DNA of 64,000 nt from a virus. Of the stretch, positions 1-64,000 are shown piece after piece. Both the position numbers and the translations under genes were made by a program. The stretch lies in the IMG/VR virus record IMGVR_UViG_3300012926_000036, positions 1 through 64,000 of that record; one strand, written 5' to 3'. Position 1 is the stretch's first letter. Every line of letters starts with the position of its first letter. The notes under the pieces were generated by a model. The model saw only the letters and a program-made list of their open reading frames with translations, searched no databases and was not told where the DNA came from.

Positions 1-134
1 AACTCGCTCGCAGTTTTAAACTCTGGCAAGAGTGCGTCGATCCATCCGCGCACATGACTGAAGAGCAGTTTGGCGAGATGACACTAGCTGAGCGACTCAA
101 TTTCATGAGCGGATGCTTCGGGATCAAAGAATGA
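1..134 (+). CDS. Partial unknown protein, C-terminal end
   Basis: The reading frame that begins at base 3 is open from the window edge to a TGA at 132-134. The last 43 residues include WQECVDPSAHMTEEQFGEM and end in GIKE. The start lies outside the window. The stop overlaps the ATG of the next gene by four bases (ATGA), the same coupling seen throughout this element, which supports its being a real gene. No domain is recognisable from the fragment. Confidence 0.5.
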   Translation, partial: LARSFKLWQECVDPSAHMTEEQFGEMTLAERLNFMSGCFGIKE

Positions 135-271
135 AAAATCCCGCAGCAGTGGCCCTTGGTAAATTGGCTAAGGGCCGGCCTAAACGTTATTCCGCCGAGG
201 AGCTCGTTAAGCGTACAGCGCGGCTCCCGAGCCGGAAAGGGTGTAAGAAGAAAGCCGTGCAACATTTATGA
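131..271 (+). CDS. Small basic protein, unknown
   Basis: A 46-residue ORF with ATGA overlaps at both ends. It is strongly basic, with clusters such as KGRPKRY and RKGCKKK, which would suit nucleic-acid binding, but no known fold is visible. It is the second gene of a rightward cluster that starts outside the window. Support comes from gene packing and not from homology. Confidence 0.45.
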   Translation: MKNPAAVALGKLAKGRPKRYSAEELVKRTARLPSRKGCKKKAVQHL

Positions 272-483
272 AACTAGAAATTGCAACAGACGGAACATGC
301 AAACTATACGATGAAGCTGGCCAGTTAATGGCGGATTCTTCGACGGGGCGGTTAATCCGCTATTTCTCACACGAAGAAAACGCCAAGGCGTGGGCGAAGA
401 TGACCTCCTATGGCAAAGAGGGCGCTGTTGACGCTGCCTTTAAACACGCAAAACACCTCATTGACGCACAGGAGGCACGGTGA
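268..483 (+). CDS. Hypothetical 71-aa protein
   Basis: The start overlaps the preceding stop (ATGA). The protein has a YDEAGQLMADSSTGRL segment and then charged helical sequence, with no motif I recognise and no membrane segment. It probably belongs to the same rightward cluster as its neighbours. An ORF on the other strand at 408-602 overlaps it but has no supporting context. Confidence 0.5.
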   Translation: MKLEIATDGTCKLYDEAGQLMADSSTGRLIRYFSHEENAKAWAKMTSYGKEGAVDAAFKHAKHLIDAQEAR

Positions 484-502
484 GTAAACGAGATCAATAC
501 GA

Positions 503-709
503 ATGACAATATCAGACATTCTCTACCATTTAACCGAAATTGCGCAACGGTTCGGAGATTTACCGGTTGAAATTGATAACGGCTCAATAAATGATATCGC
601 ATTACTTCGGCCTATTAGCGCTAAACCGTACGTAAAAATCTCCCACAAAAATATCGTTACTGAAGAATCTGAGCTTTCTCCGAAACGTCAAGCTAAACGT
701 AGTAAATAG
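503..709 (+). CDS. Hypothetical 68-aa protein
   Basis: A short soluble protein that starts MTISDILYHLTEIAQRFGD and ends in a lysine/arginine-rich tail. The Leu/Ile-spaced N-terminus with GDLPVEI resembles small phage proteins that bear a GDLPV element, but I cannot assign a function. It is the last rightward gene before a convergent junction with the terminase small subunit-like gene. No clear hairpin terminator is visible in the 31-bp gap. Confidence 0.5.
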   Translation: MTISDILYHLTEIAQRFGDLPVEIDNGSINDIALLRPISAKPYVKISHKNIVTEESELSPKRQAKRSK

Positions 710-740
710 GTGAGCCTGATCTGTAACCTGTAACGGAGGG

Positions 741-1196
741 TTAAAGAATTTCCGCCTCAATCTCCCGGGTAAGCGCGGCCATGCGCTGGAGCTCACTCTC
801 CGGGACCATATGCACCTGGTGATCGACGCTCCCAGAGTGCTCAACCCTGTGCACCTGGAGTAGCGCGAACTCGTTCGGAAACATGCGTTCCAGCATCCAC
901 GCATAAGCGCGCCAATCTTCCTTGGCCTCGCCGAGTTCCCGGACCCGCTCTAAATACACGGGTTTCATGCGGCGTTTTAGCTCGTCATGTTTGTTGGGAT
1001 TACGGCCAAACCATTCGTACACAACGTTACGGCTAAATCCGGTGCGCTCAGCTGCCGCCGTGATAGTGAGTCCATCGGAAAGCGCGGAGAGTAAAAGCTC
1101 GAAGTGTTGGTTACTGAACCGGTGACCAACTAAAGACCGGGAACGAACGGCTTGACGTTTACGAGGAGAATTACCGTTTAATGGAGCGTTAGGCAT
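741..1196 (-). CDS. terS: Terminase small subunit-like HTH protein
   Basis: A 151-residue protein whose N-terminal half holds a helix-turn-helix (TAAAERTGFSRNVVYEWFGR). A charged helical region follows with an acidic/aromatic C-terminus around EDWRAYAWMLERMFPNEF. This arrangement (terminase-type HTH, then oligomerisation helices) is typical of phage terminase small subunits that recognise pac DNA and recruit the large subunit. It overlaps the HNH gene upstream by 8 bp, and HNH genes often sit next to terminase genes. The large subunit is far away at 43424-44797, which is unusual. A plain DNA-binding regulator is the alternative. Confidence 0.6.
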   Translation of the reverse strand: MPNAPLNGNSPRKRQAVRSRSLVGHRFSNQHFELLLSALSDGLTITAAAERTGFSRNVVYEWFGRNPNKHDELKRRMKPVYLERVRELGEAKEDWRAYAWMLERMFPNEFALLQVHRVEHSGSVDHQVHMVPESELQRMAALTREIEAEIL

Positions 1197-1524
1197 TCGC
1201 CAACTCCGTTTCTGCGCGTTTCAACGCGTGGAGCGATTGGTGGCACTGCTTACAAAGCCAAGTCACCTCTAACGGCTTGCTGTAGTCCTCGTGGTGCATC
1301 TGTGTGGCGTGCTCGCCGCAGAATGCACACTCGCTCGGACCATCGATTAAACCGCGTGAAATGTATACACGAGCATACGCACGAGAATTCCGCCTAAATC
1401 GTTGTTTAGCCGATAATGGATGCGTCGAGCGCCAATGGCGCATGTACTCGGCTTTACAGGTCAAGCAGTACGAATGAGAATCAGTTGCCAAATTTCCACA
1501 TTTACAGAACAGCGTGCGCGCCAT
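1189..1524 (-). CDS. HNH endonuclease with N-terminal zinc motif
   Basis: A 111-residue protein. The N-terminal CKCGN...CLTC pattern is a zinc-ribbon-like element. The C-terminal CAFCGEHATQMHHEDYSKP followed by WLCKQCHQSLH is a classic HNH nuclease core with two CxxC pairs that hold the fold. I chose the ATG at 1524 over the upstream TTG at 1545. The gene lies between integrase and terminase small subunit-like gene and overlaps the latter. Phage HNH proteins of this type commonly assist terminase cleavage; a homing-type role is also possible. Confidence 0.75.
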   Translation of the reverse strand: MARTLFCKCGNLATDSHSYCLTCKAEYMRHWRSTHPLSAKQRFRRNSRAYARVYISRGLIDGPSECAFCGEHATQMHHEDYSKPLEVTWLCKQCHQSLHALKRAETELANA

Positions 1525-1583
1525 GCGGCACACATTGTTCCACAAAACGCACTATAGCAAGCTGAAGTATGGTAAACTTTTTC

Positions 1584-2441
1584 CTACGCTACAAACGCCC
1601 GATTAATCTCAGTGTCCCGAGGCTCAAGATGGCCATAGTGCCGTTGCACAACACCAACGTCATCGCCAAGCCACTTGGCTATTTTGTAGATCGAGGTACC
1701 GGCGCTAGCGTGGAGCGAGGCGAATGTGCGCCGGCAATCGTGAAACGTCATACGAACATTCTTACGGCGCAAATAGTTATAGAATTTCCTTTTAAAATCG
1801 TACCGGTACCGGTGGCGGCCACCGACACGTTTCTCTGGGTAGAGCATGTACGGTGACGGCAAACCATAGACGCGCAGGAATGCCAGGAACGCGTCTGTGA
1901 GCGGGATAGTGCGGTCCTCGTGATCTTTGGTGTCCCAATCTTCGCACCGGGTAACGTGGAGGAGCGCATCGGGGAGACTGAACCATTCCGGGCGGGAGGC
2001 GACAACCTCGCCGAATCTCAAGCCGGAATGAAACCCGCAGAACAAAATGTACTTGAGCTCAGCATCAGTGCACTCAGTGATCAACCTACAAGCCGTATCA
2101 CGCGAGACGAACACGCGCCGAAACGGTTTCCGGTGCCTAGGGAGCGTCACACCGATAACAGGGTTCTTACCGCTCACAATTTGATGAATAATTAACCAGT
2201 CGTAATATTTGCGAATACTAAACAGATACGCAGCAACCGTTGACGGTTTAACTGTACGCAACTTATTATCAGCCCATTCTTGTAACGACTGCGTTGACAC
2301 ACTATCGAGCGTGACGAACTCACGGGACCACGACTCAAGCACAACTGATAAATCCCGATGATAATTGCGCGATATGTGCGCCCTTTTCGAAACCAGGTAC
2401 CCAGACAACCCTTGCATAACGTACTGAGATTTATTACTCAT
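1584..2441 (-). CDS. int: Tyrosine recombinase / phage integrase
   Basis: A 285-residue tyrosine recombinase with a SAM-like N-terminal core-binding domain (about residues 10-95) and a C-terminal catalytic domain. The visible catalytic set is R142 (SGLRFGEV), K172, H234-x-x-R237 (HDCRRTF) and nucleophile Y269 (RHYGHL). The usual histidine of the LGH position is D260 (LGDD), a tolerated deviation. It would integrate and excise the element, and a tRNA 3' half lies 70 bp upstream of its start at 2511-2549, the expected attachment site. It also gives the element a way to resolve multimers. Confidence 0.9.
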   Translation of the reverse strand: MSNKSQYVMQGLSGYLVSKRAHISRNYHRDLSVVLESWSREFVTLDSVSTQSLQEWADNKLRTVKPSTVAAYLFSIRKYYDWLIIHQIVSGKNPVIGVTLPRHRKPFRRVFVSRDTACRLITECTDAELKYILFCGFHSGLRFGEVVASRPEWFSLPDALLHVTRCEDWDTKDHEDRTIPLTDAFLAFLRVYGLPSPYMLYPEKRVGGRHRYRYDFKRKFYNYLRRKNVRMTFHDCRRTFASLHASAGTSIYKIAKWLGDDVGVVQRHYGHLEPRDTEINRAFVA

Positions 2442-2510
2442 ATACGCACGATAGCAACAATAATTTCTATAAACTATTCTCTTGCTATTTTAACTAGGAT
2501 AACATGAATG

Positions 2511-2549
2511 GGGTTCAAGAGGGCGCGGGTTCAAATCCCGCCGGCCCGA
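2511..2549 (+). other. tRNA 3'-half, probable attachment site
   Basis: The bases form a perfect T-arm: stem 2525-2529 with 2537-2541 and loop TTCAAAT. The arm is followed by CGGCCCG plus discriminator A, which is exactly the 3' half of a tRNA acceptor. The 5' half (D-arm, anticodon arm, matching acceptor strand) is missing upstream. The fragment sits 70 bp from the integrase start. Integrases of this family use tRNA 3' ends, and phages carry this piece to restore the host gene. Phage-type genes on both sides favour attP over attL/attR. Confidence 0.75.
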
Positions 2550-2680
2550 TCATAATCTCTAGGGATAGCGCCACAGACGCACTCTCCTGCATTAGCCAGG
2601 TGTTCGTAATCACTTTCGTCGTCGGCCACAGCTGGGCAACCAACGTCGTGTAAAATCCCGTTATGATCAGCTACTTTCAT
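2531..2680 (-). CDS. Small Cys-containing protein, 49 aa
   Basis: An ORF on the minus strand with a CVCGAIPRDYDR segment near its end and an acidic middle (ADDESDYEHL). It could start in frame at the ATG at 2692 instead; the ATG at 2680 has GGGTGA ten bases upstream. The stop codon lies inside the T-loop of the tRNA remnant, so the last codons double as attachment-site sequence. Function is unknown; CxC-type micro-proteins of this size are often nucleic-acid associated. Confidence 0.45.
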   Translation of the reverse strand: MKVADHNGILHDVGCPAVADDESDYEHLANAGECVCGAIPRDYDRAGGI

Positions 2681-2722
2681 TGTTTCACCCATATCAAACG
2701 CACTACCAGCTTAGTCCTACGC

Positions 2723-2887
2723 TTACGCTTTGCCGAAGGTGCCGCCGTCGTGCATGAACTTCTCGATGATCATTACGATGACCACGGAGAGAGATCTACG
2801 TTCACGCTCGGCGACACCAATGACTTGTTTTTTTAGGTTCGGATCTACATAGGCTGAGATCTGAACCGGTTTCGTCTTCTGTGCCAT
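2723..2887 (-). CDS. Ribbon-helix-helix DNA-binding protein
   Basis: A 54-residue protein that starts MAQKTKPVQISAYVDPNLK. The layout (one beta strand VQISAYVD, then two helices with RERRSLSVVIVMIIEKF) is that of CopG/Arc-type ribbon-helix-helix regulators. Such proteins bind operators as dimers and on plasmids often control copy number, toxin-antitoxin genes or relaxosome genes. It is placed between the methyltransferase and the attachment site, so it may regulate integrase or replication. Confidence 0.75.
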   Translation of the reverse strand: MAQKTKPVQISAYVDPNLKKQVIGVAERERRSLSVVIVMIIEKFMHDGGTFGKA

Positions 2888-2956
2888 ACACTACGGTACG
2901 TTGGGCAAGTTTAACGAAACTTTACGCATAATCAAGCGAAAAATATTATTTTCTTT

Positions 2957-4246
2957 TTAAAACATACCATGAGTAACATTGGTACGGTCCTCAGCGAGTT
3001 TAACGTAGGCTGGGTTAAGCTCAATCAGGACGGCTCGCCGCCCAAGCTCAAGCGCCACCTTGCCGGTTGTGCCACTACCGGCGAATGGATCTAAAACCGT
3101 GTCACCTGGGCGGCTTCCGGCCAGGATGCAAGGTTTAATCAGGTCCTCGGGGAACGTGGCGAAATGGGCTTCATTGTAGGGTTGGGTGGCGACCGTCCAG
3201 ACCGTGCGTTTGTTGCGATACCCCTTAGATACGCGGCCACCTACTCCTCCTAGTCCACGGAATCCGCCCCCTTTAGGATCACTATTTTCTAATTTGTATG
3301 TATCTGCCCTTACCGAGATGCTCCCATACTCTTCTACGCTATCCTCCCTAATCGCCTCCGCATCGTAGAAATAATCGAACCCTTTCCATCGCGGAACCTT
3401 GTCCTCAGATTCTTCTCTCCACCGCGTTTTCCCGTCGCTGTAATTACCGTCAATGCCGTCGTGTGCACTGTCCGAGGTATCCCAGCCCGCAGGCGTTTTC
3501 GCACGCGCTTTATTCAACTTTATCACCTCCGACAGATCTGGGCTGTACGACCATTCGTCGGTATCGCGAGCTTGCCAGACGAGCGGCTTGCCACCGTTTT
3601 TGGCCAACAGGTAAATCATCTCATGGCTTTTAGTTGGCCGATCGGTAACGCTCTCAGGCATCGGATTCGGTTTATGCCAGATGATCTCGCTGCGTAGGTA
3701 CCATCCATCCGCCTGCAACGCCATCGCTAGCCTAGCCGGTATCATGCAGAGGTTTTTCGGCTTTAAGCCGGTATTTAGGCGTTTATATTGACGTGCCCCA
3801 TCCATTCTGGCTCCAAAACATGCATCGCCCCTTGAATCATGTCTGCCCACTTCGCCGCTCGCGTACGAATCTCCCATGTTCACCCAGAGCGTTCCGTCGT
3901 TTCTAAGCACGCGCCAAACCTCACGGAACACGCCCACCATATTGGCGATGTACCCTTCTGGCGTGGCTTCGAGTCCCAGTTGCGAGTCGATACGCATGGC
4001 ACCGCATTTTCCGCAAACAAATTTTTTAAACTTCCCATTGTAAGTGGATTCCTTGGAATCTTCCAGACCGGAAGGGTAACCGTTGAACCGTTTATGATCA
4101 CACCCCTGGGTATCTCCGCCTTCCCACGTTGCCGTGCCGTAGTCGCGCAAGCCCCAGTACGGCGGACTCGTTACGCAACATTGCACGCTCTCGCCCGATA
4201 GCGTCGCCAGGATATCGCGGCAATCGCCGTTAAGGATCTGGATCAT
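2957..4246 (-). CDS. DNA methyltransferase (N4-C / N6-A type)
   Basis: A 429-residue amino-methyltransferase. The catalytic motif SPPYWGLRDYG is near residue 27 and the AdoMet-binding DPFAGSGTTG motif is near the C-terminus, followed by RRAVLIELNP; this is the circularly permuted beta-class order. A likely zinc knuckle (CDHK ... CGKCG, residues about 49-81) is inserted after the catalytic motif, and the central region is long. Phage enzymes of this type protect DNA from host restriction or mark it for packaging. I see no partner restriction enzyme, so it is probably a solitary methylase. An ATGA overlap with an upstream frame is probably coincidental. Confidence 0.85.
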   Translation of the reverse strand: MIQILNGDCRDILATLSGESVQCCVTSPPYWGLRDYGTATWEGGDTQGCDHKRFNGYPSGLEDSKESTYNGKFKKFVCGKCGAMRIDSQLGLEATPEGYIANMVGVFREVWRVLRNDGTLWVNMGDSYASGEVGRHDSRGDACFGARMDGARQYKRLNTGLKPKNLCMIPARLAMALQADGWYLRSEIIWHKPNPMPESVTDRPTKSHEMIYLLAKNGGKPLVWQARDTDEWSYSPDLSEVIKLNKARAKTPAGWDTSDSAHDGIDGNYSDGKTRWREESEDKVPRWKGFDYFYDAEAIREDSVEEYGSISVRADTYKLENSDPKGGGFRGLGGVGGRVSKGYRNKRTVWTVATQPYNEAHFATFPEDLIKPCILAGSRPGDTVLDPFAGSGTTGKVALELGRRAVLIELNPAYVKLAEDRTNVTHGMF

Positions 4247-4286
4247 GGTTTTAGGTCCATAACCTCGGTGACCGTTTGGACATGAG

Positions 4287-4405
4287 CCAAATGGTGATTT
4301 CTTGTAGGGGCCAAAACTATATTCTTAATATATAGTTTTGGACCCAACCATTTGGGCCATGGTCCATAACTGGGTTTTGAACCCTTATTTTGACCCTTTT
4401 GGACC
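4287..4405. repeat. Nested inverted repeat plus direct repeats
   Basis: This intergenic stretch between the helicase and methyltransferase genes holds a 12-bp perfect hairpin (4311-4322 with 4330-4341, loop TCTTAAT). An outer perfect 9-bp pair surrounds it (CCAAATGGT at 4287-4295 and ACCATTTGG at 4347-4355). Next to these are four copies of a TTTTGRACCC-like element: 4336-4345, 4375-4384, 4388-4396 and 4397-4405. Repeats beside a replicative helicase gene are typical of origin iterons, but they could also be an operator or an RNA structure in the transcript. Confidence 0.6.
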
Positions 4406-4415
4406 TTATGGTCCT

Positions 4416-5834
4416 TTAGCCCTTGAATGTGTTCAGCTGGTAGCATCCTGAAAGATCCTTGAATATGGTTTTTTGTTTGAGCGCGTCGTTGAGCAACCGT
4501 TTAAAGGTTGAGTCGCCGCATTTAATGATTCGTTTTGCGCGTGCGCACAAATCCGCAAACGCGCATGCTTCCCCGATATCGAGTAATTCAGTTAACGCTT
4601 GGACCGTATATTTCGGTGGGCGGCCACCGATATTTGTGCGAAGATTCTCTGGGTTAATCTCAAGCGCCGAGGTGTAGACCGGGTATTGCCACCGGACAAC
4701 AAACTCCGGGATCGGGGGGAAAGAGCGTAAAATGGCGCTGACGGTGTAACAATCCTCGCTCTCGTTCGGTGTCAACGTAAGCAGGCTATCCGGGTCACGT
4801 GCCCAGACACCGGACCCGCTTGCACGGTCAACCGGATCTTTGGCGCTAGCGTTCCCTTTTGAAAAATGGTGCGTCATGGCAATTGATGCGCTAAGAGATG
4901 CCGCAAACGCTTCGACGGCATTGCAAAATGTGATTATGTCGCCGGTATCCGACTCGTTTAGGCCGGCCAAGAGCTTGTACACCGGGTCAATAATAATCAG
5001 GGAATAGCGCTCACTCCGGAGTTGGTCCGCTAGCGCGTTAAGGTCGCCGAGCTTAAAGTTGCGGCCACGGAGATGTACAACCCGGATATTGGCCAGGTCC
5101 CCGGCGTTGTACGCCTCGCAGATGCGTTCTAATCGACGTCGAAGGTCCCAATCAGGCAACTCGAAATTAAGCAGTAGAACAGGCCCCTGGCGCGTTTTAC
5201 GGCCCCACCAATCGAACCCATTAGCAACGCAAAAGAGCAATTCAAGGATCATCCATGTTTTGTAAGCTTTAGATGGCGCCGAGATTATCATCTTGCCACC
5301 CTGGTACAAAATACCGTCAATGATTACTGGAGGAATATGCGCCGGTAAAAGGTCACAGGTTATCGGTGCAATCGGTAACTGACCGTTTAACCCGGTTACG
5401 AGTTCGTGAACCCTGCGCTCTAACCCTTTAAGCGTATCAATATCAAAATGCGTATCAAGCAGTTGCCGCCCAATAGCGATAACCTGGCGTTCACGAAACG
5501 TGGTTATAACCCATCTAAGGTACTCTTCGTAGTTCGCCTCGGTATCGACAAAATTGTACAAGCTGTTTACGTACTCTTTGCCACCAGCTTCCTTAAGTGA
5601 ACCGTTATCGCGCAACGTTTCGGTCAACCAAATAAAATCAATCTTGCGCTCTGGGTACGGCCATTCGGTTATCGCTTCATAAATTAAGGTGTGCGCCGGC
5701 AGATAAAACACTTTACCGCTTAATGTTGCCGCGCACGCTTTTTGCACCTGGCCAGGAGCGCGCAGGAGAGAACACAATAACCCGCGTTCGCTGTCTAAAG
5801 CCGACGGGATGACCGGCTCGTTTCCATTGTTCAT
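4416..5834 (-). CDS. Replicative helicase, DnaB-N plus RepA-like ATPase
   Basis: A 472-residue protein. Residues about 10-140 match the DnaB N-terminal helical domain (opening with SALDSERGLLCSLL). Residues about 165-390 form a RecA-fold ATPase of the RepA/AAA_25 group: Walker A SAPSKAYKT (185-193), Walker B SLIIIDP with D283, and a sensor region AMTHHFSKG. A C-terminal winged-helix-like segment follows. Such proteins act as hexameric replicative helicases in plasmids and phages. The flanking repeats could be its loading site. Together with the recombination block it suggests the element replicates independently at least part of the time. Confidence 0.8.
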   Translation of the reverse strand: MNNGNEPVIPSALDSERGLLCSLLRAPGQVQKACAATLSGKVFYLPAHTLIYEAITEWPYPERKIDFIWLTETLRDNGSLKEAGGKEYVNSLYNFVDTEANYEEYLRWVITTFRERQVIAIGRQLLDTHFDIDTLKGLERRVHELVTGLNGQLPIAPITCDLLPAHIPPVIIDGILYQGGKMIISAPSKAYKTWMILELLFCVANGFDWWGRKTRQGPVLLLNFELPDWDLRRRLERICEAYNAGDLANIRVVHLRGRNFKLGDLNALADQLRSERYSLIIIDPVYKLLAGLNESDTGDIITFCNAVEAFAASLSASIAMTHHFSKGNASAKDPVDRASGSGVWARDPDSLLTLTPNESEDCYTVSAILRSFPPIPEFVVRWQYPVYTSALEINPENLRTNIGGRPPKYTVQALTELLDIGEACAFADLCARAKRIIKCGDSTFKRLLNDALKQKTIFKDLSGCYQLNTFKG

Positions 5835-5864
5835 GGCACGTTCTCATGTTGTGCAAAACCGGGT

Positions 5865-6125
5865 TTATTTTTTAACGAACTGCATTCGCCGCGCTTCCGC
5901 TACTTTAGCGTTGTAGGCATTAAGTGTTCCCTTTAATTCCTCTAACCGGCTTGCGTCAAAGAGCGGGTCCTCAAGCAACGAAGATTTCACAACCCATGCG
6001 TCTGGAACAAATACGTCCCGGAACAACAGCTTCTCGACAACCGTGACGTGCACACCGAGTTGCTTCGCGAGACTATTCCTAGCGAAAAACTTTTTTGACG
6101 AATTATTTTCTTTTCCGTTGACCAT
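5865..6125 (-). CDS. Putative HTH DNA-binding protein
   Basis: An 86-residue protein with a lysine-rich start, then SLAKQLGVHVTVVEKLL, which reads as a helix-turn-helix, and a charged helical C-terminus. It is transcribed divergently from the rightward replication block, 53 bp away from the likely first rightward start, and heads the leftward helicase/methyltransferase cluster. That position is where a phage switch regulator or helicase-loading cofactor would be. Either role is possible; no family is recognised. Confidence 0.55.
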   Translation of the reverse strand: MVNGKENNSSKKFFARNSLAKQLGVHVTVVEKLLFRDVFVPDAWVVKSSLLEDPLFDASRLEELKGTLNAYNAKVAEARRMQFVKK

Positions 6126-6178
6126 GCAAAATAATATCGTACGGTGTGGAACAATACAAACAGATATTTTATTTTAAT
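6126..6178. promoter_or_regulatory. Divergent promoter region
   Basis: An AT-rich gap between the leftward HTH gene and the rightward block, containing AATATCG and the run TATTTTATTTTAATAT. It must hold the leftward promoter for 5865-6125 unless transcription starts within a gene, and it probably holds the early rightward promoter. I cannot place -35/-10 boxes with confidence. A GTG at 6146 offers a longer start for the rightward gene. Confidence 0.4.
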
Positions 6179-6343
6179 ATGAAAAGTCCAAGGGCCTCAC
6201 GCTACTTCATCTGGTTTAACCGCAAATGGGTTCAGTGCTCCACGGCGCGCCCAGTCGCCAATGATTGCCTTGAATACGTCCTGGAAGACGGCGCATTCGG
6301 GCTAGCAGCGGCAAATAAATGGGTCGGTATTCACGCGTTTTGA
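6179..6343 (+). CDS. Small basic/aromatic protein, 54 aa
   Basis: A short protein that starts MKSPRASRYFIWFNRKWVQ and ends in ANKWVGIHAF. I chose the ATG at 6179; a GTG at 6146 would add 11 residues. It is the first rightward gene of the replication block, and its stop lies 6 bp before the likely ATG of the Sak4-like ATPase. No family is recognised. Confidence 0.45.
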   Translation: MKSPRASRYFIWFNRKWVQCSTARPVANDCLEYVLEDGAFGLAAANKWVGIHAF

Positions 6344-6348
6344 AGCTT

Positions 6349-7200
6349 ATGGCTAATCCCACCGTTACTGCGGCGCCTCCGAACAATGATCAGGCGGCGG
6401 CGATTGATGAAAACCCGTTTACCCAGCAGGCAGCCTCCGAAGCCCGGAAACCCGTTAAGCGCAGCCTTTTAGAATCGGTTATTACCGGCAAGAAAGTTCG
6501 GCCACTTCTTACGGTGTTGTACGGCCCGCCTGGTGTAGGTAAAACCACTTGGGCGTCTAAGGCTCCTAACCCAATTTTTATTCCGACCGAGCGCGGCGTT
6601 GACCAGGTAGGCGCAACCCGGTTCCCGATGCCGGAGACATTTGGCCGGTTCTGTTCGATGGTTCGCGCAGTAGCTAATGAAAATCACGGGTACCAAACAT
6701 TGGTTATCGATACAGCCGATGGTTTAGAAGCGCTTATCTGGGCGGACGTTTGCGAAAACAAGAAAGTTACTTCGATTGAGGAACTTAAATGGGGTGATGG
6801 CTACACGGCAGCTAAAGGCAAATGGCGCCGGCTCTTAAACGAGCTGGTTACGCTTTCAGAACGGATGAATGTCGTTATCCTGGCACACGCGCATATCAAG
6901 ATCTTTAACGACCCAGCGTTACCAGACCCGTACGATATGTGGAAAATTAAGATGCACGATAAAAGCGCGGAGGTGCTACGCGAGTGTGTAGACAACATTT
7001 TATTTGCTTGCCACGAGGTTACGCTGGCAAAGGATAAACCGACTGACGATAAGGGTAAAGGGTTGCACTCCGGTAAACGCATTATTCACACCACGGCCGG
7101 AACCGGGTACGAGGCGAAAAACCGATTTGAACTGGACGATCCGATTGACCTTGAATGGTCGGCGTTAGCGAGCGGTGTACGAGAGTTTTACGGGAAATAA
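6349..7200 (+). CDS. Sak4-like recombination ATPase
   Basis: A 283-residue RecA-fold ATPase of the phage nucleotide-binding type (AAA_24/Sak4). Walker A GPPGVGKTT is at residues 59-67, an IPTERGVDQVG segment follows, Walker B is TLVIDTADG, and the sensor is VVILAHAH. Sak4-like proteins assist single-strand annealing and recombination together with an SSB. The later DUF669-like and nuclease genes are the usual partners. I chose the ATG at 6349 (MANPTVTAAPP) because the in-frame one at 6319 lies inside the previous gene. Confidence 0.85.
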   Translation: MANPTVTAAPPNNDQAAAIDENPFTQQAASEARKPVKRSLLESVITGKKVRPLLTVLYGPPGVGKTTWASKAPNPIFIPTERGVDQVGATRFPMPETFGRFCSMVRAVANENHGYQTLVIDTADGLEALIWADVCENKKVTSIEELKWGDGYTAAKGKWRRLLNELVTLSERMNVVILAHAHIKIFNDPALPDPYDMWKIKMHDKSAEVLRECVDNILFACHEVTLAKDKPTDDKGKGLHSGKRIIHTTAGTGYEAKNRFELDDPIDLEWSALASGVREFYGK

Positions 7201-7212
7201 AGTTTCCAACAC

Positions 7213-7497
7213 GCAGCTGAGCGTAGCCGAGCAGAGCCGAGCCTAGCTTAGTCAAGCCTAGCGCAGCTAAGCGGAGCACAGCATAGCTTAGCATAGAATA
7301 GAATAATCTTGAATACTTTCTTACCACAGTAGAGCGCAGCACAGCTAAGCTTAGCTTAGCGTAGCGTAGCTCAGCGAAGCCAAGCGAAGCCAAGCACAGC
7401 ATAGACCGATATTAAACACTTTTTACCATAGCCCAGCAAAACCGAGCCCAGCGAAGCCAAGTACAGCAAAGCCTAGCGAAGCCTAGCATAGCATAGA
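7213..7497 (+). repeat. Three arrays of a 5-bp NNAGC repeat
   Basis: AGC recurs exactly every 5 bp in three runs: 7215-7297 (about 17 units), 7333-7405 (about 15) and 7430-7497 (about 14). Each run has a few one-base deviations (AGT, AAC, AGA). The phase resets between runs. Every run ends in ATAGA, and each spacer carries a related sequence: GAATACTTTCTTACCAC, TAAACACTTTTTACCAT, and AAATACTTATGATTACCAC over the next gene's start. The two bases before AGC vary freely. The arrays fill the 306-bp gap between the ATPase and the next gene. Confidence 0.95.
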
Positions 7498-7506
7498 CAA
7501 ATACTT

Positions 7507-8127
7507 ATGATTACCACACTTGAAGAACTACAATTAAAAATAACTGGCACACTACCATTATTAATGTGTCGGGGGCAATTGGCTGATCCGTTCGATACGT
7601 ACACTAAAGCCCTTGCAAAGGAAACTTCACTTAAGACCAAAACCGAAGACAACCATCTGGAAATCTCCCGTATAAAATTCTACGGATCATTATATTTCGA
7701 CGATACTATAGGTCCTTTTCTCCCTCCGGATAATTTCTTTAAAGCGTTGCAACAGGCCGCCGCTAAAAAGAAAAAGGCCCAGATCATTAAAAGTTCCGTA
7801 TTGGTCAAGGGTATAGTACACGGGCTACAGGACCCAGCCGCCGCAGAGCTTAAGTACTCAGGGCCTAGGACCATTAAGGAACTCTGGAATAATGGTAACT
7901 CGCCTTTTGTGCATCGGTGTATGGGTAAACCCCCTGGCCAAGGTAAAGTGCTAGTCACGAGGGCGATTTTCCCTATTGGATGGAGCGCGCAATTTTTTCT
8001 TAACTTCGACACCACTTACATAACTAAGGATGAAATTGTAGAGTTCGCCACGTTGGCCGGTAATATCATCGCTATCGGCACATGGCGCCCTAAATTCGGT
8101 CAATTCTCCGTGGAGGTAATTAAGTGA
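7507..8127 (+). CDS. Conserved phage-type protein, 206 aa
   Basis: A soluble 206-residue protein that ends in the pattern GTWRPKFGQFSVEVI. It has a lysine-rich stretch AAAKKKKAQIIKSS and a central RTIKELWNNGNSPFVHR. The closing G(D/T)WRP..G.F.V element recurs in phage proteins of unknown role next to recombination genes, and a nucleic-acid-binding role would fit. Its start codon lies in the sequence that is repeated between the 5-bp arrays, so those arrays form its leader. It overlaps the next gene by 4 bp. Confidence 0.6.
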   Translation: MITTLEELQLKITGTLPLLMCRGQLADPFDTYTKALAKETSLKTKTEDNHLEISRIKFYGSLYFDDTIGPFLPPDNFFKALQQAAAKKKKAQIIKSSVLVKGIVHGLQDPAAAELKYSGPRTIKELWNNGNSPFVHRCMGKPPGQGKVLVTRAIFPIGWSAQFFLNFDTTYITKDEIVEFATLAGNIIAIGTWRPKFGQFSVEVIK

Positions 8128-8567
8128 GTACACAGGTAGTGACGCGCACAGAACTCGTTACGGAAGCGCTGGAGCACATTACTAAAGGAAAGCTTGTTCC
8201 AGGCACATTAATTGAGCTTACTACACTCGAATCTTTACTAGGGGTATCTAGAGACACGCAAGCGTTCGGGTTTATGGTGTCAGAGATCCGCCACTCACTT
8301 TTTGAATTAGGTAAATATTTATCCGGTGAAGGACTCGAACAAAAACAAGCGTACGAGATTTTACATGAGCGAGATAACCACTGGATTGCTAGACTGGCTA
8401 TGGCGAGAATGGATAGAAGCCTATCCGGGATGCAATCTCTTCTATCACACACTGATATCACCTCTTTATCTAAACTAGAACAAGATAGACACGATAATGC
8501 GCTGCGCGAAGTTGCTATGAGGATGCGAGTTTTTAAGTCAGCACAAACTAAGCTTATCCAGGATTAA
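8124..8567 (+). CDS. Hypothetical helical protein, 147 aa
   Basis: A mostly alpha-helical soluble protein that starts at an overlap with the previous stop (GTGAGTACA context). It has a TLESLLGVSRDTQAFGFMV segment that could be a helix-turn-helix, and a long helical C-terminus. The next gene starts on its final base. No family is recognised; a role in the recombination/replication block is inferred from position only. Confidence 0.55.
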   Translation: MSTQVVTRTELVTEALEHITKGKLVPGTLIELTTLESLLGVSRDTQAFGFMVSEIRHSLFELGKYLSGEGLEQKQAYEILHERDNHWIARLAMARMDRSLSGMQSLLSHTDITSLSKLEQDRHDNALREVAMRMRVFKSAQTKLIQD

Positions 8568-8797
8568 TGACTCGCCCCTACAAACAATTATTCCAACGCC
8601 GCCGCCCAGTACCAGGCGACACGGTTTACCACAAAAAACACGGCGTAGGCAGAGTACGCGGAAACTGGGGCACGATCGTCACCAACCGTGGCCGCGAATC
8701 TGCTTACTGCGAAGATATTATTGACGTCATTTTTACAACCCAGTACGGCGGTAATTACCTGCACTGTTGCCGAAAAGAATACTTAATAATTCTATAA
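8567..8797 (+). CDS. CarD/DUF3553-like beta-barrel protein
   Basis: A 76-residue protein. Its RRPVPGDTVYHKKHGVGRV segment matches the small Tudor-like beta-barrel seen in CarD/CdnL and DUF3553 proteins (GD.V.H..HG.G.V), and a CRKEYLIIL strand closes the barrel. CarD-like domains bind RNA polymerase; stand-alone copies in phages are uncharacterised. The start overlaps the previous stop (TAATGA). Confidence 0.5.
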   Translation: MTRPYKQLFQRRRPVPGDTVYHKKHGVGRVRGNWGTIVTNRGRESAYCEDIIDVIFTTQYGGNYLHCCRKEYLIIL

Positions 8798-8803
8798 ACA
8801 TAA

Positions 8804-9274
8804 ATGAACACATACAAATATAACGAACCATCGCCACCACCACAATTCGGGCCTATCCCGGAGGGCGACTACAATTTTACTGTTATTGAGGCCGGTGAAC
8901 CCTACCATTCTGCGGCCGGCAACTTCGTGCTTGCAGTTAAACTTCAAGTTGGCCCTGAGAAAGCTCACGTGTATGATAACCCTTGGGCTGGCGATAACGG
9001 TGACAAAATCGCGCAATTCCTGAAAGCGTGCGGGCGGGCACCCGCCATAGGCCAGGAACCAGCGTGGAATAAATTGATCGGTGCCAAAGGCCGGTGCCAT
9101 ATCAAAATTGAAACGGCGCAACAAGGTAAGCTAGCTGGTAAACCGGTCAATAAAGTTAGTTGGTACATATTCGCTACTGACGTACTGCCGAGTAGGCCGA
9201 ACGCGACGAGTACGAGTGTCCTGCCTAAACTTCTAGTCGATGGGGACCAAACACCAGACGATATTCCGTTTTAA
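8804..9274 (+). CDS. DUF669-like protein, probable ssDNA-binding partner
   Basis: A 156-residue protein with a PIPEGDYNFTVIEAGE start, beta-rich sequence, DKIAQFLKACG, then GAKGRCHIKIETAQQGK and NKVSWYI. This reads as the OB-like DUF669 phage family (GxYxxxIxxxE..., K..RFLKACG). These proteins usually sit between a Sak4/Sak3-type ATPase and a nuclease and are thought to bind single-stranded DNA. The C-terminus ends DDIPF, an acidic tip like that of SSB proteins, which recruits partners. Confidence 0.65.
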   Translation: MNTYKYNEPSPPPQFGPIPEGDYNFTVIEAGEPYHSAAGNFVLAVKLQVGPEKAHVYDNPWAGDNGDKIAQFLKACGRAPAIGQEPAWNKLIGAKGRCHIKIETAQQGKLAGKPVNKVSWYIFATDVLPSRPNATSTSVLPKLLVDGDQTPDDIPF

Positions 9275-9283
9275 AGTACCTTT

Positions 9284-9463
9284 ATGCCTGATAACACTGT
9301 TACTATTTTTCTAGATTCCGACCGGCGCGTATCATCTATAGATATTGATGGGAAACGTTCCACTTTAATTTACTCCATTTCACTCATAGAGGCAGAACGG
9401 ATGGCTAAACGCCATTGGTGCGACCACGTACTTGCCGTAGTTGCACCTGAGTATACACCATGA
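9284..9463 (+). CDS. Small unknown protein, 59 aa
   Basis: A 59-residue ORF. It starts MPDNTVTIFLDSDRRVSSID, which looks like a beta hairpin, and ends in CDHVLAVVAPEYTP. Its stop overlaps the ATG of the nuclease gene by four bases, which supports expression. No motif is recognised. Confidence 0.5.
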   Translation: MPDNTVTIFLDSDRRVSSIDIDGKRSTLIYSISLIEAERMAKRHWCDHVLAVVAPEYTP

Positions 9464-9789
9464 ATACGCCTGCTTTAGACCAGGATGAACGCCGTGGCCA
9501 ACCCTCCGCGTCAGCGTTCCCCCGCTACGAGCTCTGTAAAGGTTCATGGCAGCTTGAGCAGGAGGCGCACCGACTAGGGCAAGTGGCACATGTCGGCGGG
9601 AAGGATGCTGAGCGCGGGAATAGGATTCACGCGTGGCTGCATAACCCAGCTGATATACAACTCGCCGAGGATGAGCTAGCTGACGCGCATGCGCTTAAGG
9701 ATAGGGCTGATGAACAGATAGGCAGAATTTTCGGCGACACCCCGGTTCACGAATTACGGGAAAGGCGATTATGGCTAAAACAAACCTAA
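9460..9789 (+). CDS. PD-(D/E)XK Fe-S nuclease, N-terminal part
   Basis: A 109-residue ORF that holds the N-terminal half of a RecB/Cas4-like nuclease. It has the first Fe-S cluster cysteine (C26, in PRYELCKGSW) and the motif-I histidine in a GNRIHAWL helix. It ends in frame 1 just after ERRLWLK, at the point where the next ORF (frame 3) takes up the same fold. The overlap is 19 bp and includes CTAAAAC. One part alone cannot form the fold, so a -1 frameshift at AAAA or assembly of two chains is needed; a base-call error is the simple alternative. Confidence 0.7.
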   Translation: MNTPALDQDERRGQPSASAFPRYELCKGSWQLEQEAHRLGQVAHVGGKDAERGNRIHAWLHNPADIQLAEDELADAHALKDRADEQIGRIFGDTPVHELRERRLWLKQT

Positions 9790-10625
9790 ACGTTTCCTGC
9801 CGGTTTGATCGCGTTGTGTATAACGACGACACCGCGATGATAATAAATTATAAAACGGGTTGGCGTGAACCTAATCTGCCGGCGTTTAACGCCCATTGTA
9901 AGGTTGAGGCCGTTCTTGTGGCGCTAGCACTCCACCGGGCCGGCATCAAACCTCAACGCTTCATTATTCAGCTCGTTACTATTCCTTTTGGAGTTTTCGA
10001 AGCGGAATTTAAATGGAGCGATCTGCGGGACCATTACAACTGGATCATCGAGACGCTGGTGCAATTGGAATACCCGCGCGCTGCGCTCACGCCCCACCCT
10101 GACGCGTGTAAACGGTGCCCCGCTACGTTGATATGCCCGGCCATTAGAGACCTCGTAAAACCCGCTACGCGCGGCCGGGCGGCCGAAATTGCGCATGATC
10201 CTGATCAGCTCGCTAACCGGTTGGACAACCTTGAGTTGATCCAGGATTACATTGACGAGTTCCGGGCCTACTGTGAAGCCAGAATGAATGGCACCGAGGG
10301 CTCCTCCGCGATGACTGGCGAGAAAGAGTTCAAAATTACCGGGTACGCGATGGTGTCAAGCGGCGAGATCCGCGACTGGAAGGATAAGGAAGAAGCTGCG
10401 CATCGCTTGTTCATGGAACCAGGGATCACGGATTCAGATTTCGCGAAGTTGAAAAATCACACAGTCGCCGCGTACCAAAAGCTGTACGCTAAAGCGCATG
10501 GCAAAAAGCCTGAGGAGGTTAAGGAAGCATTCCATAAACTAATGGACGGATGTATTGAATTCAAAAACAAAAAATCGTCACTAAAACGTGTGTCCGGCCA
10601 ATCACCAGTAACACAACTCGAATAA
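9771..10625 (+). CDS. PD-(D/E)XK Fe-S nuclease, C-terminal part
   Basis: A 284-residue ORF that continues the nuclease. SCRFDRV carries the metal-binding Asp (D13). IINYKTG follows, where the canonical acidic residue is N26 and the lysine is K28. Three cysteines, C113, C116 and C122 (CKRCPATLIC), complete the 4Fe-4S cluster begun by C26 of the preceding ORF. The rest is helical with a lysine-rich end, as in the DUF2800 phage family. It would trim DNA ends for the Sak4-like annealing system. The D-to-N change may weaken catalysis. The own ATG at 9771 lies just before the junction. Confidence 0.75.
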   Translation: MAKTNLNVSCRFDRVVYNDDTAMIINYKTGWREPNLPAFNAHCKVEAVLVALALHRAGIKPQRFIIQLVTIPFGVFEAEFKWSDLRDHYNWIIETLVQLEYPRAALTPHPDACKRCPATLICPAIRDLVKPATRGRAAEIAHDPDQLANRLDNLELIQDYIDEFRAYCEARMNGTEGSSAMTGEKEFKITGYAMVSSGEIRDWKDKEEAAHRLFMEPGITDSDFAKLKNHTVAAYQKLYAKAHGKKPEEVKEAFHKLMDGCIEFKNKKSSLKRVSGQSPVTQLE

Positions 10626-10633
10626 TCGTACTT

Positions 10634-10978
10634 ATGCTTTTCTGGTCAATATTCTTTTTTATTGTGCTCTGCTACCTGATTATTGCGCTTATTTTTAAAG
10701 CTGGTTACGATCTGGTGCGGGGTAGGAATGCTAATCATGCGCGCACACGGCACCCGTACCGTAGCTGGGACCCGAACGAGTACAAATCGCGCCGATGGAA
10801 AGCGCTGCGGTACTACGTAATTCAACGAGAAGGTGGCCGATGCCAGATGTGCGGAGGCAAAGCCGAGACGGCACATCACTTATCGTATCGCGATGGCATT
10901 ATTTGTAAACCTGAGCTGCTTCAGGCCCTCTGCTGGCCATGCCACAATGCGATACATGAAAAAAGTAAATGGAACTAA
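10634..10978 (+). CDS. Membrane-anchored HNH endonuclease
   Basis: A 114-residue protein. Residues 1-25 form a strong hydrophobic helix (WSIFFFIVLCYLIIALIF). A linker follows and then an HNH core: CQMCGGKAETAHHLSYRDG ... LCWPCHNAIH, with two CxxC pairs. HNH proteins are usually cytosolic, so the anchor is odd; the nuclease domain would follow a basic stretch on the cytoplasmic side. The gene overlaps the VRR-NUC gene by 10 bp. Possible roles are cleavage of incoming or packaged DNA at the membrane. Confidence 0.75.
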   Translation: MLFWSIFFFIVLCYLIIALIFKAGYDLVRGRNANHARTRHPYRSWDPNEYKSRRWKALRYYVIQREGGRCQMCGGKAETAHHLSYRDGIICKPELLQALCWPCHNAIHEKSKWN

Positions 10979-11376
10979 TACCACCGCACATCCTTAAACT
11001 AATGGACCCTGACGCCCGGAAACAATTCGGTAAAGCTGGCGTCACTCCGGATGAACGCGCCCAGAAATCTAATCATTGGGCCGAGAAAGAGATGCATAAC
11101 CAGTATCTAGGGTTCCTGAACCGGGTAGGTCTAAAGCGGTACATTCACGCGCCGATGACAAGCCGATCCCCGTTACCGCCAGGCTGGCCAGATTTTACGG
11201 TGTTCGGCCCGATCGAGAAAGTGTTACTATTAGATTTTAAAACTCCGAACGGTGTTATATCAGACGACCAGCAAATCGTCTGGTCAGCACTTGCTGTAAT
11301 GGGCCACGTTGTCCACGTATTGACATCGTACGAAGAAGCTACCAAACTAACTGAGGAATATTTCGATCTGCTATGA
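10969..11376 (+). CDS. VRR-NUC domain nuclease
   Basis: A 135-residue VRR-NUC protein: E..MHNQYL helix, PPGWPDFTVFG (the PD motif), LLLDFKTPNG (the D-x-K) and SDDQQIVWSAL with a conserved Gln. These phage stand-alone nucleases act on branched DNA such as Holliday junctions. It starts inside the end of the HNH gene and its stop overlaps the next gene, placing it in the recombination block. Confidence 0.85.
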   Translation: MELIPPHILKLMDPDARKQFGKAGVTPDERAQKSNHWAEKEMHNQYLGFLNRVGLKRYIHAPMTSRSPLPPGWPDFTVFGPIEKVLLLDFKTPNGVISDDQQIVWSALAVMGHVVHVLTSYEEATKLTEEYFDLL

Positions 11377-11579
11377 CAACGAACGACATTATCCGTAAAC
11401 TAGGGTATGAAATAAGTGCCCATTGCAAGGTATGTGAAATGATTCGGCCACTCAGCTACGAAGATTTAGAAATCGGCCTAGTGTGCGAATCATGTGTAGA
11501 GCACATTCGCCAGGTTGACATCATGCTTAACTACGAACTAATAATTGGGTGGTCTCGTCCGGTACATCCATACATATGA
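11373..11579 (+). CDS. Zinc-ribbon protein, 68 aa
   Basis: A 68-residue protein with two CxxC pairs (CKVCEM and CESCVE) spaced about 22 residues apart, which makes a zinc ribbon, and a C-terminal helical end. The ATGA overlap with the next gene and a 4-bp overlap with the previous one place it in the operon. Specific function unknown. Confidence 0.6.
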   Translation: MTTNDIIRKLGYEISAHCKVCEMIRPLSYEDLEIGLVCESCVEHIRQVDIMLNYELIIGWSRPVHPYI

Positions 11580-11812
11580 ACAACAACGAACATAATCACA
11601 TTACTCCAATGCCGTCAGCACCCGTAACCGCGCTCGGTAAACTGCTTTTCGAAATTGATCTAGACACCGAAGCGTTCAAGATCATGTTCGAACACCCGTC
11701 CACGATGCAATTGATACCAATCCAGCTGATTCAAAACATTTTACCGATGTACGGAATTAAGCTGCTGGTCGAGGAGTACCGGCGCCAATCAAAAAAAGTT
11801 ATTGTAGTGTAA
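11576..11812 (+). CDS. Hypothetical 78-aa protein
   Basis: I chose the ATG at 11576 because it overlaps the previous stop as ATGA; an in-frame start at 11549 lies within the previous gene. The protein is soluble and has a helical EAFKIMFEHPSTMQLIPIQLI segment and a basic C-terminus. No family is recognised. Confidence 0.5.
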   Translation: MNNNEHNHITPMPSAPVTALGKLLFEIDLDTEAFKIMFEHPSTMQLIPIQLIQNILPMYGIKLLVEEYRRQSKKVIVV

Positions 11813-11854
11813 AATACCGTTTGACACAACGTTTCTCACGGAATACTTTACTAC

Positions 11855-11983
11855 ATGAATAAAGGCAAGTCTCCGAGAGTCAAAGTAGTCTGTATGGAAT
11901 GCGATAAAAGGTGGAGCGTTAACCCGAACGCTACCGACCCACGATGTTCTAAATGCGGCAGTGTTGATTTCGAAGTTGTTTAA
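11855..11983 (+). CDS. Small zinc-ribbon protein, 42 aa
   Basis: A 42-residue protein that is almost entirely one zinc ribbon: VVCMECDKRWSVNP ... RCSKCGSVDFEVV. This is the form of small rubredoxin-like phage proteins. It shares an A with the next gene (TAATG), which supports translation. Its metal site is clear, its target is not. Confidence 0.6.
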   Translation: MNKGKSPRVKVVCMECDKRWSVNPNATDPRCSKCGSVDFEVV

Positions 11984-12075
11984 TGGACTGGAGGTTACTT
12001 ATGGACAAGCTCGCTAAAATGATTTTACGCCGGCTCTGGCTCCGGCAACGCCGAACGGCACTAAGGTTTGTATGA
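11983..12075 (+). CDS. Basic micro-protein, 30 aa
   Basis: A tiny ORF with coupled overlaps at both ends (TAATG upstream, ATGA downstream). It is rich in Arg/Leu (ILRRLWLRQRRTALRFV), amphipathic and membrane- or nucleic-acid-seeking in character. It could simply be a translational bridge between the two zinc-ribbon genes. An internal ATG at 12001 has GGAGG upstream. Confidence 0.35.
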   Translation: MDWRLLMDKLAKMILRRLWLRQRRTALRFV

Positions 12076-12290
12076 CGTACAATCAACGATGTAACCGGTT
12101 AGAGGATATGTATGAACGAAAATTCAAGAGAATCACCAAAGAATCATTGGATGAGTCCTGGGTCAAGCTCGACAACCATAAGTGGTTAATGCCGTGCCCC
12201 AGCTGCTATACCCAAGTTGAGGTGAATCTTGATATCCCTGAATATGTCAAATGCCCTAACTGCCGCTACGTGGTCCGAACCAATGATTGA
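12072..12290 (+). CDS. Zinc-ribbon protein, 72 aa
   Basis: The protein has an N-terminal charged helix (CNRLEDMYERKFKRITKES) and a C-terminal zinc ribbon: PCPSCYTQVEV ... KCPNCRYVV. The two CxxC pairs are 20 residues apart. It is the third small zinc protein in a row in this operon. Related proteins occur in many phages without known role. Confidence 0.6.
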   Translation: MTYNQRCNRLEDMYERKFKRITKESLDESWVKLDNHKWLMPCPSCYTQVEVNLDIPEYVKCPNCRYVVRTND

Positions 12291-12374
12291 ATGAGAACCG
12301 CGTTTTACCTCGTAATCTCGTTTCTCGTCCTTTGGATACTAATGGTAGGCTTCGCCTACTGTAGCCTGCATTAG
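12291..12374 (+). CDS. Single-span membrane micro-protein, 27 aa
   Basis: The last rightward ORF starts right after the previous stop (TGAATGAG). It is almost entirely one hydrophobic helix (AFYLVISFLVLWILMVGFAY) with a single arginine at the N-terminus. It ends inside the convergent repeat-protein gene, just before the terminator hairpin. Small single-span phage proteins include holins and regulators; no closer assignment is possible. Confidence 0.4.
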   Translation: MRTAFYLVISFLVLWILMVGFAYCSLH

Positions 12375-13888
12375 ACTGCAACCTTCACGGTTGCAGTTTT
12401 CTGGTCAACGATCGATATCCGCTCAGTTTTCTGGTCAACGATCGATATCTGCTCAGTTTTCTGGTCAACGATCGACGCCAGCGCGGTGTACCCTTGAGTT
12501 GTGCTCATCAGCCGCATACCGGCCCGTGGCCCTTGTGGCGACAAGCTAATGAGGGCGCCTGAATTAACCGCGTGCCCTTGCAAAATCCCGGCGAGTCGCT
12601 TCGTTACACTCAGTAACCCGGACCCGACCATTCGCCCGGTTGCGGTACCGACCAACCGCTTACTTACAACAATCACCCCGGTATCGATTGACCGCGGTTG
12701 ACACGTACCACCGATTAGTTTCGTGGCCAGGAGCGCCCCGCCATTGATGGCCCGCGCGCTGCAAGATCCGCTCAACAATCGCCCGGACCCTAGGGCACCG
12801 GTATTCACCCCGCGCGCCGTCAAACTCCCGGCCAATAGCCGCCCAGAGTTCAACGCGCCAACGTTTACGCCTTTGGGCGTACATGACCCGGCCAACAACT
12901 TGGACGCCTTTAGAACGCCGCTATCAACTGCCTTAGGCGTGCATACGCCGGCCAGATGGATTGCACCACCACTCACCGTAAGCACGCCCGTATTGACCGC
13001 CCGCGCCGTGCACGTTCCAGCGATCGGTTTAGTTGCGGCGAGCGTACCAGAATTAACGCCCTTGGCTGTTACGACTGCTGCGAGTGGCTTAGTTGCGGCG
13101 AGGATTCCTGAATTCGCCGCCCGAGGCGTACAAGTACCGGCCAGAACCCTAACGCTTTGCAGGGTGCCGCTATTCACCCCTTTCGGCGTACACGTTCCAG
13201 TAACACGTTTAGTAGCCGCTAATGCACCGGAATTAACAGCTTTCGGTGTACATGTACCGACTAATATATTAACAACAACTAACGCACCGCTATTAACTCC
13301 TTTCGGTTGGCACGTACCAAGCAGTAATTTACTTGCTGCTAATATCCCTGTATTTACGGCTTTCGGCGTGCTAGTCCCGACGATTAACTTAGTGGCTTTT
13401 AATACCCCGGAGTTAACCGCCTTAGCTTGGCAAGTTCCGCTAAGCGCTAACCCGTTAAGCGCTCCTGAGTTTACCGCTTTAGGTGCGCACGTGCCGGCCA
13501 GCAGCTTTGACGCTTGAAGTATGCCGCTATTCGACGCTTTCGGTTGGCACGTTCCGGATAGCGGCTTGGTTGCCGCCAGTACACCGGTATTAACTCCAGT
13601 AGGTGTACATGTACCGACAAGTAATTTGGAAGCTTTAAAAACCCCTGAATTTACGCCTTTCGGTATACACGTTGCTGACAGTAGCTTAGTTGCTGCCAGA
13701 ACACCGGTATTTACGCCTTTCGGTGCACACGACCCGGCTAACGGCTTAGTTGCAGCCAAGACACCGGTATTTACGCCTTTCGGCTGACACGTACCGGCTA
13801 ACGCGATAGAGCCACCGCCACCAGCGTCATTCCACGTGCGAACGGCATCGTTCCACGTGGTTACCGAGTCATTCCAGGTACCCGCCAT
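12371..13888 (-). CDS. Tandem-repeat virion adhesin or fibre
   Basis: A 505-residue protein built from repeats at three scales. The N-terminus has three TWND(A/S) units followed by a GGGGS hinge. The middle has about 19 units of roughly 20 residues with consensus LAGTCxPKGVNSGxLxATK, each with one Cys and a (V/A)NSG turn. The C-terminus has three copies of an ISIVDQKTE unit. No signal peptide is present. It is the last gene of the leftward late operon, in the fibre cluster, so a repetitive virion fibre is the best guess. Regular Cys spacing suggests a beta-solenoid or strand stack. Confidence 0.65.
   Translation of the reverse strand: MAGTWNDSVTTWNDAVRTWNDAGGGGSIALAGTCQPKGVNTGVLAATKPLAGSCAPKGVNTGVLAATKLLSATCIPKGVNSGVFKASKLLVGTCTPTGVNTGVLAATKPLSGTCQPKASNSGILQASKLLAGTCAPKAVNSGALNGLALSGTCQAKAVNSGVLKATKLIVGTSTPKAVNTGILAASKLLLGTCQPKGVNSGALVVVNILVGTCTPKAVNSGALAATKRVTGTCTPKGVNSGTLQSVRVLAGTCTPRAANSGILAATKPLAAVVTAKGVNSGTLAATKPIAGTCTARAVNTGVLTVSGGAIHLAGVCTPKAVDSGVLKASKLLAGSCTPKGVNVGALNSGRLLAGSLTARGVNTGALGSGRLLSGSCSARAINGGALLATKLIGGTCQPRSIDTGVIVVSKRLVGTATGRMVGSGLLSVTKRLAGILQGHAVNSGALISLSPQGPRAGMRLMSTTQGYTALASIVDQKTEQISIVDQKTERISIVDQKTATVKVAV
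12376..12400 (+). terminator. Rho-independent terminator of rightward block
   Basis: A perfect 8-bp stem (CTGCAACC with GGTTGCAG), loop TTCAC, then TTTT. It starts 2 bp after the last rightward stop. It lies within the final codons of the convergent repeat-protein gene, so its sequence is also coding on the other strand. Confidence 0.75.
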
Positions 13889-13893
13889 TTATG

Positions 13894-14133
13894 CTATAAA
13901 TGAGGCGCTTTTATTATCGAGCTCGATTCAACCGCGCTTAAGAACTCTTTCAGCATTGCGATCATTTCCGGCCTTGGCGCGCTCGACACGTAGTTGCACC
14001 GTTCAATATGGCCGCTGGGCCAAACCAGGACGGCATACATACCGAACCGGGGAAGACGTTTCTCTACATCTTTCCCGATAGCGGTCAACATCACCCGAGT
14101 TTTCTCGATAGCTTCTTCTTCAACTGATGCCAT
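13894..14133 (-). CDS. Hypothetical 79-aa protein
   Basis: A small soluble protein with an N-terminal acidic helix (ASVEEEAIEKTRVML), a YAVLVWPSGHIERCNYVSS beta region and a helical end. It lies between two fibre-type genes with gaps of 5 bp and 0 bp, so it is probably part of the late operon. It might be a fibre assembly chaperone or virion protein, which is inference from position. Confidence 0.5.
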   Translation of the reverse strand: MASVEEEAIEKTRVMLTAIGKDVEKRLPRFGMYAVLVWPSGHIERCNYVSSAPRPEMIAMLKEFLSAVESSSIIKAPHL

Positions 14134-14550
14134 TTAAATTCCTCCGACTACTGCGGCACCAATTGCGATCGAGTACGGGTTACCGTTGGCAACCGTTTGC
14201 GAGGTTGTAAGATCAGCCCATAAAAACAGATTACCAGAAGTTGACGCATCAAAGATACCCCATTGCGTTAAACTAACCCCGGCCCCGCTAGACGCTGTGC
14301 CCCAATTTATGATTGCTGAGTTACTAGTACTCCCAGCCGACAACGCCGCCCACGTACCGGTAGCAACAGTTAACGCCTGGCGCGCGTACCCGCCAATGTT
14401 ACCAGACGTGGTTTCACCGGTTTGCGCGGTATCGCTAAACCCACCTGTACCAAGCCCCATGTAAAACGTGCCTGGAAACGTACCTGCTGTACCGCGAAGC
14501 AATTTTTCCAGTAACAGGTTCCAACAAAACTGAGTCATGCCACTAGCCAT
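14134..14550 (-). CDS. Phage virion/tail-fibre protein
   Basis: A 138-residue protein that begins with a helix (FCWNLLLEKLLRGT) and continues with FYMGLGTGG, GYARQALTV, NWGTASSGAGVSLTQWGIFDA and LFLWADLT. This reads as the small phage structural family that forms a beta-sandwich in tail fibres (PTG.. W..ltsp.. Y.gYaR). It has a purine-rich leader (GAAAGAGAGAAAG) upstream. It would be a receptor-side component of the tail. Confidence 0.65.
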   Translation of the reverse strand: MASGMTQFCWNLLLEKLLRGTAGTFPGTFYMGLGTGGFSDTAQTGETTSGNIGGYARQALTVATGTWAALSAGSTSNSAIINWGTASSGAGVSLTQWGIFDASTSGNLFLWADLTTSQTVANGNPYSIAIGAAVVGGI

Positions 14551-14585
14551 TTTTTATCTTTCTCTCTTTCACTTTTCTTTTATTT

Positions 14586-15239
14586 TTATCGCCCATAAAT
14601 TCTTGGGTTAGCAGCTACAGTAGGAGCACCGGTCAACGTCCATCCTGTAGACGACACCGCGTCAGGCTCAGGCGAACTGCCACCGGTTAACCGCGCGTAA
14701 CCGATTAATCCTTGTGGCCGAACAATTCTCGGGCTTGCTCCCGCTACAAGCGAGGCCACATCGGTAGCGCTAAGCGCTACGTTCCAGAATGCTGGGAACG
14801 CCATTTGCGCGTTAGCACTAGGGGTTTGTATCGCCCCATTATAAAAACATGCAGCAATCGCAGTTCTATTTAAATCTGCGGCCGTAGGAGTACATGACAC
14901 AACACTTGAAACGGCTGTATTATTAACGTACATGGTTCGGCTTGTGGCTGAAGCGAACACAGCGCAAATATAGTACCAAGTACCGTTAACTAACGTTACG
15001 GCCGGTTGCGCGGTAGCGTCATCTACAGCCCCGATAATCTCCGCAACCATCTGTCCATTATTCTGATACCATATCTGGTACAACGACGTTTTACTTGCTG
15101 TTGCACTTCCTATACCCATAACAGCCCACCCAGTACTGGTCGTTGGGTTGAACCACGAACCCATTGATATCGGCATCACAGTCGCGATAGCAACCGATTT
15201 ACTTAAGTACTGAGTAGAGCCGCTAAACGACCGAGCCAT
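14586..15239 (-). CDS. LamG/concanavalin-like lectin virion protein
   Basis: A 217-residue protein with a whole LamG/laminin-G-like jelly roll. It starts SFSGSTQYLSKS, runs through MSMGSWFNP-type strands and WYYICAVFASATSRTMYVN, and ends with a domain that carries LIGYARL. Such domains bind glycans. No signal peptide, so it is likely carried on the virion as a carbohydrate-binding fibre tip. It abuts the next gene. Confidence 0.75.
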   Translation of the reverse strand: MARSFSGSTQYLSKSVAIATVMPISMGSWFNPTTSTGWAVMGIGSATASKTSLYQIWYQNNGQMVAEIIGAVDDATAQPAVTLVNGTWYYICAVFASATSRTMYVNNTAVSSVVSCTPTAADLNRTAIAACFYNGAIQTPSANAQMAFPAFWNVALSATDVASLVAGASPRIVRPQGLIGYARLTGGSSPEPDAVSSTGWTLTGAPTVAANPRIYGR

Positions 15240-16298
15240 TTAATTGCTTGTCGCTGCAAAACTAGACCATCCGAATAAGTTTTGGTAATCTATAGGATGA
15301 TTGCCACTAATCCAATAGAACCCAATTCCTGGGTTACCGTTTGTGTACGTGCCGTCTGTTACCTGCATTTTTTGCACACCGTTAATGTACACCGTGATAA
15401 CATTTCCTTTTATAGATGCCGTTAGCGTACCGTTGTTAATAGGCGATACACCGTGTACGGTACCCATAGGCGTAAAATTATTTACCGCACCGTTCCAACG
15501 CGCAATTGACAAATAGTCATTATCCGGTGCCGCGTTCCACATGATCTCATACCCCGTGCAGTTATGCGCTGATATCGCGCTTCTGAGCCGGATCTCGCAT
15601 TCGGCCGAGGCGTTATCGCGCGGAACACTTGTCACCATGACAGCTGTCACTGTCTGATCTGGACCCCATGTACCGGTAAGGATCGCGGTTGAATCGTTGT
15701 AGTTATTTCTATGAGCCTGGTTGCCGCGTGCCAGGTTCGGCACGGTAGATACGTTGGACCAGTCTAGACCTACTGCCGCACCGTTCTGCCAAATCCCGCC
15801 CTCCGATATCGGGTTCTCAGTTAACGGGAAACTAGTCGAATAATTGCGATTCACCGTAGGCGTCGGACTCGGCGTAGGTGCAGGGGTTGGCGTCGGGCTC
15901 GGAGTTCCAGATATTATTCTCAAATTTACCGGAGCGGCAGGCGTAGGGACCGGGGTAGGGGTAGGCACCGGGGTAGCGCTTGGCGTAGGCGTGGGAAGCG
16001 GAAACGTAAAAGTAACCGGAGAACTGGCTACGCTCGATACACCCGCTGAATTCACCGCCTTTGCCGAAACCGTGTAAGTCCCGACCGGGGTTGATGCGAG
16101 ATCATAATTTAACTGGGTTGATCCGTCTGAATTATTCGTTGCCGGCACGGACATTGCCGATGCGCTGAATCCAGAAAGCGAATACGACGTAGGCCGAATA
16201 TTCGCAGGAGCGGTTGGAGACACCGGATCGCACACTAACAATGGTGACCCTAATAAAGGACCAGCTATCAACATTAATATAAGTATTGGTATTTTCAT
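15240..16298 (-). CDS. Secreted lectin-like protein with PT linkers
   Basis: A 352-residue protein. Residues 1-17 form a signal peptide ([17 protein letters not shown]). An Ig-like domain follows (about 30-100), then two Pro/Thr/Ser-rich linkers, and a C-terminal beta-sandwich domain (about 170-350) of the LamG/3-keto-disaccharide-hydrolase type with ...[14 protein letters not shown] and [14 protein letters not shown] linkers and glycan domains are the form of exported polysaccharide-binding enzymes. A signal peptide in a phage fibre cluster is odd; it might modify the host surface or act outside the cell. Confidence 0.65.
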
Positions 16299-16312
16299 AA
16301 ATAACTTTTTAT

Positions 16313-17023
16313 TTAAGCAGCATTCTCGACTGAAACTGTAAATAATTGAGCATCGCCAACCATCGTATCAGCTGCGTCAGCGCCTAATCGTTGAACCTGA
16401 AGCCGGAACGGATCACCGGCTACTGAGCTTACCATATTGGCATACGGTATCGTAATAGCGGTCTCAGAAAATAATTCGACAGTACCGCCTACTGTAGTTG
16501 TGCCGGTTACTTGGGTACCAAAATGGTCACTGGCTACGGTAAGCACACCTAACCTTTCATAAGCTACCCCCCATTTCACGGCATTAGTAATCGCGGTAGC
16601 GCTCGCCCATTTAAGCCTGACAATAATACCGCTTGCGAACACTTCGCCCCAAGGAACCATGCCAATAAATGTACTTGTCCACGTGGCAGCATCATTGAAA
16701 GCCAGAAACGGAATAGCGTTCACTGTGCCAAAAGTCGCATACAAGGTTGCGGGCGGGTTGCCCTCTAACCCAGCAACCCATTGCTTCCAAGGGCGCCGCC
16801 GTATCCGGTACTCATGACTGGTTGTGACCGTTGAGTTTGTCACCCCAACAGCAGCTTCTAGCGCAAGCTCAACAGTAATAATATTGTTCGTTATCCCGAT
16901 TTGATCACCTTGATTCGTTCCAACGGCGTTCAACGGAGTTGTACCAGCAACGATCCCACTTGTAGGCCCTACAGTCGCCGCTGTATCAAGCGTAGTTGGA
17001 TAAACCGGGGTACCTAAAGGCAT
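16313..17023 (-). CDS. Phage structural protein, fibre-like C-terminus
   Basis: A 236-residue beta-rich protein without signal peptide. The C-terminal half ([21 protein letters not shown] ... [21 protein letters not shown]) resembles a beta domain found at the ends of phage head or tail fibres, where the R..RD..D.DTL.GDA pattern recurs. It is likely a virion surface protein. The gene lies 15 bp from its upstream partner. Confidence 0.55.
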
Positions 17024-17026
17024 AAT

Positions 17027-17386
17027 TTATTTCCTCGTTATGTTCGCCCTAATCTCAACCGTTGTAAGATTAGCTATCGTAAACGATTTACCACTACCGT
17101 CTGTTATAAGAACATCACTTAATAAATCTACCGTATCTGCTAATCCTTGAGTATCACTCAATCCTAGCACGGTCTGAAACGTGCCTGTCGCAGCGTTCGT
17201 AATAGTAATTCCTGAGTACGGACTAGTTGTACCTTTAATAATGGACGCAGCCGAGTTCGGTAACGATTGGTCCGTTTTGAAACATTGCAATATCTGGCAC
17301 CCAGTAAGGTTTACAATAGTCCCGTCGGAATGAAACGCCTGATGAACTATAGTTACATCGTTGTCTCGGTAAATTGTCAGTTTCAT
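17027..17386 (-). CDS. BppU-like baseplate/fibre protein
   Basis: The ATG at 17386 overlaps the previous stop (ATGA), so I start there (MKLTIYRDNDVTIVHQAF); an upstream in-frame start lies within the previous gene. The 119 residues form a beta-sandwich like BppU N-terminal or head-fibre adapters: GTIVNLTGCQILQCFKT, then SGITITNAATG and VLITDGSGKSFTI. Role: attach fibres to the virion. Confidence 0.55.
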   Translation of the reverse strand: MKLTIYRDNDVTIVHQAFHSDGTIVNLTGCQILQCFKTDQSLPNSAASIIKGTTSPYSGITITNAATGTFQTVLGLSDTQGLADTVDLLSDVLITDGSGKSFTIANLTTVEIRANITRK

Positions 17387-17736
17387 GATAGTTGTAACGT
17401 CCCACCGTTTACCGTAATCGCCGTACATATACCCGATAAATTCACAGGATCTTGCGGCGCTATTCCTTTATATACCCACACTACTGGGCTAGCTCTAATA
17501 TCAGCTGTTGCAAATAGGGTTCCGTCATCGCATAACGCAGCGACAGCAGCCACGCCACCTCCAGGAACGGCTACTAATTCCACAAACTCGCGGTCAACAC
17601 GTTCCGTTGCTGATCCTAATACCTTCCGTAACTGGTGACCAATAACCGGATCAATTAACCCCTTATTAATTGCAGCCAATAGTATCCCAGCAATCGAGTT
17701 AGCGTGATTTATGCCTATTGATACAACTGTAGCCAT
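17383..17736 (-). CDS. Hypothetical virion-associated protein, 117 aa
   Basis: A 117-residue protein with a short helical N-terminus (HANSIAGILLAAINKGLI) and a C-terminal beta part (VNLSGICTAITVNGGTLQL). It abuts the gene upstream and overlaps the one downstream. It is probably a minor structural or fibre-assembly component; no family is recognised. Confidence 0.5.
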   Translation of the reverse strand: MATVVSIGINHANSIAGILLAAINKGLIDPVIGHQLRKVLGSATERVDREFVELVAVPGGGVAAVAALCDDGTLFATADIRASPVVWVYKGIAPQDPVNLSGICTAITVNGGTLQLS

Positions 17737-18558
17737 TTAATTCATTACAAGTTGCACTTGACTATTTACGGAGCTACCATGCGCAATCACCGTTGCTGAA
17801 TTCAATAGACTAACCCCTGTGGTGTTCCATGTTATAAGTGTCGTACTGTTTTTTACCACTACTGGAATATTAGCACCTGACGGCGTAGATGCCTGTACTT
17901 TAGTTAACACTGTTACTCCGCTCGTATTTGAAAATGCTATATTAAGTGGAGTACCTATCCTATAATTCGTTAAGAACATAGTCATTCCACCAGTGTTGGT
18001 GTTATTTAAGTTTATAGTAATCCGATCAGCTCCATTGCAATTTACTGTAGGACTAGCAGATATGGACCCTAATGCTGCCTGTAAAGCTCTTGAGGCTGAT
18101 AAGAATCTAGCATCATTAATGTTAATAGCAGTAATCGTTACTGCGGTGCTCGCAATTAATATGAACGCTAACGGCAATTGCCAAAGGTTATCTGGTAATG
18201 TCCTAACAGGAGTCACGCTTGTCGGGCCGTAAACAACCCCCGCGGTACCAGTCTGTAAATCCCAGTAGATGCACGCGTAATAGCTATTTGCACCAGGGGC
18301 AACCACCGGCACAGTTACGGGTGTTCCACCCGATTGAAAAAAGTAAGGATCAGTAGCGCCTATATGCGGAATATTAAACCCTGAATCTACGCGCACGGAC
18401 ATTGCGGCCGGTGAACTCGGGACCACGGCCAAACATCCGCTTGTTTGCCCGGCTATCGCTAAACACGCGTCTATTGAATTTGTGTACGACGTTCCATCAC
18501 CGTAATTAGGTCGCCCTAACGGATTATACGGTACAAGTGACTGCGCTACTCCTGGCAT
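17737..18558 (-). CDS. Phage tail/baseplate fibre protein
   Basis: A 273-residue protein. The N-terminal half has the layout of small siphophage fibre adaptors: an SIDACLAIAGQTSGCLAV segment, AMSVRVDSGFNIP, then YYACIYWDLQTGTAGVVYG and LPLAFILIASTAVTITAI. The C-terminal half (TVNCNGADRITINLNNT) looks like a beta-stranded fibre tip. It directly follows the J-like tail tip gene, the expected place for a fibre. Confidence 0.6.
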   Translation of the reverse strand: MPGVAQSLVPYNPLGRPNYGDGTSYTNSIDACLAIAGQTSGCLAVVPSSPAAMSVRVDSGFNIPHIGATDPYFFQSGGTPVTVPVVAPGANSYYACIYWDLQTGTAGVVYGPTSVTPVRTLPDNLWQLPLAFILIASTAVTITAININDARFLSASRALQAALGSISASPTVNCNGADRITINLNNTNTGGMTMFLTNYRIGTPLNIAFSNTSGVTVLTKVQASTPSGANIPVVVKNSTTLITWNTTGVSLLNSATVIAHGSSVNSQVQLVMN

Positions 18559-18572
18559 ATATGTTTAACTTT

Positions 18573-21500
18573 TCAAGCTCCTATTGAGTTCCAATTTATG
18601 TTACCGGCTATGGCTGACCCGGCGTTAAATATCTGTACTGTGAACGTTGCTAACGTGTAACTCGTGACGACAGCGTACGCGGATGTTCCCGATACGGCTG
18701 TAACAGTTACAGAAACTTTCTGTCTGTATGGCACCGGATAATGGATAGTTGCTCCCCCGGCAGGAATAGCTATAAAGAAATCACCTTGCGAAAGCTGATT
18801 GGCATCTAACAATATCCATAATGACGATACCGATATCGGCCATAGCCCGGAAGTAGGATTCCACGATATGCGCGGTTTAATGTACCTATCCGACACGAAC
18901 GTTGACGCTACCTCGTCCCATACACTGGTAAACACAATATTGTCTTGACTAGTCTTTATTTGCGCAAAAATCGATGTCCAATATTTTGATGACCCGGCCA
19001 CAATCTCTCCAGACATAGCGTTAACAAACCCTACGTTTTGCACACTGGGCGCGTACACAGATATCAATTCGCCGCTTAACGTTTTAACGAACCCAACCGG
19101 ACTAGTGTTATCTAGCACTATCCGCAGCCTGACGTAGCGCGACGTAAAATTCGTTGACGACGCTCCCGTACCACTAACTAACGTTGTCCAGGTAGAATTA
19201 TCGTTTGACCAACTTATCGATAACGTCTCAGATATTGCGCCGTTAGCGTACCCTGGAGCATACGTCGCGTTAATGGTCGAACTCCACGGAAACTGATTCG
19301 TTAAATCTTTAACGTAATCAATCGTGGTTGACGTTTGCACATCAAAAACGAACTGATCAAATATCTCAAACCCTGTACCGCCCCCGGTGTAACTAGCATT
19401 ATGGATCGTTGTCGGCATCACGCAGTACGCCGTCGGGTGCACAACGCCGTTAGTTATTATCGTATTATCCCACGATGGCGGTAGCGTAACGACTAGATCT
19501 AATGGTGGTAAATTATTTAGTACAAGCTTGAATTGTGCGTACCTAGCAACGTAATTAGTGTATAACGCGTTAGGGCCACTAATTAATTGCGTCCACGTCA
19601 CAAGGTCGCTTGACCAGCTTATTGATAATTTAGCGGCAACAACAGCGTTAGAGTACCCAGGCTTATAATTAGCGTCTAATGTAGCATACCACGGATACGG
19701 TGCGTTAACATCCTGGATATAACTTATAGTTGTTTTGGCTTGAACATCGAAAATGAATTGATCAAATAACTCGAACCCGGTACCACCTGGCGGAACGTAA
19801 CTCGCGTTATGTATAGTGGTAGGAATAATGCAATACGCAGTTGGGTGCAATACCCCGTTTGCTATTGTCGCGTTCTCCCATAACGGGTTAAACACAATTA
19901 TGAAATCTTCACCAGTAACCGGCTGATTCTCTAACCCGATTAAATATTCCGTCACTACCTCGCTTGAGCGCACTGAGGTACCTGACCCTAAAGAATCTAA
20001 TACCGGTAATTCAACCGTGCACGTTGACGGCCATCCGTTCACGAAATTATCGAATAACTCAAACCCGGTCCCACCTGGAGGCACGTAGTTTGCCGCTTGT
20101 GTATCCTGCGGCAGTAACGCGTACGCTGTAGGATGCACGAGACAGTTTGTGAATATTGTTCCGTTCCCGGTATCCCAATCAGGCGTACTCGCCACCCCGA
20201 TATCAAGCGCGTGATTAACCGGCCCGTAATTTTTCTCCGCTAAAATGTACGTGTACGCCGGGATATTCAGATCGTACGATACCGGAGCCGAGTACGTCCC
20301 GAACATGTCCATTGATGCCACATAGAACGTCCACACGTTCGGCGGGATATTCGTTAACTGCACAGACCCTGCACTTGGCACCTTTGTCGCTGCAATCTTA
20401 GCCTTGAACCATGTGCCTCCGATCGCCCCGTACCGTATCTCGTACCCGACAGCTAACCCGGACGTATCATCTTTCCAACTGAATAGCACAGCATTCCCGT
20501 TAGTACCAACAATTAAGTTTGTTGGACCATTAAGACCGCCCCCGCCGCTATCGCCCTTGAACGTGTACGCAAAGATGGATGATAAACTTAAATCAAACGT
20601 GTTAGTTTGATTAAAGCCCTGCATTTTAAAATACCAGGTATCACCAATCTTCCACGATGGATGGCTTAGCACACCCATTCTCGACCGGGCAACAAACCAC
20701 GCATTATCCAGCGCATTATGAAACACTGGCTGCACTGTGCCGTAACACGCGCGCCTTGTGTAAATCCTGAACTGGTTATTACCAAGAGGTATAACCTGCC
20801 CCATTGACATTATCTCTTTATTAAGAAATATTAACCACTCAAAATTATCGCGCTCAAGATCACTCTTAGAGATTAGCTCAACTAAATCTATGTCACCGGT
20901 AATTATCCATAACCCCTCGAACGTATCCACAACCGGAGTTTGTCCGTAATGCTGCTGTAACCTGCCCCATATAGCAAACCCCGATTGCACATTTATATGA
21001 TCGTACACCTGGGAACCGATCGGATCTCTAGTAAACCACGGGGTGAACCCTAGCATTAATGAATCATTACGCGCGGCCAATATCGCTATAACTATACCGG
21101 TAGTGCTTTTACCTAGCCCGGCTGGCAACTCTACAATACGCGCATTAGTAATATCTAGAGCTAAAATATCCGGACGGCTAGGGTACGTTGGCGCGTCTAA
21201 CGAATACGCATACGTCCATGTGCCGCGCTCCTGCTCAACGTCAAGATCACATATCCATTTTGTTGCCTCAGATAACGTTTTAGCTTTTAGCCGAAACAAC
21301 CCCTGCATATTATAGGTCGTAGCCGCTATTTGAATTATGTCACCAGGGTTAGCGCCTGACACTAATTCTTTAGAAACACTTACCTTGCCAGATATTATAG
21401 GATTTGCGTACAGCGTACCCATAAAATACGCATGATAAAATGCTAGACCTGGGTGCGCTATCCAAGGCCGATCATACGTAACGAACCTAACAAACCCTTG

Positions 21501-22568
21501 AATCAACTGGTTACCAAAATCGTTAAAGATCGCTGCGTCATCCTTGAAATAATTGTATTGATTAACGAACTTAACTATTGCTTGATTGATCGTATCCTCA
21601 AGCATTTTAGTAGATATCTTAGGCTCGATTAAAAAATCTGTGTCATTAAGAAACACTACCGGCTGCACATCTACATGCCTAAATCTACCGATCTGGATCA
21701 ATCCATTTGGAGCACGGCGTAGCCAGCCATCAAAATAATCAAGCGCTTTTTGAATTAAGCTTTTGAATGTTTCAGCGGTATCGACCTTAGGATTGATCCA
21801 AATACCTGTCACCGCACAATCGTAAATAGCAGCTATCCAATTGACTGTATCCGTGGCATCAGCTAAGCCAGCGCCAAGTACAGGATGAAACATCCATTCG
21901 TATATGCACCCGAACGGGCTAACTCCGAAATCTGATTTAAACAACGCGTTAACACCGTCCGGTAATACTGACGTGAATACCGGAGGCGTCAACGGGCGCC
22001 GTTCAAGTACCACTTCGACATTCGGTACCTGGGTTGTATCTTGAGCACCGTACAATAATTGCAGTAGCTCTATACGACACCGCCACGTATAGCCAGGATG
22101 ATACTCGCCCTCGGTATCAAACCAGGATGGCACCGGATCGCTTCCGGTACCCCAATATATCCTAACTTGCCCATCATCTGATGGGAGCCCTATTTGCGCA
22201 AAATCCGGGCTATTGCTTCTAAAAATTGACCCTTGCCATACAATAGAATTATTTATGACAATTTCTTTTATTACGTCAACAGGCCCAATGCACAGTATAC
22301 CAATCAAATTAGAATAATACTTATGGCCAACTGTCGAGGTGGTTGATCCCCCACCTTTCCCGCCACTACCATGTCTCTCAGTAATTGATACAACTCTAGT
22401 GCCGTACGGTCGGCTAACCCACATCGCAGGAAGCTTGACACGGCCAGATACATACGGAATCTGGATAACTTCCTGATTCGTATTCGTCTGACTAATCTTA
22501 ACGCCGTACGGATCCCGCTGTTTCGCAGGCTGACTAATAGTTGAACTTGCGGACGCGCTTAACGACAT
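18573..22568 (-). CDS. Tail tip / host-specificity protein (J-like)
   Basis: A 1331-residue protein of the lambda J/GTA tip-attachment type. Its N-terminus has IQIPYVSGRVKLPAMWV and the Lys/Gly-rich loop GSGGKGGGSTTSTVGHKYYS, followed by the hub domains and a fibronectin-like domain near residue 690-780. The C-terminal part has three copies of an HPTAY ... GGTGFE(L/I)FD domain (about residues 813, 911 and 1046), probably the receptor-binding part. It follows the NlpC/P60 gene, the standard siphophage order. It binds the host and starts infection. Confidence 0.85.
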   Translation of the reverse strand: MSLSASASSTISQPAKQRDPYGVKISQTNTNQEVIQIPYVSGRVKLPAMWVSRPYGTRVVSITERHGSGGKGGGSTTSTVGHKYYSNLIGILCIGPVDVIKEIVINNSIVWQGSIFRSNSPDFAQIGLPSDDGQVRIYWGTGSDPVPSWFDTEGEYHPGYTWRCRIELLQLLYGAQDTTQVPNVEVVLERRPLTPPVFTSVLPDGVNALFKSDFGVSPFGCIYEWMFHPVLGAGLADATDTVNWIAAIYDCAVTGIWINPKVDTAETFKSLIQKALDYFDGWLRRAPNGLIQIGRFRHVDVQPVVFLNDTDFLIEPKISTKMLEDTINQAIVKFVNQYNYFKDDAAIFNDFGNQLIQGFVRFVTYDRPWIAHPGLAFYHAYFMGTLYANPIISGKVSVSKELVSGANPGDIIQIAATTYNMQGLFRLKAKTLSEATKWICDLDVEQERGTWTYAYSLDAPTYPSRPDILALDITNARIVELPAGLGKSTTGIVIAILAARNDSLMLGFTPWFTRDPIGSQVYDHINVQSGFAIWGRLQQHYGQTPVVDTFEGLWIITGDIDLVELISKSDLERDNFEWLIFLNKEIMSMGQVIPLGNNQFRIYTRRACYGTVQPVFHNALDNAWFVARSRMGVLSHPSWKIGDTWYFKMQGFNQTNTFDLSLSSIFAYTFKGDSGGGGLNGPTNLIVGTNGNAVLFSWKDDTSGLAVGYEIRYGAIGGTWFKAKIAATKVPSAGSVQLTNIPPNVWTFYVASMDMFGTYSAPVSYDLNIPAYTYILAEKNYGPVNHALDIGVASTPDWDTGNGTIFTNCLVHPTAYALLPQDTQAANYVPPGGTGFELFDNFVNGWPSTCTVELPVLDSLGSGTSVRSSEVVTEYLIGLENQPVTGEDFIIVFNPLWENATIANGVLHPTAYCIIPTTIHNASYVPPGGTGFELFDQFIFDVQAKTTISYIQDVNAPYPWYATLDANYKPGYSNAVVAAKLSISWSSDLVTWTQLISGPNALYTNYVARYAQFKLVLNNLPPLDLVVTLPPSWDNTIITNGVVHPTAYCVMPTTIHNASYTGGGTGFEIFDQFVFDVQTSTTIDYVKDLTNQFPWSSTINATYAPGYANGAISETLSISWSNDNSTWTTLVSGTGASSTNFTSRYVRLRIVLDNTSPVGFVKTLSGELISVYAPSVQNVGFVNAMSGEIVAGSSKYWTSIFAQIKTSQDNIVFTSVWDEVASTFVSDRYIKPRISWNPTSGLWPISVSSLWILLDANQLSQGDFFIAIPAGGATIHYPVPYRQKVSVTVTAVSGTSAYAVVTSYTLATFTVQIFNAGSAIAGNINWNSIGA

Positions 22569-23044
22569 AATAATAATGGTCGGAACGCTGCCTGATAATG
22601 TTTACGGAAATATGGGCCGGTCATATCGAACCTAGTCACGCCATATGGATAGACAGCCTGCATAGTGTACACACTGCTGATCGCTATTCCGCAATGATGC
22701 ACACATAACCCATGCCGGTAACAGATCACGTCGCCAATCTCTATCCCTCGTTGACCAACGTTTTCATCGAATACCATTAGTTCAGAAACGTCTTTAGCTA
22801 GATCTGTGCGTTTTCGTAACCATTCTAGTATCAACGATTTCTCATTATGACACGCGTGTCTCGGATCAATGAACGGTAACGGCTCAAGATTAACCATACC
22901 CATTGCTGCAAATATCGACATTACTAACCCGGCGCAATCCACCCCGCCGGTCACACCTTTGACGCAAGCTCCTACATGAAACGGGGTACCCTCCCACGAT
23001 AGTGCCTCAGCCACGATAGCTGATTGCCGTTGGTCAATTGTCAT
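22559..23044 (-). CDS. NlpC/P60 tail-tip peptidase
   Basis: A 161-residue NlpC/P60 family protein. The catalytic Cys is C37 in GGVDCAGLVM, with the His in VHHCGIAI. Such enzymes (lambda gpK type) sit in the tail tip and cut peptidoglycan stems for DNA entry. Tail-tip position between DUF2163-type and J genes is diagnostic. It overlaps both neighbours. Confidence 0.85.
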   Translation of the reverse strand: MTIDQRQSAIVAEALSWEGTPFHVGACVKGVTGGVDCAGLVMSIFAAMGMVNLEPLPFIDPRHACHNEKSLILEWLRKRTDLAKDVSELMVFDENVGQRGIEIGDVICYRHGLCVHHCGIAISSVYTMQAVYPYGVTRFDMTGPYFRKHYQAAFRPLLLCR

Positions 23045-25140
23045 TTGCCACCACCGCCGCCTTTCCCGCCACCGCCTGTACCCTGTTTTGTCGTTACGCC
23101 TATTACGTTCGGAGGATCAATCGGGATAAATGGTTCACCGCCAAAATTCTGCCGGTTGCCAAATACGTTCTGGCAATCTTCAATGTACCGTTTGCTGCAT
23201 CCAAAGTAATAATATACTAGGTCACCAGGCACGACATAAAGAAACGGGCGTCCAGTCTGAATAAGCACCGGTACACCGATATTGCCTGGGAACGGGTCAG
23301 ACCATGTAATCGATCTAACCTCATACAAATCCGTTTTACCAGGCGTTTCCATGTACCCGTACGCAAACCTATTTACCGGATATGTGTTACCGTGGGTTAC
23401 GTACACGGCAGTACCGATAATAGAGCTCACGTTAGACGCCACCCTGAAAAACGCTGGATTTAATGTGCACCCAGGCCCGTACAAATCCCATACACATTGG
23501 CGCTGAAACACCATCCTAGATTTTTGCTCTAACACCGAATCAAGCGCACGAAACGTAACTGTAAACTTATTACCTTCAGGATCAGATTGTACAGCTGTAC
23601 CCCAAAATATTTTCGTAGTAGCCGATAAATTACTTCTTTGCGTTTCGATTATCTCGCATATTAATTTACCGTTAAGCCCATACGCACCGTGCTTAGTTAT
23701 TAATGATAACGGGTTACCGATAAAATCATACGATTCAATTTGCGCCTCGTCCGAGGTCGGATCTAAAGACAATTTAACGCTATTATGACTAAATGGTCCT
23801 GGCAAATACGTACCATCACCAGGAACAACCGCCGCGCCCTCGTCACTTGTAAACCTGTACTGTTGCGGATTAGGCACCTTATGCGTAAATTTATACAGAT
23901 AAATCGGGCTAAGCCGCGTAGCAGCAATCGAGTACTCCTCGGTAACCTCGATCATTTTTATTTTAACACTAGCAACCTGACCTGAATCATAATCCCATTG
24001 CAACGAACTATCTACCATCGTCACTAGCACTAAATCACTTATCTGAGTTAACCCAATGGACCATTGACCTATAACATTAGTTTCGCATGTAAGTGTGCCG
24101 CCAGCCACTACCGTTACGTGCGCTGGCTGTATCCTCGTTGAATCCGATAACACAATGAACCCTTTACCTGGAGTTGTGTTAAAAGCCGGATCTGAGTACG
24201 TTACGTTTGCGACTATTATCTGGTTAGTAGGCGCAATGATACTAGCCGCTAATCTTAGGTCCCCGCGCCAGGTCGGCATGAAAAACGGCTCAGTTGACCC
24301 GAGTAACGAAAACATGTATTCAATACGCCCGATCATTGTTCGGTCAGTGCACACGAATGTGTACTCGAACGAGCGTCGAACAGCCTGCGGATATACCGTG
24401 TGCTGCATACGGCGATAAAACCCTATCGGATCATTAGAGATATCGACCTCAGTCGAATCTGTTTGGCTCTCAAACGACGGCCTAATGTACCATAATGGCG
24501 AGGCCGTAAACTGACTAATTGTCGGACCAACTGTAACCGTGTCAGACACAATTGGACTTAATTTATATAACGTGTCACAATCCTCAACGAATGTTACCTG
24601 CGCTTCAGACACAATATCCGACGCATCTGTGAGCACCGGACGCGGCTCAAACCGACCAGCTAACAATGGACAAATAATACAATCACTAGCTAACCACGGG
24701 TTAAGCGGCCCGACAGCTACAGTAATATTGGTCGGGTTAACAGCAGTCACCTGAACTATTTCATATCGGCGCAACGAATCTAATATAACAAAATAATTAG
24801 AAAACCGAACAGGCGGAAGATTAATATAGATCGTTGTTAACCCAGGTGTAATATCGGATGTTATGCCTGTCTCATCTACCCACACAGGCATAAATACTAA
24901 TTCATTCTTTAATCGACCGAGACCTTCCCTAACCTCAGACGCTTCAGTATCGTTACCGATAAATGACGTAAACTCGAATTTCCAACGCATTGCATCATTG
25001 AAACGTACACGAGTTTGGTTGGCTCGTATCGTGGTGTTCTTAGCTGTTATATGTGACGATGTTAATTTCGGTTTAACATTAAAATTTGCCGGAAATAACC
25101 AGATAGCGCACGACAACGAATTGAACGTAAGAAATTTCAT
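23041..25140 (-). CDS. Tail-tip hub protein, DUF2163-type C-terminus
   Basis: A 699-residue protein that looks like two minor tail proteins joined. The N-terminal part (1-420) has paired beta domains with W..P..., R.FE...R.., like tail proteins of the DUF2460 group. The C-terminal part carries the Phage_BR0599/DUF2163 signature: SYDFIGNPLSLI, FRALDSVLEQKSRM and CVWDLYGPGC. The extreme C-terminus is Gly/Lys-rich (GTGGGGKGGGGGK). It probably forms the hub between tape measure and J, the role of lambda L/M. Confidence 0.75.
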   Translation of the reverse strand: MKFLTFNSLSCAIWLFPANFNVKPKLTSSHITAKNTTIRANQTRVRFNDAMRWKFEFTSFIGNDTEASEVREGLGRLKNELVFMPVWVDETGITSDITPGLTTIYINLPPVRFSNYFVILDSLRRYEIVQVTAVNPTNITVAVGPLNPWLASDCIICPLLAGRFEPRPVLTDASDIVSEAQVTFVEDCDTLYKLSPIVSDTVTVGPTISQFTASPLWYIRPSFESQTDSTEVDISNDPIGFYRRMQHTVYPQAVRRSFEYTFVCTDRTMIGRIEYMFSLLGSTEPFFMPTWRGDLRLAASIIAPTNQIIVANVTYSDPAFNTTPGKGFIVLSDSTRIQPAHVTVVAGGTLTCETNVIGQWSIGLTQISDLVLVTMVDSSLQWDYDSGQVASVKIKMIEVTEEYSIAATRLSPIYLYKFTHKVPNPQQYRFTSDEGAAVVPGDGTYLPGPFSHNSVKLSLDPTSDEAQIESYDFIGNPLSLITKHGAYGLNGKLICEIIETQRSNLSATTKIFWGTAVQSDPEGNKFTVTFRALDSVLEQKSRMVFQRQCVWDLYGPGCTLNPAFFRVASNVSSIIGTAVYVTHGNTYPVNRFAYGYMETPGKTDLYEVRSITWSDPFPGNIGVPVLIQTGRPFLYVVPGDLVYYYFGCSKRYIEDCQNVFGNRQNFGGEPFIPIDPPNVIGVTTKQGTGGGGKGGGGGK

Positions 25141-27749
25141 CCTAAATTTGACGGTATCCCTATTTCGTTCGCTGCGTTCCGAACATGATCCACGACAATC
25201 TTGCGGCCATCTGTGCTCCTAAGCCATTTAGCCAAGGCTTGACGATCATCGAAAAACGCGAAATTTAACTTAGGCTGGGTTGACGTAGGACTCGCAGAGC
25301 TAGCAGGACTACCGCCAACCACGCCCCCAGTAGCGAAGCTCGGCGCAAAACTCATGGAGTTCATGGCGTGAATCATGTCCGGCCCGTAATGCGACACCGC
25401 GCGCGCCGTCACAATCCCTTCCCCGCTTGCTACCATCGCCAAACGATTATCGGTCCCACTCGGTGCCCCTGGAACGATACCGCCCTCGGCAAATGCCAAG
25501 CACGCCGCAAACGCCGCTGCGGCAGCAATCGGGGCGATTATCCAACCGAACCACGGAATCTCTGACGCTGACGCGTACACCCCACGCGCAGCGGCCGCAG
25601 CGTCCTTAAATTTCGTGCTTTCATGAGCCGAATTCTGTATTGCGGCTCCAATAAGAGCTTGAAGCGCTACCTTAATTAGCATGTTTAGGATAGATTCGCC
25701 GGCCTGCACAAACGATTGTTCCCAGTTCTTCGTGCCACTGATTAACCCGCTTAACGCGTTAGTCATGCCGTCAATACCCGTGTTTGTGATGCTCTGAAAT
25801 GTCGCAACCGCTTTGTCGCCGGTAAACGATAGTTGCTCACCGAATTTCTGTAACCCGCTTGTCCATTGACCGATCCAGGTATCTTTCTGGTTCGCAATTT
25901 GTGTCTTAGCTTTAAGAATCTCAAGCTTGTCGATCGCCGCTTGCAGCTTATTTACCTGGGTTTGTTCTTTATCGTTAAGCACGCCCTGAGCGGTCCCGAC
26001 CGCCTCGACCTTGGCCTTCATTTCTACAAGCTTGGCCTCTTCCTTATCGATCGTTGCGATGAATTCCTGGCCAGCCTTAAGGTTCGTTGCCTGCATTTCG
26101 CCCAACGTTTGTTTCCCGAGTTGATGCGCCGCGTTGCTCTTCTCAATCAACGCATGGTACGCTTGCTCTTTCTCGTTAATCTCAGACTGGATCTTGGAGA
26201 TCTCCTGCTGGTCTTGCGTGTCCACGCTCGGGCCGCCACCACCTCCGCCACCGCCGCCACGGCGTCCACGACCGCCACCGCCGCCACTGATCGGCTTCCC
26301 GATTACCAACTGGCGGTCAAGCTCAACTTGCGGGCTCAGGCTCGCCCCACTGCGATCAATTGCCGCGCTTTTTGTGTAATCACCGTACCCGAAACTCGCT
26401 TCATACGCCGCGTTGATCCGGTCCTGTAACCCTTGCGGGCCACCCACCGAACCGCCCCCGCCAGCGCCCCCGAATAAAAACCTGAAATTTTCTAACCCGC
26501 TCAAGATCGCTATCAAATTAGCTACCTGCCCGGCAGCGATAACCGCCGCCTGCCCAAGTTGCGCGATACTCTTTGCCACCTCACTAAACCCGGCAACCAG
26601 CGCCGGATCATTGAGCGCATCAGCTAACGCTTTCGCGGCATCAGTGGCCGGTTTTAAGAACGGTTTAGCGGCTTCAATCGCCAAGTTTTCGAGCGCCGTC
26701 TTTATCCGCTCCATCTGGCCGTCCAGGCTCGAGTTGCGCAGCTCGTCCCCGGCTTGCGCAAACTTCTGTAACCCTTGGGATACAGTGTCATAAAGCTCCC
26801 CAGTCTGGCGCAAACTTTCGACCTCCTTTTTATTTAGATCTAACTTTTGCGCTAAAATGTTCGTGGCCCGAACGTTCCCTTCAAAGATCTGGTTTAACTC
26901 CTGAACAAGTTGCTGATTCGTTATCCCGAGCGCGCGTTGCGCTTGCTCCAGTTGTGTTACCAGATTTATCTGATTACGAAAACTTACCCCGGCATTACTT
27001 AATACAGCGCTCGTCGCGCTAAAACTCTTAGCCAGATTAACTTGGCTTATCTGGTGCTCATTAGCTTTTTGCGTGATTAACGCCATTGCCGCATCAGCAA
27101 CCTTTAGCGATGCATCAAAGTTCTTTATCGCCGGATCAAATTGTTGAAACGTGCCAGCAAGTTGTATCTTAACTTTCTCAAGCTCGCCATTGAGCTTTAC
27201 CCCTTCCTCAATAAACTTTGTGGTCGCCACCGTTGCCGCAGCCAGCGCCGCAGCAAACCCGAGCGCTGCACCGATCCCGGCCCCGATCAAAACCGTGTTC
27301 AGGATGCCGATCTCGCTGCCGAGCCCGATAAAATCCTGGCCCAAATATTGAAGCTCGCGCCCAACCCCTTGCGCACCTGGAATAAAATCAGCCACGTCAC
27401 GCGCTACAAACCCTATACTCCGCGATAACTTTTCAGCGCTAACAGCGTTCTCCTCAGCCCTGAGAGAAAACTCACGCATTGCCGCACTCGCCGGCGCGAA
27501 ATCCGAAGCTGTCTTACCTACCGTCGAGCGCACCCCGGTAATCGCGTCGAGTAACCGTTGTTGACCAACGGTAAACGCTGCCTGTTCAGCGTTCCACGCT
27601 TTTGACGCCTCAGACGCGCCAACGCTCGCAACCTTGCTCGCGTCGATCTCTTTATTAAGCGCAGCCAACTGTGCCTGCACCGCGGCAAGCTCAGCCTTTT
27701 CGCTCTGAACCTTAAGCAGGATCTCAACTACACTCTGAGTTTCAGCCAC
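25137..27749 (-). CDS. Tape measure protein
   Basis: An 870-residue helical protein that starts with GTG at 27749. It has long coiled coils, a hydrophobic segment around residues 150-180 (AALGFAAALAAATVATTKF), a Gly-rich hinge (GGGGGRGRRGGG), and a membrane-like Ala-rich region near 740-760. The C-terminal MVASGEGIVTARAVSHYGPDMI motif is common in tape measures. Family knowledge (about 1.5 A per residue) would suggest a tail of roughly 130 nm. It follows the G/T chaperones. Confidence 0.9.
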   Translation of the reverse strand: MAETQSVVEILLKVQSEKAELAAVQAQLAALNKEIDASKVASVGASEASKAWNAEQAAFTVGQQRLLDAITGVRSTVGKTASDFAPASAAMREFSLRAEENAVSAEKLSRSIGFVARDVADFIPGAQGVGRELQYLGQDFIGLGSEIGILNTVLIGAGIGAALGFAAALAAATVATTKFIEEGVKLNGELEKVKIQLAGTFQQFDPAIKNFDASLKVADAAMALITQKANEHQISQVNLAKSFSATSAVLSNAGVSFRNQINLVTQLEQAQRALGITNQQLVQELNQIFEGNVRATNILAQKLDLNKKEVESLRQTGELYDTVSQGLQKFAQAGDELRNSSLDGQMERIKTALENLAIEAAKPFLKPATDAAKALADALNDPALVAGFSEVAKSIAQLGQAAVIAAGQVANLIAILSGLENFRFLFGGAGGGGSVGGPQGLQDRINAAYEASFGYGDYTKSAAIDRSGASLSPQVELDRQLVIGKPISGGGGGRGRRGGGGGGGGGPSVDTQDQQEISKIQSEINEKEQAYHALIEKSNAAHQLGKQTLGEMQATNLKAGQEFIATIDKEEAKLVEMKAKVEAVGTAQGVLNDKEQTQVNKLQAAIDKLEILKAKTQIANQKDTWIGQWTSGLQKFGEQLSFTGDKAVATFQSITNTGIDGMTNALSGLISGTKNWEQSFVQAGESILNMLIKVALQALIGAAIQNSAHESTKFKDAAAAARGVYASASEIPWFGWIIAPIAAAAAFAACLAFAEGGIVPGAPSGTDNRLAMVASGEGIVTARAVSHYGPDMIHAMNSMSFAPSFATGGVVGGSPASSASPTSTQPKLNFAFFDDRQALAKWLRSTDGRKIVVDHVRNAANEIGIPSNLG

Positions 27750-27921
27750 GGTAAATTCCTAAAAATTGGCGCACCAACTGGTTATACACCCGTTGGCCAT
27801 CCGTTCCGCAGAACGCCGGCGCTACCCCGGCCGCAACCGTGTACAACCCTTGCAGATGTTCAAGCGCTGACAATTGCATAGCTACCTGGTGCGTTCTGAT
27901 AATGCGCGCAACCGGCCACAT
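27742..27921 (-). CDS. Tail chaperone T-like ORF (frameshift partner)
   Basis: A 59-residue ORF from ATG at 27921 to TGA at 27742, overlapping the tape measure start by 8 bp. The frame stays open further upstream within the preceding gene, where it reads VGILTGQPPHEVIMWPVAR, the sort of sequence found in T-type tail chaperones. In most siphophages T is made only as a G-T fusion by a -1 slip. Free-standing translation from 27921 is the alternative. Confidence 0.6.
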   Translation of the reverse strand: MWPVARIIRTHQVAMQLSALEHLQGLYTVAAGVAPAFCGTDGQRVYNQLVRQFLGIYRG

Positions 27922-27923
27922 GA

Positions 27924-28334
27924 TTACTTCGTGCGGAGGTTGCCCGGTAAGGATTCCAACTTCGAAGACGACCCGTCCAAAAGTGAGGTTAACGCCCTGC
28001 GTTTCTCGGTTTGCGCGGAAAGCACTTTGATCATTCGCTCCAGGATCTTCCCGTCGCGTTCCGCAAACCGGGCTAAGATAGGGTCGTTAATTTCAACCCC
28101 GATATCTAGAATACGTTCAACTTCTTCGTACGGTATTGTGCCAGCCCATTTCTCCGGTTGCCCACAAAAAAGCTCAACCGTTTTTCCCTGATCGCCGTAG
28201 CACATAGCGTAGGCTTGCAGTTCATAGACGTTGAGCTTTTTAACGCGCACCTCTTCGGTGCCGCCGTCAATGATTTGCACATTAACGGCGCGATATCCTT
28301 GGATATTTTCTATCTCAGTTTTTCCATCAACCAC
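27924..28334 (-). CDS. Tail assembly chaperone G-like
   Basis: A 136-residue protein located between major tail protein and tape measure. It is soluble and contains KKLNVYELQAYAMCYGDQ and ERILDIGVEIND, ending in a basic, unstructured tail. This is the usual position and size of the tail assembly chaperone (lambda gpG). A -1 frame continues into 27742-27921. Confidence 0.7.
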   Translation of the reverse strand: MVDGKTEIENIQGYRAVNVQIIDGGTEEVRVKKLNVYELQAYAMCYGDQGKTVELFCGQPEKWAGTIPYEEVERILDIGVEINDPILARFAERDGKILERMIKVLSAQTEKRRALTSLLDGSSSKLESLPGNLRTK

Positions 28335-28379
28335 TGTTTCGGCCTAGCTATCGGGTGGCCGATAATCACCCTTTTATTG

Positions 28380-29147
28380 TTAAACCTCAACCTTATACAG
28401 GTTACCAGCACCGACAAGCGACAACGTAAACTCGCAGTTCGCAAACGCTTCCGCCTTATAATCCGGATACTTCGACGGTGACAAGAAACAGTTCCCGGTC
28501 AGCCTATGATTGAACAACGTAGAAAACGCATCCGTAAACGTAATCTCGCAATACCCGGACACATTCATGTTATTAAACGTGTCAGTTTTCCAAATACGAG
28601 GGAACACCGTTGCAGTCATAGCTGGTAACGAATACGTAATAACAATCGATTGTGTGCCATCAACGAACGTTGATCCGGACCGGAACCTAATAGCGCTAGC
28701 TTTAGTACCTCCACCGACTAAGTCATAATCAACACCGATTACAAGATTAGTCACACCCTGCTTAACGGAAATAATTGTCGGATTTTCGCCCGGTATCCTG
28801 AACACGTCAAATGGCGAAACGTTCGCACACGTTAATGTCGATGACGCGCTTAACGTTTGTAACAATGACGCCTTGGTTGTATACCCATAAAGCAACGCGA
28901 GATTCGATACCGGAAACTCGTCAGCCTGAATCGTGAACACCGGTGCAACCGTTGTCACAACCTTTTTAGCAAGTTGCAGGAAACCGTTTACACTAAAAAA
29001 TGCATCGATGCTTTTTACACCAGATACCGCTGTTACATTTGTCAGGTTCCCGAAATCGATAAACCGATCCGATACACCAGCCTTCTGAAACAAGATAAGC
29101 GCACTGGCATTAATGATATTATTAGCATCAGAAAAGTTTTGGCTCAT
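28380..29147 (-). CDS. Major tail tube protein
   Basis: A 255-residue beta-rich protein. It has the features of a siphophage major tail protein: a N-terminal arm (SDANNIINASALILFQK), beta sandwich strands, a VDYDLVGGGTKASAIRF segment and a C-terminal KAEAFANCEFTLSLVG. It is immediately upstream of the G-like chaperone. It would polymerise around the tape measure into the tail tube. Confidence 0.75.
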   Translation of the reverse strand: MSQNFSDANNIINASALILFQKAGVSDRFIDFGNLTNVTAVSGVKSIDAFFSVNGFLQLAKKVVTTVAPVFTIQADEFPVSNLALLYGYTTKASLLQTLSASSTLTCANVSPFDVFRIPGENPTIISVKQGVTNLVIGVDYDLVGGGTKASAIRFRSGSTFVDGTQSIVITYSLPAMTATVFPRIWKTDTFNNMNVSGYCEITFTDAFSTLFNHRLTGNCFLSPSKYPDYKAEAFANCEFTLSLVGAGNLYKVEV

Positions 29148-29662
29148 ATAGTTTGTATAGTTAAATTAGCCTGGAACATAAGTAAGTATGTCAATGCTTG
29201 TCGTTGGTCAGAGTGCGCACGCAGGGTTACACCTAATAGTTGCATAATCTGTTGTCGAAAATGGATACCGGCAATCACGTTATGCGATTTGAAATGTAGC
29301 AACTCAATTATTCTTGACACTATAGTTGCAGCAGATATCTGGGTACCAGTACTAGCCTGATTAATCGCATAAAATTCAGATACCTGAATCTGGATTCTTA
29401 CGTTAGAATATAACGGCGCGCCCTTGTCAGTTCCCTGTTTCGGGTCCATTAACCGTAAATCTGGCGTTAATATTACCACAACAATACCCATCTCGCCAAT
29501 TGCTCGCTGCGTATAACTAACAATGTCCCCGATCTGTTCCGTTACAACTGGAACCGGCTTACCGTTAAATGACCGTGCCCCGTTAAATATCGGATCAATG
29601 GTCAACATACCGGACAACGCCGATTGCAACTGCGCTAATGTACTCGTAACGCTCAATGCCAA
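29144..29662 (-). CDS. Tail terminator / completion protein
   Basis: A 172-residue protein that overlaps the tail tube gene by 4 bp. The N-terminal helix (TSTLAQLQSALSGML) and the pattern with GEMGIVVVILTPDLRL, then RIQIQVSEF, match small tail-terminator type phage proteins (gpU-like). Its position between connector and tail tube supports this. Homology at the sequence level is weak. Confidence 0.6.
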   Translation of the reverse strand: MALSVTSTLAQLQSALSGMLTIDPIFNGARSFNGKPVPVVTEQIGDIVSYTQRAIGEMGIVVVILTPDLRLMDPKQGTDKGAPLYSNVRIQIQVSEFYAINQASTGTQISAATIVSRIIELLHFKSHNVIAGIHFRQQIMQLLGVTLRAHSDQRQALTYLLMFQANLTIQTI

Positions 29663-30129
29663 AACCCGTAATCAGGTACATTAATATTAGGAACTTTCGA
29701 TCGATCAGATAAGAAATCGTCTCGACTAGCAAACCGTAGCTGGTCCGGAGCAAACGCGCGCGCTGTCACAAACTCGATAAACAATTTACCGGTAGCAGCG
29801 TCATCAAGATGCTTGATAGCATCCTTATAGCTCTGCATTCTCGCGTCGTCTATGAACAACTTCGCTTGCGGGAAACTGGTTAAGAATTTGTAACGAACAA
29901 TCTCGATTGCATCCCCGTATAATTCCTCTGGGATCGTTAAGTCCGGACCCATACCGACTCGGTTCTCGGCAAACGCTGCTACCTTGCCGCGCACCAACGA
30001 CACAACCCAACTAATAATCTGAGCTAACCGATCAGGCATACCCGTTGCGCTCGCTCCTACCCCGAACAAATCGCGCTCAGGCTGTGTTAAAGCGTTCAAC
30101 ATATCATCCGGATCAAGTTGCATCCACAT
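29653..30129 (-). CDS. Head-tail connector (DUF1320/gp36-like)
   Basis: A 158-residue helical protein. The pattern of LYGDAIEIVRYKFLTSFP and YKDAIKHLDDAATGKLFIEF is that of DUF1320/Mu gp36-like connectors, which have ...aid..ia.y.l... then ry..Ai..L..ia.G...l. It directly follows the capsid gene, the place for this protein. It overlaps the next gene by 10 bp. Confidence 0.7.
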   Translation of the reverse strand: MWMQLDPDDMLNALTQPERDLFGVGASATGMPDRLAQIISWVVSLVRGKVAAFAENRVGMGPDLTIPEELYGDAIEIVRYKFLTSFPQAKLFIDDARMQSYKDAIKHLDDAATGKLFIEFVTARAFAPDQLRFASRDDFLSDRSKVPNINVPDYGFWH

Positions 30130-30147
30130 ACTTACTTTACTTCTGAT

Positions 30148-31068
30148 TTACGTTGCCTGAATCCGGTAAACGATACCTGCCCCGGTAATCGCAAACAACT
30201 GTTGCCAATCCAGGTAAAACACGTCCGATCGAATCTTTTCTTCACGATACTGGCGCATAGCCGTAAACCGATTCGCCGTCCGTACAAACACCTTCATGAG
30301 TGTAGGGTCCATAATGCCTGGATCATCCTGTCCGTAAAACACAAATACGTTATTCGTTGAACCGCCTGTATCAGTGTAAAGAACACCACCGCCGACCCTA
30401 ATCTGTAACGGAACCGCGAACAGTTGCGCAGCCACTTCCGTAGTCGCAACACCGAGTCTAGAAAACCGAATGCGATCCAAGACTTGTTTATTATTTTTGA
30501 ACAATAACCACGCGCTAAGATCAAAAAATAATCGGTTTGGAACCACCCCAGTAGTATCCGTGATATTCTGAACACATTTATCAATCTGCAATACAGGATC
30601 ATCGGTACCTGCACCACCCCACGCCGCCCCGAGTGTTGACCCTGTACCGGTAAACCCCGGGACAGTTGTGCTTGTAGTCACATTCGCTTTAAGGAATACG
30701 AACAATGATTTTAAATAATTATTTAAAATCGTTAACGTCAAATCCCTAACCTTAACCATCTCAAGCGTAGCTTCAGACTCAGGGTTTTGCCGACGTTCAA
30801 TATCGTCTATGGTAGTCTCCAGCGAATTCTCGCTCAACACCCCAACCGAATCCGTTACCGTATACCCAATCCGCGCCGCGCTACCGCCAAGTGATCGACG
30901 CGTATCAATACCTAGAAACGCGTTGCCGCTACCATAATTTTTATAGAAAAACTTCTCAGTAACAACCGGAACCTCTGGCGCCAAAAATCCTGCAATATCG
31001 TTCTTCTGAGCCCAATCGCCTACGATACCTTGTGCGTAGGTCAATAATTGTGAAACATCATAAGGCAT
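30148..31068 (-). CDS. Major capsid protein
   Basis: A 306-residue protein of the Mu gpT-like HK97-fold group. It has an extended N-terminal arm (VSQLLTYAQGIVGDWAQ), a helical spine region (LEMVKVRDLTLTILNNYLK), NRLFFDLSAWLLFKNNKQVLDRI and a P-domain-like C-terminus. A strong Shine-Dalgarno AAGGAG (31078-31083) lies 9 bp from the ATG, unlike most other genes here, which fits high expression. It follows the decoration and protease genes, as expected. Confidence 0.85.
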   Translation of the reverse strand: MPYDVSQLLTYAQGIVGDWAQKNDIAGFLAPEVPVVTEKFFYKNYGSGNAFLGIDTRRSLGGSAARIGYTVTDSVGVLSENSLETTIDDIERRQNPESEATLEMVKVRDLTLTILNNYLKSLFVFLKANVTTSTTVPGFTGTGSTLGAAWGGAGTDDPVLQIDKCVQNITDTTGVVPNRLFFDLSAWLLFKNNKQVLDRIRFSRLGVATTEVAAQLFAVPLQIRVGGGVLYTDTGGSTNNVFVFYGQDDPGIMDPTLMKVFVRTANRFTAMRQYREEKIRSDVFYLDWQQLFAITGAGIVYRIQAT

Positions 31069-31087
31069 AAAATATTTCTCCTTTCTA

Positions 31088-31462
31088 TTAGATTAAAACC
31101 GCCTCAATGAATCCGTTTATACCTGTCGCAATCGATGTTGCGACCGCTGTATTAAGAACGGTGACGTTCACAACTCCGGACGCTGCCCAGTACAGTTTTT
31201 GAAACGGCACCGGAACAATTGCGGCCGCGCACTTAATTAATACGCTGCACCCTTTCGCGCAAAACACATCGACCGTAAGCAATGACAGATCGGCATCCGA
31301 TGTGCACACACCTACCGGCACATTCGTTCCGACACTCCACGGTTCGACAACACTTGTACCGGCGTTCCATTGAACGACCATGCCGCGCACAAGCGTTGAT
31401 GCCGCTGCGACCGAAAACGGCACAATAGGAATTTCTCTCACTACACCTGCAAAAGTTGACAT
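31088..31462 (-). CDS. Capsid decoration protein (DUF2190-like)
   Basis: A 124-residue beta-rich protein between protease and capsid genes. Features such as AASTLVRGMVVQWNAG, VGVCTSDADLSLLTVDVF and GFIEAVLI resemble DUF2190/gpD-type decoration proteins. A full AGGAGG (31471-31476) stands 8 bp before the ATG, so it is likely expressed at high level, as a decoration protein should be. Confidence 0.7.
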   Translation of the reverse strand: MSTFAGVVREIPIVPFSVAAASTLVRGMVVQWNAGTSVVEPWSVGTNVPVGVCTSDADLSLLTVDVFCAKGCSVLIKCAAAIVPVPFQKLYWAASGVVNVTVLNTAVATSIATGINGFIEAVLI

Positions 31463-31482
31463 AAATTTTTCCTCCTAAAAAG

Positions 31483-32766
31483 TTAGCTGTTTGCGCCTGC
31501 GAATAACTCAGGTTGCCGCGCAGCGCATATTTGCCACGCTTTTTCCCATGTCACCCCGGCATGTGTCGCCTGATACTCTAATACCGCCGCTTTACACGTC
31601 CGGCCAGTATCTAGGTTAAGCAATGACGTGTCTTTAACAGCCGGTGCTCTACCAACATCTTTATGCGCCCCGGTTACTGTCACGACAGTTTTAAACGCCG
31701 CGTTAGGTACCATCGCCTCGATATGCGCCTTGACGCTCTCAGGGTCCGACATGAACCATTTCCTCAGACCGGCTTTAACCGTTTCGTTCTTTGGTGGCAA
31801 CTTCCCGGCGTCAATCGCGCCTTGAATCAATAGCTCGGCTTCACGGTTTACGGCTTCAACCCTTTGCGTTTCTGCCGCGTCGCGTAACGCCTTATTCTCG
31901 GCTCGCAGTACTTCAAGTTCGTCCTGCGAATCCTCCTTTTTCAATTCGTCTAGTTCGGCGCGTACAGTTTCCAACTCGGTCCTGAGCGCCGCCTCTTCTG
32001 CTTCTGTCATTGTACTATCTCCATTGTTAGCGGCGGACCCATCGCCGGTTTGATTTGCTGAAATTCGTTTAATATCCCTGAAAGCCGGGTTGTTCGTCAG
32101 AGCGCCAATCGCGCCGCTCTTAGGTAACCCGGCCGGATCGCCGGATTCGTTCAAGATGAACGTAGGCGAAAAATAACTGTAATCGCGGCCACCAACCGCA
32201 GTTTTGCCGGCCCCGGTCCAATCGAGCTCAAGCATGACGCCTTGATCCTCTTTCCACGTAAACCGTTTCGGAATTGCGGCGGCAGCGCCGCCTTTGTGAT
32301 CAAAATCGATGTACGGCCGAACGTTACCAACAAGTAATTGGTCAAGCTCGGCCTGGAGCACATCTGCCGTGCGCTCGGTCACGGTGACACTGATCTGGCG
32401 CGGTTCACCGTTAACGCTCGGGTGAATCGTGGCTTGACCAGCCGGCATATACATAACCTCGGCCGGTGGCTCACCGTTGAGAGGGACCGAATACTCGGAC
32501 GTTATTAAGAACTGGCTCGCTGTCGTTATCCCAAACCGTTTACATGCCGCGCGGATTCTGCCCTTGACAGTTGCGAGATCGCCACTCGAATACTTAGCGG
32601 CGTTCTTCGGCATATTAATATAGGACCACGCTGCGCGCGCGCGTTCCGCAGTATTAAGAGGATATTTCTTGTTTTTTGGATCTGCAAAATGAGCATCGCT
32701 CCCATATTTGCTTACACCCTCTTTAGGGTTAACCCCTGTACGTTTCGCAATCGCTGCAACTTTCAT
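31483..32766 (-). CDS. Capsid maturation protease/scaffold (Mu gpI-like)
   Basis: A 427-residue protein. Residues 1-80 form a separate N-terminal module (VNPKEGVSKYGSDAHFADP ... RIRAACKRFGI, DUF6582-like). The middle has the gpI-like protease core with IDFDHKGG, where His is catalytic, and DYSYFSPTFI. The C-terminal third starts with a long coiled coil (EAALRTELETVRAELDELKK) that acts as internal scaffold. It would build the procapsid and then cleave. It lies directly upstream of decoration and capsid genes. Confidence 0.8.
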   Translation of the reverse strand: MKVAAIAKRTGVNPKEGVSKYGSDAHFADPKNKKYPLNTAERARAAWSYINMPKNAAKYSSGDLATVKGRIRAACKRFGITTASQFLITSEYSVPLNGEPPAEVMYMPAGQATIHPSVNGEPRQISVTVTERTADVLQAELDQLLVGNVRPYIDFDHKGGAAAAIPKRFTWKEDQGVMLELDWTGAGKTAVGGRDYSYFSPTFILNESGDPAGLPKSGAIGALTNNPAFRDIKRISANQTGDGSAANNGDSTMTEAEEAALRTELETVRAELDELKKEDSQDELEVLRAENKALRDAAETQRVEAVNREAELLIQGAIDAGKLPPKNETVKAGLRKWFMSDPESVKAHIEAMVPNAAFKTVVTVTGAHKDVGRAPAVKDTSLLNLDTGRTCKAAVLEYQATHAGVTWEKAWQICAARQPELFAGANS

Positions 32767-33717
32767 TTATGAAATTACCTTTCCGTTAACATGATCCCAT
32801 CCTTTAACCTCAAGTATCTGACCGGTATGCGTATCAGTAACCCACCAAGTACAAATCGCGTTATCATTCAAGCCGAGCATAATTGCTAGGCCAGCCGTCA
32901 TGTCGAGTGGCCGATTCAAACGTTCATTTGGCCCAAGATCACCTAGATGCACAGCAGTAACGTGCTTGCCAGTAGCATGACAATACACATCAAAAAGCCA
33001 TCTGCCTTTTCGCACATCGGCGTAAACCGCGTCACCACTACCGATAGTTGCACGAAAAATTGGGATAGGAATCGAGATAAACACCTTATCCCGGCCATGC
33101 GTGTCATCACCAAAAGCGCCCTTTAAATCGTGCCCTTTTGAATCCATGTCGCCAGTGTCGTCTGTACCCTCCGGATGAGCCTTACTCGCCGGGTTCCACC
33201 CAAACCATGTGCCTAGGCCCGTAACACTAAACGGCGGCTTAGGAATTATGTGGCTTGGGACAATTCCAATAGGAATCAACCCGGTTGGACGCATAACTGC
33301 TGACTCTTGCGCGAAAGGAGAAGGTGGCGCCGGCCCATCAATTACGGCTGAACCTGATTCTGTGCCCGGAGCTGGTTTAATGCCGTGGTCAAGTCCGCTA
33401 CCCGATGCTGAAGGCGTTGATACTCCGCTCCCGACACCCATACTTGGCCCTTGGAGTCCGTCTGAAACCGCGGATCGGATCCTTGCTGTAAACTCAGCGG
33501 CGTTTGCTTGGTCGTCGAGGTACACGCTGACAGCTGTAAGATCATTAGCGTTACGAGCAGCATCAATCTTAGCCAGTAGTTCCCGGCCTTTTGCGAGTTG
33601 TTGTTGATCGATATCATAGACTTCTCTCCTTGCCCTGATTTCCGTAAGGCGCGTCTGCCACTTGAAAAACTCGATTAAAGCTTCTAGAGCGGACTGGACT
33701 GTAGCCAAAATTTCCAT
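32767..33717 (-). CDS. Putative lysis protein with barrel-like C-terminus
   Basis: A 316-residue protein. It has an N-terminal helical part (1-90), a Ser/Gly/Pro-rich linker (90-150), and a C-terminal domain (about 200-310) with VFISIPIPIFRATIGSGDAV, TGKHVTAVHLGDLGPN and DMTAGLAIMLGL. That order recalls the double-psi barrel (RlpA/3D-type) of some cell-wall enzymes and endolysins, where a D.GP motif is characteristic. A lipoprotein gene nested in another frame (33342-33617) supports a lysis role, but there is no proof of activity. Confidence 0.55.
   Translation of the reverse strand: MEILATVQSALEALIEFFKWQTRLTEIRARREVYDIDQQQLAKGRELLAKIDAARNANDLTAVSVYLDDQANAAEFTARIRSAVSDGLQGPSMGVGSGVSTPSASGSGLDHGIKPAPGTESGSAVIDGPAPPSPFAQESAVMRPTGLIPIGIVPSHIIPKPPFSVTGLGTWFGWNPASKAHPEGTDDTGDMDSKGHDLKGAFGDDTHGRDKVFISIPIPIFRATIGSGDAVYADVRKGRWLFDVYCHATGKHVTAVHLGDLGPNERLNRPLDMTAGLAIMLGLNDNAICTWWVTDTHTGQILEVKGWDHVNGKVIS
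33342..33617 (-). CDS. Nested Rz1-like outer-membrane spanin lipoprotein
   Basis: A 91-residue ORF wholly inside the 32767-33717 gene in another frame. It has a hydrophobic signal (WLRLMLLVTLMILQ), a perfect lipobox L-S-A-C with C32, then a polar Gln/Ser-rich body and a helical end (YQRLQHRVADLTTALNQL). A strong Shine-Dalgarno AAGGAG (33626-33631) is 8 bp before the ATG. Nested lipoproteins of this sort are the hallmark of Rz/Rz1 spanins, which fuse inner and outer membranes at lysis. No clear Rz partner with an N-terminal membrane anchor is in the same frame as the outer gene. Confidence 0.7.
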   Translation of the reverse strand: MISINNNSQKAGNYWLRLMLLVTLMILQLSACTSTTKQTPLSLQQGSDPRFQTDSKGQVWVSGAEYQRLQHRVADLTTALNQLRAQNQVQP

Positions 33718-34347
33718 TTACGCGGCCGCTCCCTCAATAGCTAAATCAAAATCTAGCATGAACGATTCATCAAAAATTGCTTGTAACTCCATCTGGGGCG
33801 GCATCGCGCCCGGCCACGGATATTGTTCAACGCTATCGACAAGCGCATAGATCGGCACGACATCGAACCCGGCGCGTTTGCCACTTCCGGTGTGTACGTT
33901 CTTAGCTAAAACACCTTGAGACGCTGGCCCGTGCGTTTTAATAACGAAAAGCGAATCACTGAACTCGCGAGCCGGTACGCCTTTCGCCTCCGGCACCAGC
34001 GGAATGGTTAAGTATTTAGCGTGCACAGGCGTTATTGTCCCACCGGTGATCTTATGCGCCAAATGCGGGTGCGTATTAACCACCATCGCTACGTGATTAT
34101 CAATCAAGACCGGTTCCTGCCACGAAGCCGCAACTTCCTTCTCCCATTCGCCGGAGTGCGGCCCTGACATGTAATGCGACCCGCGCCACGCACCATCGAA
34201 CCCCTCGTGATACAGCTGTACAAAATCTTTAATTTTTTTCGCCGACATCATGAGCAAAGTAGCCGGATCACCGGTAATACGCCCAAGCTCAGCCAACTTC
34301 GCCGTAGCCGTATCTTGAGTAACAGATATCTCAATAAATACACTCAT
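33718..34347 (-). CDS. Phage virion morphogenesis protein (Mu gpG-like)
   Basis: A 209-residue protein with TAKLAELGRITGDPATLLMMSA and KKIKDFVQLYHEGFDGAW. This matches the Phage_tail_S/virion morphogenesis family (MuG) that appears between portal and protease in Mu-like heads. It acts in head or head-tail completion. It abuts the lysis-type gene and overlaps the next gene by 4 bp. Confidence 0.65.
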   Translation of the reverse strand: MSVFIEISVTQDTATAKLAELGRITGDPATLLMMSAKKIKDFVQLYHEGFDGAWRGSHYMSGPHSGEWEKEVAASWQEPVLIDNHVAMVVNTHPHLAHKITGGTITPVHAKYLTIPLVPEAKGVPAREFSDSLFVIKTHGPASQGVLAKNVHTGSGKRAGFDVVPIYALVDSVEQYPWPGAMPPQMELQAIFDESFMLDFDLAIEGAAA

Positions 34348-34580
34348 GCAGCCGCCCCAAGTATCTCAAACTTAATGCACGTCTCTGGGCTCGGATGCCA
34401 ATACACTTCGGTATCATTCCAACTAACAACATCGTTTACTCTGAATACATAATTTGTTGCCGGAATAAATAATCTAACCATCCTAAAATCATTTAACCGA
34501 ACACATAAACATTTCGAGTGTACGCCGTTAATGAACGCGTTACCACCTCCTATAATCATCCCATAATGTGTCCCAGTCAT
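34344..34580 (-). CDS. Small virion protein, 78 aa
   Basis: A 78-residue protein: GMIIGGGNAFINGVHSKC, an RLFIPATNYVFRVNDVV beta segment and WNDTEVYWHPSPETC. Coupled to the next gene by ATGA. Position among head genes points to a minor head/connector component, but no family is recognised. Confidence 0.5.
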   Translation of the reverse strand: MTGTHYGMIIGGGNAFINGVHSKCLCVRLNDFRMVRLFIPATNYVFRVNDVVSWNDTEVYWHPSPETCIKFEILGAAA

Positions 34581-34581
34581 T

Positions 34582-34881
34582 TCAATGCGTGTCGGCGGCC
34601 GGAATCGAACCGGCTTTAAACCTTGGGTCCGGGTTACGTCCTGCCATAGGCGCCGACAATTGTTCCACTTCTTTAAAAGCGTCGTTGTTATGCTTAAACA
34701 TTTTCAACTCGAACGAAAAATGGTCCATCTCGTTCCTTAACCAATCAAGATAATCACCACGACCGCTTGTTATCATTACCTTAATTTTCTTCTTGATTGA
34801 TTCAATCTCGGTAATTAACTGGTTACATTCCTGTTCAAGCTTTTGCCCAATTGCGATTAATTCTTTTTCTTTCACGCTCAT
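34582..34881 (-). CDS. Coiled-coil protein with tRNA-like 3' end
   Basis: A 99-residue protein made of a coiled coil with heptads (EKELIAIGQKLEQECNQL, then IESIKKKIKVM). Its last 23 codons are encoded by the tRNA-like sequence at 34590-34657, giving NPDPRFKAGSIPAADTH. That tail does not look like natural protein sequence. It may show that a tRNA-like insertion replaced the original 3' end. The start overlaps the portal stop by 4 bp. Confidence 0.5.
   Translation of the reverse strand: MSVKEKELIAIGQKLEQECNQLITEIESIKKKIKVMITSGRGDYLDWLRNEMDHFSFELKMFKHNNDAFKEVEQLSAPMAGRNPDPRFKAGSIPAADTH
34590..34657 (-). other. tRNA-like sequence
   Basis: On the minus strand, a perfect 7-bp acceptor stem (GTCGGCG at 34651-34657 with CGCCGAC at 34591-34597) encloses a perfect T-arm (GCCGG TTCGATT CCGGC, 34598-34614). 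The discriminator would be A. Between these is a 4-bp anticodon-like stem (AACC/GGTT, 34619-34622 with 34632-34635) with a 9-nt loop and a shrunken D-like region (CCT ATGGC AGG). Total length is 68 nt and no U33 or clear anticodon is visible. It is not a normal tRNA; it may be a pseudogene, a second attachment site or a tRNA mimic. Confidence 0.6.
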
Positions 34882-36368
34882 ACTTGTATTCCACTAGGTT
34901 CAGTATCTTTTGTCTGTGCACTAGGAGCTAAACCCGGAGTGTTCTGCGCAGGTTCAGGTGCGCCAAACTTGGTATCTACACCGATATCAGGAGGTACATA
35001 CAATTCGTCTTCGTCGCTCGGTTCTGGTATTGAATGGCGTGGATACATAAAATCTTTGGCAACCGGAACCCGCATCTCTTGAAATAGGATCTTGTCACGT
35101 TGCGCTAGAGCGAGTTCGTCAGTTGGTTCCTCCATTGATCCTTCTATCCGTGGTCGTTCGCTCGTCTCGCCGTAGTTCAACATCAAAATCGCCGGGATGA
35201 ATTGGTTATTAATTACCGACATAACAAAATCGGCTACTCCGTTTAAAACCTTGCGCTCGGTATCCGCATGGATCTGGCCGAGCGCTCGGTTCCCCCCGGA
35301 TTGGCGGACAGAGCTTGTTAACGTCTGTCCTAAAATTATTATATCGCATTGTTCGTCAGCATCCCCCGTCAAAACCCGTTGTGGCAACATCGACCCGATG
35401 CTCGACTTTGATTCTAGTAACTCAACTTTTGCGCCAGCCGGGAACACACCCCAATTTGCGTACCCCATTTGTTCAAGCATTGAACACAACGAATTAAACG
35501 TTGTAACATCACCCGGGGTATACTCAGCCATGCGCATAGGTGTCCCGAACATCTGGCAAAACGTCATGAACCATTTCAGGCCGTACTTATGCGCTAACCA
35601 GTACGGTGTCAGTGAACGCAACATGGCCGATAACGTCGGATGATTGCTATACCCCTTAAATACACCAACCAAGAATTTGTCATCAGGAAACTGCGCAAGC
35701 GATTCCCAGGTAAACGCAAGGTTACCTAACGGATTCAACATTAACTGATCCGGCTTATCCGGCGCTAGTCCGTACCCGTAAAACCGTGCCGGAATCTTGC
35801 GGGTACATTTCGGAACCACCTCGCCGTCTCGTATTGTCCAATAAATTTCCGAGATCGAAAACCCGCATGGAATAGCGTCAACCAGATCTTTAACCATTGA
35901 ACTAAAATCCGATTGATCTAATGTAGGATCACCTTCCATTCCAAAAAGCGCGCGCTCAACAAGATCAGCTTTCTCTTGAGCGGACTTGCTTGTGCCAGCA
36001 CCCTTAGCGTTAAACGCTTTTATTCCCCACGGCAAATTAGCCACGTCACGCTTTAAACTAAGCAAGTTTTTCTGCAACCGCGGCCATTCATCAACCATTT
36101 TCTGGAATAACCGTTCTTGCCAGACGAGGTTACCGACAACCGCCTGTTTAAGAATGTTAGCCAGTTGATCAGGTTTAATCTCTCCCCATAGCTGGTAAAG
36201 TAACCGATCCCGGTTTTCGATCTGAATAATGCCTGGACTAATCCCGGAAGACGCAACTAATTTACCTTCAGCCGCATGACCGTTACCGACCGGGTACCCG
36301 GATTCTGCACTCTGTACCCTTGACTTATCTAAACTAGGAATTTTAGATTTACGCGGCATTTTACTCAT
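34878..36368 (-). CDS. Portal protein (Mu gp29/DUF935-like)
   Basis: A 496-residue portal of the Mu gp29 group. It has the signature elements RDGEVVPKCTRKIPARFYGYG, YGLKWFMTFCQMFGTPMRM and IGSMLPQRVLTGDADEQCD, followed by AQRDKILFQEMRVPVAKDF. I chose ATG 36368 (MSKMPRKSKIP) because it overlaps the glycosidase stop; an upstream in-frame start lies inside that gene. The portal forms the dodecameric DNA channel at a head vertex. Unusually, glycosidase genes separate it from the terminase. Confidence 0.85.
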   Translation of the reverse strand: MSKMPRKSKIPSLDKSRVQSAESGYPVGNGHAAEGKLVASSGISPGIIQIENRDRLLYQLWGEIKPDQLANILKQAVVGNLVWQERLFQKMVDEWPRLQKNLLSLKRDVANLPWGIKAFNAKGAGTSKSAQEKADLVERALFGMEGDPTLDQSDFSSMVKDLVDAIPCGFSISEIYWTIRDGEVVPKCTRKIPARFYGYGLAPDKPDQLMLNPLGNLAFTWESLAQFPDDKFLVGVFKGYSNHPTLSAMLRSLTPYWLAHKYGLKWFMTFCQMFGTPMRMAEYTPGDVTTFNSLCSMLEQMGYANWGVFPAGAKVELLESKSSIGSMLPQRVLTGDADEQCDIIILGQTLTSSVRQSGGNRALGQIHADTERKVLNGVADFVMSVINNQFIPAILMLNYGETSERPRIEGSMEEPTDELALAQRDKILFQEMRVPVAKDFMYPRHSIPEPSDEDELYVPPDIGVDTKFGAPEPAQNTPGLAPSAQTKDTEPSGIQV

Positions 36369-39136
36369 TGAACAGTAAACGTTGTCGGAGAACTCGTGAA
36401 CGGCCACGATAGAATCACAACCACGGTCGGCGATCCCCACGGCACCCATTGGCTGCCCTCAGTCAAAACTTGGCCATTAGCTTTCACTGTGTTCCATTGG
36501 TTAGCGCCAGGCGCTGGCCAGGATACACGAGCTTTTACCGTGCCGGCCCCGTTTAGCGCTACCGTGGCATTGGACGGCAACCCGCCATTGGTGAGGCTAT
36601 ACGTGCCACTGACATTCTGGTACCCAGGATCGCTGTAATTTGGATCGACGTAGACTGGTGTCGGTGGCGGCGCCGCCTGGTTAACGAACGTCACAACGCT
36701 CTGAGCTGGTACCGTATACGCGAATTGGCCATTAGTGACCGTCACCGCCGCCTGGCTCGCTAGTGATTGACTCGCAGACGTCACCCACGGCGTGACGCTC
36801 GAGGCGCTTAACCCATTTAGGCCAAACGTCGTCGGTACGTCTGCGGTACCGTCATTGATCGCTACAATCGCGAATGATGCGCCGCTCTTGTACGCGCTAA
36901 CCAGTAAAGCTGGGTCAGCAGTCACCCCGACCATATTCCAGCCTGGGCGCACGAACTTAGCGAAATTCCCTTCCGTGTACAGTCTCTTAGCTGGGTTACC
37001 TGAATGATCCGTGAGCCCTTCATTGTCGCTATTTGCGCTGATCAGCCACCAATAATTCCAGGCATTTATGCCCGCCATCATGAACTGGTGAATGTTTGTC
37101 GCCCAGCGTAACCCGTTAGCGATACTCGGATCGAAAGATTCGAAGCTTGACACCTCTGTTTCCCAGACTGGTTTCCCGCCCGCGACAGGCCCGATAGTGC
37201 CAGAATAATCGTGCCCGCCTAGGATATCCACGAGCCCGTTTGTCCCAGAGTCCGCTAACGTGGAGCTGGCTAGATCGAAGCTCCATTTGGTTTCTTCCGG
37301 CAGAATGATCTTGACGGCTGTTTGCCCAGCTGTGTTCAAGGCGTTGCGAAGCAGGGGTATGAAGCTGTGAAAATTGTCTGCGGTCCACAAGCAGGACGCG
37401 TAGCTCGCGGTCCAGTCAGGCTCATTCTGGATACTGACCGCGTAAAGATTCACGCCATTGGCCGCCATCATTTTCGCGTACGCCGCTATCGAATTCGCCC
37501 AAGCCTGGTAATCGGCTGGCAAAAGGTATCCGCCATTGTTTTCGTCGTTATTGGTCTTCCACGCTGCTGGTGGGCTCCAGGGCGTAGCCCAAACTTTAGC
37601 GCCTTGAGCCTGAGCGAGTTGGGCGCTGACAAGCTCGCTCTGCGGGATTGTGCCATCCGCCAGTATCCGGGTCCTGATAAGCGATAGCCCCACCCCGTTT
37701 GAGGCAGAGAAGAACATTTGGGCTTGCGCTTGGGTAAGTGTCGCACCGGTCCACGCTATTGCTGCGCCCCATCCGTCAACCTTCTGCTTGACATCGTTCC
37801 CATTGATCGTGTTTTTCGCTGTAGGCGTAGGCGTAGGCGTTGGAGTAGGTGCAGGCGCAGCAGACGCTATGTACGCTACAGGCTCGCTCGTGACTGGCGT
37901 ACTGATAACCACGACCTGATCTTGCCATTGGCTCCACTCATAACTGGCAAGTGCGCGCGATGCCCCGCTCACTAGGTTCAATGACGATACGCTCTCCGTA
38001 TTCGGATGTGTCCAGCTCAAGCGTCCCATACGCGAACTCGTGGCCGGATAAATGTCGCCCTCCCAAGCTACGCCAATCGCAGTATCGCCTTTCGCGAAAC
38101 TGAATCCGTAAAAGTGCGTAAAATCGAAATTCGGATCTGAGTACTGCGGGTTTACGTACACGCCGCCAATCGGCGAGAAACCGGCCATGGTGAGCGCCAC
38201 GCGCTTGACGACAGCCTCCGCTGATTTGCCTTGGATGCCGAACATTTCGCTGCCGTTATCGGCAAATTCGTAAATAAAGCTGTACGCAACACCGAGCCCT
38301 TCTGAGAGCAGGATGCGCCGAGCCAAATTTAGGCCTTGCTCGTAAAAAGGGTACTCGTTCCCATCGCCCCAGAAACCCCATTCAGTATCCCATCTGGGTT
38401 TGGTGTCATGCTGTTTCCAGCCAGTACAGAAATCTTGGAACGTTGAGTATGGCGGTTCGTACACCAGGTTATCCGCTGGATGCGGCGGGAACCCGGAAAA
38501 CGCTGGCTGATATGGGTGCGCTGTCCCGCCGTCGTACTGCGCGCCGGCCGCCATCATTGTGAAATCGTCCCCAGCTTGCGCCCCGAGCCCGATAACGGTC
38601 ATGCTCGGGTTCGCTGCGTGAATCGATGCCGTACACGCCGAGAGTAACGCAGCGTACTTAGATTGCCAGCCGCTCCCTTCTTTCTGCGCGTAATCGTTGT
38701 TCGGTTCGTTAACAATCTCAATCGCTTGACATTGCGGATAATTCTTGAGTTGCCCAGCGAGCCAGCCTGCGGCCGCAGCGAACCCGGCCTGGTCATACGG
38801 ATCGGTGTACCCAGCCCCATACCCGTAAGCCATGTCGACATCAACTTTCAGCCCGTTCTGGCCAGCAATTGTAACCCAGTTAATCCACCATTGTGGCAAC
38901 GAATAAGAGCCGTGCACTGATTCGATATCGCCCCAAGTCAGATCATCGCGGACCCAGCCAAATCCATCCGCTGCGATCTGTGGAATATTCGATGCCGGGT
39001 ACCCTTGCGCGAAATGCGCGCACACGCCTAAATGGCTATCTGCCGCGTATATTCTAAGGGGCGATACGCCATCAGCAACGAGCGCCAGTTGCACCCCAGT
39101 AATCAGCATCCGAGCTAACAAAAGTAATGGCTTCAT
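36365..39136 (-). CDS. Bifunctional secreted glycoside hydrolase (GH30)
   Basis: A 923-residue protein with a signal-like N-terminus and two clan-A TIM-barrel catalytic domains. Domain 1 (about 30-420) has acid/base E144 (IVNEPN) and nucleophile E252 (DTEWGFW). A Pro-Thr linker (428-440) follows. Domain 2 (about 440-810) has the GH30 layout with acid/base E572 (QNEPDW) and nucleophile E661 (WETEVS), like glucuronoxylanases. A C-terminal beta-sandwich follows. It would depolymerise plant or capsular glycans outside the cell. It is sandwiched between the portal and a proline-rich gene with ATGA overlaps. Confidence 0.85.
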   Translation of the reverse strand: MKPLLLLARMLITGVQLALVADGVSPLRIYAADSHLGVCAHFAQGYPASNIPQIAADGFGWVRDDLTWGDIESVHGSYSLPQWWINWVTIAGQNGLKVDVDMAYGYGAGYTDPYDQAGFAAAAGWLAGQLKNYPQCQAIEIVNEPNNDYAQKEGSGWQSKYAALLSACTASIHAANPSMTVIGLGAQAGDDFTMMAAGAQYDGGTAHPYQPAFSGFPPHPADNLVYEPPYSTFQDFCTGWKQHDTKPRWDTEWGFWGDGNEYPFYEQGLNLARRILLSEGLGVAYSFIYEFADNGSEMFGIQGKSAEAVVKRVALTMAGFSPIGGVYVNPQYSDPNFDFTHFYGFSFAKGDTAIGVAWEGDIYPATSSRMGRLSWTHPNTESVSSLNLVSGASRALASYEWSQWQDQVVVISTPVTSEPVAYIASAAPAPTPTPTPTPTAKNTINGNDVKQKVDGWGAAIAWTGATLTQAQAQMFFSASNGVGLSLIRTRILADGTIPQSELVSAQLAQAQGAKVWATPWSPPAAWKTNNDENNGGYLLPADYQAWANSIAAYAKMMAANGVNLYAVSIQNEPDWTASYASCLWTADNFHSFIPLLRNALNTAGQTAVKIILPEETKWSFDLASSTLADSGTNGLVDILGGHDYSGTIGPVAGGKPVWETEVSSFESFDPSIANGLRWATNIHQFMMAGINAWNYWWLISANSDNEGLTDHSGNPAKRLYTEGNFAKFVRPGWNMVGVTADPALLVSAYKSGASFAIVAINDGTADVPTTFGLNGLSASSVTPWVTSASQSLASQAAVTVTNGQFAYTVPAQSVVTFVNQAAPPPTPVYVDPNYSDPGYQNVSGTYSLTNGGLPSNATVALNGAGTVKARVSWPAPGANQWNTVKANGQVLTEGSQWVPWGSPTVVVILSWPFTSSPTTFTVQ

Positions 39137-39282
39137 GGTCCGGGTTGTTGATCAGTCTCCGATCCCTCCTCGTACGGTTCTTGTTCAGGTGGCGGAGTCG
39201 GTGGCACTAAGGACGGATTAAAGTCAGGTTCCTGACTAGGAGAAGGCGGCGGAATCGGCGGGAATGGATCACCGTTACTCAT
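39133..39282 (-). CDS. Proline-rich peptide, 49 aa
   Basis: A 49-residue acidic, proline-rich ORF (PFPPIPPPSPSQEPD, then PPTPPPEQEPYEEG). Coupled at both ends by ATGA to the GH43-like and GH30 genes. No hydrophobic segment. It may be a flexible linker or spacer peptide, but could have no function beyond coupling translation. Confidence 0.45.
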   Translation of the reverse strand: MSNGDPFPPIPPPSPSQEPDFNPSLVPPTPPPEQEPYEEGSETDQQPGP

Positions 39283-41441
39283 AAATGTTGCTGGAGTTCA
39301 GTTCCTATATTATAAGCTTCTTGTTGCATTGCTATAAATGCAGGTTGCCAAGGAGCGAAATGAGGCAACTGCAAAAGCTGCGATGTTCTAGGTGCAGCTC
39401 TAGTCTGAACCGGTGATAAGCTAACTCCGTTAGCGTTCACTGTTCTTATCCTGTAAAAATTACCAACTTTAGACGTTACGAACGATGCGCTACCTGCCGT
39501 AATTACTTGAGATAATACATTTTGCGTAAATGCAAAATCATCAGCTATATCAAGGTATAAATTGCACGCTTTTAATTCATTATTTGACCAAGCAACAATA
39601 TTTCCAATTACCGTTAGATTACTTACAGGCAATGGTGCACCACTTACAGTAGGAAAAGTTGTATTTAAATTCCACGTTGGCGTCCAAGAAATCGTAAATG
39701 ACGTGCTGCCTTGAACAATTGGTAACAGTATCCTACGATAATTCGGTAACGGGTTAGTGCCACTATCGTATCGATCGCCGCAATAAATAAACGCATTCCT
39801 ACCAGGAATTATTAACACTTGGCAAGTCTGTGTATCATAAGAATTAGAAGGTGTCGCAGTCAATCCTGCTGCGATTTCACCTGCTGTTTGCGGTATCGTA
39901 GCAGCCTGAAACGGATTATTACCTGCACTTGAATATGCTGCCCATGGACCCAGTGGCGAAGACGACCACTGATATGTGCAGGTATTAGGCGCGTAATTGC
40001 TCTGACCTGATTGCATCAGGAAATAACTACCAGGCCCATTAGTCCACATTGTAGCCGCTTCTCCGGCGCTACTTGTTGTCAAAGCATATGTGTTCGTCAA
40101 ACTTTTAAAATCGGAGCTTAACCTAACCACCATCAAATCAGTATTACCATTGCATTCCGTAAGTAAATATCCGAAGCCGGTATTAGGATCGAGAAACGCG
40201 CTTGAGTCACCAATATCGATATTTATACTTTGCCAGGTATCGTACAGATTCACCTGCACAAACGGTCCATCAGGAGAAGAAGAAACAAAACTTGCCTTAC
40301 TGCTATTTGCGCCTATGTAATTTCCCCACATTACATAGTTGTTATTAAGCGCATTGTATAACACGCATGGGCGAATAGCTATGTAAGGATAATGCGCAAC
40401 GAATTGCCAGTTAAGTAGGTCGGCAGATTTATATATGTATAAATCTCCAACAGGCATCGTATCGTAATAATCGCCATACTTATACCAATATCCGCTCACC
40501 GGATCATACATTATCGAGCATTCAAACTGATAAATCCTAAGCCCGGTAGTTACGTCAAATTGATCATCAATAGTATTCCATAAACCTCCTGACTGAATAT
40601 AAAACTGTCGTACCACTACTCGGCTACTAGCGCCACTCAGTATTGCCACCATGCTCAACGTTATTGATCCAGCTGGTATTACTATCTGTCCAGTATATAA
40701 CGTTGACGCAACGGTTGGTATAGAACCATCAATAGTATAATAAATAGATGCACCAGGGGTTGCGCATGACATCGTTGCCACAATCGGAAAATCGTAATGC
40801 CCTCCAACGGGTGTACACGCTGGACTCGCAACTGAACTGATATCAACTATGAAGCATACCCACGCAACGGAATTCGTTGACCCGAAAGTAGCGTGCACCG
40901 GCGAGCTACTAACAGAAAGTGCGTCCTCGGTACCATCCCAAAAACCAGCAGTTGCTCGTAGCGTGTAACCGCTGCCAGCACTCATGGTCGTAGAGGCACT
41001 CGCGAACGTGTATGAAAAAAGTAGTTCGTTAGCTGAAACTGGAGAAATGTTCGGGCTTGTAGGAGTATTGTTATTCCCTGTAACTCCAGCCGATCCGATC
41101 ACGGCTACGGCATTAGCGTATTCCAGAATAATAAACTCAACTAACGTTGTAGCCGCAGAAAATGTTACAGTTACGGTATTACCACCAGCAGCAGCGGCAG
41201 AAATTCCAAACGCTATATATATAAACGACGTCCAGTTTCCGGACCCTACCTGACTTGCTACATAGTTATAAGTATTACCAGAGGTATCAGTAACTGAAAT
41301 AGGATTTGCAGCGTTTATAGAAAAGCAAATAATATTACAATTACCTGCCGCCTGCACACCAGTGTATACTTGATGAACGGATAAGTTGCCTCCTCCGAAA
41401 GATCCACCTGTACTCGACTGAATATATGTCGGCGCAGCCAC
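39279..41441 (-). CDS. GH43-like glycosidase, virion-associated
   Basis: A 720-residue protein that begins with GTG and lacks a signal peptide. Its N-terminal beta-sandwich (about 1-200) is followed by a CHB_HEX_C-like domain (SIYYTIDGSIPTVASTLYTG). Next is a beta-propeller region (about 290-600) with blade motifs such as DLYIYKSADLLNWQFV, DSSAFLDPNTGFGYLLTE and ASFVSSSPDGPF, typical of family GH43 (beta-galactosidase/arabinanase type). The end is an Ig/FN3-like domain. Without a signal it is likely loaded on the virion or released by lysis to degrade glycans. Confidence 0.75.
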   Translation of the reverse strand: MAAPTYIQSSTGGSFGGGNLSVHQVYTGVQAAGNCNIICFSINAANPISVTDTSGNTYNYVASQVGSGNWTSFIYIAFGISAAAAGGNTVTVTFSAATTLVEFIILEYANAVAVIGSAGVTGNNNTPTSPNISPVSANELLFSYTFASASTTMSAGSGYTLRATAGFWDGTEDALSVSSSPVHATFGSTNSVAWVCFIVDISSVASPACTPVGGHYDFPIVATMSCATPGASIYYTIDGSIPTVASTLYTGQIVIPAGSITLSMVAILSGASSRVVVRQFYIQSGGLWNTIDDQFDVTTGLRIYQFECSIMYDPVSGYWYKYGDYYDTMPVGDLYIYKSADLLNWQFVAHYPYIAIRPCVLYNALNNNYVMWGNYIGANSSKASFVSSSPDGPFVQVNLYDTWQSINIDIGDSSAFLDPNTGFGYLLTECNGNTDLMVVRLSSDFKSLTNTYALTTSSAGEAATMWTNGPGSYFLMQSGQSNYAPNTCTYQWSSSPLGPWAAYSSAGNNPFQAATIPQTAGEIAAGLTATPSNSYDTQTCQVLIIPGRNAFIYCGDRYDSGTNPLPNYRRILLPIVQGSTSFTISWTPTWNLNTTFPTVSGAPLPVSNLTVIGNIVAWSNNELKACNLYLDIADDFAFTQNVLSQVITAGSASFVTSKVGNFYRIRTVNANGVSLSPVQTRAAPRTSQLLQLPHFAPWQPAFIAMQQEAYNIGTELQQHL

Positions 41442-41468
41442 TTAAATAGAGTTCACAGACCTACATCA

Positions 41469-41714
41469 TTACAATTCTTTATTTTCCGGTACAGAACTTT
41501 CGATAACCTCAACTTCAGGACCAAACTCGTGCTCGTAATGATGCGGAATCTGTGTAGAAACAGGTTTACGCAACCCGCTATCATGCACAGATCCTTCCGA
41601 TCCTACTACTTCTTCAGTAGGAATCGTAAATTCGTGGATATAATTGTACGGCAACGGATTAGAGGGCGGTTTCGGTAACCCGCTCTCATGAATTCTCTCT
41701 TTTTGCTCTTCCAT
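41469..41714 (-). CDS. Duplicated small protein, 81 aa
   Basis: An acidic 81-residue protein made of two related units: one around HESGLPKPPSNPLPYNYIHEF and the other around HDSGLRKPVSTQIPHHYEHEF (spacing about 35 residues). No hydrophobic core. It may be a linear-motif peptide for virion or membrane assembly. Located between GH43-like and membrane genes. Confidence 0.5.
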   Translation of the reverse strand: MEEQKERIHESGLPKPPSNPLPYNYIHEFTIPTEEVVGSEGSVHDSGLRKPVSTQIPHHYEHEFGPEVEVIESSVPENKEL

Positions 41715-41720
41715 AAAAAT

Positions 41721-41951
41721 TTACATTGTTATTCCGATAAATGACAATAGCAGGAATAATATTATTAACGTGCCTACCACTATTATCATTACGCGCAAAA
41801 ATTGGACCAACCACAGGAACGGTGGACCAGGAGTCGGTAACTGAGCAATCGCCCAAATTAATAACCCGCACACAAAACAAACCACAAAAATCTTAATAAC
41901 TAATACTACTAGCGCCCATAACGAAAATGTTTGCGCAACTAGAACAAACAT
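41721..41951 (-). CDS. Two-span membrane protein, 76 aa
   Basis: A 76-residue protein with two transmembrane segments (VLVIKIFVVCFVCGLLIWAIA and FLRVMIIVVGTLIILFLLLSFIG) separated by a short QLPTPGPPF loop. The size and layout fit class II holins or a small membrane assembly factor. It is next to another membrane gene (41954-42367) and thus part of a probable lysis group. Confidence 0.55.
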   Translation of the reverse strand: MFVLVAQTFSLWALVVLVIKIFVVCFVCGLLIWAIAQLPTPGPPFLWLVQFLRVMIIVVGTLIILFLLLSFIGITM

Positions 41952-41953
41952 AT

Positions 41954-42367
41954 TTATCCCTCAACTAAATGCGGTTTATCTTCAGAATGCTTCATCTGCG
42001 CTGGTGCGGTTACCGGTTCCGTAGCGACAACCGGAGGAATAACTACAGCCAACTTAGCGTCATGTACCGCAATACTTTGCGCGTTCACGTTATGCATTGC
42101 CGTTAAATCATCCTTTACTTTAGAAATAGTTTCTTTCATGACCGGTACAACGTAATCTATCCGTTTCGTCACCGACGAGGCCACTTGCTCAATCTCTTGA
42201 CTATCACCAGCATGCATGAGTCCTGACGATTGCAACGCTACAACTACGGCACCTGTAGCATACGTAATTACTTCTGGGCTAACACCGAACAAATGCAATA
42301 CTACTGGAACAATAACTAACGCGAGCATCGACGCTATTCCGTGCCAAGATGTTATCGGCGATTTCAT
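41954..42367 (-). CDS. Membrane protein, holin-like
   Basis: A 137-residue protein. It has an N-terminal hydrophobic region (ASMLALVIVPVVLHLFG, then EVITYATGAVVVALQSSG) that could make two spans, followed by a charged helical domain (SSVTKRIDYVVPVMKETISKV). Its start overlaps the preceding stop. Phage holins of this layout exist, but no signature is certain. Confidence 0.5.
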   Translation of the reverse strand: MKSPITSWHGIASMLALVIVPVVLHLFGVSPEVITYATGAVVVALQSSGLMHAGDSQEIEQVASSVTKRIDYVVPVMKETISKVKDDLTAMHNVNAQSIAVHDAKLAVVIPPVVATEPVTAPAQMKHSEDKPHLVEG

Positions 42368-42633
42368 TACAACCCACCTTTCAAAAACGTGTTTGCGTCA
42401 CTAACCGACTCAAATACCGCTACCGGCGAACCGCCCGCCATTAAGTACACTGGCCCAGTTCCCAGAATTGTCATTCCTTCTCCAGGCACTCCTATCCTTT
42501 GCCAATGAACACCTGCGTCTGTAGATGGATCATTCCCTGTACTAGCCAAAATACATTTGAACGACATACCGTTATAGCTAACAATATCGTTAACTACCCA
42601 CGCTGTTGTATTATCCCAAGGTCCAGTAGCCAT
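42367..42633 (-). CDS. Chitin-binding-type (CBM5/12) small protein
   Basis: An 88-residue protein whose N-terminal half (WDNTTAWVVNDIVSYNGMSF ... HWQRIG) matches the aromatic-rich CBM5/12 chitin-binding fold (W....Y..Gd.V.y.G..Y.c...). The rest is GTGPVYLMAGGSPVAVF. It may be a glycan-binding virion subunit or a module for nearby hydrolases. Confidence 0.65.
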   Translation of the reverse strand: MATGPWDNTTAWVVNDIVSYNGMSFKCILASTGNDPSTDAGVHWQRIGVPGEGMTILGTGPVYLMAGGSPVAVFESVSDANTFLKGGL

Positions 42634-42640
42634 AACATTC

Positions 42641-43129
42641 CTATTTTACATCCTTACCAGTTATTGTCTGAACAAGCATACCTGATGCCGCTAATCTATC
42701 ATCCTTACCTGACTCGTATTCCTTATATTCATTTTCAGCTGCGATAGCAGCTAATTCAGCAACTCTAGCTACGCTCTTATCTTCCTCGTTATTAGTTCGT
42801 TTAGCATAGTTGGCTGACATAACGGCGTGATTCCGTGCTAAAGCTGCCATATTCCTTAAAACTACACGCATATAACCATTTATTTGCGAAGTAGTTCTTT
42901 CCGATGTTTGTTTTAATATAGATACACTAACCCTTAATTCGTTATCAACTGAGCTAATCCTATCTTTAACCTCAGCCATTAATGACGACGTTTTTTCGGC
43001 TATCCTGGTTCTCCTTAACTCCCAAATCCTTTGCACCCATAACGAAAATAAAATAATTAATGGTGTAACGGCAGTAAAAAACGCCGTCCACATACTGCTC
43101 TCCATCTTTGTTTCTACAACAGCGATCAA
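42641..43129 (-). CDS. Membrane protein with coiled coil, 162 aa
   Basis: A protein with an N-terminal membrane segment (WTAFFTAVTPLIILFSLWV) then a basic stop-transfer (RIWELRRTRIAEK) and a long soluble helix. A type II inner-membrane topology with periplasmic or cytoplasmic coiled coil fits an i-spanin or a small envelope protein. The neighbouring gene is a lipoprotein (43126-43419, ATGA overlap), which recalls Rz plus Rz1. Confidence 0.55.
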   Translation of the reverse strand: MIAVVETKMESSMWTAFFTAVTPLIILFSLWVQRIWELRRTRIAEKTSSLMAEVKDRISSVDNELRVSVSILKQTSERTTSQINGYMRVVLRNMAALARNHAVMSANYAKRTNNEEDKSVARVAELAAIAAENEYKEYESGKDDRLAASGMLVQTITGKDVK

Positions 43130-43419
43130 TGCAGTTCTCCATCCCTAAATTGTTCCTCTTCAGTTTTATGTTTAGGCATAATGTTCGGACTTAACGCAGG
43201 CCTTGGTGACACCATAGGTAACGGACTAGGGCGTGGTATCGGAGTGGGAGACGGAGTAGTCGTAGGTTTAACGTCAGGTAATTGATGCACATTCTCCACA
43301 CCTGTTCGATATCCATGCTTAACGCGATAATGTTTATGATAATATTTATTATGCACGTTCGTATTACTTGAGCACGCCACACATATTATAAACATTATTG
43401 CTCCTAAATAACATTTCAT
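43126..43419 (-). CDS. Lipoprotein with Pro/Thr-rich body
   Basis: A 97-residue protein with a lipoprotein signal (AIMFIICVAC, C16). The mature part is polar and has a PT-rich stretch (TTTPSPTPIPRPSPLPM) and a charged end (EEEQFRDGELH). Pro-rich o-spanins look like this. It overlaps the membrane protein gene by four bases, so the pair at 42641-43419 is a second candidate spanin pair. Confidence 0.65.
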   Translation of the reverse strand: MKCYLGAIMFIICVACSSNTNVHNKYYHKHYRVKHGYRTGVENVHQLPDVKPTTTPSPTPIPRPSPLPMVSPRPALSPNIMPKHKTEEEQFRDGELH

Positions 43420-43423
43420 TAAA

Positions 43424-44797
43424 TTAACTGAAATTCACGAATTCAGGTCTGAAAATGTTCGTTGGTAAATGGACTTGGCCTACTAGTTGGCTATTCCATT
43501 GGCTCGGTTTGCAGACCATCGCCCCGAAAACTGCGTCGGCTCGGTCAGGGGAGGAAACCCCACGCCCGCTTAAATCTTTCTTGCTCTCAATCTTGAGCCG
43601 CTGTTTCTGGTCGTACTCGCGCCGCCGGCTTGTTGCCTGTTCAATGAATGTTTTATCGTCCGGGATAATGATGTGTTGGCCGTTCCCGAGTCCGAACTCG
43701 ATCATGTGCGCAGCTTTGAACCAGATCTCGGACCCGCGATTCGCGTAATGCTCCGCGTCCTCAGACGGTAGACCGTTATTAACCTCGACAACCGGCCATC
43801 CGGCGTCCTTCAGGTTTTTGCACATAACGACCCCAAGGCCGCCAACGTCCGCAAAAATCTCTGAGGCGTGTAACCGGAGCCGTTTAAAGTGTTCAATAAA
43901 TTCGCGGCACGCTTGCGTCGGGTCCGGGTTGCGCCAGGCTGCTATAATCTCGACCTTATTCCCGTCCCGAACCGCAATCACGTTCTCCGCGCCACCAGCC
44001 GCAAAATCGCAAAACGCCGATCGACTCCCACGGTTATGGGTCAGTAATACCTGGCGTTCGAGTGCAGCATTGATTACGCGAAGCGGAATAGCGGCACCCG
44101 TCAAATCCTCAGCAAACTCGCTATCGTGCTTCATCGCGTACACCGCGCGGTCAAGCGTCACCCGATCAATAGAGCGTTGTTCATCGGTAATATGCGGGCA
44201 ATCTGCGCTCTTGACTTTGCACGTCCAAAAGATCGATTTGAACTTGTTGAACGAATGATAGAAAAACCCTTGGGCTGGACAAGCAGACGAAAACTGGCCG
44301 TAAAATGTAGGCGTGCACCGACCTATACCTTGGAATTTTTCATCCGGGATCGCTTTAGCCTCATCAACGATAAACAAGAGCGGTATTCCGGCATCTAGAT
44401 CCTGGTGCCACCCTTCAAGAGAATCAGGTTTATCGGTACTGAATCCGCGCGCAAACCCACCTTGAGGCGTTAGAATCTCGACCCTATTCCATGTCCACCC
44501 CTTGAAATAAGGAAGCCCTCTAAACCGTTCGAGGGATGGCCATACCGCAACCTCGATTTGTTGATATGTCCCGGATGTAACCGCAACACGACCAGCCGGC
44601 CAATTGTACAGGAACGCTAAAATCGCGGATGCTATTACTACGGATGATTTGCCGCCACCATTACAAACCAATGCCGAAACACGTTTGCGCTCTAGCGCAA
44701 TCAAGATCCGCATCTGCCAATCGTACAGCTTCAGCCCGAGATAGGCCGTTGCGAACAAGACAAACGGTACACGCGGTTTAGGGCGATTAAACGTCAT
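43424..44797 (-). CDS. terL: Terminase large subunit
   Basis: A 457-residue terminase. The ATPase has a variant Walker A CNGGGKSS, then a coupling region, and Walker B LLFIVDEAKAI. The C-terminal RNase-H-like nuclease shows Asp residues in FCDFAAGG, IFADVGGLG and the SPDRADAVFGAM signature. Packages DNA into the procapsid through the portal. Its ATG lies in a perfect hairpin (44795-44818). It is the second gene downstream of the relaxase. Confidence 0.85.
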   Translation of the reverse strand: MTFNRPKPRVPFVLFATAYLGLKLYDWQMRILIALERKRVSALVCNGGGKSSVVIASAILAFLYNWPAGRVAVTSGTYQQIEVAVWPSLERFRGLPYFKGWTWNRVEILTPQGGFARGFSTDKPDSLEGWHQDLDAGIPLLFIVDEAKAIPDEKFQGIGRCTPTFYGQFSSACPAQGFFYHSFNKFKSIFWTCKVKSADCPHITDEQRSIDRVTLDRAVYAMKHDSEFAEDLTGAAIPLRVINAALERQVLLTHNRGSRSAFCDFAAGGAENVIAVRDGNKVEIIAAWRNPDPTQACREFIEHFKRLRLHASEIFADVGGLGVVMCKNLKDAGWPVVEVNNGLPSEDAEHYANRGSEIWFKAAHMIEFGLGNGQHIIIPDDKTFIEQATSRRREYDQKQRLKIESKKDLSGRGVSSPDRADAVFGAMVCKPSQWNSQLVGQVHLPTNIFRPEFVNFS

Positions 44798-44818
44798 CTT
44801 TCTTTCAGAAGAAAGATG
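44795..44818 (-). promoter_or_regulatory. Hairpin at terminase start codon
   Basis: A perfect 10-bp inverted repeat (CATCTTTCTT / AAGAAAGATG, 4-nt loop) whose arm includes the terminase start codon. In the leftward mRNA it would hold the ATG in a stem. It could limit translation or be a protein site; no classical Shine-Dalgarno lies within reach outside the stem, though GAAAGA is in it. Confidence 0.6.
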
Positions 44819-44953
44819 GTCCGCGCCCGGTAATTCCGTGCTCTGCGCGTCTGCTTCTAGGAGATCGAGAAAGGCTTACCGGTTAGCGCAGGCGCCAACC
44901 ATTGAGACGCGGTGTACCACGAAATATTGTGGAGCACAATTATTTTCTGCACA

Positions 44954-45310
44954 CTATGGCGTTTTTTGCTCCTCTTTATCCGAGCGCGCATGAAGCGCAA
45001 TTGACGTGATATCTTTTCCGTCAACCCGGACAGCCGACACTTTCCTGGCACATAAATCGTCCCAAAAATCTAGAATACGCGGCCCGGAAATCAGGATTGT
45101 GCCGAACGCGCAATTGATTACTAGCCCGCGTTGATCCGATAAATACACGCTCAACCCTAGGTGATGAAACATGAACCCGTAACAGTTGCCGTCGTCTGCC
45201 CAGAACCGAATAATCTCATATTCGCCAAGGTCCCACGCAGCCGATCGTCGCGGTTTAGCGTACTGTTCGCGGAGCGACGGATACAAAGGTTCAGATGTTG
45301 ATATCGTCAT
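44954..45310 (-). CDS. Hypothetical 118-aa protein at module junction
   Basis: A soluble 118-residue protein: EYEIIRFWADDGNCYGFMF, GLVINCAFGTILISG and LDFWDDLCARKV. It overlaps the relaxase stop by 4 bp and is separated from terminase by 135 bp, so it is coupled to the relaxase. No family is recognised. This gene marks the junction between conjugation and phage blocks. The 135-bp gap after it has only the hairpin noted at the terminase start. Confidence 0.55.
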   Translation of the reverse strand: MTISTSEPLYPSLREQYAKPRRSAAWDLGEYEIIRFWADDGNCYGFMFHHLGLSVYLSDQRGLVINCAFGTILISGPRILDFWDDLCARKVSAVRVDGKDITSIALHARSDKEEQKTP

Positions 45311-48111
45311 CGTTCAATCCCTTGCTCTTTGACAGGCCATCTGTTTTTCGTTGGGTGCGAAAACTGACCAAGTTTATATCCCAGCGCATATTCCCAGACT
45401 GATTTTCGATCCCCTGGTTTAAGTATCTGCTCTTTAAACGCTTCCTTGCAATCTGTATAAAATATCGCGCGGTGCGTTGCGCGACTCGCGAGAACATAAA
45501 ACGTTTTCGCGTCCATCTCAGCGAACGATGAGAGGGGGCACAGCGCCACTACCTGGCGGACAGTGCGGCACTGTGTTGCATAGGATGTCAGGCAAACGCC
45601 CTGATCAATATGCAGAAAATCGCGCGCCATTGAACGGCCATCGTCTAACGTTACCCGATCCGAATCAATGGCCGCAACCTTGGCGATATCGTTGTTCTTA
45701 AACGCTACCCCACGTTCCTTGAATCCATCTGTGATCCGCACCTGATCACCGACGCTGAGTTGCATTTCCGCAATGTCGTACACGTTCCATTTGCCTCTGG
45801 AATCTGGATCAAAGGTTTTTAGCACCCCTCTACGTTCAAGAATAAAATCCCCAAATCCGCGTACGTCTTTAATCACCCATTTCTCACCAGCTTTAAACCC
45901 GCCCTTGACCTTGGTATGAAACACAACGACGCGCCCCGTATGGTAATGCAACGGATCTTTGAGCTCCGGCCCATTAACGTTCACACGCGACAATCGCGTA
46001 ACCATATGATCTTCTTTCTCGATCAACCCTTCGGCCTTTAACGTCTCCCGAATAATCGCCGTTACTTCGCGCGCCTCAGCGTGAACCGGGCTTGCTAAGA
46101 TCGCAAGCTCTCCGACCCGAACCGCCGCCAAGTGCACATCCACCGCCTGCTGACGCATCTCGTGCTGGTCAACGGCCTCACGAATAGCACCATGATTTTC
46201 AAGCCGCGCGTACCCGATCTTGCGCCGGTCACCGCCAGCTTTCAAATCTTCAACCGTTGCTTTTAGATACGCAACCTTTGCCCGGTACGTCTCAGTTAAT
46301 TGCACCGAACGCACCGCCCCAGAGTCCTGCATGATCCGAATTGCGTCACCGCGTTCTGGGCTAACGTGTTGATCCCTGTCACCGCACGTCACGAGCCGAC
46401 ATTTCTTTTCTTTGACGAACGCTACGAGTCGGCACATCTGCGGCACCGACACCATTGACGCCTCGTCTAATACGATCACGGTCCCCGGCGTTATCTGCGC
46501 TCGCCAATCCGAATCAGATTCGAATTTCTGGAGCGTCATAGCTTCCGGAAAATCTTTGTGCAGATTCTTTTCGGAGGCCGAGGTTGGCGCTAAAAGAATG
46601 ACGCCATGGCGATTAGCGCGTAACCCCCATACCGCCTCCCTTAACATTGTCGTCTTACCGGCCCCCGCTATTCCGCTCACGTCCATCACCATGTCACACG
46701 AATTCCAAACAAATCTAACCGCAGACGATTGATCCGGCGATGATCGCACCTGTTGATCTTGAATCTCCCATCCCGGTGCCAAAGCATTCCATAAATTCTG
46801 CTCCAACTTGCACGTCTCAAGCATCCGTTCTTCTTCACGTTTCACGGCTTCCGTCGTCACGTGTCCGTCGTTATCGAGATGAATGAACGCTGGCCCCTTA
46901 ACAAATTCTAACGCTTCATTAAACGTCATCGCCCCACCTGTTGCCCTCAACAGTTGTCCAGCAACGTCCAATTCGTGCACAACGGATGCCTGTTTAAACG
47001 CGGAATAAAGTACTTCTTCTTTTGCTTGGTCCGGTGTTCGCCAGTTGACCCGTGGTGCCGACGTTACCGCGTCCTGTTGCAAACTCGCCCGAATATCCGG
47101 TGTCATTTGCGCCCTCAATTTTTCAAGTTTCTCTTCCATGCTGATTTTTACTTTGCCTTTTGCCAAGCGTTTGCCGAGTTCGTTCCGCACCTCGGTTTTC
47201 ACTCGATCATAATCCAAAGTTTTGCCAAGTTTTGCCGCTGCGCGTATCCGGTACCGCGTTAAAGTTTCAATCCTGTCCCGATTTCCAAGTTCCTCTTTCA
47301 AAATTTCGTTGCGACGTTTGCAGAAAATATCTTTACCTTTAACACTCGTGATTTCGAAGCTGCGACCATCCGGCGTACGCTCGGTACCGATCCCAAGTTT
47401 CGTTAATCCGCGCTCAAGTTCGGACAGGAATAAGGCGTCAATTGTGTCGGCGTGTTTGATTACGTCGTGAAGTTCCACAGCCTTGAGTCGCTTCTCTACC
47501 GAGTCATGCGTCACGTTGAATATGTAATTGTGGCTATGCCAAAGCGGGTCAGGAACGTTACTTCCAATTGGTCTAGCATCCCTGTGAATGACGCTGAAAT
47601 ATAAAATATTCTCCGTACTTCGATCATCATCACGGCCACCGAGACGAATCCGTGTCTTGGCTAACGATTCGGCAAAATCCATTGCATGCTGATTTGCCGC
47701 TACGCAAATCCGCTCAACTGTATCGGAAAATTCTCCCGGATTTTCAGCCATGACCACAGAAAGTGTCTTGGGAACATTGCACACCACGTCCATTCCAGTC
47801 CTGTGATTATCTACTGTCTTTAACTCTTTTTGACCCGTGTTTGCATTCACAATCCACTCTTGTCGTGTGCTATTTGTTCGCGGAGTCAAACGATCTCCTG
47901 TATCCGGATGCACGTTATTCTCAATCGATTTGAATTCTGAAAGTCCGATTTCGCGTTTCGATAAACCCAAGTATTCAAACGCCCTTCCGCGTAAAACCCC
48001 CATTCCGTTCGCGTAATACTGAGATGCTGAAAGATGCTCCGAGAAATATGTAGCTGCCCCACTTGGCCCTACGCCGTTCTTAAATTGTTTGTGGCGAAGC
48101 ATCGGATTCAA
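45307..48111 (-). CDS. MobF relaxase-helicase (TrwC/TraI type)
   Basis: A 934-residue relaxase. The N-terminal domain has the MobF order: early tyrosines (Y32-Y33, near YANGMGVLRG), then H176 (VIHRDAR) and the metal-binding H192-S-H194 (WHSHNYIFNVTHD). The C-terminal domain is a SF1B TrwC/RecD helicase: Walker A GIAGAGKTT (480-488), Walker B VIVLDEA (D549-E550), motifs with VTCGDRDQ and ending SYATQCRTV. It would nick oriT and lead DNA through the type IV system. Upstream a 4-bp overlap ties it to an endonuclease VII-type gene. Confidence 0.9.
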   Translation of the reverse strand: MNPMLRHKQFKNGVGPSGAATYFSEHLSASQYYANGMGVLRGRAFEYLGLSKREIGLSEFKSIENNVHPDTGDRLTPRTNSTRQEWIVNANTGQKELKTVDNHRTGMDVVCNVPKTLSVVMAENPGEFSDTVERICVAANQHAMDFAESLAKTRIRLGGRDDDRSTENILYFSVIHRDARPIGSNVPDPLWHSHNYIFNVTHDSVEKRLKAVELHDVIKHADTIDALFLSELERGLTKLGIGTERTPDGRSFEITSVKGKDIFCKRRNEILKEELGNRDRIETLTRYRIRAAAKLGKTLDYDRVKTEVRNELGKRLAKGKVKISMEEKLEKLRAQMTPDIRASLQQDAVTSAPRVNWRTPDQAKEEVLYSAFKQASVVHELDVAGQLLRATGGAMTFNEALEFVKGPAFIHLDNDGHVTTEAVKREEERMLETCKLEQNLWNALAPGWEIQDQQVRSSPDQSSAVRFVWNSCDMVMDVSGIAGAGKTTMLREAVWGLRANRHGVILLAPTSASEKNLHKDFPEAMTLQKFESDSDWRAQITPGTVIVLDEASMVSVPQMCRLVAFVKEKKCRLVTCGDRDQHVSPERGDAIRIMQDSGAVRSVQLTETYRAKVAYLKATVEDLKAGGDRRKIGYARLENHGAIREAVDQHEMRQQAVDVHLAAVRVGELAILASPVHAEAREVTAIIRETLKAEGLIEKEDHMVTRLSRVNVNGPELKDPLHYHTGRVVVFHTKVKGGFKAGEKWVIKDVRGFGDFILERRGVLKTFDPDSRGKWNVYDIAEMQLSVGDQVRITDGFKERGVAFKNNDIAKVAAIDSDRVTLDDGRSMARDFLHIDQGVCLTSYATQCRTVRQVVALCPLSSFAEMDAKTFYVLASRATHRAIFYTDCKEAFKEQILKPGDRKSVWEYALGYKLGQFSHPTKNRWPVKEQGIER

Positions 48112-48659
48112 TCAATTCTAAAGCTCGTTATTCCCGCCGCTTTCCTTTTTCGAAACTCCAAAGTCAATTCACGGCACTGGTACCACAGTTCGTTTTTCTC
48201 CATGTATTCCAAGACCTTTCTGGCGACATCAATAGAACCCATTTGCCCCTCCACTTTGTTGCACCTCTGGCAAATAACGCCGCGCATATGGTCTCCTTTA
48301 TGGCAATGGTCGATAACTGGCGCAGTGCCCATTGTTCCTCTTCCAATGAACGCGATTCCACAACATTTACACTTCCCTCCCTGCATCTCTATAATCCCAT
48401 CTACAATCTTTGAGCTAATTCCGTACTTGCGCTTGTATGTAGCGTCCCTGTGTTCATCAGCCCTTCCGTGATACCACATCCGGTGACGTTCCCTGTTTTT
48501 ATCTATGTCTTTTTCGTAATATGCCTTTGACCGTGCGCACCAACACGGCTTGCATCTACGCGTTTTGTTGTAGAATTCCTTGACGCTTTTACGGATACCG
48601 CAAACACGACACACCTTTGTTCGTTCTACACCAAGATCCCAATATGTCGCTTCGATCAC
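48108..48659 (-). CDS. Endonuclease VII-family nuclease
   Basis: A 183-residue protein. The N-terminal zinc motif is CRVCGIRKS ... CKPCW. The C-terminal half is the Endonuclease_7 fold: YGISSKIVDGIIEMQGGKC, CCGIAF, then VIDHCHKGDHMRGVICQRCN, with HxH catalytic residues and a CxxC. These enzymes resolve branched DNA. It heads the relaxase cluster, just beside the putative oriT/promoter gap. It may process conjugative or packaging intermediates. Confidence 0.8.
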   Translation of the reverse strand: MIEATYWDLGVERTKVCRVCGIRKSVKEFYNKTRRCKPCWCARSKAYYEKDIDKNRERHRMWYHGRADEHRDATYKRKYGISSKIVDGIIEMQGGKCKCCGIAFIGRGTMGTAPVIDHCHKGDHMRGVICQRCNKVEGQMGSIDVARKVLEYMEKNELWYQCRELTLEFRKRKAAGITSFRID

Positions 48660-48768
48660 CGGTTTTTCTAACGTTCAGATTTTAGGACAAAAAGTCATTA
48701 CCCAGAACTCTCCTTACGCTTCGCGTAAGATTCGAAATACACCTTGACATTATTCCTCTCGAATAGTA
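48660..48768. promoter_or_regulatory. Candidate oriT and divergent promoter
   Basis: The only sizeable gap near the relaxase. It separates divergent genes. It has a perfect 7-bp hairpin with 3-nt loop (CTTACGC TTC GCGTAAG, 48713-48729) and TTGACA (48744-48749) for a rightward promoter, without a convincing -10 box. MobF origins of transfer typically have a hairpin next to the nic site, so this is the best place for oriT. No known nic consensus is visible, so this is inference. Confidence 0.4.
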
Positions 48769-48960
48769 ATGATGTCAAATATGAAACCTCAAAAATACGA
48801 AGTTCTGGTGCCAGGTGATCTCCGGGGAACCAAGGAATGGATCAAATGCAAGATCGCCAGGGAAGTTAATCAAGGATTTTTGCACTATGAACTCAAAGAC
48901 GGAACGAACGGGCTAGCCAAGCCAGGCACTTGGAGATGCTTCGAATTCGGGCGCGTATGA
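48769..48960 (+). CDS. Small protein, 63 aa, opposite to operon
   Basis: A 63-residue protein that can start at any of ATGATG (48769) or the ATG at 48781. It has KYEVLVPGDLRGTKEWIKC and a beta-rich middle, and resembles no family. It lies on the plus strand within the leftward conjugation block, downstream of TTGACA, with an ATGA overlap to the membrane gene that follows. A regulator or entry-exclusion component is possible. Confidence 0.5.
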   Translation: MMSNMKPQKYEVLVPGDLRGTKEWIKCKIAREVNQGFLHYELKDGTNGLAKPGTWRCFEFGRV

Positions 48961-49241
48961 AATCATCAGGTTTTTCGATCACCTTCTGTTTAGCGTGGCT
49001 TATCACGGTTGCTGCCGTGATTATAACGGTCGCAATGTTTGGCGAATCGGCCAAAGGGCCTGCCATCATCATGGCTGCTGAAGTTTTAACCATCGCTTCA
49101 GTAGCGTTGCTGATCATCGTTCCGATGATCCTGTTATCTATGCTGCGCAACACCCGGCGATCAGCCGATTATCTGCAAGAACTTGTTGAACGCCAAATAA
49201 TAAACGGGGCGCCAAAGCCGTCGAGCAAAGTAATTAACTGA
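48957..49241 (+). CDS. Two-span membrane protein, possible exclusion
   Basis: A 94-residue membrane protein with two spans (ITFCLAWLITVAAVIITVAMF; VLTIASVALLIIVPMILLSML) and a polar C-terminus (RRSADYLQELVERQ). I take ATG 48957 (ATGA overlap). It is convergent with the next leftward gene and overlaps it by 8 bp. Small membrane proteins inside conjugation regions are commonly entry-exclusion factors; that is a guess from position. Confidence 0.55.
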   Translation: MKSSGFSITFCLAWLITVAAVIITVAMFGESAKGPAIIMAAEVLTIASVALLIIVPMILLSMLRNTRRSADYLQELVERQIINGAPKPSSKVIN

Positions 49242-49614
49242 CATCAAACCCGTCCCTGTCGCGCCTCGATTTCTGAATCTGGGCGCGGTTTCTTTTTAAG
49301 CGCGCGGTCTGGCGTTCAATCGATGATAATTGCGATTGATTAAACCATTGCGCCATGAGGCCGGAGAATGGTAACCCAATCAACCAAACTAGGCCGCCAA
49401 CAGTCGCCGAGGCTACCAGCATAGGGATCTGCGGCGACTGCAAATACACAAGCTGCGGCAACCAATTGTACACCTGCGCGGCTACGCCGAATAGGATGTA
49501 CGCCAGAAAAGGAACGTTGTTAAGCGCAGCGAAATAGCAGCCAATCGCAACCAGGATCGCCGCGATTGTGATTAGCGAAATGGATTCTTGGATCGGAGTT
49601 TGTTGCTCATTCAC
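49234..49614 (-). CDS. Multi-span membrane protein, T4SS cluster
   Basis: A 126-residue protein that begins with GTG. Three hydrophobic segments: ITIAAILVAIGCYFAALN, FLAYILFGVAAQVYN and MLVASATVGGLVWLIGLPF, followed by a basic, Arg/Gln-rich cytoplasmic tail. It lies two genes downstream of the coupling protein, which lacks an obvious membrane domain, so it may provide that anchor. VirB3-like or other channel subunit roles are possible. Confidence 0.55.
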   Translation of the reverse strand: MNEQQTPIQESISLITIAAILVAIGCYFAALNNVPFLAYILFGVAAQVYNWLPQLVYLQSPQIPMLVASATVGGLVWLIGLPFSGLMAQWFNQSQLSSIERQTARLKRNRAQIQKSRRDRDGFDVS

Positions 49615-49774
49615 TTCGCTTTATCTCCGTTAATTTTTCCTCAAGCAATCTCATTACCGATTCCCTTGACCTTAGGAATTGGCGCGCCAGGATAGCAAGA
49701 TCGTCGTCAGGATCGGCAAAGTTTCGATCTAGAACTTTGTTGGCAATGATTATCGCCTCTTCTAGTTCCGTCAT
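49607..49774 (-). CDS. Small helical protein, 55 aa
   Basis: A 55-residue acidic, helical protein (MTELEEAIIIANKVLDR, then LAILARQFLRSRESVMRLLEEK). Coupled upstream to the coupling protein (ATGA overlap) and overlapping the next gene by 8 bp. No family; possibly an adapter for the coupling protein. Confidence 0.5.
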   Translation of the reverse strand: MTELEEAIIIANKVLDRNFADPDDDLAILARQFLRSRESVMRLLEEKLTEIKRSE

Positions 49775-51186
49775 TGCCTAAACCTCCGAACACACCATCT
49801 TTGGTCACGGTTCCAGAGCCGGCCACTCTGAAACAGGATTCCTTCAACGACGTTGCCGTTCCGCGGCCCACCATTTTTCAGCCCTACAAACTGTTTAGGT
49901 GGACATGAATCCTCTTCCACTTCAGAAACCGAAGCCTGGCTGTTAAACCCCCCGGTTGATTGCACGCTCCCACTCGTTGATAGAGAATGTTTGTACCCAG
50001 TTTCTTTAGCAATGACCCGGCTCGCCCACTCATTCGTGGCAGGGTCACTGTTACGGTGAAATATTTTTGTGGCGTGATTGCCAAGCAAAGTTTCAACCTT
50101 ATTTTTACCGTCTCGTCCATAAGCGTCTAAAAAGTTCGGCAAATTCTGGGTCAGCCGCACAACTGCACACCCTTTTTTCCGGGCCGTAGTAGCCTGGAAT
50201 ACTGCGTCCTGATCGATTGTGAAATAGTGCGCTTCATCTTGCCATAAAAATACTGGACGGCCGTTAGGCGCCACGTATGACCTGCGATCAACGGCCCGCT
50301 GAAACATCTGTGACCAGATTAGTGCCGCAAACTGGCCAACCTCGCGATACCGTGCAACCGGAATATCGATCACAATAACTTTACCGTCGATGATGTCTTG
50401 TGGTGTCAGGTTTGTGCCGGTCCCGAACAGTGCGCCGATCTTGCCACGCGTTAGCGGGTCGAACATCCCGGTAAAATCCGCGTCGATTGTTTCCCGGGTT
50501 TTAGCCGGCATATTGGGCCGTTCAAGTAACCAATAATTGGTTATCAGCTTCCATTCCGGGTGACTCCCGGCTTTTTTATTCCCTTGCTCAAGTAGCCCAA
50601 ACAGGAAACTTTTATCCCGCCAATCGTTAGACTCGGCTTGGTGCGCGTCACGTGGAGCGGATACGATCATCTCGTATAACGTACGTAGCCGGACCGGTTC
50701 ACCGGTCAAAAGAAGGAGCGTAATCGCGTTCCTGAGCAGCTTCTTTTTTTGCGGCAACCAGAAATGCGCCTCAGCACCACTCGCCTCCGTCCGTTTCTGG
50801 ATCGACGCGATATCGACCAGGAGCGTGACTAAATTCTCGGCAAAATCGATACCGCTTGTACGCGATTCGTAATCGAGAAAGTTGAACGTGAACCCGTTAT
50901 CAACACTAAAAAACCGACCATCCTGTTCACGGCCCACGCGGTTAAGGTACCCGCGCCACAGGTTAGCCTCATCGATATCCGAGCACATAACCAGCCCGCC
51001 AAACCCGTTCTCAAGATACTTGAGCGCTAAATGCTTACCGGACCCGGACGTTTTACCGGACCCGAGCTCGCCGAAGATCGCTACGCCTTGCACCGCATCA
51101 CCCAACGTCCAGATATCTTCTCGGCGTTCACTGAATCGCACTAACCTAAGATCGAGCGGCCATTGACCGGTTAAATGTGTTTCCAC
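49771..51186 (-). CDS. virD4: T4SS coupling protein (VirD4/TraD-like)
   Basis: A 471-residue ATPase. Walker A FGELGSGKTS (residues 38-47), Walker B PVFLWQDEAHYF, then LTQNLPNF and a C-terminal SPKQF..L-type region. This is the T4CP family, which passes the relaxosome to the channel. The usual N-terminal transmembrane domain is absent: the ATPase begins by residue 30. The anchor might come from the 126-residue membrane protein two genes downstream. It overlaps its neighbours at both ends. Confidence 0.85.
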   Translation of the reverse strand: METHLTGQWPLDLRLVRFSERREDIWTLGDAVQGVAIFGELGSGKTSGSGKHLALKYLENGFGGLVMCSDIDEANLWRGYLNRVGREQDGRFFSVDNGFTFNFLDYESRTSGIDFAENLVTLLVDIASIQKRTEASGAEAHFWLPQKKKLLRNAITLLLLTGEPVRLRTLYEMIVSAPRDAHQAESNDWRDKSFLFGLLEQGNKKAGSHPEWKLITNYWLLERPNMPAKTRETIDADFTGMFDPLTRGKIGALFGTGTNLTPQDIIDGKVIVIDIPVARYREVGQFAALIWSQMFQRAVDRRSYVAPNGRPVFLWQDEAHYFTIDQDAVFQATTARKKGCAVVRLTQNLPNFLDAYGRDGKNKVETLLGNHATKIFHRNSDPATNEWASRVIAKETGYKHSLSTSGSVQSTGGFNSQASVSEVEEDSCPPKQFVGLKNGGPRNGNVVEGILFQSGRLWNRDQRWCVRRFRQ

Positions 51187-51380
51187 GTTTTTCGATGTTT
51201 GATCAAAAAAATCGCTGTAGGCGTCACCCCGTTTTCGCGCGCAATCTGTTTCGCAGGTTTTCCTAGCGCTAAATCAGCTCTGATTTTCAGGATCTCGTTA
51301 TTTTTAAAGCACGCGCGTGGATTACAAAAGCCTAGCTTCGCTTCGCGCATCCTAGCCCTAGAATCTTCAGTTAAGACCAT
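51171..51380 (-). CDS. HTH DNA-binding protein, 69 aa
   Basis: A small protein with a C-terminal helix-turn-helix (LALGKPAKQIARENGVTPTAIFLIK). I start at ATG 51380, 2 bp after the stop of the AAA gene (an earlier in-frame start lies inside that gene). The N-terminal part is basic and includes ARMREAKLGFCNPRAC. It may control the transfer genes. It overlaps the coupling protein gene by 16 bp. Confidence 0.55.
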   Translation of the reverse strand: MVLTEDSRARMREAKLGFCNPRACFKNNEILKIRADLALGKPAKQIARENGVTPTAIFLIKHRKTWKHI

Positions 51381-51382
51381 AC

Positions 51383-52291
51383 TTATTTCAGAAAACATGC
51401 GTTCGTTCGCGGGTCGTGACATATCGTGCCATTAATCAGTTTTCCACCGTTTAAAAGCATCCCAAAGGCGACCACATCCCCTACAATTCGCATCGCTGCC
51501 GATTGCATCCACGCTGCGCCGAACTGATCTGAGTACCCTTCGTGTTGCACGTATTCGACAACGCTTTGATCCGCCGTAACTACGTGCCCTTGCGCGTTGA
51601 TGATCTCTAAGCATTTATTTACGTGCAAGATTCCGACCTCTTTCAGCGTCTCGAACCCGAGCTTGTTAAACACGGCGTGAAGATCGAACCGTCTAAAAGT
51701 TTCCGGCCGCATCTCAGTTGTACCGGCCTGAATCGTGCGCCGCTTTACGGTTTCGCGGTCGGTTGACCGGCTTTCAATCAGCATCCGGGAACCGATATTC
51801 GTCGTGGCTACGACAACGTAATTGCGTAAATCGATTGTCTGCCCTGTAGCCAGTGTGAACCGGCCTGCTGAAAGAATCTGTAAAAACACGTCGATAATTA
51901 ACGGGTGCGCTTTCTCGATCTCGTCAAAAAGCAGCGTACCCGAACCTCCGGAATGATCGTAATAAACGCCCAAGAGCCCTTGGTCATTCGTGTTCTGGCC
52001 GCGCAATATACCGATCGAATCAACGGTCATGTACTCGCTCATATCGAGCCGAATAAGCTTATCTGACGACCCAAAAAGATGCTCCGTAAAGAGTAAGCAC
52101 GTCTCGGTCTTACCGACCCCGGTAGGCCCGAGAAACAACATCGACGCTACCGGCCGGCCAGGGAACCGCATCCCGAAAAACGAACGTTGCAACAAAGAAA
52201 CGACCTCGGCAATCACCTCAGATTGGCCAAGGATATTCGCGTTTAGAAAATTACTGAGTGTCGTTAACCGCGTTAGGGAATCCGGTATCAT
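51383..52291 (-). CDS. ClpB/ClpA-type AAA ATPase in T4SS cluster
   Basis: A 302-residue protein with one AAA-2 module of the ClpA/B D2 type. It has ILGQSEVI, Walker A LGPTGVGKT (residues 54-62), pore-like SEYMTVDSI, Walker B TLLFDEIEKAHP (D123-E124), sensor VVVATTNIGS, and an arginine finger region (RPETFRRFD). There is no N-domain and no second AAA. It would unfold or remodel a protein, for instance a relaxase, for passage through the T4SS, or act on a pilin. It is embedded in the conjugation operon by 4-bp overlap. Confidence 0.75.
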   Translation of the reverse strand: MIPDSLTRLTTLSNFLNANILGQSEVIAEVVSLLQRSFFGMRFPGRPVASMLFLGPTGVGKTETCLLFTEHLFGSSDKLIRLDMSEYMTVDSIGILRGQNTNDQGLLGVYYDHSGGSGTLLFDEIEKAHPLIIDVFLQILSAGRFTLATGQTIDLRNYVVVATTNIGSRMLIESRSTDRETVKRRTIQAGTTEMRPETFRRFDLHAVFNKLGFETLKEVGILHVNKCLEIINAQGHVVTADQSVVEYVQHEGYSDQFGAAWMQSAAMRIVGDVVAFGMLLNGGKLINGTICHDPRTNACFLK

Positions 52292-52464
52292 CGCTCCATT
52301 TCATCATGACACGGATTACACATAGCCTGCCTGTCAATCATTTCATGGTCGTCTATGGTGCACAGATCCCGGCCGCACCAGTCGCATGTGTTCGCCTCCG
52401 GCAACACGCGATCTAGCTGCGCAGCCACGATTGCCGCGCGGAATTCGTCTGATAATTCACTCAT
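52288..52464 (-). CDS. Small zinc-finger protein (DksA/TraR-like)
   Basis: A 58-residue protein: an N-terminal helix, then TCDWCGRDL ... MCNPCHDEMER. The spacing of the CxxC pairs (18 residues between) resembles the zinc finger of the small TraR/DksA-type regulators that bind RNA polymerase. The N-terminal helical hairpin typical of them is short here. Coupled to the ClpB-like gene. Confidence 0.6.
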   Translation of the reverse strand: MSELSDEFRAAIVAAQLDRVLPEANTCDWCGRDLCTIDDHEMIDRQAMCNPCHDEMER

Positions 52465-52639
52465 TTATTTCTCTTTCCTCTTGCTGCAATCGCTCAGTCA
52501 ACTCGCGCACTTTACGTTGATAATCCAAAATGACTGTCAGGTTCCAAGCCTGGCGTAGTTGTTCATCCGGAAGATTAATTGGACCCTCGCCTCCGAACGG
52601 CTCCGGGATCTCGCCGAGGTTAATAATCTTGCCTTTCAT
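52457..52639 (-). CDS. Hypothetical 60-aa protein
   Basis: I choose ATG 52639, which overlaps the stop of the lipoprotein gene (ATGA). The protein has KIINLGEIPEPFGGEGPINL, then a coiled-coil end (LDYQRKVRELTERLQQEER). It is unclear whether it is a scaffolding peptide. It overlaps the next gene by 8 bp. Confidence 0.5.
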   Translation of the reverse strand: MKGKIINLGEIPEPFGGEGPINLPDEQLRQAWNLTVILDYQRKVRELTERLQQEEREINE

Positions 52640-53262
52640 TTCAAGCCACGCCCCCATTGCGCTAACGGATCACTTAACGGTGTTGCAGACGGTGCCGGGG
52701 TAGCCGTGTGTTGCGGTGCCGACATTGCCGCGTCGAGTTGCCCTTTTAGCTCCGTGATCTGGTCACTCTGCGCCTGGAGCTCGCCCCGCAGGTTATTGTC
52801 GGTCGCAAGCTGCGCATCAACCTTACCCCTGGCCGCGTCGAGCTTGTCCTTGGCTTCGTTTGCCGACGCAACCGCGTCATTGATCCGTTGGTCGCGCGGC
52901 GGAGGTGAATAGGTCGGTGGCGTATACACCGTTTTCGGGCCCGTCGGTTTAAGCCGTCCGGCCGGGGGCAACCGCAGATCGAAGCTCTCGCTCGTGACGA
53001 CCCGGTAGTACCGGTGCGCTTCAGACATGCCACCGTTACCGTCCGGCATCCGGCCTAGGTCGTACGTGTGAACCATGCCAGGCTCGATCACCTTCGCTGT
53101 GAGCTGTTCTGTGCGATCCTTGGTCCCTTTCGGTGTCTTGCGCACATGATGCACAGTAATTGAGCCGTGTTTACCTTTTTCCCAATACGTTTGCTCTTTT
53201 GTGGCGCAGCCGGCCAGTAGCACGGACAAGCTAATAATGAAAGTGTGGCGGTCGATCCTCAT
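52636..53262 (-). CDS. Coiled-coil lipoprotein of the T4SS
   Basis: A 208-residue protein from ATG 53262 (MRIDRHTFIISLSVLLAG), with lipobox LAGC (C19). A beta-rich stretch with TVHHVRKTPKGTKD is followed by a proline-rich and then coiled-coil region (DAVASANEAKDKLDAARGKV) and a C-terminal ATPAPSATPLSDPL tail. The longer upstream start would be inside VirB10. It overlaps VirB10's end by 32 bp. Probably an outer-membrane core partner of the VirB9/10 complex. Confidence 0.65.
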   Translation of the reverse strand: MRIDRHTFIISLSVLLAGCATKEQTYWEKGKHGSITVHHVRKTPKGTKDRTEQLTAKVIEPGMVHTYDLGRMPDGNGGMSEAHRYYRVVTSESFDLRLPPAGRLKPTGPKTVYTPPTYSPPPRDQRINDAVASANEAKDKLDAARGKVDAQLATDNNLRGELQAQSDQITELKGQLDAAMSAPQHTATPAPSATPLSDPLAQWGRGLK

Positions 53263-54358
53263 TTTTTTGTGGTTCCTGGTTATGCGGAAATAGTTCTTTC
53301 TCAAGTTCACGCTCAAGCGATTCCTTTGACTGATTTGGTTGCACCTCAGCCTTTTTATCGACTGATACCCGGCGTGATGGCACGATCTCTTCAGTCGGGA
53401 AAATGTAGAATTCTTTCGAAGCGCGCACCTGAACAAACCGGCCATCACCGGTCTCGCCGTTCAAAAGCTGGTCAAGATACTTGGCAAGAACTGGCGTTGT
53501 ATCCGGTAACCCGATACCAACACCGCCGCTGTGCCCAGACTGTAACGCGCCGCTTGCTGCGGCCGTACCTGCCTGCGTAGTTGCCGTTAAAAGCAGCGCA
53601 ATAAACGCCTTAGCGTTCGCCCAATGGTCCCTCTCAACGATGTCGCCTTGCAACCCGGCTGACCCGTCCTCGGTCCCGAATTGCTGGTTTATCGGGTCGG
53701 CCTCCCGGTCACACGCTATTCCGGTAGCTTTCAAATGGCGCCCATCCGAGAACACGAACAGCCAAGTCCCGGCAACCTCGATCCGGTCACGGACCGCACC
53801 GGACTCGGCAAACGAGCTGACAAGTGTGCCGGCCGGAACGATCAGTTTACCATTCTGGTAAACGTCGCGAATAACCTCACCAACGACCGGGGTGTTGATA
53901 TGGGAACTCTCGACAGTATTGACTAGGGCGCATGGAATAAAGATCGAGGGCGGCAACCAGGACGGTTCACGTTGGCGTTGCGGCTCCGGGGTAGGCGTCG
54001 GGGTAGATTGCACCTGGGCATAGAACGACACGAGCGTAGGCAACGCCTGGGCGCGCGTGTTAACCGTTCCGGGGATCGGTTGCGCGAACGCTGGCGGCTC
54101 CGGGATCGGAGTCGGTAGGGACTTGGCACCAGGGTTTAATTTACGGTTCGATAAGATCGATTCCTTAGCCGCAACCGAGGCGTCAACATCATCTGACGGC
54201 TTAACTTTCCCAAGATCCCGTTGTACCTGCCGTTTCTCGGCTTCCTTGCGCTGTTTATCCTGGCCATGTTTAATGATGCCGCCAATAAAAATAATTAACC
54301 CGACAATAATCAGAATAACACCTTGACCAGTAGTAAAAAATCTTAGAAATCGAATCAT
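53231..54358 (-). CDS. virB10: VirB10/TrbI-like T4SS protein
   Basis: A 375-residue protein: N-terminal single membrane helix (QGVILIIVGLIIFIGGII), proline-rich linker, then the TrbI_VirB10 barrel: VNTVESSHINTPVVGEVI, LIVPAGTLVSSF and AGTAAASGAL. VirB10 bridges inner and outer membranes and responds to energy from ATPases. It lies downstream of VirB9 and a zinc-finger gene, with 4-bp overlaps. Confidence 0.9.
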   Translation of the reverse strand: MIRFLRFFTTGQGVILIIVGLIIFIGGIIKHGQDKQRKEAEKRQVQRDLGKVKPSDDVDASVAAKESILSNRKLNPGAKSLPTPIPEPPAFAQPIPGTVNTRAQALPTLVSFYAQVQSTPTPTPEPQRQREPSWLPPSIFIPCALVNTVESSHINTPVVGEVIRDVYQNGKLIVPAGTLVSSFAESGAVRDRIEVAGTWLFVFSDGRHLKATGIACDREADPINQQFGTEDGSAGLQGDIVERDHWANAKAFIALLLTATTQAGTAAASGALQSGHSGGVGIGLPDTTPVLAKYLDQLLNGETGDGRFVQVRASKEFYIFPTEEIVPSRRVSVDKKAEVQPNQSKESLERELEKELFPHNQEPQKNEDRPPHFHY

Positions 54359-54567
54359 TGCGCCTCTTTCCTTGGTCTGTCAAAACATCCACGACGCCAT
54401 TGCTCTTCATCTCCATAAATTAAATAGCATTCCGGATGAGCAGACTCAGTTCCAGTTATTAAGCCATCTATAAATCCCGTCCACCTGTAGCATGATCCAC
54501 CTTTGGGAATTTTTTCTCCACAGAACGTACATTCAACGTTTGATTTAGTTACGACGATTGCACTCAT
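54355..54567 (-). CDS. Zinc-finger protein, 70 aa
   Basis: A 70-residue protein with CTFCGEKIPKGGSCYRW, then SAHPECYLIYGDEE. The pattern CxxC ... C ... HPEC resembles a LIM/PARP-type single zinc finger found in phages and plasmids. It lies between VirB9 and VirB10 with 4-bp overlaps on both sides, an odd place for a DNA-binding-type protein. Confidence 0.6.
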   Translation of the reverse strand: MSAIVVTKSNVECTFCGEKIPKGGSCYRWTGFIDGLITGTESAHPECYLIYGDEEQWRRGCFDRPRKEAQ

Positions 54568-55550
54568 TGCGCATCCCTTTTCGGTTTACCGGTCTGCGTT
54601 AACGGAATATCGGTTAACGGTTTACTTGGTATCGTCTTGCCAGGTGATCCGCCATTTTTAAAGCTCCAAATGTTGCCGGTATCGCCAGGAAGCATGATTC
54701 GGTACTCGTTACCGAGCGCTAGGTTTGCGCGCCCACCGTCGATGTCGCCCTGGATCACTACGTCAATTAACGTTTTTGTGCGGGGCGGGATCGGTCGCAA
54801 ACAATCAAGCAACTTGATTGGGTGAACTTCGCTCGCTACGAGCACCGTTGCCGCGCGACCATCAAAGCTTAGCGGTTTATCTGTCTCGTTCTCAACCACG
54901 CCTTGTAACACGGTGGCATCCTCTTTCGAGAACCGGTGAACGGTTGTAACCGTAGTTTTAACGGTACCAGAATCGCTCGTATACTGCGTATCGCGTTTAC
55001 TGTACCCGTCGTAAAGATTGCCGTACAACGGCCGCAAGATATTCACGTCACGCGCGCGGCGAAGCAGGCCGATGAGGAGCTCCGGCGCGTACGTAGGCCG
55101 AGCTGCAATGACCTGCTCCGGGGTAACCGCCTCAGCGCGTGGTGCTGCACCATCGATTTTAACGAACGTCACGGCCACGTCAGGCTGCGGCCCGCTAACT
55201 AAATCCAAAACGTAAAGCTTGCCGTCGAGAAGTACAGTCGCTAAGACATGCGCTGTATCGCTCAACGCGTGAAGCACGAGAATATTGCTGCCGTCCGGGT
55301 GATCGACTTGTACGGTACCGTTTTGCGCGCCCTGTCCAGTAACTAACCCGAGACCGAACGTGCCGGATAACGGTCCAGGAAAAAGTAACGTTGTTGTCAG
55401 ATCTGGGGAAAGCGAAATACGAATCGGAATGTCAATTGTAAGAGGTTTAGTGGCGATGGTTTGTGCTGCGCATTTACTCGCAAATAAAAAGCCGAATATA
55501 AAGAACGTAACAGCAACCAAGAATAATAAAAACTTACTAACATCACTCAT
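54564..55550 (-). CDS. virB9: VirB9/TrbG-like T4SS protein
   Basis: A 328-residue protein with an N-terminal hydrophobic signal (FLLFLVAVTFFIFGFLFA). A beta-rich periplasmic part follows, and a conserved C-terminal sandwich: VHPIKLLDCLRPIPPRTKTL and EYRIMLPGDTGNIWSF. This is the VirB9 outer-membrane core type. It lies between VirB8 and VirB10, the classic order. Starts at a 4-bp overlap. Confidence 0.8.
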   Translation of the reverse strand: MSDVSKFLLFLVAVTFFIFGFLFASKCAAQTIATKPLTIDIPIRISLSPDLTTTLLFPGPLSGTFGLGLVTGQGAQNGTVQVDHPDGSNILVLHALSDTAHVLATVLLDGKLYVLDLVSGPQPDVAVTFVKIDGAAPRAEAVTPEQVIAARPTYAPELLIGLLRRARDVNILRPLYGNLYDGYSKRDTQYTSDSGTVKTTVTTVHRFSKEDATVLQGVVENETDKPLSFDGRAATVLVASEVHPIKLLDCLRPIPPRTKTLIDVVIQGDIDGGRANLALGNEYRIMLPGDTGNIWSFKNGGSPGKTIPSKPLTDIPLTQTGKPKRDAQ

Positions 55551-56140
55551 TCAAACCGTTCCTCGTAATTTGTTACCACCATTGGATACCGGCCATTATG
55601 CGCCATATCAGCGTTCAACGTTAATTTCAAAAATACCGTAACCTTTTTAGCGTCATTAACCACCCGCTGATTAAATGTTCCTGTCCGCAATACCTGACCT
55701 TCAACGCTTACAAGTGCTGTGTTGCTATCAACTGATAACTCACGAATCTGGCCAGTCTCAATCTTTTGATGAATTTGCTGTGACCGAAACACGTCAGAAT
55801 CTCGGCCCATATCCTTATGCAATGTTTCAGTTGTCTCTGGATTAAATAACCGCTCAAGCCGTTCTGGGTTATCGAACCCGTCTGGGTTACGGCCAAAGAT
55901 CGTTTCCGTTGCCATCTTGGCAAGCTCCGCGTGAATATGCTTAGCCTCTTCGAAATTGCCTAAATTCGACAAATAGAACGTGTTTCTGCTATCCATTGCA
56001 GCAAACCGCAGTTGACCCATTGCAGTTTTCAAAGTGAAATAATTGCTCACCGGGATCACAATTACGGCTAATACGAATAAGGATTGCCAAAGCCACATAG
56101 CCATTAATCGCTTGCGCAACATTTGTGTTAACGCGTTCAT
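55547..56140 (-). CDS. virB8: VirB8/TraE-like inner membrane protein
   Basis: A 197-residue protein with one N-terminal membrane helix (MWLWQSLFVLAVIVIPVSNY), then a periplasmic NTF2-like domain with MATETIFGRNPDGFDNPERL and ALVSVEGQVLRTGTFN. The order and topology are those of TraE/VirB8, which assembles the channel. It overlaps VirB9 start by four bases. Confidence 0.8.
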   Translation of the reverse strand: MNALTQMLRKRLMAMWLWQSLFVLAVIVIPVSNYFTLKTAMGQLRFAAMDSRNTFYLSNLGNFEEAKHIHAELAKMATETIFGRNPDGFDNPERLERLFNPETTETLHKDMGRDSDVFRSQQIHQKIETGQIRELSVDSNTALVSVEGQVLRTGTFNQRVVNDAKKVTVFLKLTLNADMAHNGRYPMVVTNYEERFE

Positions 56141-56451
56141 TTGGGCGCCTTTTGCAGTTCGGAGATAACGTTATCTTTTACCGAAATTCCAACGGTCAGC
56201 CATTTAACCCTATCCTTCAACTGTTCAATCTCGGTTCGAAGATTATTTGCAACTTTATCCGCTGCATCGCGCTCTACCTCAGTTGCCCTGATGATATTAC
56301 TGAGCCGCTCATTTTGAGCATCTGATTTATCAATCCATATCTGGCACAGTTTCCTCGAGTGACCCAATTCCGCGCTTAGCTGCTCAATCTCCGCGTCTTT
56401 GTAGGCTAGTTGATCATAGTACCATCTCGCCGCGTCGATTCTTTCTTTCAT
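56137..56451 (-). CDS. Coiled-coil protein, 104 aa
   Basis: A soluble 104-residue protein made of heptads (KDAEIEQLSAELGHSRKL, then EIEQLKDRVKWL). Similar coiled coil proteins precede it in the operon (56457-57137). It may be a scaffolding protein. It overlaps the VirB8 start by 4 bp. Confidence 0.5.
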   Translation of the reverse strand: MKERIDAARWYYDQLAYKDAEIEQLSAELGHSRKLCQIWIDKSDAQNERLSNIIRATEVERDAADKVANNLRTEIEQLKDRVKWLTVGISVKDNVISELQKAPK

Positions 56452-56456
56452 TGTGC

Positions 56457-57137
56457 TTATAGTGCCGCCTTTCGCAGTTCAACAATAAGTGTGCCATCAG
56501 ATAGTCGCCCATAAGCCAGCGCGTCAGCCAGCGCGTCAACAGCGCGGGTAATGATGGCTTTATAGTAAATTTCATTCTGAGCTAATAGTTCTACATCATC
56601 CTTAAGCCCCTTAATCTCCTTGTCTTTCTCGGCGATTAAATTCTCAAGACGTGTAACATCCTCAATTTTAATGTCGTTCATCATTGTTTCTCCTTTGTGG
56701 ATTGTGCTCATTTTTGCCGCCTCTCGCAGTTGGTAAATGAGGTCCTTATCTGGATTATTAGACCATACCAGCGCATCGGCCGCGTAGGCATGGTGCGCCT
56801 TGTGAAAAATTTCGTTCTGGGCTAATAGCTCAATATCCGCTTTCAACCGCTCAATCTCCTTGTCTCTTAGCCTGATAGTTTCCGAATAGGCACGAAGTAT
56901 TTCAGAATCGCTGACAACAGGAGTTGCTTCGCTTAAACGCTTAATTTCCTCATCACGTAACCGTAACCCTTGTGCCTGATTTTCCATCATGTTTTCTATA
57001 CGGGCGCGCAACTGATTAATATCACCATGAAGTTTTTCAATTTCTGCTACAGCCCTGTGTAACGCTTCATCCTTCCGCTTAATTTCGTCCATCGCTTCGC
57101 TGTACGCTTCGTCTTGAATATTAACCTCTTCGCTCAT
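56457..57137 (-). CDS. Duplicated coiled-coil protein, internal start
   Basis: A 226-residue coiled-coil protein with an internal duplication: a unit of about 70 residues appears twice (RDKEIERLKADIELLAQNE then LIYQLREAA; KDKEIKGLKDDVELLAQNE then LIVELRKAAL). At the junction an AAGGAG (56690-56695) lies just before ATGATG (56681-56684). The second copy may therefore also be translated alone. No signal sequence. Role in the T4SS unknown; might be a stator or scaffold. Confidence 0.6.
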   Translation of the reverse strand: MSEEVNIQDEAYSEAMDEIKRKDEALHRAVAEIEKLHGDINQLRARIENMMENQAQGLRLRDEEIKRLSEATPVVSDSEILRAYSETIRLRDKEIERLKADIELLAQNEIFHKAHHAYAADALVWSNNPDKDLIYQLREAAKMSTIHKGETMMNDIKIEDVTRLENLIAEKDKEIKGLKDDVELLAQNEIYYKAIITRAVDALADALAYGRLSDGTLIVELRKAAL

Positions 57138-57141
57138 ACTT

Positions 57142-57396
57142 TTAATTTCTTCCCCAGTGTTCCCAATGACCCTGTGTACGTTTTGGTCGGCGATGTATTC
57201 GATTCCATGTTGCCGTTAACCACGCAGCCGGCCCACTTAATAATAATAACACCGAGTTGCCACTCTCGCCGCGCCAACGCGCATCTAGATAAATCCATAA
57301 ACCCCACAAACACCAAACCAATAAACCGCACAGTACCGTGACGTCCGGATTAACCGGTACGTGGTAACCTACGTCGATTTGAGGTGCGTGGTTCAT
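57142..57396 (-). CDS. Small two-span membrane protein (VirB3-like?)
   Basis: An 84-residue protein with two hydrophobic stretches (VTVLCGLLVWCLWGLWIYL and SVLLLLSGPAAWLTATW) and a basic end (RIHRRPKRTQG). The size and topology are close to VirB3/TrbD, but the order, apart from VirB4, is unusual. It lies between VirB6 and the coiled-coil protein. An overlapping ORF in another frame (57134-57331) is a shadow. Confidence 0.5.
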   Translation of the reverse strand: MNHAPQIDVGYHVPVNPDVTVLCGLLVWCLWGLWIYLDARWRGESGNSVLLLLSGPAAWLTATWNRIHRRPKRTQGHWEHWGRN

Positions 57397-57447
57397 TTAG
57401 ACCCTGACTATTCCCTGGGAAACATTGGTATGCAAATAAAAAGATTC

Positions 57448-58821
57448 TTACGGCGGCGGTTGTGGTCGCCCTGGCCGACGCGCGTAATTTGTGTACGCGC
57501 TCATCATTGAATGACTTGCGGCTGAGATTGGAGCAGCAGCAACACTTGCTGCCGCGCCTGCTGTCGAACGGCCACCACCGGCCGCCATTATAGCTATTGT
57601 CCCAACCGTTGCCCCGAATACCGATGCGACTCCGGCACCACCACCACCGATCAGTAACGCTGAGATAATCAACGGTGCAACGAACGAGCTCCCGATCACC
57701 CACACGGCCAGTAGCACCCAGTACCCGAGCATCATTGATGACCCGGAGAACGCGCTTAACGCAAGGTTGTTCGTCGGGTTCACCGCAAACGCGATTAGTG
57801 CGCGTGTCAATAAATCGCAGATCGCCCAACCAAGTGACCAGATACAAATCGCTGCGAGCGAACAAAAGAACCGGGTTGCTATCCCGACTAAACGCGGCAC
57901 CATAAGTAGCCCGATAAAAATCGGCGAAATCGCAATCTCGATTGTGTACAAGATCTGTTGCGCGGCCTGCATTAAATACATGATCCCGAGCGCAATTAAA
58001 CTCAATAGATGCACAAGCGGGTACAGCAGCCCGATTGTAAGTGAATCGCCAATCTTCGAGATCCAACCACCGAGCGGCCCGCTATTACCACCTCCACCGC
58101 TGCTGCCGTCGAGTGATGCGAACTCGTTATTGGGATCGAACAGATCAACGCGCCGGTTGCTCTCCGGTGCTGTGTCGTCGTCTCGCACCGTCATGCCCTG
58201 GTACGGGAACACGTTCCCGGTCGATACGCCCGTAACGCCGAACATTGCGTACCGTTCCGATTGCGTCAAAGCAACGGAACGCAATTGAGGTGTTGCAATT
58301 AGTTGGTTTTGACGATCACCTATCCCATGTGCGCTATTCCAGTCAGGCGTCGTATCCCCGGCATACCCGTAATGCGTTGTTTGCACGTCGCCAGATTGTG
58401 CGAACGCTAAACTGGCGTCGCCCTCGGTCGTCGGCGTCGGTTGCGATTGTTGTTGCTGTTGGGATTGGGATTTAGGCACCGACCCGTCGGAGCCGAATTT
58501 GCGCGCTACGGCGTCTCGGTACGCGGCAAAGATCCCGCCCTCCACGCCGCCTAACCCCATTTGGCCTACAACATCGTTCACCGCATCGGTTAATAAATCG
58601 CCCCACGCACCAAGGCTGCCGATCATGATTACTACGACCACAAGCCGGACCAAGGTCGGCATGATATTACCCGTAGATTTCTCGCGTAACCCTTGAAACG
58701 CCAAAAGAAAAATGCCGAGCATAGCTAGAACGAACGTAACGCCAATAAGAATATTGTGTAGCGTGTGAGCCCCGGATTCGAACCCTGGCATCAACTGTAG
58801 AAAATCTACGGCTAAAATCAA
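57448..58821 (-). CDS. virB6: VirB6/TrbL-like polytopic channel protein
   Basis: A 457-residue membrane protein with a TTG start at 58821 (TTGA overlap). Segments: two N-terminal spans (ILIGVTFVLAMLGIFLLAF; LVRLVVVVIMIGSLGAW), a long soluble loop (about 110-260) and five or so further spans at 265-430 (LLYPLVHLLSLIALGIMYL; IAISPIFIGLLMV; YWVLLAVWVIGSSF and more). This is the VirB6/TrbL layout, the inner-membrane channel. It follows VirB5-type genes. Confidence 0.8.
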   Translation of the reverse strand: MILAVDFLQLMPGFESGAHTLHNILIGVTFVLAMLGIFLLAFQGLREKSTGNIMPTLVRLVVVVIMIGSLGAWGDLLTDAVNDVVGQMGLGGVEGGIFAAYRDAVARKFGSDGSVPKSQSQQQQQSQPTPTTEGDASLAFAQSGDVQTTHYGYAGDTTPDWNSAHGIGDRQNQLIATPQLRSVALTQSERYAMFGVTGVSTGNVFPYQGMTVRDDDTAPESNRRVDLFDPNNEFASLDGSSGGGGNSGPLGGWISKIGDSLTIGLLYPLVHLLSLIALGIMYLMQAAQQILYTIEIAISPIFIGLLMVPRLVGIATRFFCSLAAICIWSLGWAICDLLTRALIAFAVNPTNNLALSAFSGSSMMLGYWVLLAVWVIGSSFVAPLIISALLIGGGGAGVASVFGATVGTIAIMAAGGGRSTAGAAASVAAAPISAASHSMMSAYTNYARRPGRPQPPP

Positions 58822-59108
58822 TTGTCACCCCATTTCTTCGGTAGTTGCCGGAAGTTATCAGCCGGTAACCCCTTTAGATCGTTCCGAATCGCTGCCCGCT
58901 CGGCCTCAGCGCGCTGGATTAACGCGTTCTCTTTCGCCTGAATCTCGGCAAACACATCTTTCTCGAACTGTTTAACGGCAGTAGCAGCTGCATAATCACC
59001 GTCAGATTTTTGTGCCTTTAGTTCTTTCTGGAGCTCGCTTATTTGCCGATGATGAACCGCCTCGATAGAGGCAACCACCAATAAACACAAAAACAGCGCA
59101 TAATTCAT
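58818..59108 (-). CDS. Small exported protein with VirB5-like tail
   Basis: A 96-residue protein that starts at ATG 59108 (TAATG with the VirB5 stop). N-terminal signal/anchor (YALFLCLLVVASIEAV) then a helical body (AEIQAKENALIQRAEAER). Its C-terminus LPADNFRQLPKKWGDN mirrors that of the adjacent VirB5-like protein (LPADNFRQTRVWGSN), so the tail was probably duplicated. It may be a T4SS accessory such as TrbK-like. Confidence 0.6.
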   Translation of the reverse strand: MNYALFLCLLVVASIEAVHHRQISELQKELKAQKSDGDYAAATAVKQFEKDVFAEIQAKENALIQRAEAERAAIRNDLKGLPADNFRQLPKKWGDN

Positions 59109-59920
59109 TAATTTGATCCCCATACCCGAGTTTGCCTGAAATTGTCGGCTGGGAGCAAGCGCAAATCCTGGTCAACGCCTTGGTACGCCGCCGCCGCCCG
59201 TTGTTCGGCCTGGCTCGTCTGATAAATCTGTTGGCCAGCCTGGATCTGGTGCCCTTTGATCGTTACCCGGTGTGCCACCTCGTTGGCGCGTGCCCCGAGT
59301 TCCGCGATGGCGCCGTTTAACCCGTCCAAAACACCGTGATACTTTTTCACTTGGGCATCGGTCGTTGCTGATTGTAACCCTTGCAACGCCGTATCGCGCT
59401 GTGTCTCAAGCCGTTGCCGTTGTTCTTCGATTCGTTTAAGCTCGTCATCAGCCGCCGTTGCTACGTTGTACCGGGCCGTATCGAACTGGTAAAGGCCCTG
59501 GGCCGGCCCGACGTTGTACCCCGAATAGGTAGAGTACCCGTTCCATTGCGGTTGGCTGTACGAGCCTAGGATGTAGTTTGCGTCCTGCTGATACCGTTTA
59601 GGGTTCAAGTACCCTTGCCACCGCTGATAATCGGACATCAACCGTTGCCCGGTACCGTACAGCTCGGCAATCGTTGACACGCCGGGGATTGAGCGCAGCG
59701 CAGCCGGATCACCTAGGCGCGCAACTTGGAGAATGGTATTTTCGTAAGTGCCAAGCGTATTAAGCGCTGTCTCAGTACTTTTAACGGCGGTCTCCGCGTC
59801 TCTTATCAGGTTAGCAATATTAACAGTGTGATTAATAGGATCGTACACAACATCGTAGCACCATACGTAGCGCGTCATCGCTACCGAGATAAATAACAAT
59901 GTTAAAATTTTCATTCCCAT
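59108..59920 (-). CDS. virB5: VirB5/TrbJ-like pilus-tip/assembly protein
   Basis: A 270-residue protein with a signal peptide (MKILTLLFISVAMTRYVWC), then helical sequence with DPINHTVNIANLIRDAETAV, repeated Gln/Tyr-rich part (YQQDANYILGSYSQPQWNG) and a helical end (VKKYHGVLDGLNGAIAELG). It matches the TrbJ/VirB5 type (VVYDP.N...), usually minor pilins. It is followed by VirB6/TrbL. C-terminal tail LPADNFRQ recurs in the next gene. Confidence 0.75.
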   Translation of the reverse strand: MGMKILTLLFISVAMTRYVWCYDVVYDPINHTVNIANLIRDAETAVKSTETALNTLGTYENTILQVARLGDPAALRSIPGVSTIAELYGTGQRLMSDYQRWQGYLNPKRYQQDANYILGSYSQPQWNGYSTYSGYNVGPAQGLYQFDTARYNVATAADDELKRIEEQRQRLETQRDTALQGLQSATTDAQVKKYHGVLDGLNGAIAELGARANEVAHRVTIKGHQIQAGQQIYQTSQAEQRAAAAYQGVDQDLRLLPADNFRQTRVWGSN

Positions 59921-60135
59921 ATTTTATCCAATGCTTTTTCAAAAAAATTATGTGCTTCACCTCCACGGCCGTCTGCGCCATCAATAATTATCACGGTGGC
60001 AGCCGCTAAAGCGTTAAGCGCCTCAAGACAACGATCTCGTGATACAGGGCCACGTTTAAAGTTTTCCCTGATTAACTTTAAAATATCTGCAGTTAACCCC
60101 TCGACACGATCCCGATCTAACTCTTTATCGCTCAT
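59911..60135 (-). CDS. Hypothetical 74-aa soluble protein
   Basis: A helical, charged protein with EGLTADILKLIRENFKRG and CLEALNALAAATVIIIDG. No signal peptide, no family. It lies between a lipoprotein and the VirB5-like gene with overlaps of 4 and 10 bp, so it is translated with them. Confidence 0.5.
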   Translation of the reverse strand: MSDKELDRDRVEGLTADILKLIRENFKRGPVSRDRCLEALNALAAATVIIIDGADGRGGEAHNFFEKALDKIWE

Positions 60136-60506
60136 TTAACGAGAAATAGTTTTCGCCCATGACTTTGTGTCACCGCCCAGAGTTGCACAACCTCAACTAC
60201 ACTGTTTGACGCCTCTTTAAGTGTACCGTCCGGCTCGACATGCTCAGGCACAGGAACGTTCACGTAACGCCGTTTCAATTGCGTGCTTGGCGTCACGTCT
60301 ACCATTCCACCGGTCTCCTGCGCACGTCGTTGCGCCCAGTACAGCCGTTTAATAGTGTCACCGGACCCGAGATCATAAAAGTTGCGGGCAACAACCTTTT
60401 CGTGGTACCCGAGCACAGAAAACTGTTCACTCGCCGTGTGTGAGTTCGGGAGTTTAACACTTGTGCACCCAGTCACGGCGATCACTGCTAATACTAAAAT
60501 TCTCAT
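60132..60506 (-). CDS. VirB7-like lipoprotein (candidate)
   Basis: A 124-residue protein with a lipoprotein signal (ILVLAVIAVTGC, C14). It has ASEQFSVLGYHEKVVARNFYDLGSGDTIKRLYWAQRR, reminiscent of TrbH/TraV-like lipoproteins with a DTIKRLYWAQR region. This fits the outer-membrane core of the T4SS. It overlaps neighbours at both ends by four bases. Confidence 0.65.
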   Translation of the reverse strand: MRILVLAVIAVTGCTSVKLPNSHTASEQFSVLGYHEKVVARNFYDLGSGDTIKRLYWAQRRAQETGGMVDVTPSTQLKRRYVNVPVPEHVEPDGTLKEASNSVVEVVQLWAVTQSHGRKLFLVK

Positions 60507-60691
60507 CGTCCAATCTCCGGATGTAATAATACCATTGCGCGCAGCGCTAAATCTTTACACGTTCGTTTAGGATGCATTGGGCTTCCAAGTAAGCTTACAG
60601 CTTTAATGAAGCATTCCAGCTGTTCAATCCTTTCAATATGCATCTTTTGACGCTTTAACGCCTCCTCCATTTTGGGACCATTAATAATCAT
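60503..60691 (-). CDS. Hypothetical 62-aa helical protein
   Basis: A small soluble protein (ALKRQKMHIERIEQLECFIKA, then MHPKRTCKDLALRAMVLL). Overlaps SSB and lipoprotein genes by 4 bp each. No family recognised. Confidence 0.5.
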   Translation of the reverse strand: MIINGPKMEEALKRQKMHIERIEQLECFIKAVSLLGSPMHPKRTCKDLALRAMVLLHPEIGR

Positions 60692-61047
60692 CGCTCAATC
60701 CCCGATTCGTGCACCGGCGCTTTCCGTTGCGTGAACTGCCAGTTTGTAGCGTTCACGAACAGTTTTGACCGGTTTTGGCCGGTCTCTTTATCGGTCCATT
60801 GATCTTGCCGGAGCGCGCCCTCAATAAAAATCTCTTGCCCTTTCTTAACTAGACTAGCAAAATTTTCTGCGCTCTTGCCCCATAACCGGATATCGAGAAA
60901 CGTTGTTACATTACGTTTCTCGTTATCGCTTATAAAGCTTTCATTTACACCGATAGACACGTTACTCACCGGCGTGCCTTGCGGCGTGAACCTTACCTCC
61001 GGTTCACGTACCACGTTCCCAACCACTGCTACCTTATTTATGTTCAC
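60688..61047 (-). CDS. ssb: Single-stranded DNA-binding protein
   Basis: A 119-residue SSB with the OB fold: KVAVVGNVVREPEVRFTPQ, then FLDIRLWGKSAENFASLVKKG and IFIEGALRQDQWTDKETG. No classic DDIPF acidic tip; the end is HESGIER. It may coat transferred single strands after conjugation or support recombination. It lies between VirB4 and small genes with 4-bp overlaps. Confidence 0.9.
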   Translation of the reverse strand: MNINKVAVVGNVVREPEVRFTPQGTPVSNVSIGVNESFISDNEKRNVTTFLDIRLWGKSAENFASLVKKGQEIFIEGALRQDQWTDKETGQNRSKLFVNATNWQFTQRKAPVHESGIER

Positions 61048-63743
61048 GCTGCGTTTTCCATCCTGATTATTTTCATTTTTTCTTCGTGCACGTCACCACT
61101 TGAACTCGTTATTTGTTCAACCTCGTCACTGATATAGTTCCGGCCAACTGTGTATTTAGGTATGTCGCCGTCTAGTTGAGCGTACACGAACCCGGCATAC
61201 GCGTCATCGCTAGGCATCTCAGCCGGCTTCGGGAACCGCGTAATCTGATCCTTGATAACGTCCGGAATCGGGCGCGGCATATACTCGGACAACGTATCTA
61301 TATCTTGCCGATTATGGTTCCGGAGCAATAACATTGCAGACGCCATTGACACAATCGCTTTAGCCGCTTTCGGGCTAACCTCGAATAATGTGCCGTAATC
61401 CTGGAACACACTGATAACTTGGCAACTGTACTTACGCATACGCGCATAATAATCGACCACTATCTCGGCACCGTTTGGCACCTTGAGGAACGATGTCATT
61501 TCTTCAATAATGACTTGTTTCTTGACTGAGCGCGGCATGCCTTGGATATGGTTACGCACCTCGTTCGTAATTAGGAACCCGACAACTGCGCGTAGATCCT
61601 CTTGCGATTTATCAATCTTTTCTAGCTCAAAATGCACAACTTTTAATGGATCAGATGCGCGTACTTGAGCAGAGCCGAGATCAATGTTGCTAACCCCATC
61701 AACAAGGCCGCCGTGCAAACCATCACGCAACCAAGGATGTACCAAGCTAGCAAGCGTAGCATAAATACTCTGGTGCGGTCCTTTCTGGATCGAGGCGGCG
61801 TGAAGTTCATCTTGTAGATCGGATAGGGTAGGGAACATGTCGGGCGTCCACTCGGAGATAGCTAACGCTTGCACGAGATACTCGGTCTCCGGGTTGCGCC
61901 CAAACGCGATTGATTCTTTACCGGCGATCACACTCTCGAACCCGGTAAATGAGGCCAAGTTAGCGCGCACCTCAAGGAACGCGTCAATGAACGAATCCAG
62001 TTTGCGTGCCTCCTGGAAATTAATAAGTGCGGCCGCCGTTACGCAAAGATCGTAAAACCGAGTCGGGTTCGCGTTCCGCCATTTGCGGTATCGCACGCCG
62101 TACACAGCGCTAATCGTTTCGGCTAGGAGCGCGGCACGCAGTTTGTCCTGGTCGCTATCCGAATGCCGGCCAATAAGCAAATGGCACAGCGCGGTTGCGC
62201 TCGCTAAATGCTGGCTCGATAACGGGAGCCCGCGCGTATCGAAAATGTTGAACGTCAAACTGCCGTCTGCCCGGACAATGATCGGGCGACAGTTTGGGTC
62301 GAGTTTGTGACATGTCGTCGCCCACGATAGGCCGTCATCGATCACAACGATAAACCCGAACATTGGCGCTGTCTGGATTGCAATCGTCTGGAGTAGCACG
62401 CTTTTGCCAGCGCCCTGGATTGCTGCAACGAACATGTGGACCGGCTGCGCCCCTGTAAACATCCTGCCTCCTATCAGGTTCTTTCGATCACCATCAGTGA
62501 TCCAATCGGCTCTATCTAACTCAGCTCGGGGTGTCGACCCAGCCGGCCACATGTTCGCAACATTCACCGCGTCACTTACCTTGTGCCAATAATCGCGGTA
62601 CCGTACCCACGGCCCGATCCCTGGTGTAGCGCAATTGAAAAATGCAATGGTCGCGGTTGCAACCGACGGTTCGTAAGACACGCACCCGGTCTTGCCGAGT
62701 GCAGCCCGAACAGCTGCGAGCCTACCGTCGAGACTATCCGGTGTACGATCGCTTACAATGACAATAAGTTGCGCCTTGAACGGCAGAACGCGATTAGACA
62801 TTAATTGTCGAATCTTTTCTTGATGATTCTCAAGGCCAACTATTGACACCGGGTCCGGCTCGCCGTCTTTCGGGTACGCATTTGACCATAGTTTACTGAA
62901 TCGCTCTTGTTCGTACAAAAGTTCAGCATCAATTCCTGTCGGCTCCATATTCAAGACAACGCGCAGGTTCGGCATCGTTAACGCCAGGAACGCGTCCATT
63001 GTACGAGCCCATGTCTGGCGCGGGAATGTTTTAGCAACGAGCACGCCAAAATAATAGCCGTCCATATAAAACCCGTGATCCGGAGCTGTTTGAGGTGAAA
63101 TACCGCTCGCCCTACATAGATCCTCAATTGGCCGTAACCAATCTATCTCGCCCTCGTACATGTACGATTGCCGGGCTTGACTTGGAGACCAAAACCTAAG
63201 TAACTCGCGGTATTGCGCACGGTTATCAAGCCCTTTAACGCTGCCACCGTGCCCTGCCATTAACACATTAAAAAATTGTTCCCGTTGTTTGAACGAGTTC
63301 GCTAACACTTTAAACACGTCACTGAACCCGCGTACATGCCGCCCGTCATCTTTAATCAGCTTCGGTATCCTAGTCGATAAACATAGACGCACATTCGCCT
63401 GGATTAACGTCTCCGCCGCCACACGATCACGAAACCTATTACACAGCTCGCCACGAACACTGCTAGATATCCCAACGCGTCCATTACCTTCTTTCTCAAA
63501 TCGATCAATTGGCACCGAGAACTCATTCCCGGTATAATACTGAATCTGCAACCGCTCATCTGGTTGCATACACCCGAGCATTAATCGGATATCAGACTCC
63601 TGACGGTCAAAGGCCCAGTCTTCCGACGCTGACATATCCGGAAACTCAATTGCGTACAACCGGCTAAGGATCGCACCTGCGCCAAGGTTACCCCAAACCG
63701 CGTGGTTATCTACTAAATACCCGGATGGAATATTAAGTTGCAC
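61044..63743 (-). CDS. virB4: VirB4/TraC-like T4SS ATPase
   Basis: An 899-residue protein of the VirB4 family: N-terminal domain (1-390) and C-terminal RecA-fold ATPase with Walker A IQGAGKSVLL (G444-S448 core), Walker B KKQVIIEEMTSF (E747-E748), and sensor FQDYGTLF, typical of TraC/VirB4. It powers pilus assembly and translocation. It is the largest T4SS gene. It has no obvious membrane segment. Confidence 0.9.
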   Translation of the reverse strand: MQLNIPSGYLVDNHAVWGNLGAGAILSRLYAIEFPDMSASEDWAFDRQESDIRLMLGCMQPDERLQIQYYTGNEFSVPIDRFEKEGNGRVGISSSVRGELCNRFRDRVAAETLIQANVRLCLSTRIPKLIKDDGRHVRGFSDVFKVLANSFKQREQFFNVLMAGHGGSVKGLDNRAQYRELLRFWSPSQARQSYMYEGEIDWLRPIEDLCRASGISPQTAPDHGFYMDGYYFGVLVAKTFPRQTWARTMDAFLALTMPNLRVVLNMEPTGIDAELLYEQERFSKLWSNAYPKDGEPDPVSIVGLENHQEKIRQLMSNRVLPFKAQLIVIVSDRTPDSLDGRLAAVRAALGKTGCVSYEPSVATATIAFFNCATPGIGPWVRYRDYWHKVSDAVNVANMWPAGSTPRAELDRADWITDGDRKNLIGGRMFTGAQPVHMFVAAIQGAGKSVLLQTIAIQTAPMFGFIVVIDDGLSWATTCHKLDPNCRPIIVRADGSLTFNIFDTRGLPLSSQHLASATALCHLLIGRHSDSDQDKLRAALLAETISAVYGVRYRKWRNANPTRFYDLCVTAAALINFQEARKLDSFIDAFLEVRANLASFTGFESVIAGKESIAFGRNPETEYLVQALAISEWTPDMFPTLSDLQDELHAASIQKGPHQSIYATLASLVHPWLRDGLHGGLVDGVSNIDLGSAQVRASDPLKVVHFELEKIDKSQEDLRAVVGFLITNEVRNHIQGMPRSVKKQVIIEEMTSFLKVPNGAEIVVDYYARMRKYSCQVISVFQDYGTLFEVSPKAAKAIVSMASAMLLLRNHNRQDIDTLSEYMPRPIPDVIKDQITRFPKPAEMPSDDAYAGFVYAQLDGDIPKYTVGRNYISDEVEQITSSSGDVHEEKMKIIRMENAA

Positions 63744-63744
63744 T

Positions 63745-63969
63745 TTATCCTTGATTCATGATCGTCGCGTTATGTACAGCAATTTGGTTCAATTGCCGTT
63801 CCTCGATCATCTTTAACCGATCAGAGTTTACGTGCTCATCTTTGGGAACCTTGCACAACATATCGGCAGCCCTACGTAACGCTTTTACTTCATCTTCAAG
63901 TTTATCGGCCGCACTCCGTAAGTTATCTGCCATCTGTTCGGTAACTGATTCAACCTTTTTTGTTCTCAT
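63745..63969 (-). CDS. Coiled-coil protein, 74 aa
   Basis: A charged helical protein with SVTEQMADNLRSAADKLEDEVKAL. No signal sequence. It lies immediately upstream of VirB4 with a 1-bp gap, and its ATG overlaps a stop of an upstream frame that leaves the window. Function unknown. Confidence 0.5.
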   Translation of the reverse strand: MRTKKVESVTEQMADNLRSAADKLEDEVKALRRAADMLCKVPKDEHVNSDRLKMIEERQLNQIAVHNATIMNQG

Positions 63970-64000
63970 GATGTTTCTACATGCGCTAATATTGCTGATT
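63966..64000 (-). CDS. Partial CDS, C-terminal end (window edge)
   Basis: The frame that ends at TGA 63966-63968 is open back to the edge of the window, giving residues SAILAHVETS. The stop overlaps the next ATG as ATGA, like nearly all junctions in this operon. That pattern is the only support; most of the gene would be outside the window. Confidence 0.35.
   Translation of the reverse strand, partial: SAILAHVETS

What the first reader, a model, noticed from the sequence alone, without database searches (positions are those of the whole stretch)
7213..7497. Three arrays of a strict 5-bp NNAGC repeat with shared spacers
AGC recurs every 5 bp for about 17, 15 and 14 units; the two bases in front are free. 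The phase resets between arrays, but each array ends in ATAGA and each spacer carries a related block (AATACTT..TTACCAC), the last of which includes the next gene's start codon. This looks like leader duplication plus a helically phased (half-turn) array. It could bind a cooperative protein such as the SSA/SSB proteins coded nearby, act as an origin or recombination hot spot, or fold as RNA. A period of 5 is unusual for a tandem repeat with free positions.
Basis: seen in the sequence. Interest (0 to 1): 0.8.

Follow-up and report, generated by a model that had tools for sequence, protein, structure and literature searches.

The report
Phage VIPR guide-RNA array with AGC code
The odd five-letter repeat is almost certainly the guide-RNA array of a VIPR system, a recently described phage relative of CRISPR in which only the two free letters of each repeat choose the DNA target; this one uses AGC where the described ones use GGY, and the difference tracks one residue in the RNA-binding loop of its protein.

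Summary
In detail: three (NNAGC)n arrays at window 7213-7492 (16, 15 and 13 units), against at most 3 consecutive units in shuffled sequence. They are neither DNA-phasing nor SSA/SSB sites. The gene right after them (7507-8127) encodes a homologue of the phage SUSP1 Vipr protein (PDB 36pp; profile E=2e-45) with a Cas7/Csm3-like RAMP fold. The next gene (8124-8567) belongs to the accessory (Vap) family found in the same place in other phages. The locus is therefore a VIPR system (Viral Interference Programmable Repeat; preprint PMC13142463): each array is the guide part of a ~100-nt vrRNA, AGC is the protein-bound scaffold and NN carries the target code. Related arrays lie beside vipr homologues in dozens of unrelated phages (72 of 94 protein-sampled loci, always on the vipr sense strand). 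The variation is the triplet: AGY here, GGY in the characterised systems. Across 53 diverse Viprs the triplet's first base tracks one G-loop residue (window T192): D/E in 27 of 28 GGY systems, never in 25 AGY systems; mostly upheld in new sequences. No natural target was found for the three window guides.

The parts
7213..7292 (+). vrRNA 1 guide region, 16 NNAGY units; NN = GC TG GT CG AG CG CT TT CA CT GC TA GG AC AT TT
7293..7325 (+). vrRNA 1 tail, ATAGA...AATACTTTCTTACC
   Evidence: similar to the other two tails; no stable fold
7326..7400 (+). vrRNA 2 guide region, 15 units; NN = AC AG GC AC TA TT TT GT GT TC GA CA GA CA AC
7401..7427 (+). vrRNA 2 tail, ATAGACCGATATTAAACACTTTTTACC
7428..7492 (+). 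vrRNA 3 guide region, 13 units (two with imperfect triplets); NN = AT CC AA CG CC GA CA AC AA CT GA CT AT
7493..7515 (+). vrRNA 3 tail, ATAGACAAATACTTATGATTACC, overlapping the vipr start codon at 7507
7507..8127 (+). vipr: 206-aa RAMP (Cas7-like) guide-RNA-binding protein, PHROG 4652; triplet-specificity candidate T192 in the G-loop
   Evidence: phrog_4652 E=6e-39; profile of its family hits SUSP1 Vipr 36pp E=2e-45; AF2 pLDDT 95.7; Foldseek to Csm3/Cas7 E=1.6e-6
8124..8567 (+). vap: 147-aa accessory protein gene, overlapping the vipr stop by 4 nt
   Evidence: same family as the ORF directly downstream of vipr in phages Mijalis and LESphi2 (E=7e-20; hhalign probability 99.7%)

Best explanation
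The locus is a phage VIPR system. It encodes one RAMP protein (Vipr, 7507-8127), one accessory protein (Vap, 8124-8567) and three tandem vrRNAs upstream. Several Vipr copies would polymerise along the vrRNA, one per pentamer, each gripping an AGC triplet and presenting the next two bases. The row of NN pairs would then pair with double-stranded DNA as NNxNNxNN (one skipped base per pair) and the bound complex would block transcription of a competing phage or mobile element. Shown here: arrays, Vipr homology and fold, Vap homology, sense-strand linkage, conservation across phages. Inferred from the SUSP1 work: transcription and processing of the vrRNAs, binding, the 1-nt skip rule in this AGC class, repression. 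The AGC (rather than GGY) triplet is inferred to be set by the G-loop residue 192 (T here, Asp/Glu in GGY systems).
For: Vipr homology: A1 profile to 36pp 'SUSP1 Vipr protein' E=2.1e-45; fold matches Csm3/Cas7/type VII RAMPs. Array-gene linkage: 33 of 41 viral loci found by DNA pattern alone with degenerate arrays carry a vipr homologue, against 6 of 78 loci with short or simple repeats. Conversely, 72 of 94 loci sampled by protein have AGY or GGY arrays, all 72 on the vipr sense strand, 0 of 282 shuffles. Vap linkage. vrRNA period here 102-113 nt, against ~100-nt vrRNAs with 9-16 units in SUSP1 (PMC13142463). The 1-nt skip rule was seen independently in a related GGY class: the L175 guide matches the vipr gene of L152 at 21 of 22 guide bases with the skip on the codon wobble position, and an L152 guide matches L175 at 20 of 22; skips 0 and 2 gave nothing comparable, and the one skip-3 hit was an array matching a neighbouring array in the same locus. 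Triplet-residue correlation.
Against: No target was found for the window's guides in IMG/VR or in held loci, so the skip rule is untested in the AGC class. The three tails show no stable fold, unlike the structured tail reported for SUSP1. Expression and binding are not testable here. Array 3 has two degraded triplets.
Confidence: 0.93

Rival explanations
1. The array is an autoregulatory mRNA leader: the 206-aa protein (or a TRAP-like ring) binds the AGC repeats in its own 5' UTR to control translation, without RNA-guided DNA targeting.
For: Arrays sit directly before the vipr start codon and the last tail contains it. TRAP also binds short triplets separated by two bases (own knowledge).
Against: In relatives arrays also lie downstream of vipr, between vipr and vap, and before a terminase gene (L098); each array has different hypervariable NN; the homologous SUSP1 vrRNAs are separate ~100-nt guides (PMC13142463); the fold is Cas7-like, not TRAP. 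Autoregulation could exist in addition.
Confidence: 0.04
2. DNA-level site: half-turn-phased binding array or recombination/replication site for Sak4, DUF669 SSB-like or another protein.
For: Sak4, DUF669-like and exonuclease genes flank the locus, and relative L098 has the same neighbourhood.
Against: Linkage is to vipr, not Sak4: most phages with arrays have other neighbours (MakoManhole, Medea1, LESphi2, SUSP1). Strand is fixed relative to vipr, unexpected for a plain dsDNA site. Two triplet classes follow the Vipr tree.
Confidence: 0.02
3. Simple microsatellite expansion without function.
For: Pure pentamer SSRs such as (ACAGC)n do occur in other contigs and genomes.
Against: All 16 NN dinucleotides occur with AGC fixed; shared tails; conservation beside one gene family across phages.
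Confidence: 0.01

Closest known systems
VIPR system of Escherichia phage SUSP1 (Vipr structure PDB 36pp; PMC13142463)
   Same: Homologous Vipr (about 30% identity to SUSP1-clade relatives), homologous downstream accessory gene, several ~100-nt units of pentamer repeats with two hypervariable bases, sense orientation.
   Different: Triplet AGY instead of GGY; G-loop residue T instead of D; all three vrRNAs upstream of vipr (SUSP1 has one upstream and three downstream); short tails without predicted structure; third tail overlaps the vipr start codon.
Class 1 CRISPR RAMPs (Csm3/Cas7, type VII Cas7)
   Same: RRM-like fold with G-loop (Foldseek E about 1e-6).
   Different: Single small RAMP, pentamer guide repeats, no CRISPR repeats/spacers or cas genes; CRISPR guides pair contiguously apart from every sixth base.
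TRAP-binding (G/U)AG leader RNAs
   Same: Triplet repeats with two-base spacers (own knowledge).
   Different: Different protein fold, not conserved with this gene family; NN there is spacer, here hypervariable and array-specific.

Membership tests
VIPR system | Vipr: RAMP homologue with G-loop, in the Vipr clade | tested here: met
   36pp E=2.1e-45 by profile, RAMP fold, G-loop GxGxxRP present
VIPR system | vrRNA of tandem pentamers, conserved triplet alternating with hypervariable NN (GGY/NN or a related consensus) | tested here: met
   Three arrays, AGY/NN. Strict GGY is not met; the preprint allows 'a related consensus' (fig. S17, not readable here; AGC is absent from its main text)
VIPR system | vap gene next to vipr | tested here: met
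   8124-8567 is in the family directly downstream of vipr in SUSP1-clade phage Mijalis
VIPR system | vrRNA transcribed as ~100-nt RNA and bound by Vipr | not testable with these tools
   Unit spacing of 102-113 nt is compatible
VIPR system | NN pairs recognise DNA with a 1-nt skip | tested here: inconclusive
   No target for window guides; the rule is supported in related GGY loci L175/L152
VIPR system | Structured 3' tail (reported for the SUSP1 clade, not for all types) | tested here: not met
   Short related tails, no stable fold. Described for one clade, so treated as a difference rather than as disqualifying
CRISPR-Cas class 1 | CRISPR array and multiple cas genes | tested here: not met
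   Only one RAMP-like gene was recognised among the neighbours tested; no palindromic repeat/spacer array at the locus
TRAP attenuation leader | TRAP-fold protein partner | tested here: not met
   Linked protein has a Cas7-like fold

The most novel reading that the evidence does not exclude
VIPR systems exist in two (or more) orthogonal scaffold codes, AGY and GGY, switched repeatedly in evolution by one G-loop residue: an acidic residue at position 192 (GxG-D/E-xRP) selects guanine as first base of the triplet, and small neutral residues select adenine. The window system is an AGC-coded member whose vrRNAs would not be loaded by GGY-class Viprs and vice versa.
Probability: 0.6. Interest if true: 0.75.

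Novelty: new variant of a known kind. Interest (0 to 1): 0.62.

Why it matters
VIPR was described only in 2026 (a preprint) as a noncontiguous RNA-guided DNA-recognition code thought to predate CRISPR. This locus shows the code in a divergent phage lineage (nearest terminase relatives in Akkermansia phages) with another scaffold triplet. It yields a one-residue hypothesis for how Vipr reads its RNA. If right, the first base of the scaffold could be switched by a single substitution, giving mutually orthogonal programmable DNA binders, and vrRNAs could be classified from the protein sequence alone.

Tried and rejected
(1) Target search with all three guides as 8-unit seeds under the 1-nt skip rule in IMG/VR: every hit matched the rest of the guide only at or near chance; self-targets and held loci likewise. 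(2) search for related loci with broad alignments failed, and with the window protein alone found no close relative. (3) Residues 150 and 21 also separated AGY from GGY in the first set but failed in new sequences, so only 192 is kept. (4) Rfam: nothing in 6900-8200; no hammerhead in 12 AGY loci. (5) Pattern search for AGY arrays in 399 Pseudomonadota genomes gave almost only simple repeats, so it supplied no new AGY test set. (6) No sigma-70 promoter or terminator in the region above the shuffled expectation. (7) Paper supplements could not be opened, so fig. S17 (triplet variants) and the type table were not checked.

Full report
What is there. Window 7213-7515 (+) holds three blocks, each an uninterrupted run of pentamers NNAGC (16, 15 and 13 units; occasional AGT) followed by a 23-33 base tail that begins ATAGA and ends TTACC. 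Chance is excluded: the best chain in shuffled sequence is 3 units. All 16 dinucleotides occur at the NN positions (entropy 3.87 of 4 bits), so this is not a decayed microsatellite. The tails are related to each other, and the third contains the ATG of the next gene. The repeat of the whole unit is 102-113 bases. The window is part of a 66.5-kb virus record.

How it was identified. Many were pure pentamer microsatellites or short matches; 41 had degenerate arrays. Iterating from the 206-aa product of 7507-8127 showed that 33 of those 41 loci carry a homologue (6 of the other 78), although identity to the window protein is only 15-43%. The family is PHROG 4652, unknown function, with no Pfam match for the window protein. 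Its profile hits PDB 36pp, 'SUSP1 Vipr protein', at E=2.1e-45. An AlphaFold2 model (pLDDT 95.7) matches Csm3/Cas7 and type VII RAMPs (36pp does not appear in that library's result, which ends with entries of April 2026). The literature search then found the preprint describing VIPR systems (PMC13142463): a phage RAMP, Vipr, binds ~100-nt vrRNAs with 9-16 pentamers of alternating GGY and NN; NN pairs with double-stranded DNA with one skipped base per unit, and the complex represses competing phages.

Test of linkage in the other direction. Loci sampled by protein, not by array, have AGY or GGY period-5 arrays in 72 of 94 cases, all 72 on the vipr sense strand, against 0 of 282 shuffled loci. 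The sampled set is dominated by one GGY clade and some contigs repeat earlier ones, so this is not an unbiased census. Named phages with the same arrangement include SUSP1, Mijalis, LESphi2, Medea1, Trine, MakoManhole and LittleE.

Accessory gene. The ORF at 8124-8567 overlaps the vipr stop by 4 bases. It and its L098 homologue fall in the family of the ORF that directly follows vipr in Mijalis (SUSP1 clade) and LESphi2 (E=7e-20; hhalign probability 99.7%; 76 of 114 members directly downstream of a vipr). The preprint reports that vap1 of SUSP1 enhances protection. The closest relative of the window system, L098 (43% identity, starred clade), has the same Sak4, DUF669-like and exonuclease genes, vipr and vap, with longer arrays (35, 29, 24 and 31 units) before vipr, between vipr and vap, after vap and before a terminase-like gene.

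Mechanism. Shown: anatomy, homology, fold, strand, conservation. Inferred by homology: one Vipr per pentamer, AGC as scaffold, NN as guide, 1-nt skip, transcriptional repression. An independent check of the skip rule in held sequences worked in a related GGY class: among 113 guides, a guide of L175 matches the vipr gene of L152 at 21 of 22 bases with the skipped base on the wobble position of codons for ATKAHKELTAK, and a guide of L152 matches L175 at 20 of 22, also in codon phase; skips 0 and 2 produced nothing comparable and the single skip-3 hit was an array matching a neighbouring array in its own locus. For the three window guides no target was found; the target is expected in competitors that may not be in the collections.

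The AGC variant. The described consensus is GGY/NN 'or a related consensus'; AGC does not appear in the main text of the preprint, and its supplements could not be read. Over 55 Vipr representatives the triplet class needs 6 changes on the tree (18-19 in shuffles), at least 4 forced by well-supported branches. Of all columns, the one that best separates the classes is window residue 192, inside the G-loop GxG-X-xRP: A/G/T/N/C/S in 25 of 25 AGY systems, D/E in 27 of 28 GGY systems. The exception, L035, has T and a partly mixed GGC/AGC array. In sequences not used to find the rule, all 24 GGY systems with detectable arrays are acidic there (several are near-identical to each other), and the two new AGY systems that are distant from the training set (L031, L083; 39-40% identity, nearest to GGY members) are non-acidic. 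Two Vibrio-type phages (L272, L273) and L110 are acidic and carry GCA or, read on the vipr sense strand, GCT triplets, which also begin with G; this reading is post hoc, and L110 counts as an exception if its array is read on the other strand. Residues 150 and 21 did not survive the same test. Causality is not shown, and the non-acidic direction rests on only two new distant cases.

Limits. The AGY set was found with an AGC pattern, so class frequencies mean nothing. RNA expression, binding and repression need experiments. The type (I-VII) was not assigned because the type table is in the supplements.

Noticed in passing
window 44000-64000 with 12000-44000: The record joins tail/terminase-type phage genes (terminase-like 43424-44797, nearest in Akkermansia phages) with what look like conjugation genes: a TraI/MobF-like relaxase (45307-48111, similar to MobF of Planctomycetes and Runella plasmids) and ORFs that read like coupling-protein and T4SS genes (from sequence only). 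It may be a phage-plasmid or conjugative hybrid.
   Followed up: partly
L152:3082 and L175:5178: Two phages each carry a vrRNA guide matching the other under the 1-nt skip rule; one of the hits is inside the rival's vipr gene.
   Followed up: partly
L262 3189-3260, L264 3700-3990 (actinophages Trine, LittleE): The tails after GGY arrays contain GGTTCGANTCC-like stretches resembling a tRNA T-arm; vrRNA tails may borrow tRNA processing. ARAGORN gave one odd tRNA call in L262.
   Followed up: partly
L272 3140-3400, L273: Vibrio-type phages (phiHSIC, 1.266.O) have GCA/NN arrays beside vipr, a third triplet class.
   Followed up: partly
L029 (69 units), L098 (35 units), L059 (44 units): Very long uninterrupted AGC/NN arrays without tails, far beyond the 9-16 units reported; possibly overlapping or staggered vrRNAs.
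   Followed up: no
window 12371-13888: 505-aa ORF of repeated GTCxPKxVNSG units, a repetitive protein in the phage structural region (DNA repeats).
   Followed up: no
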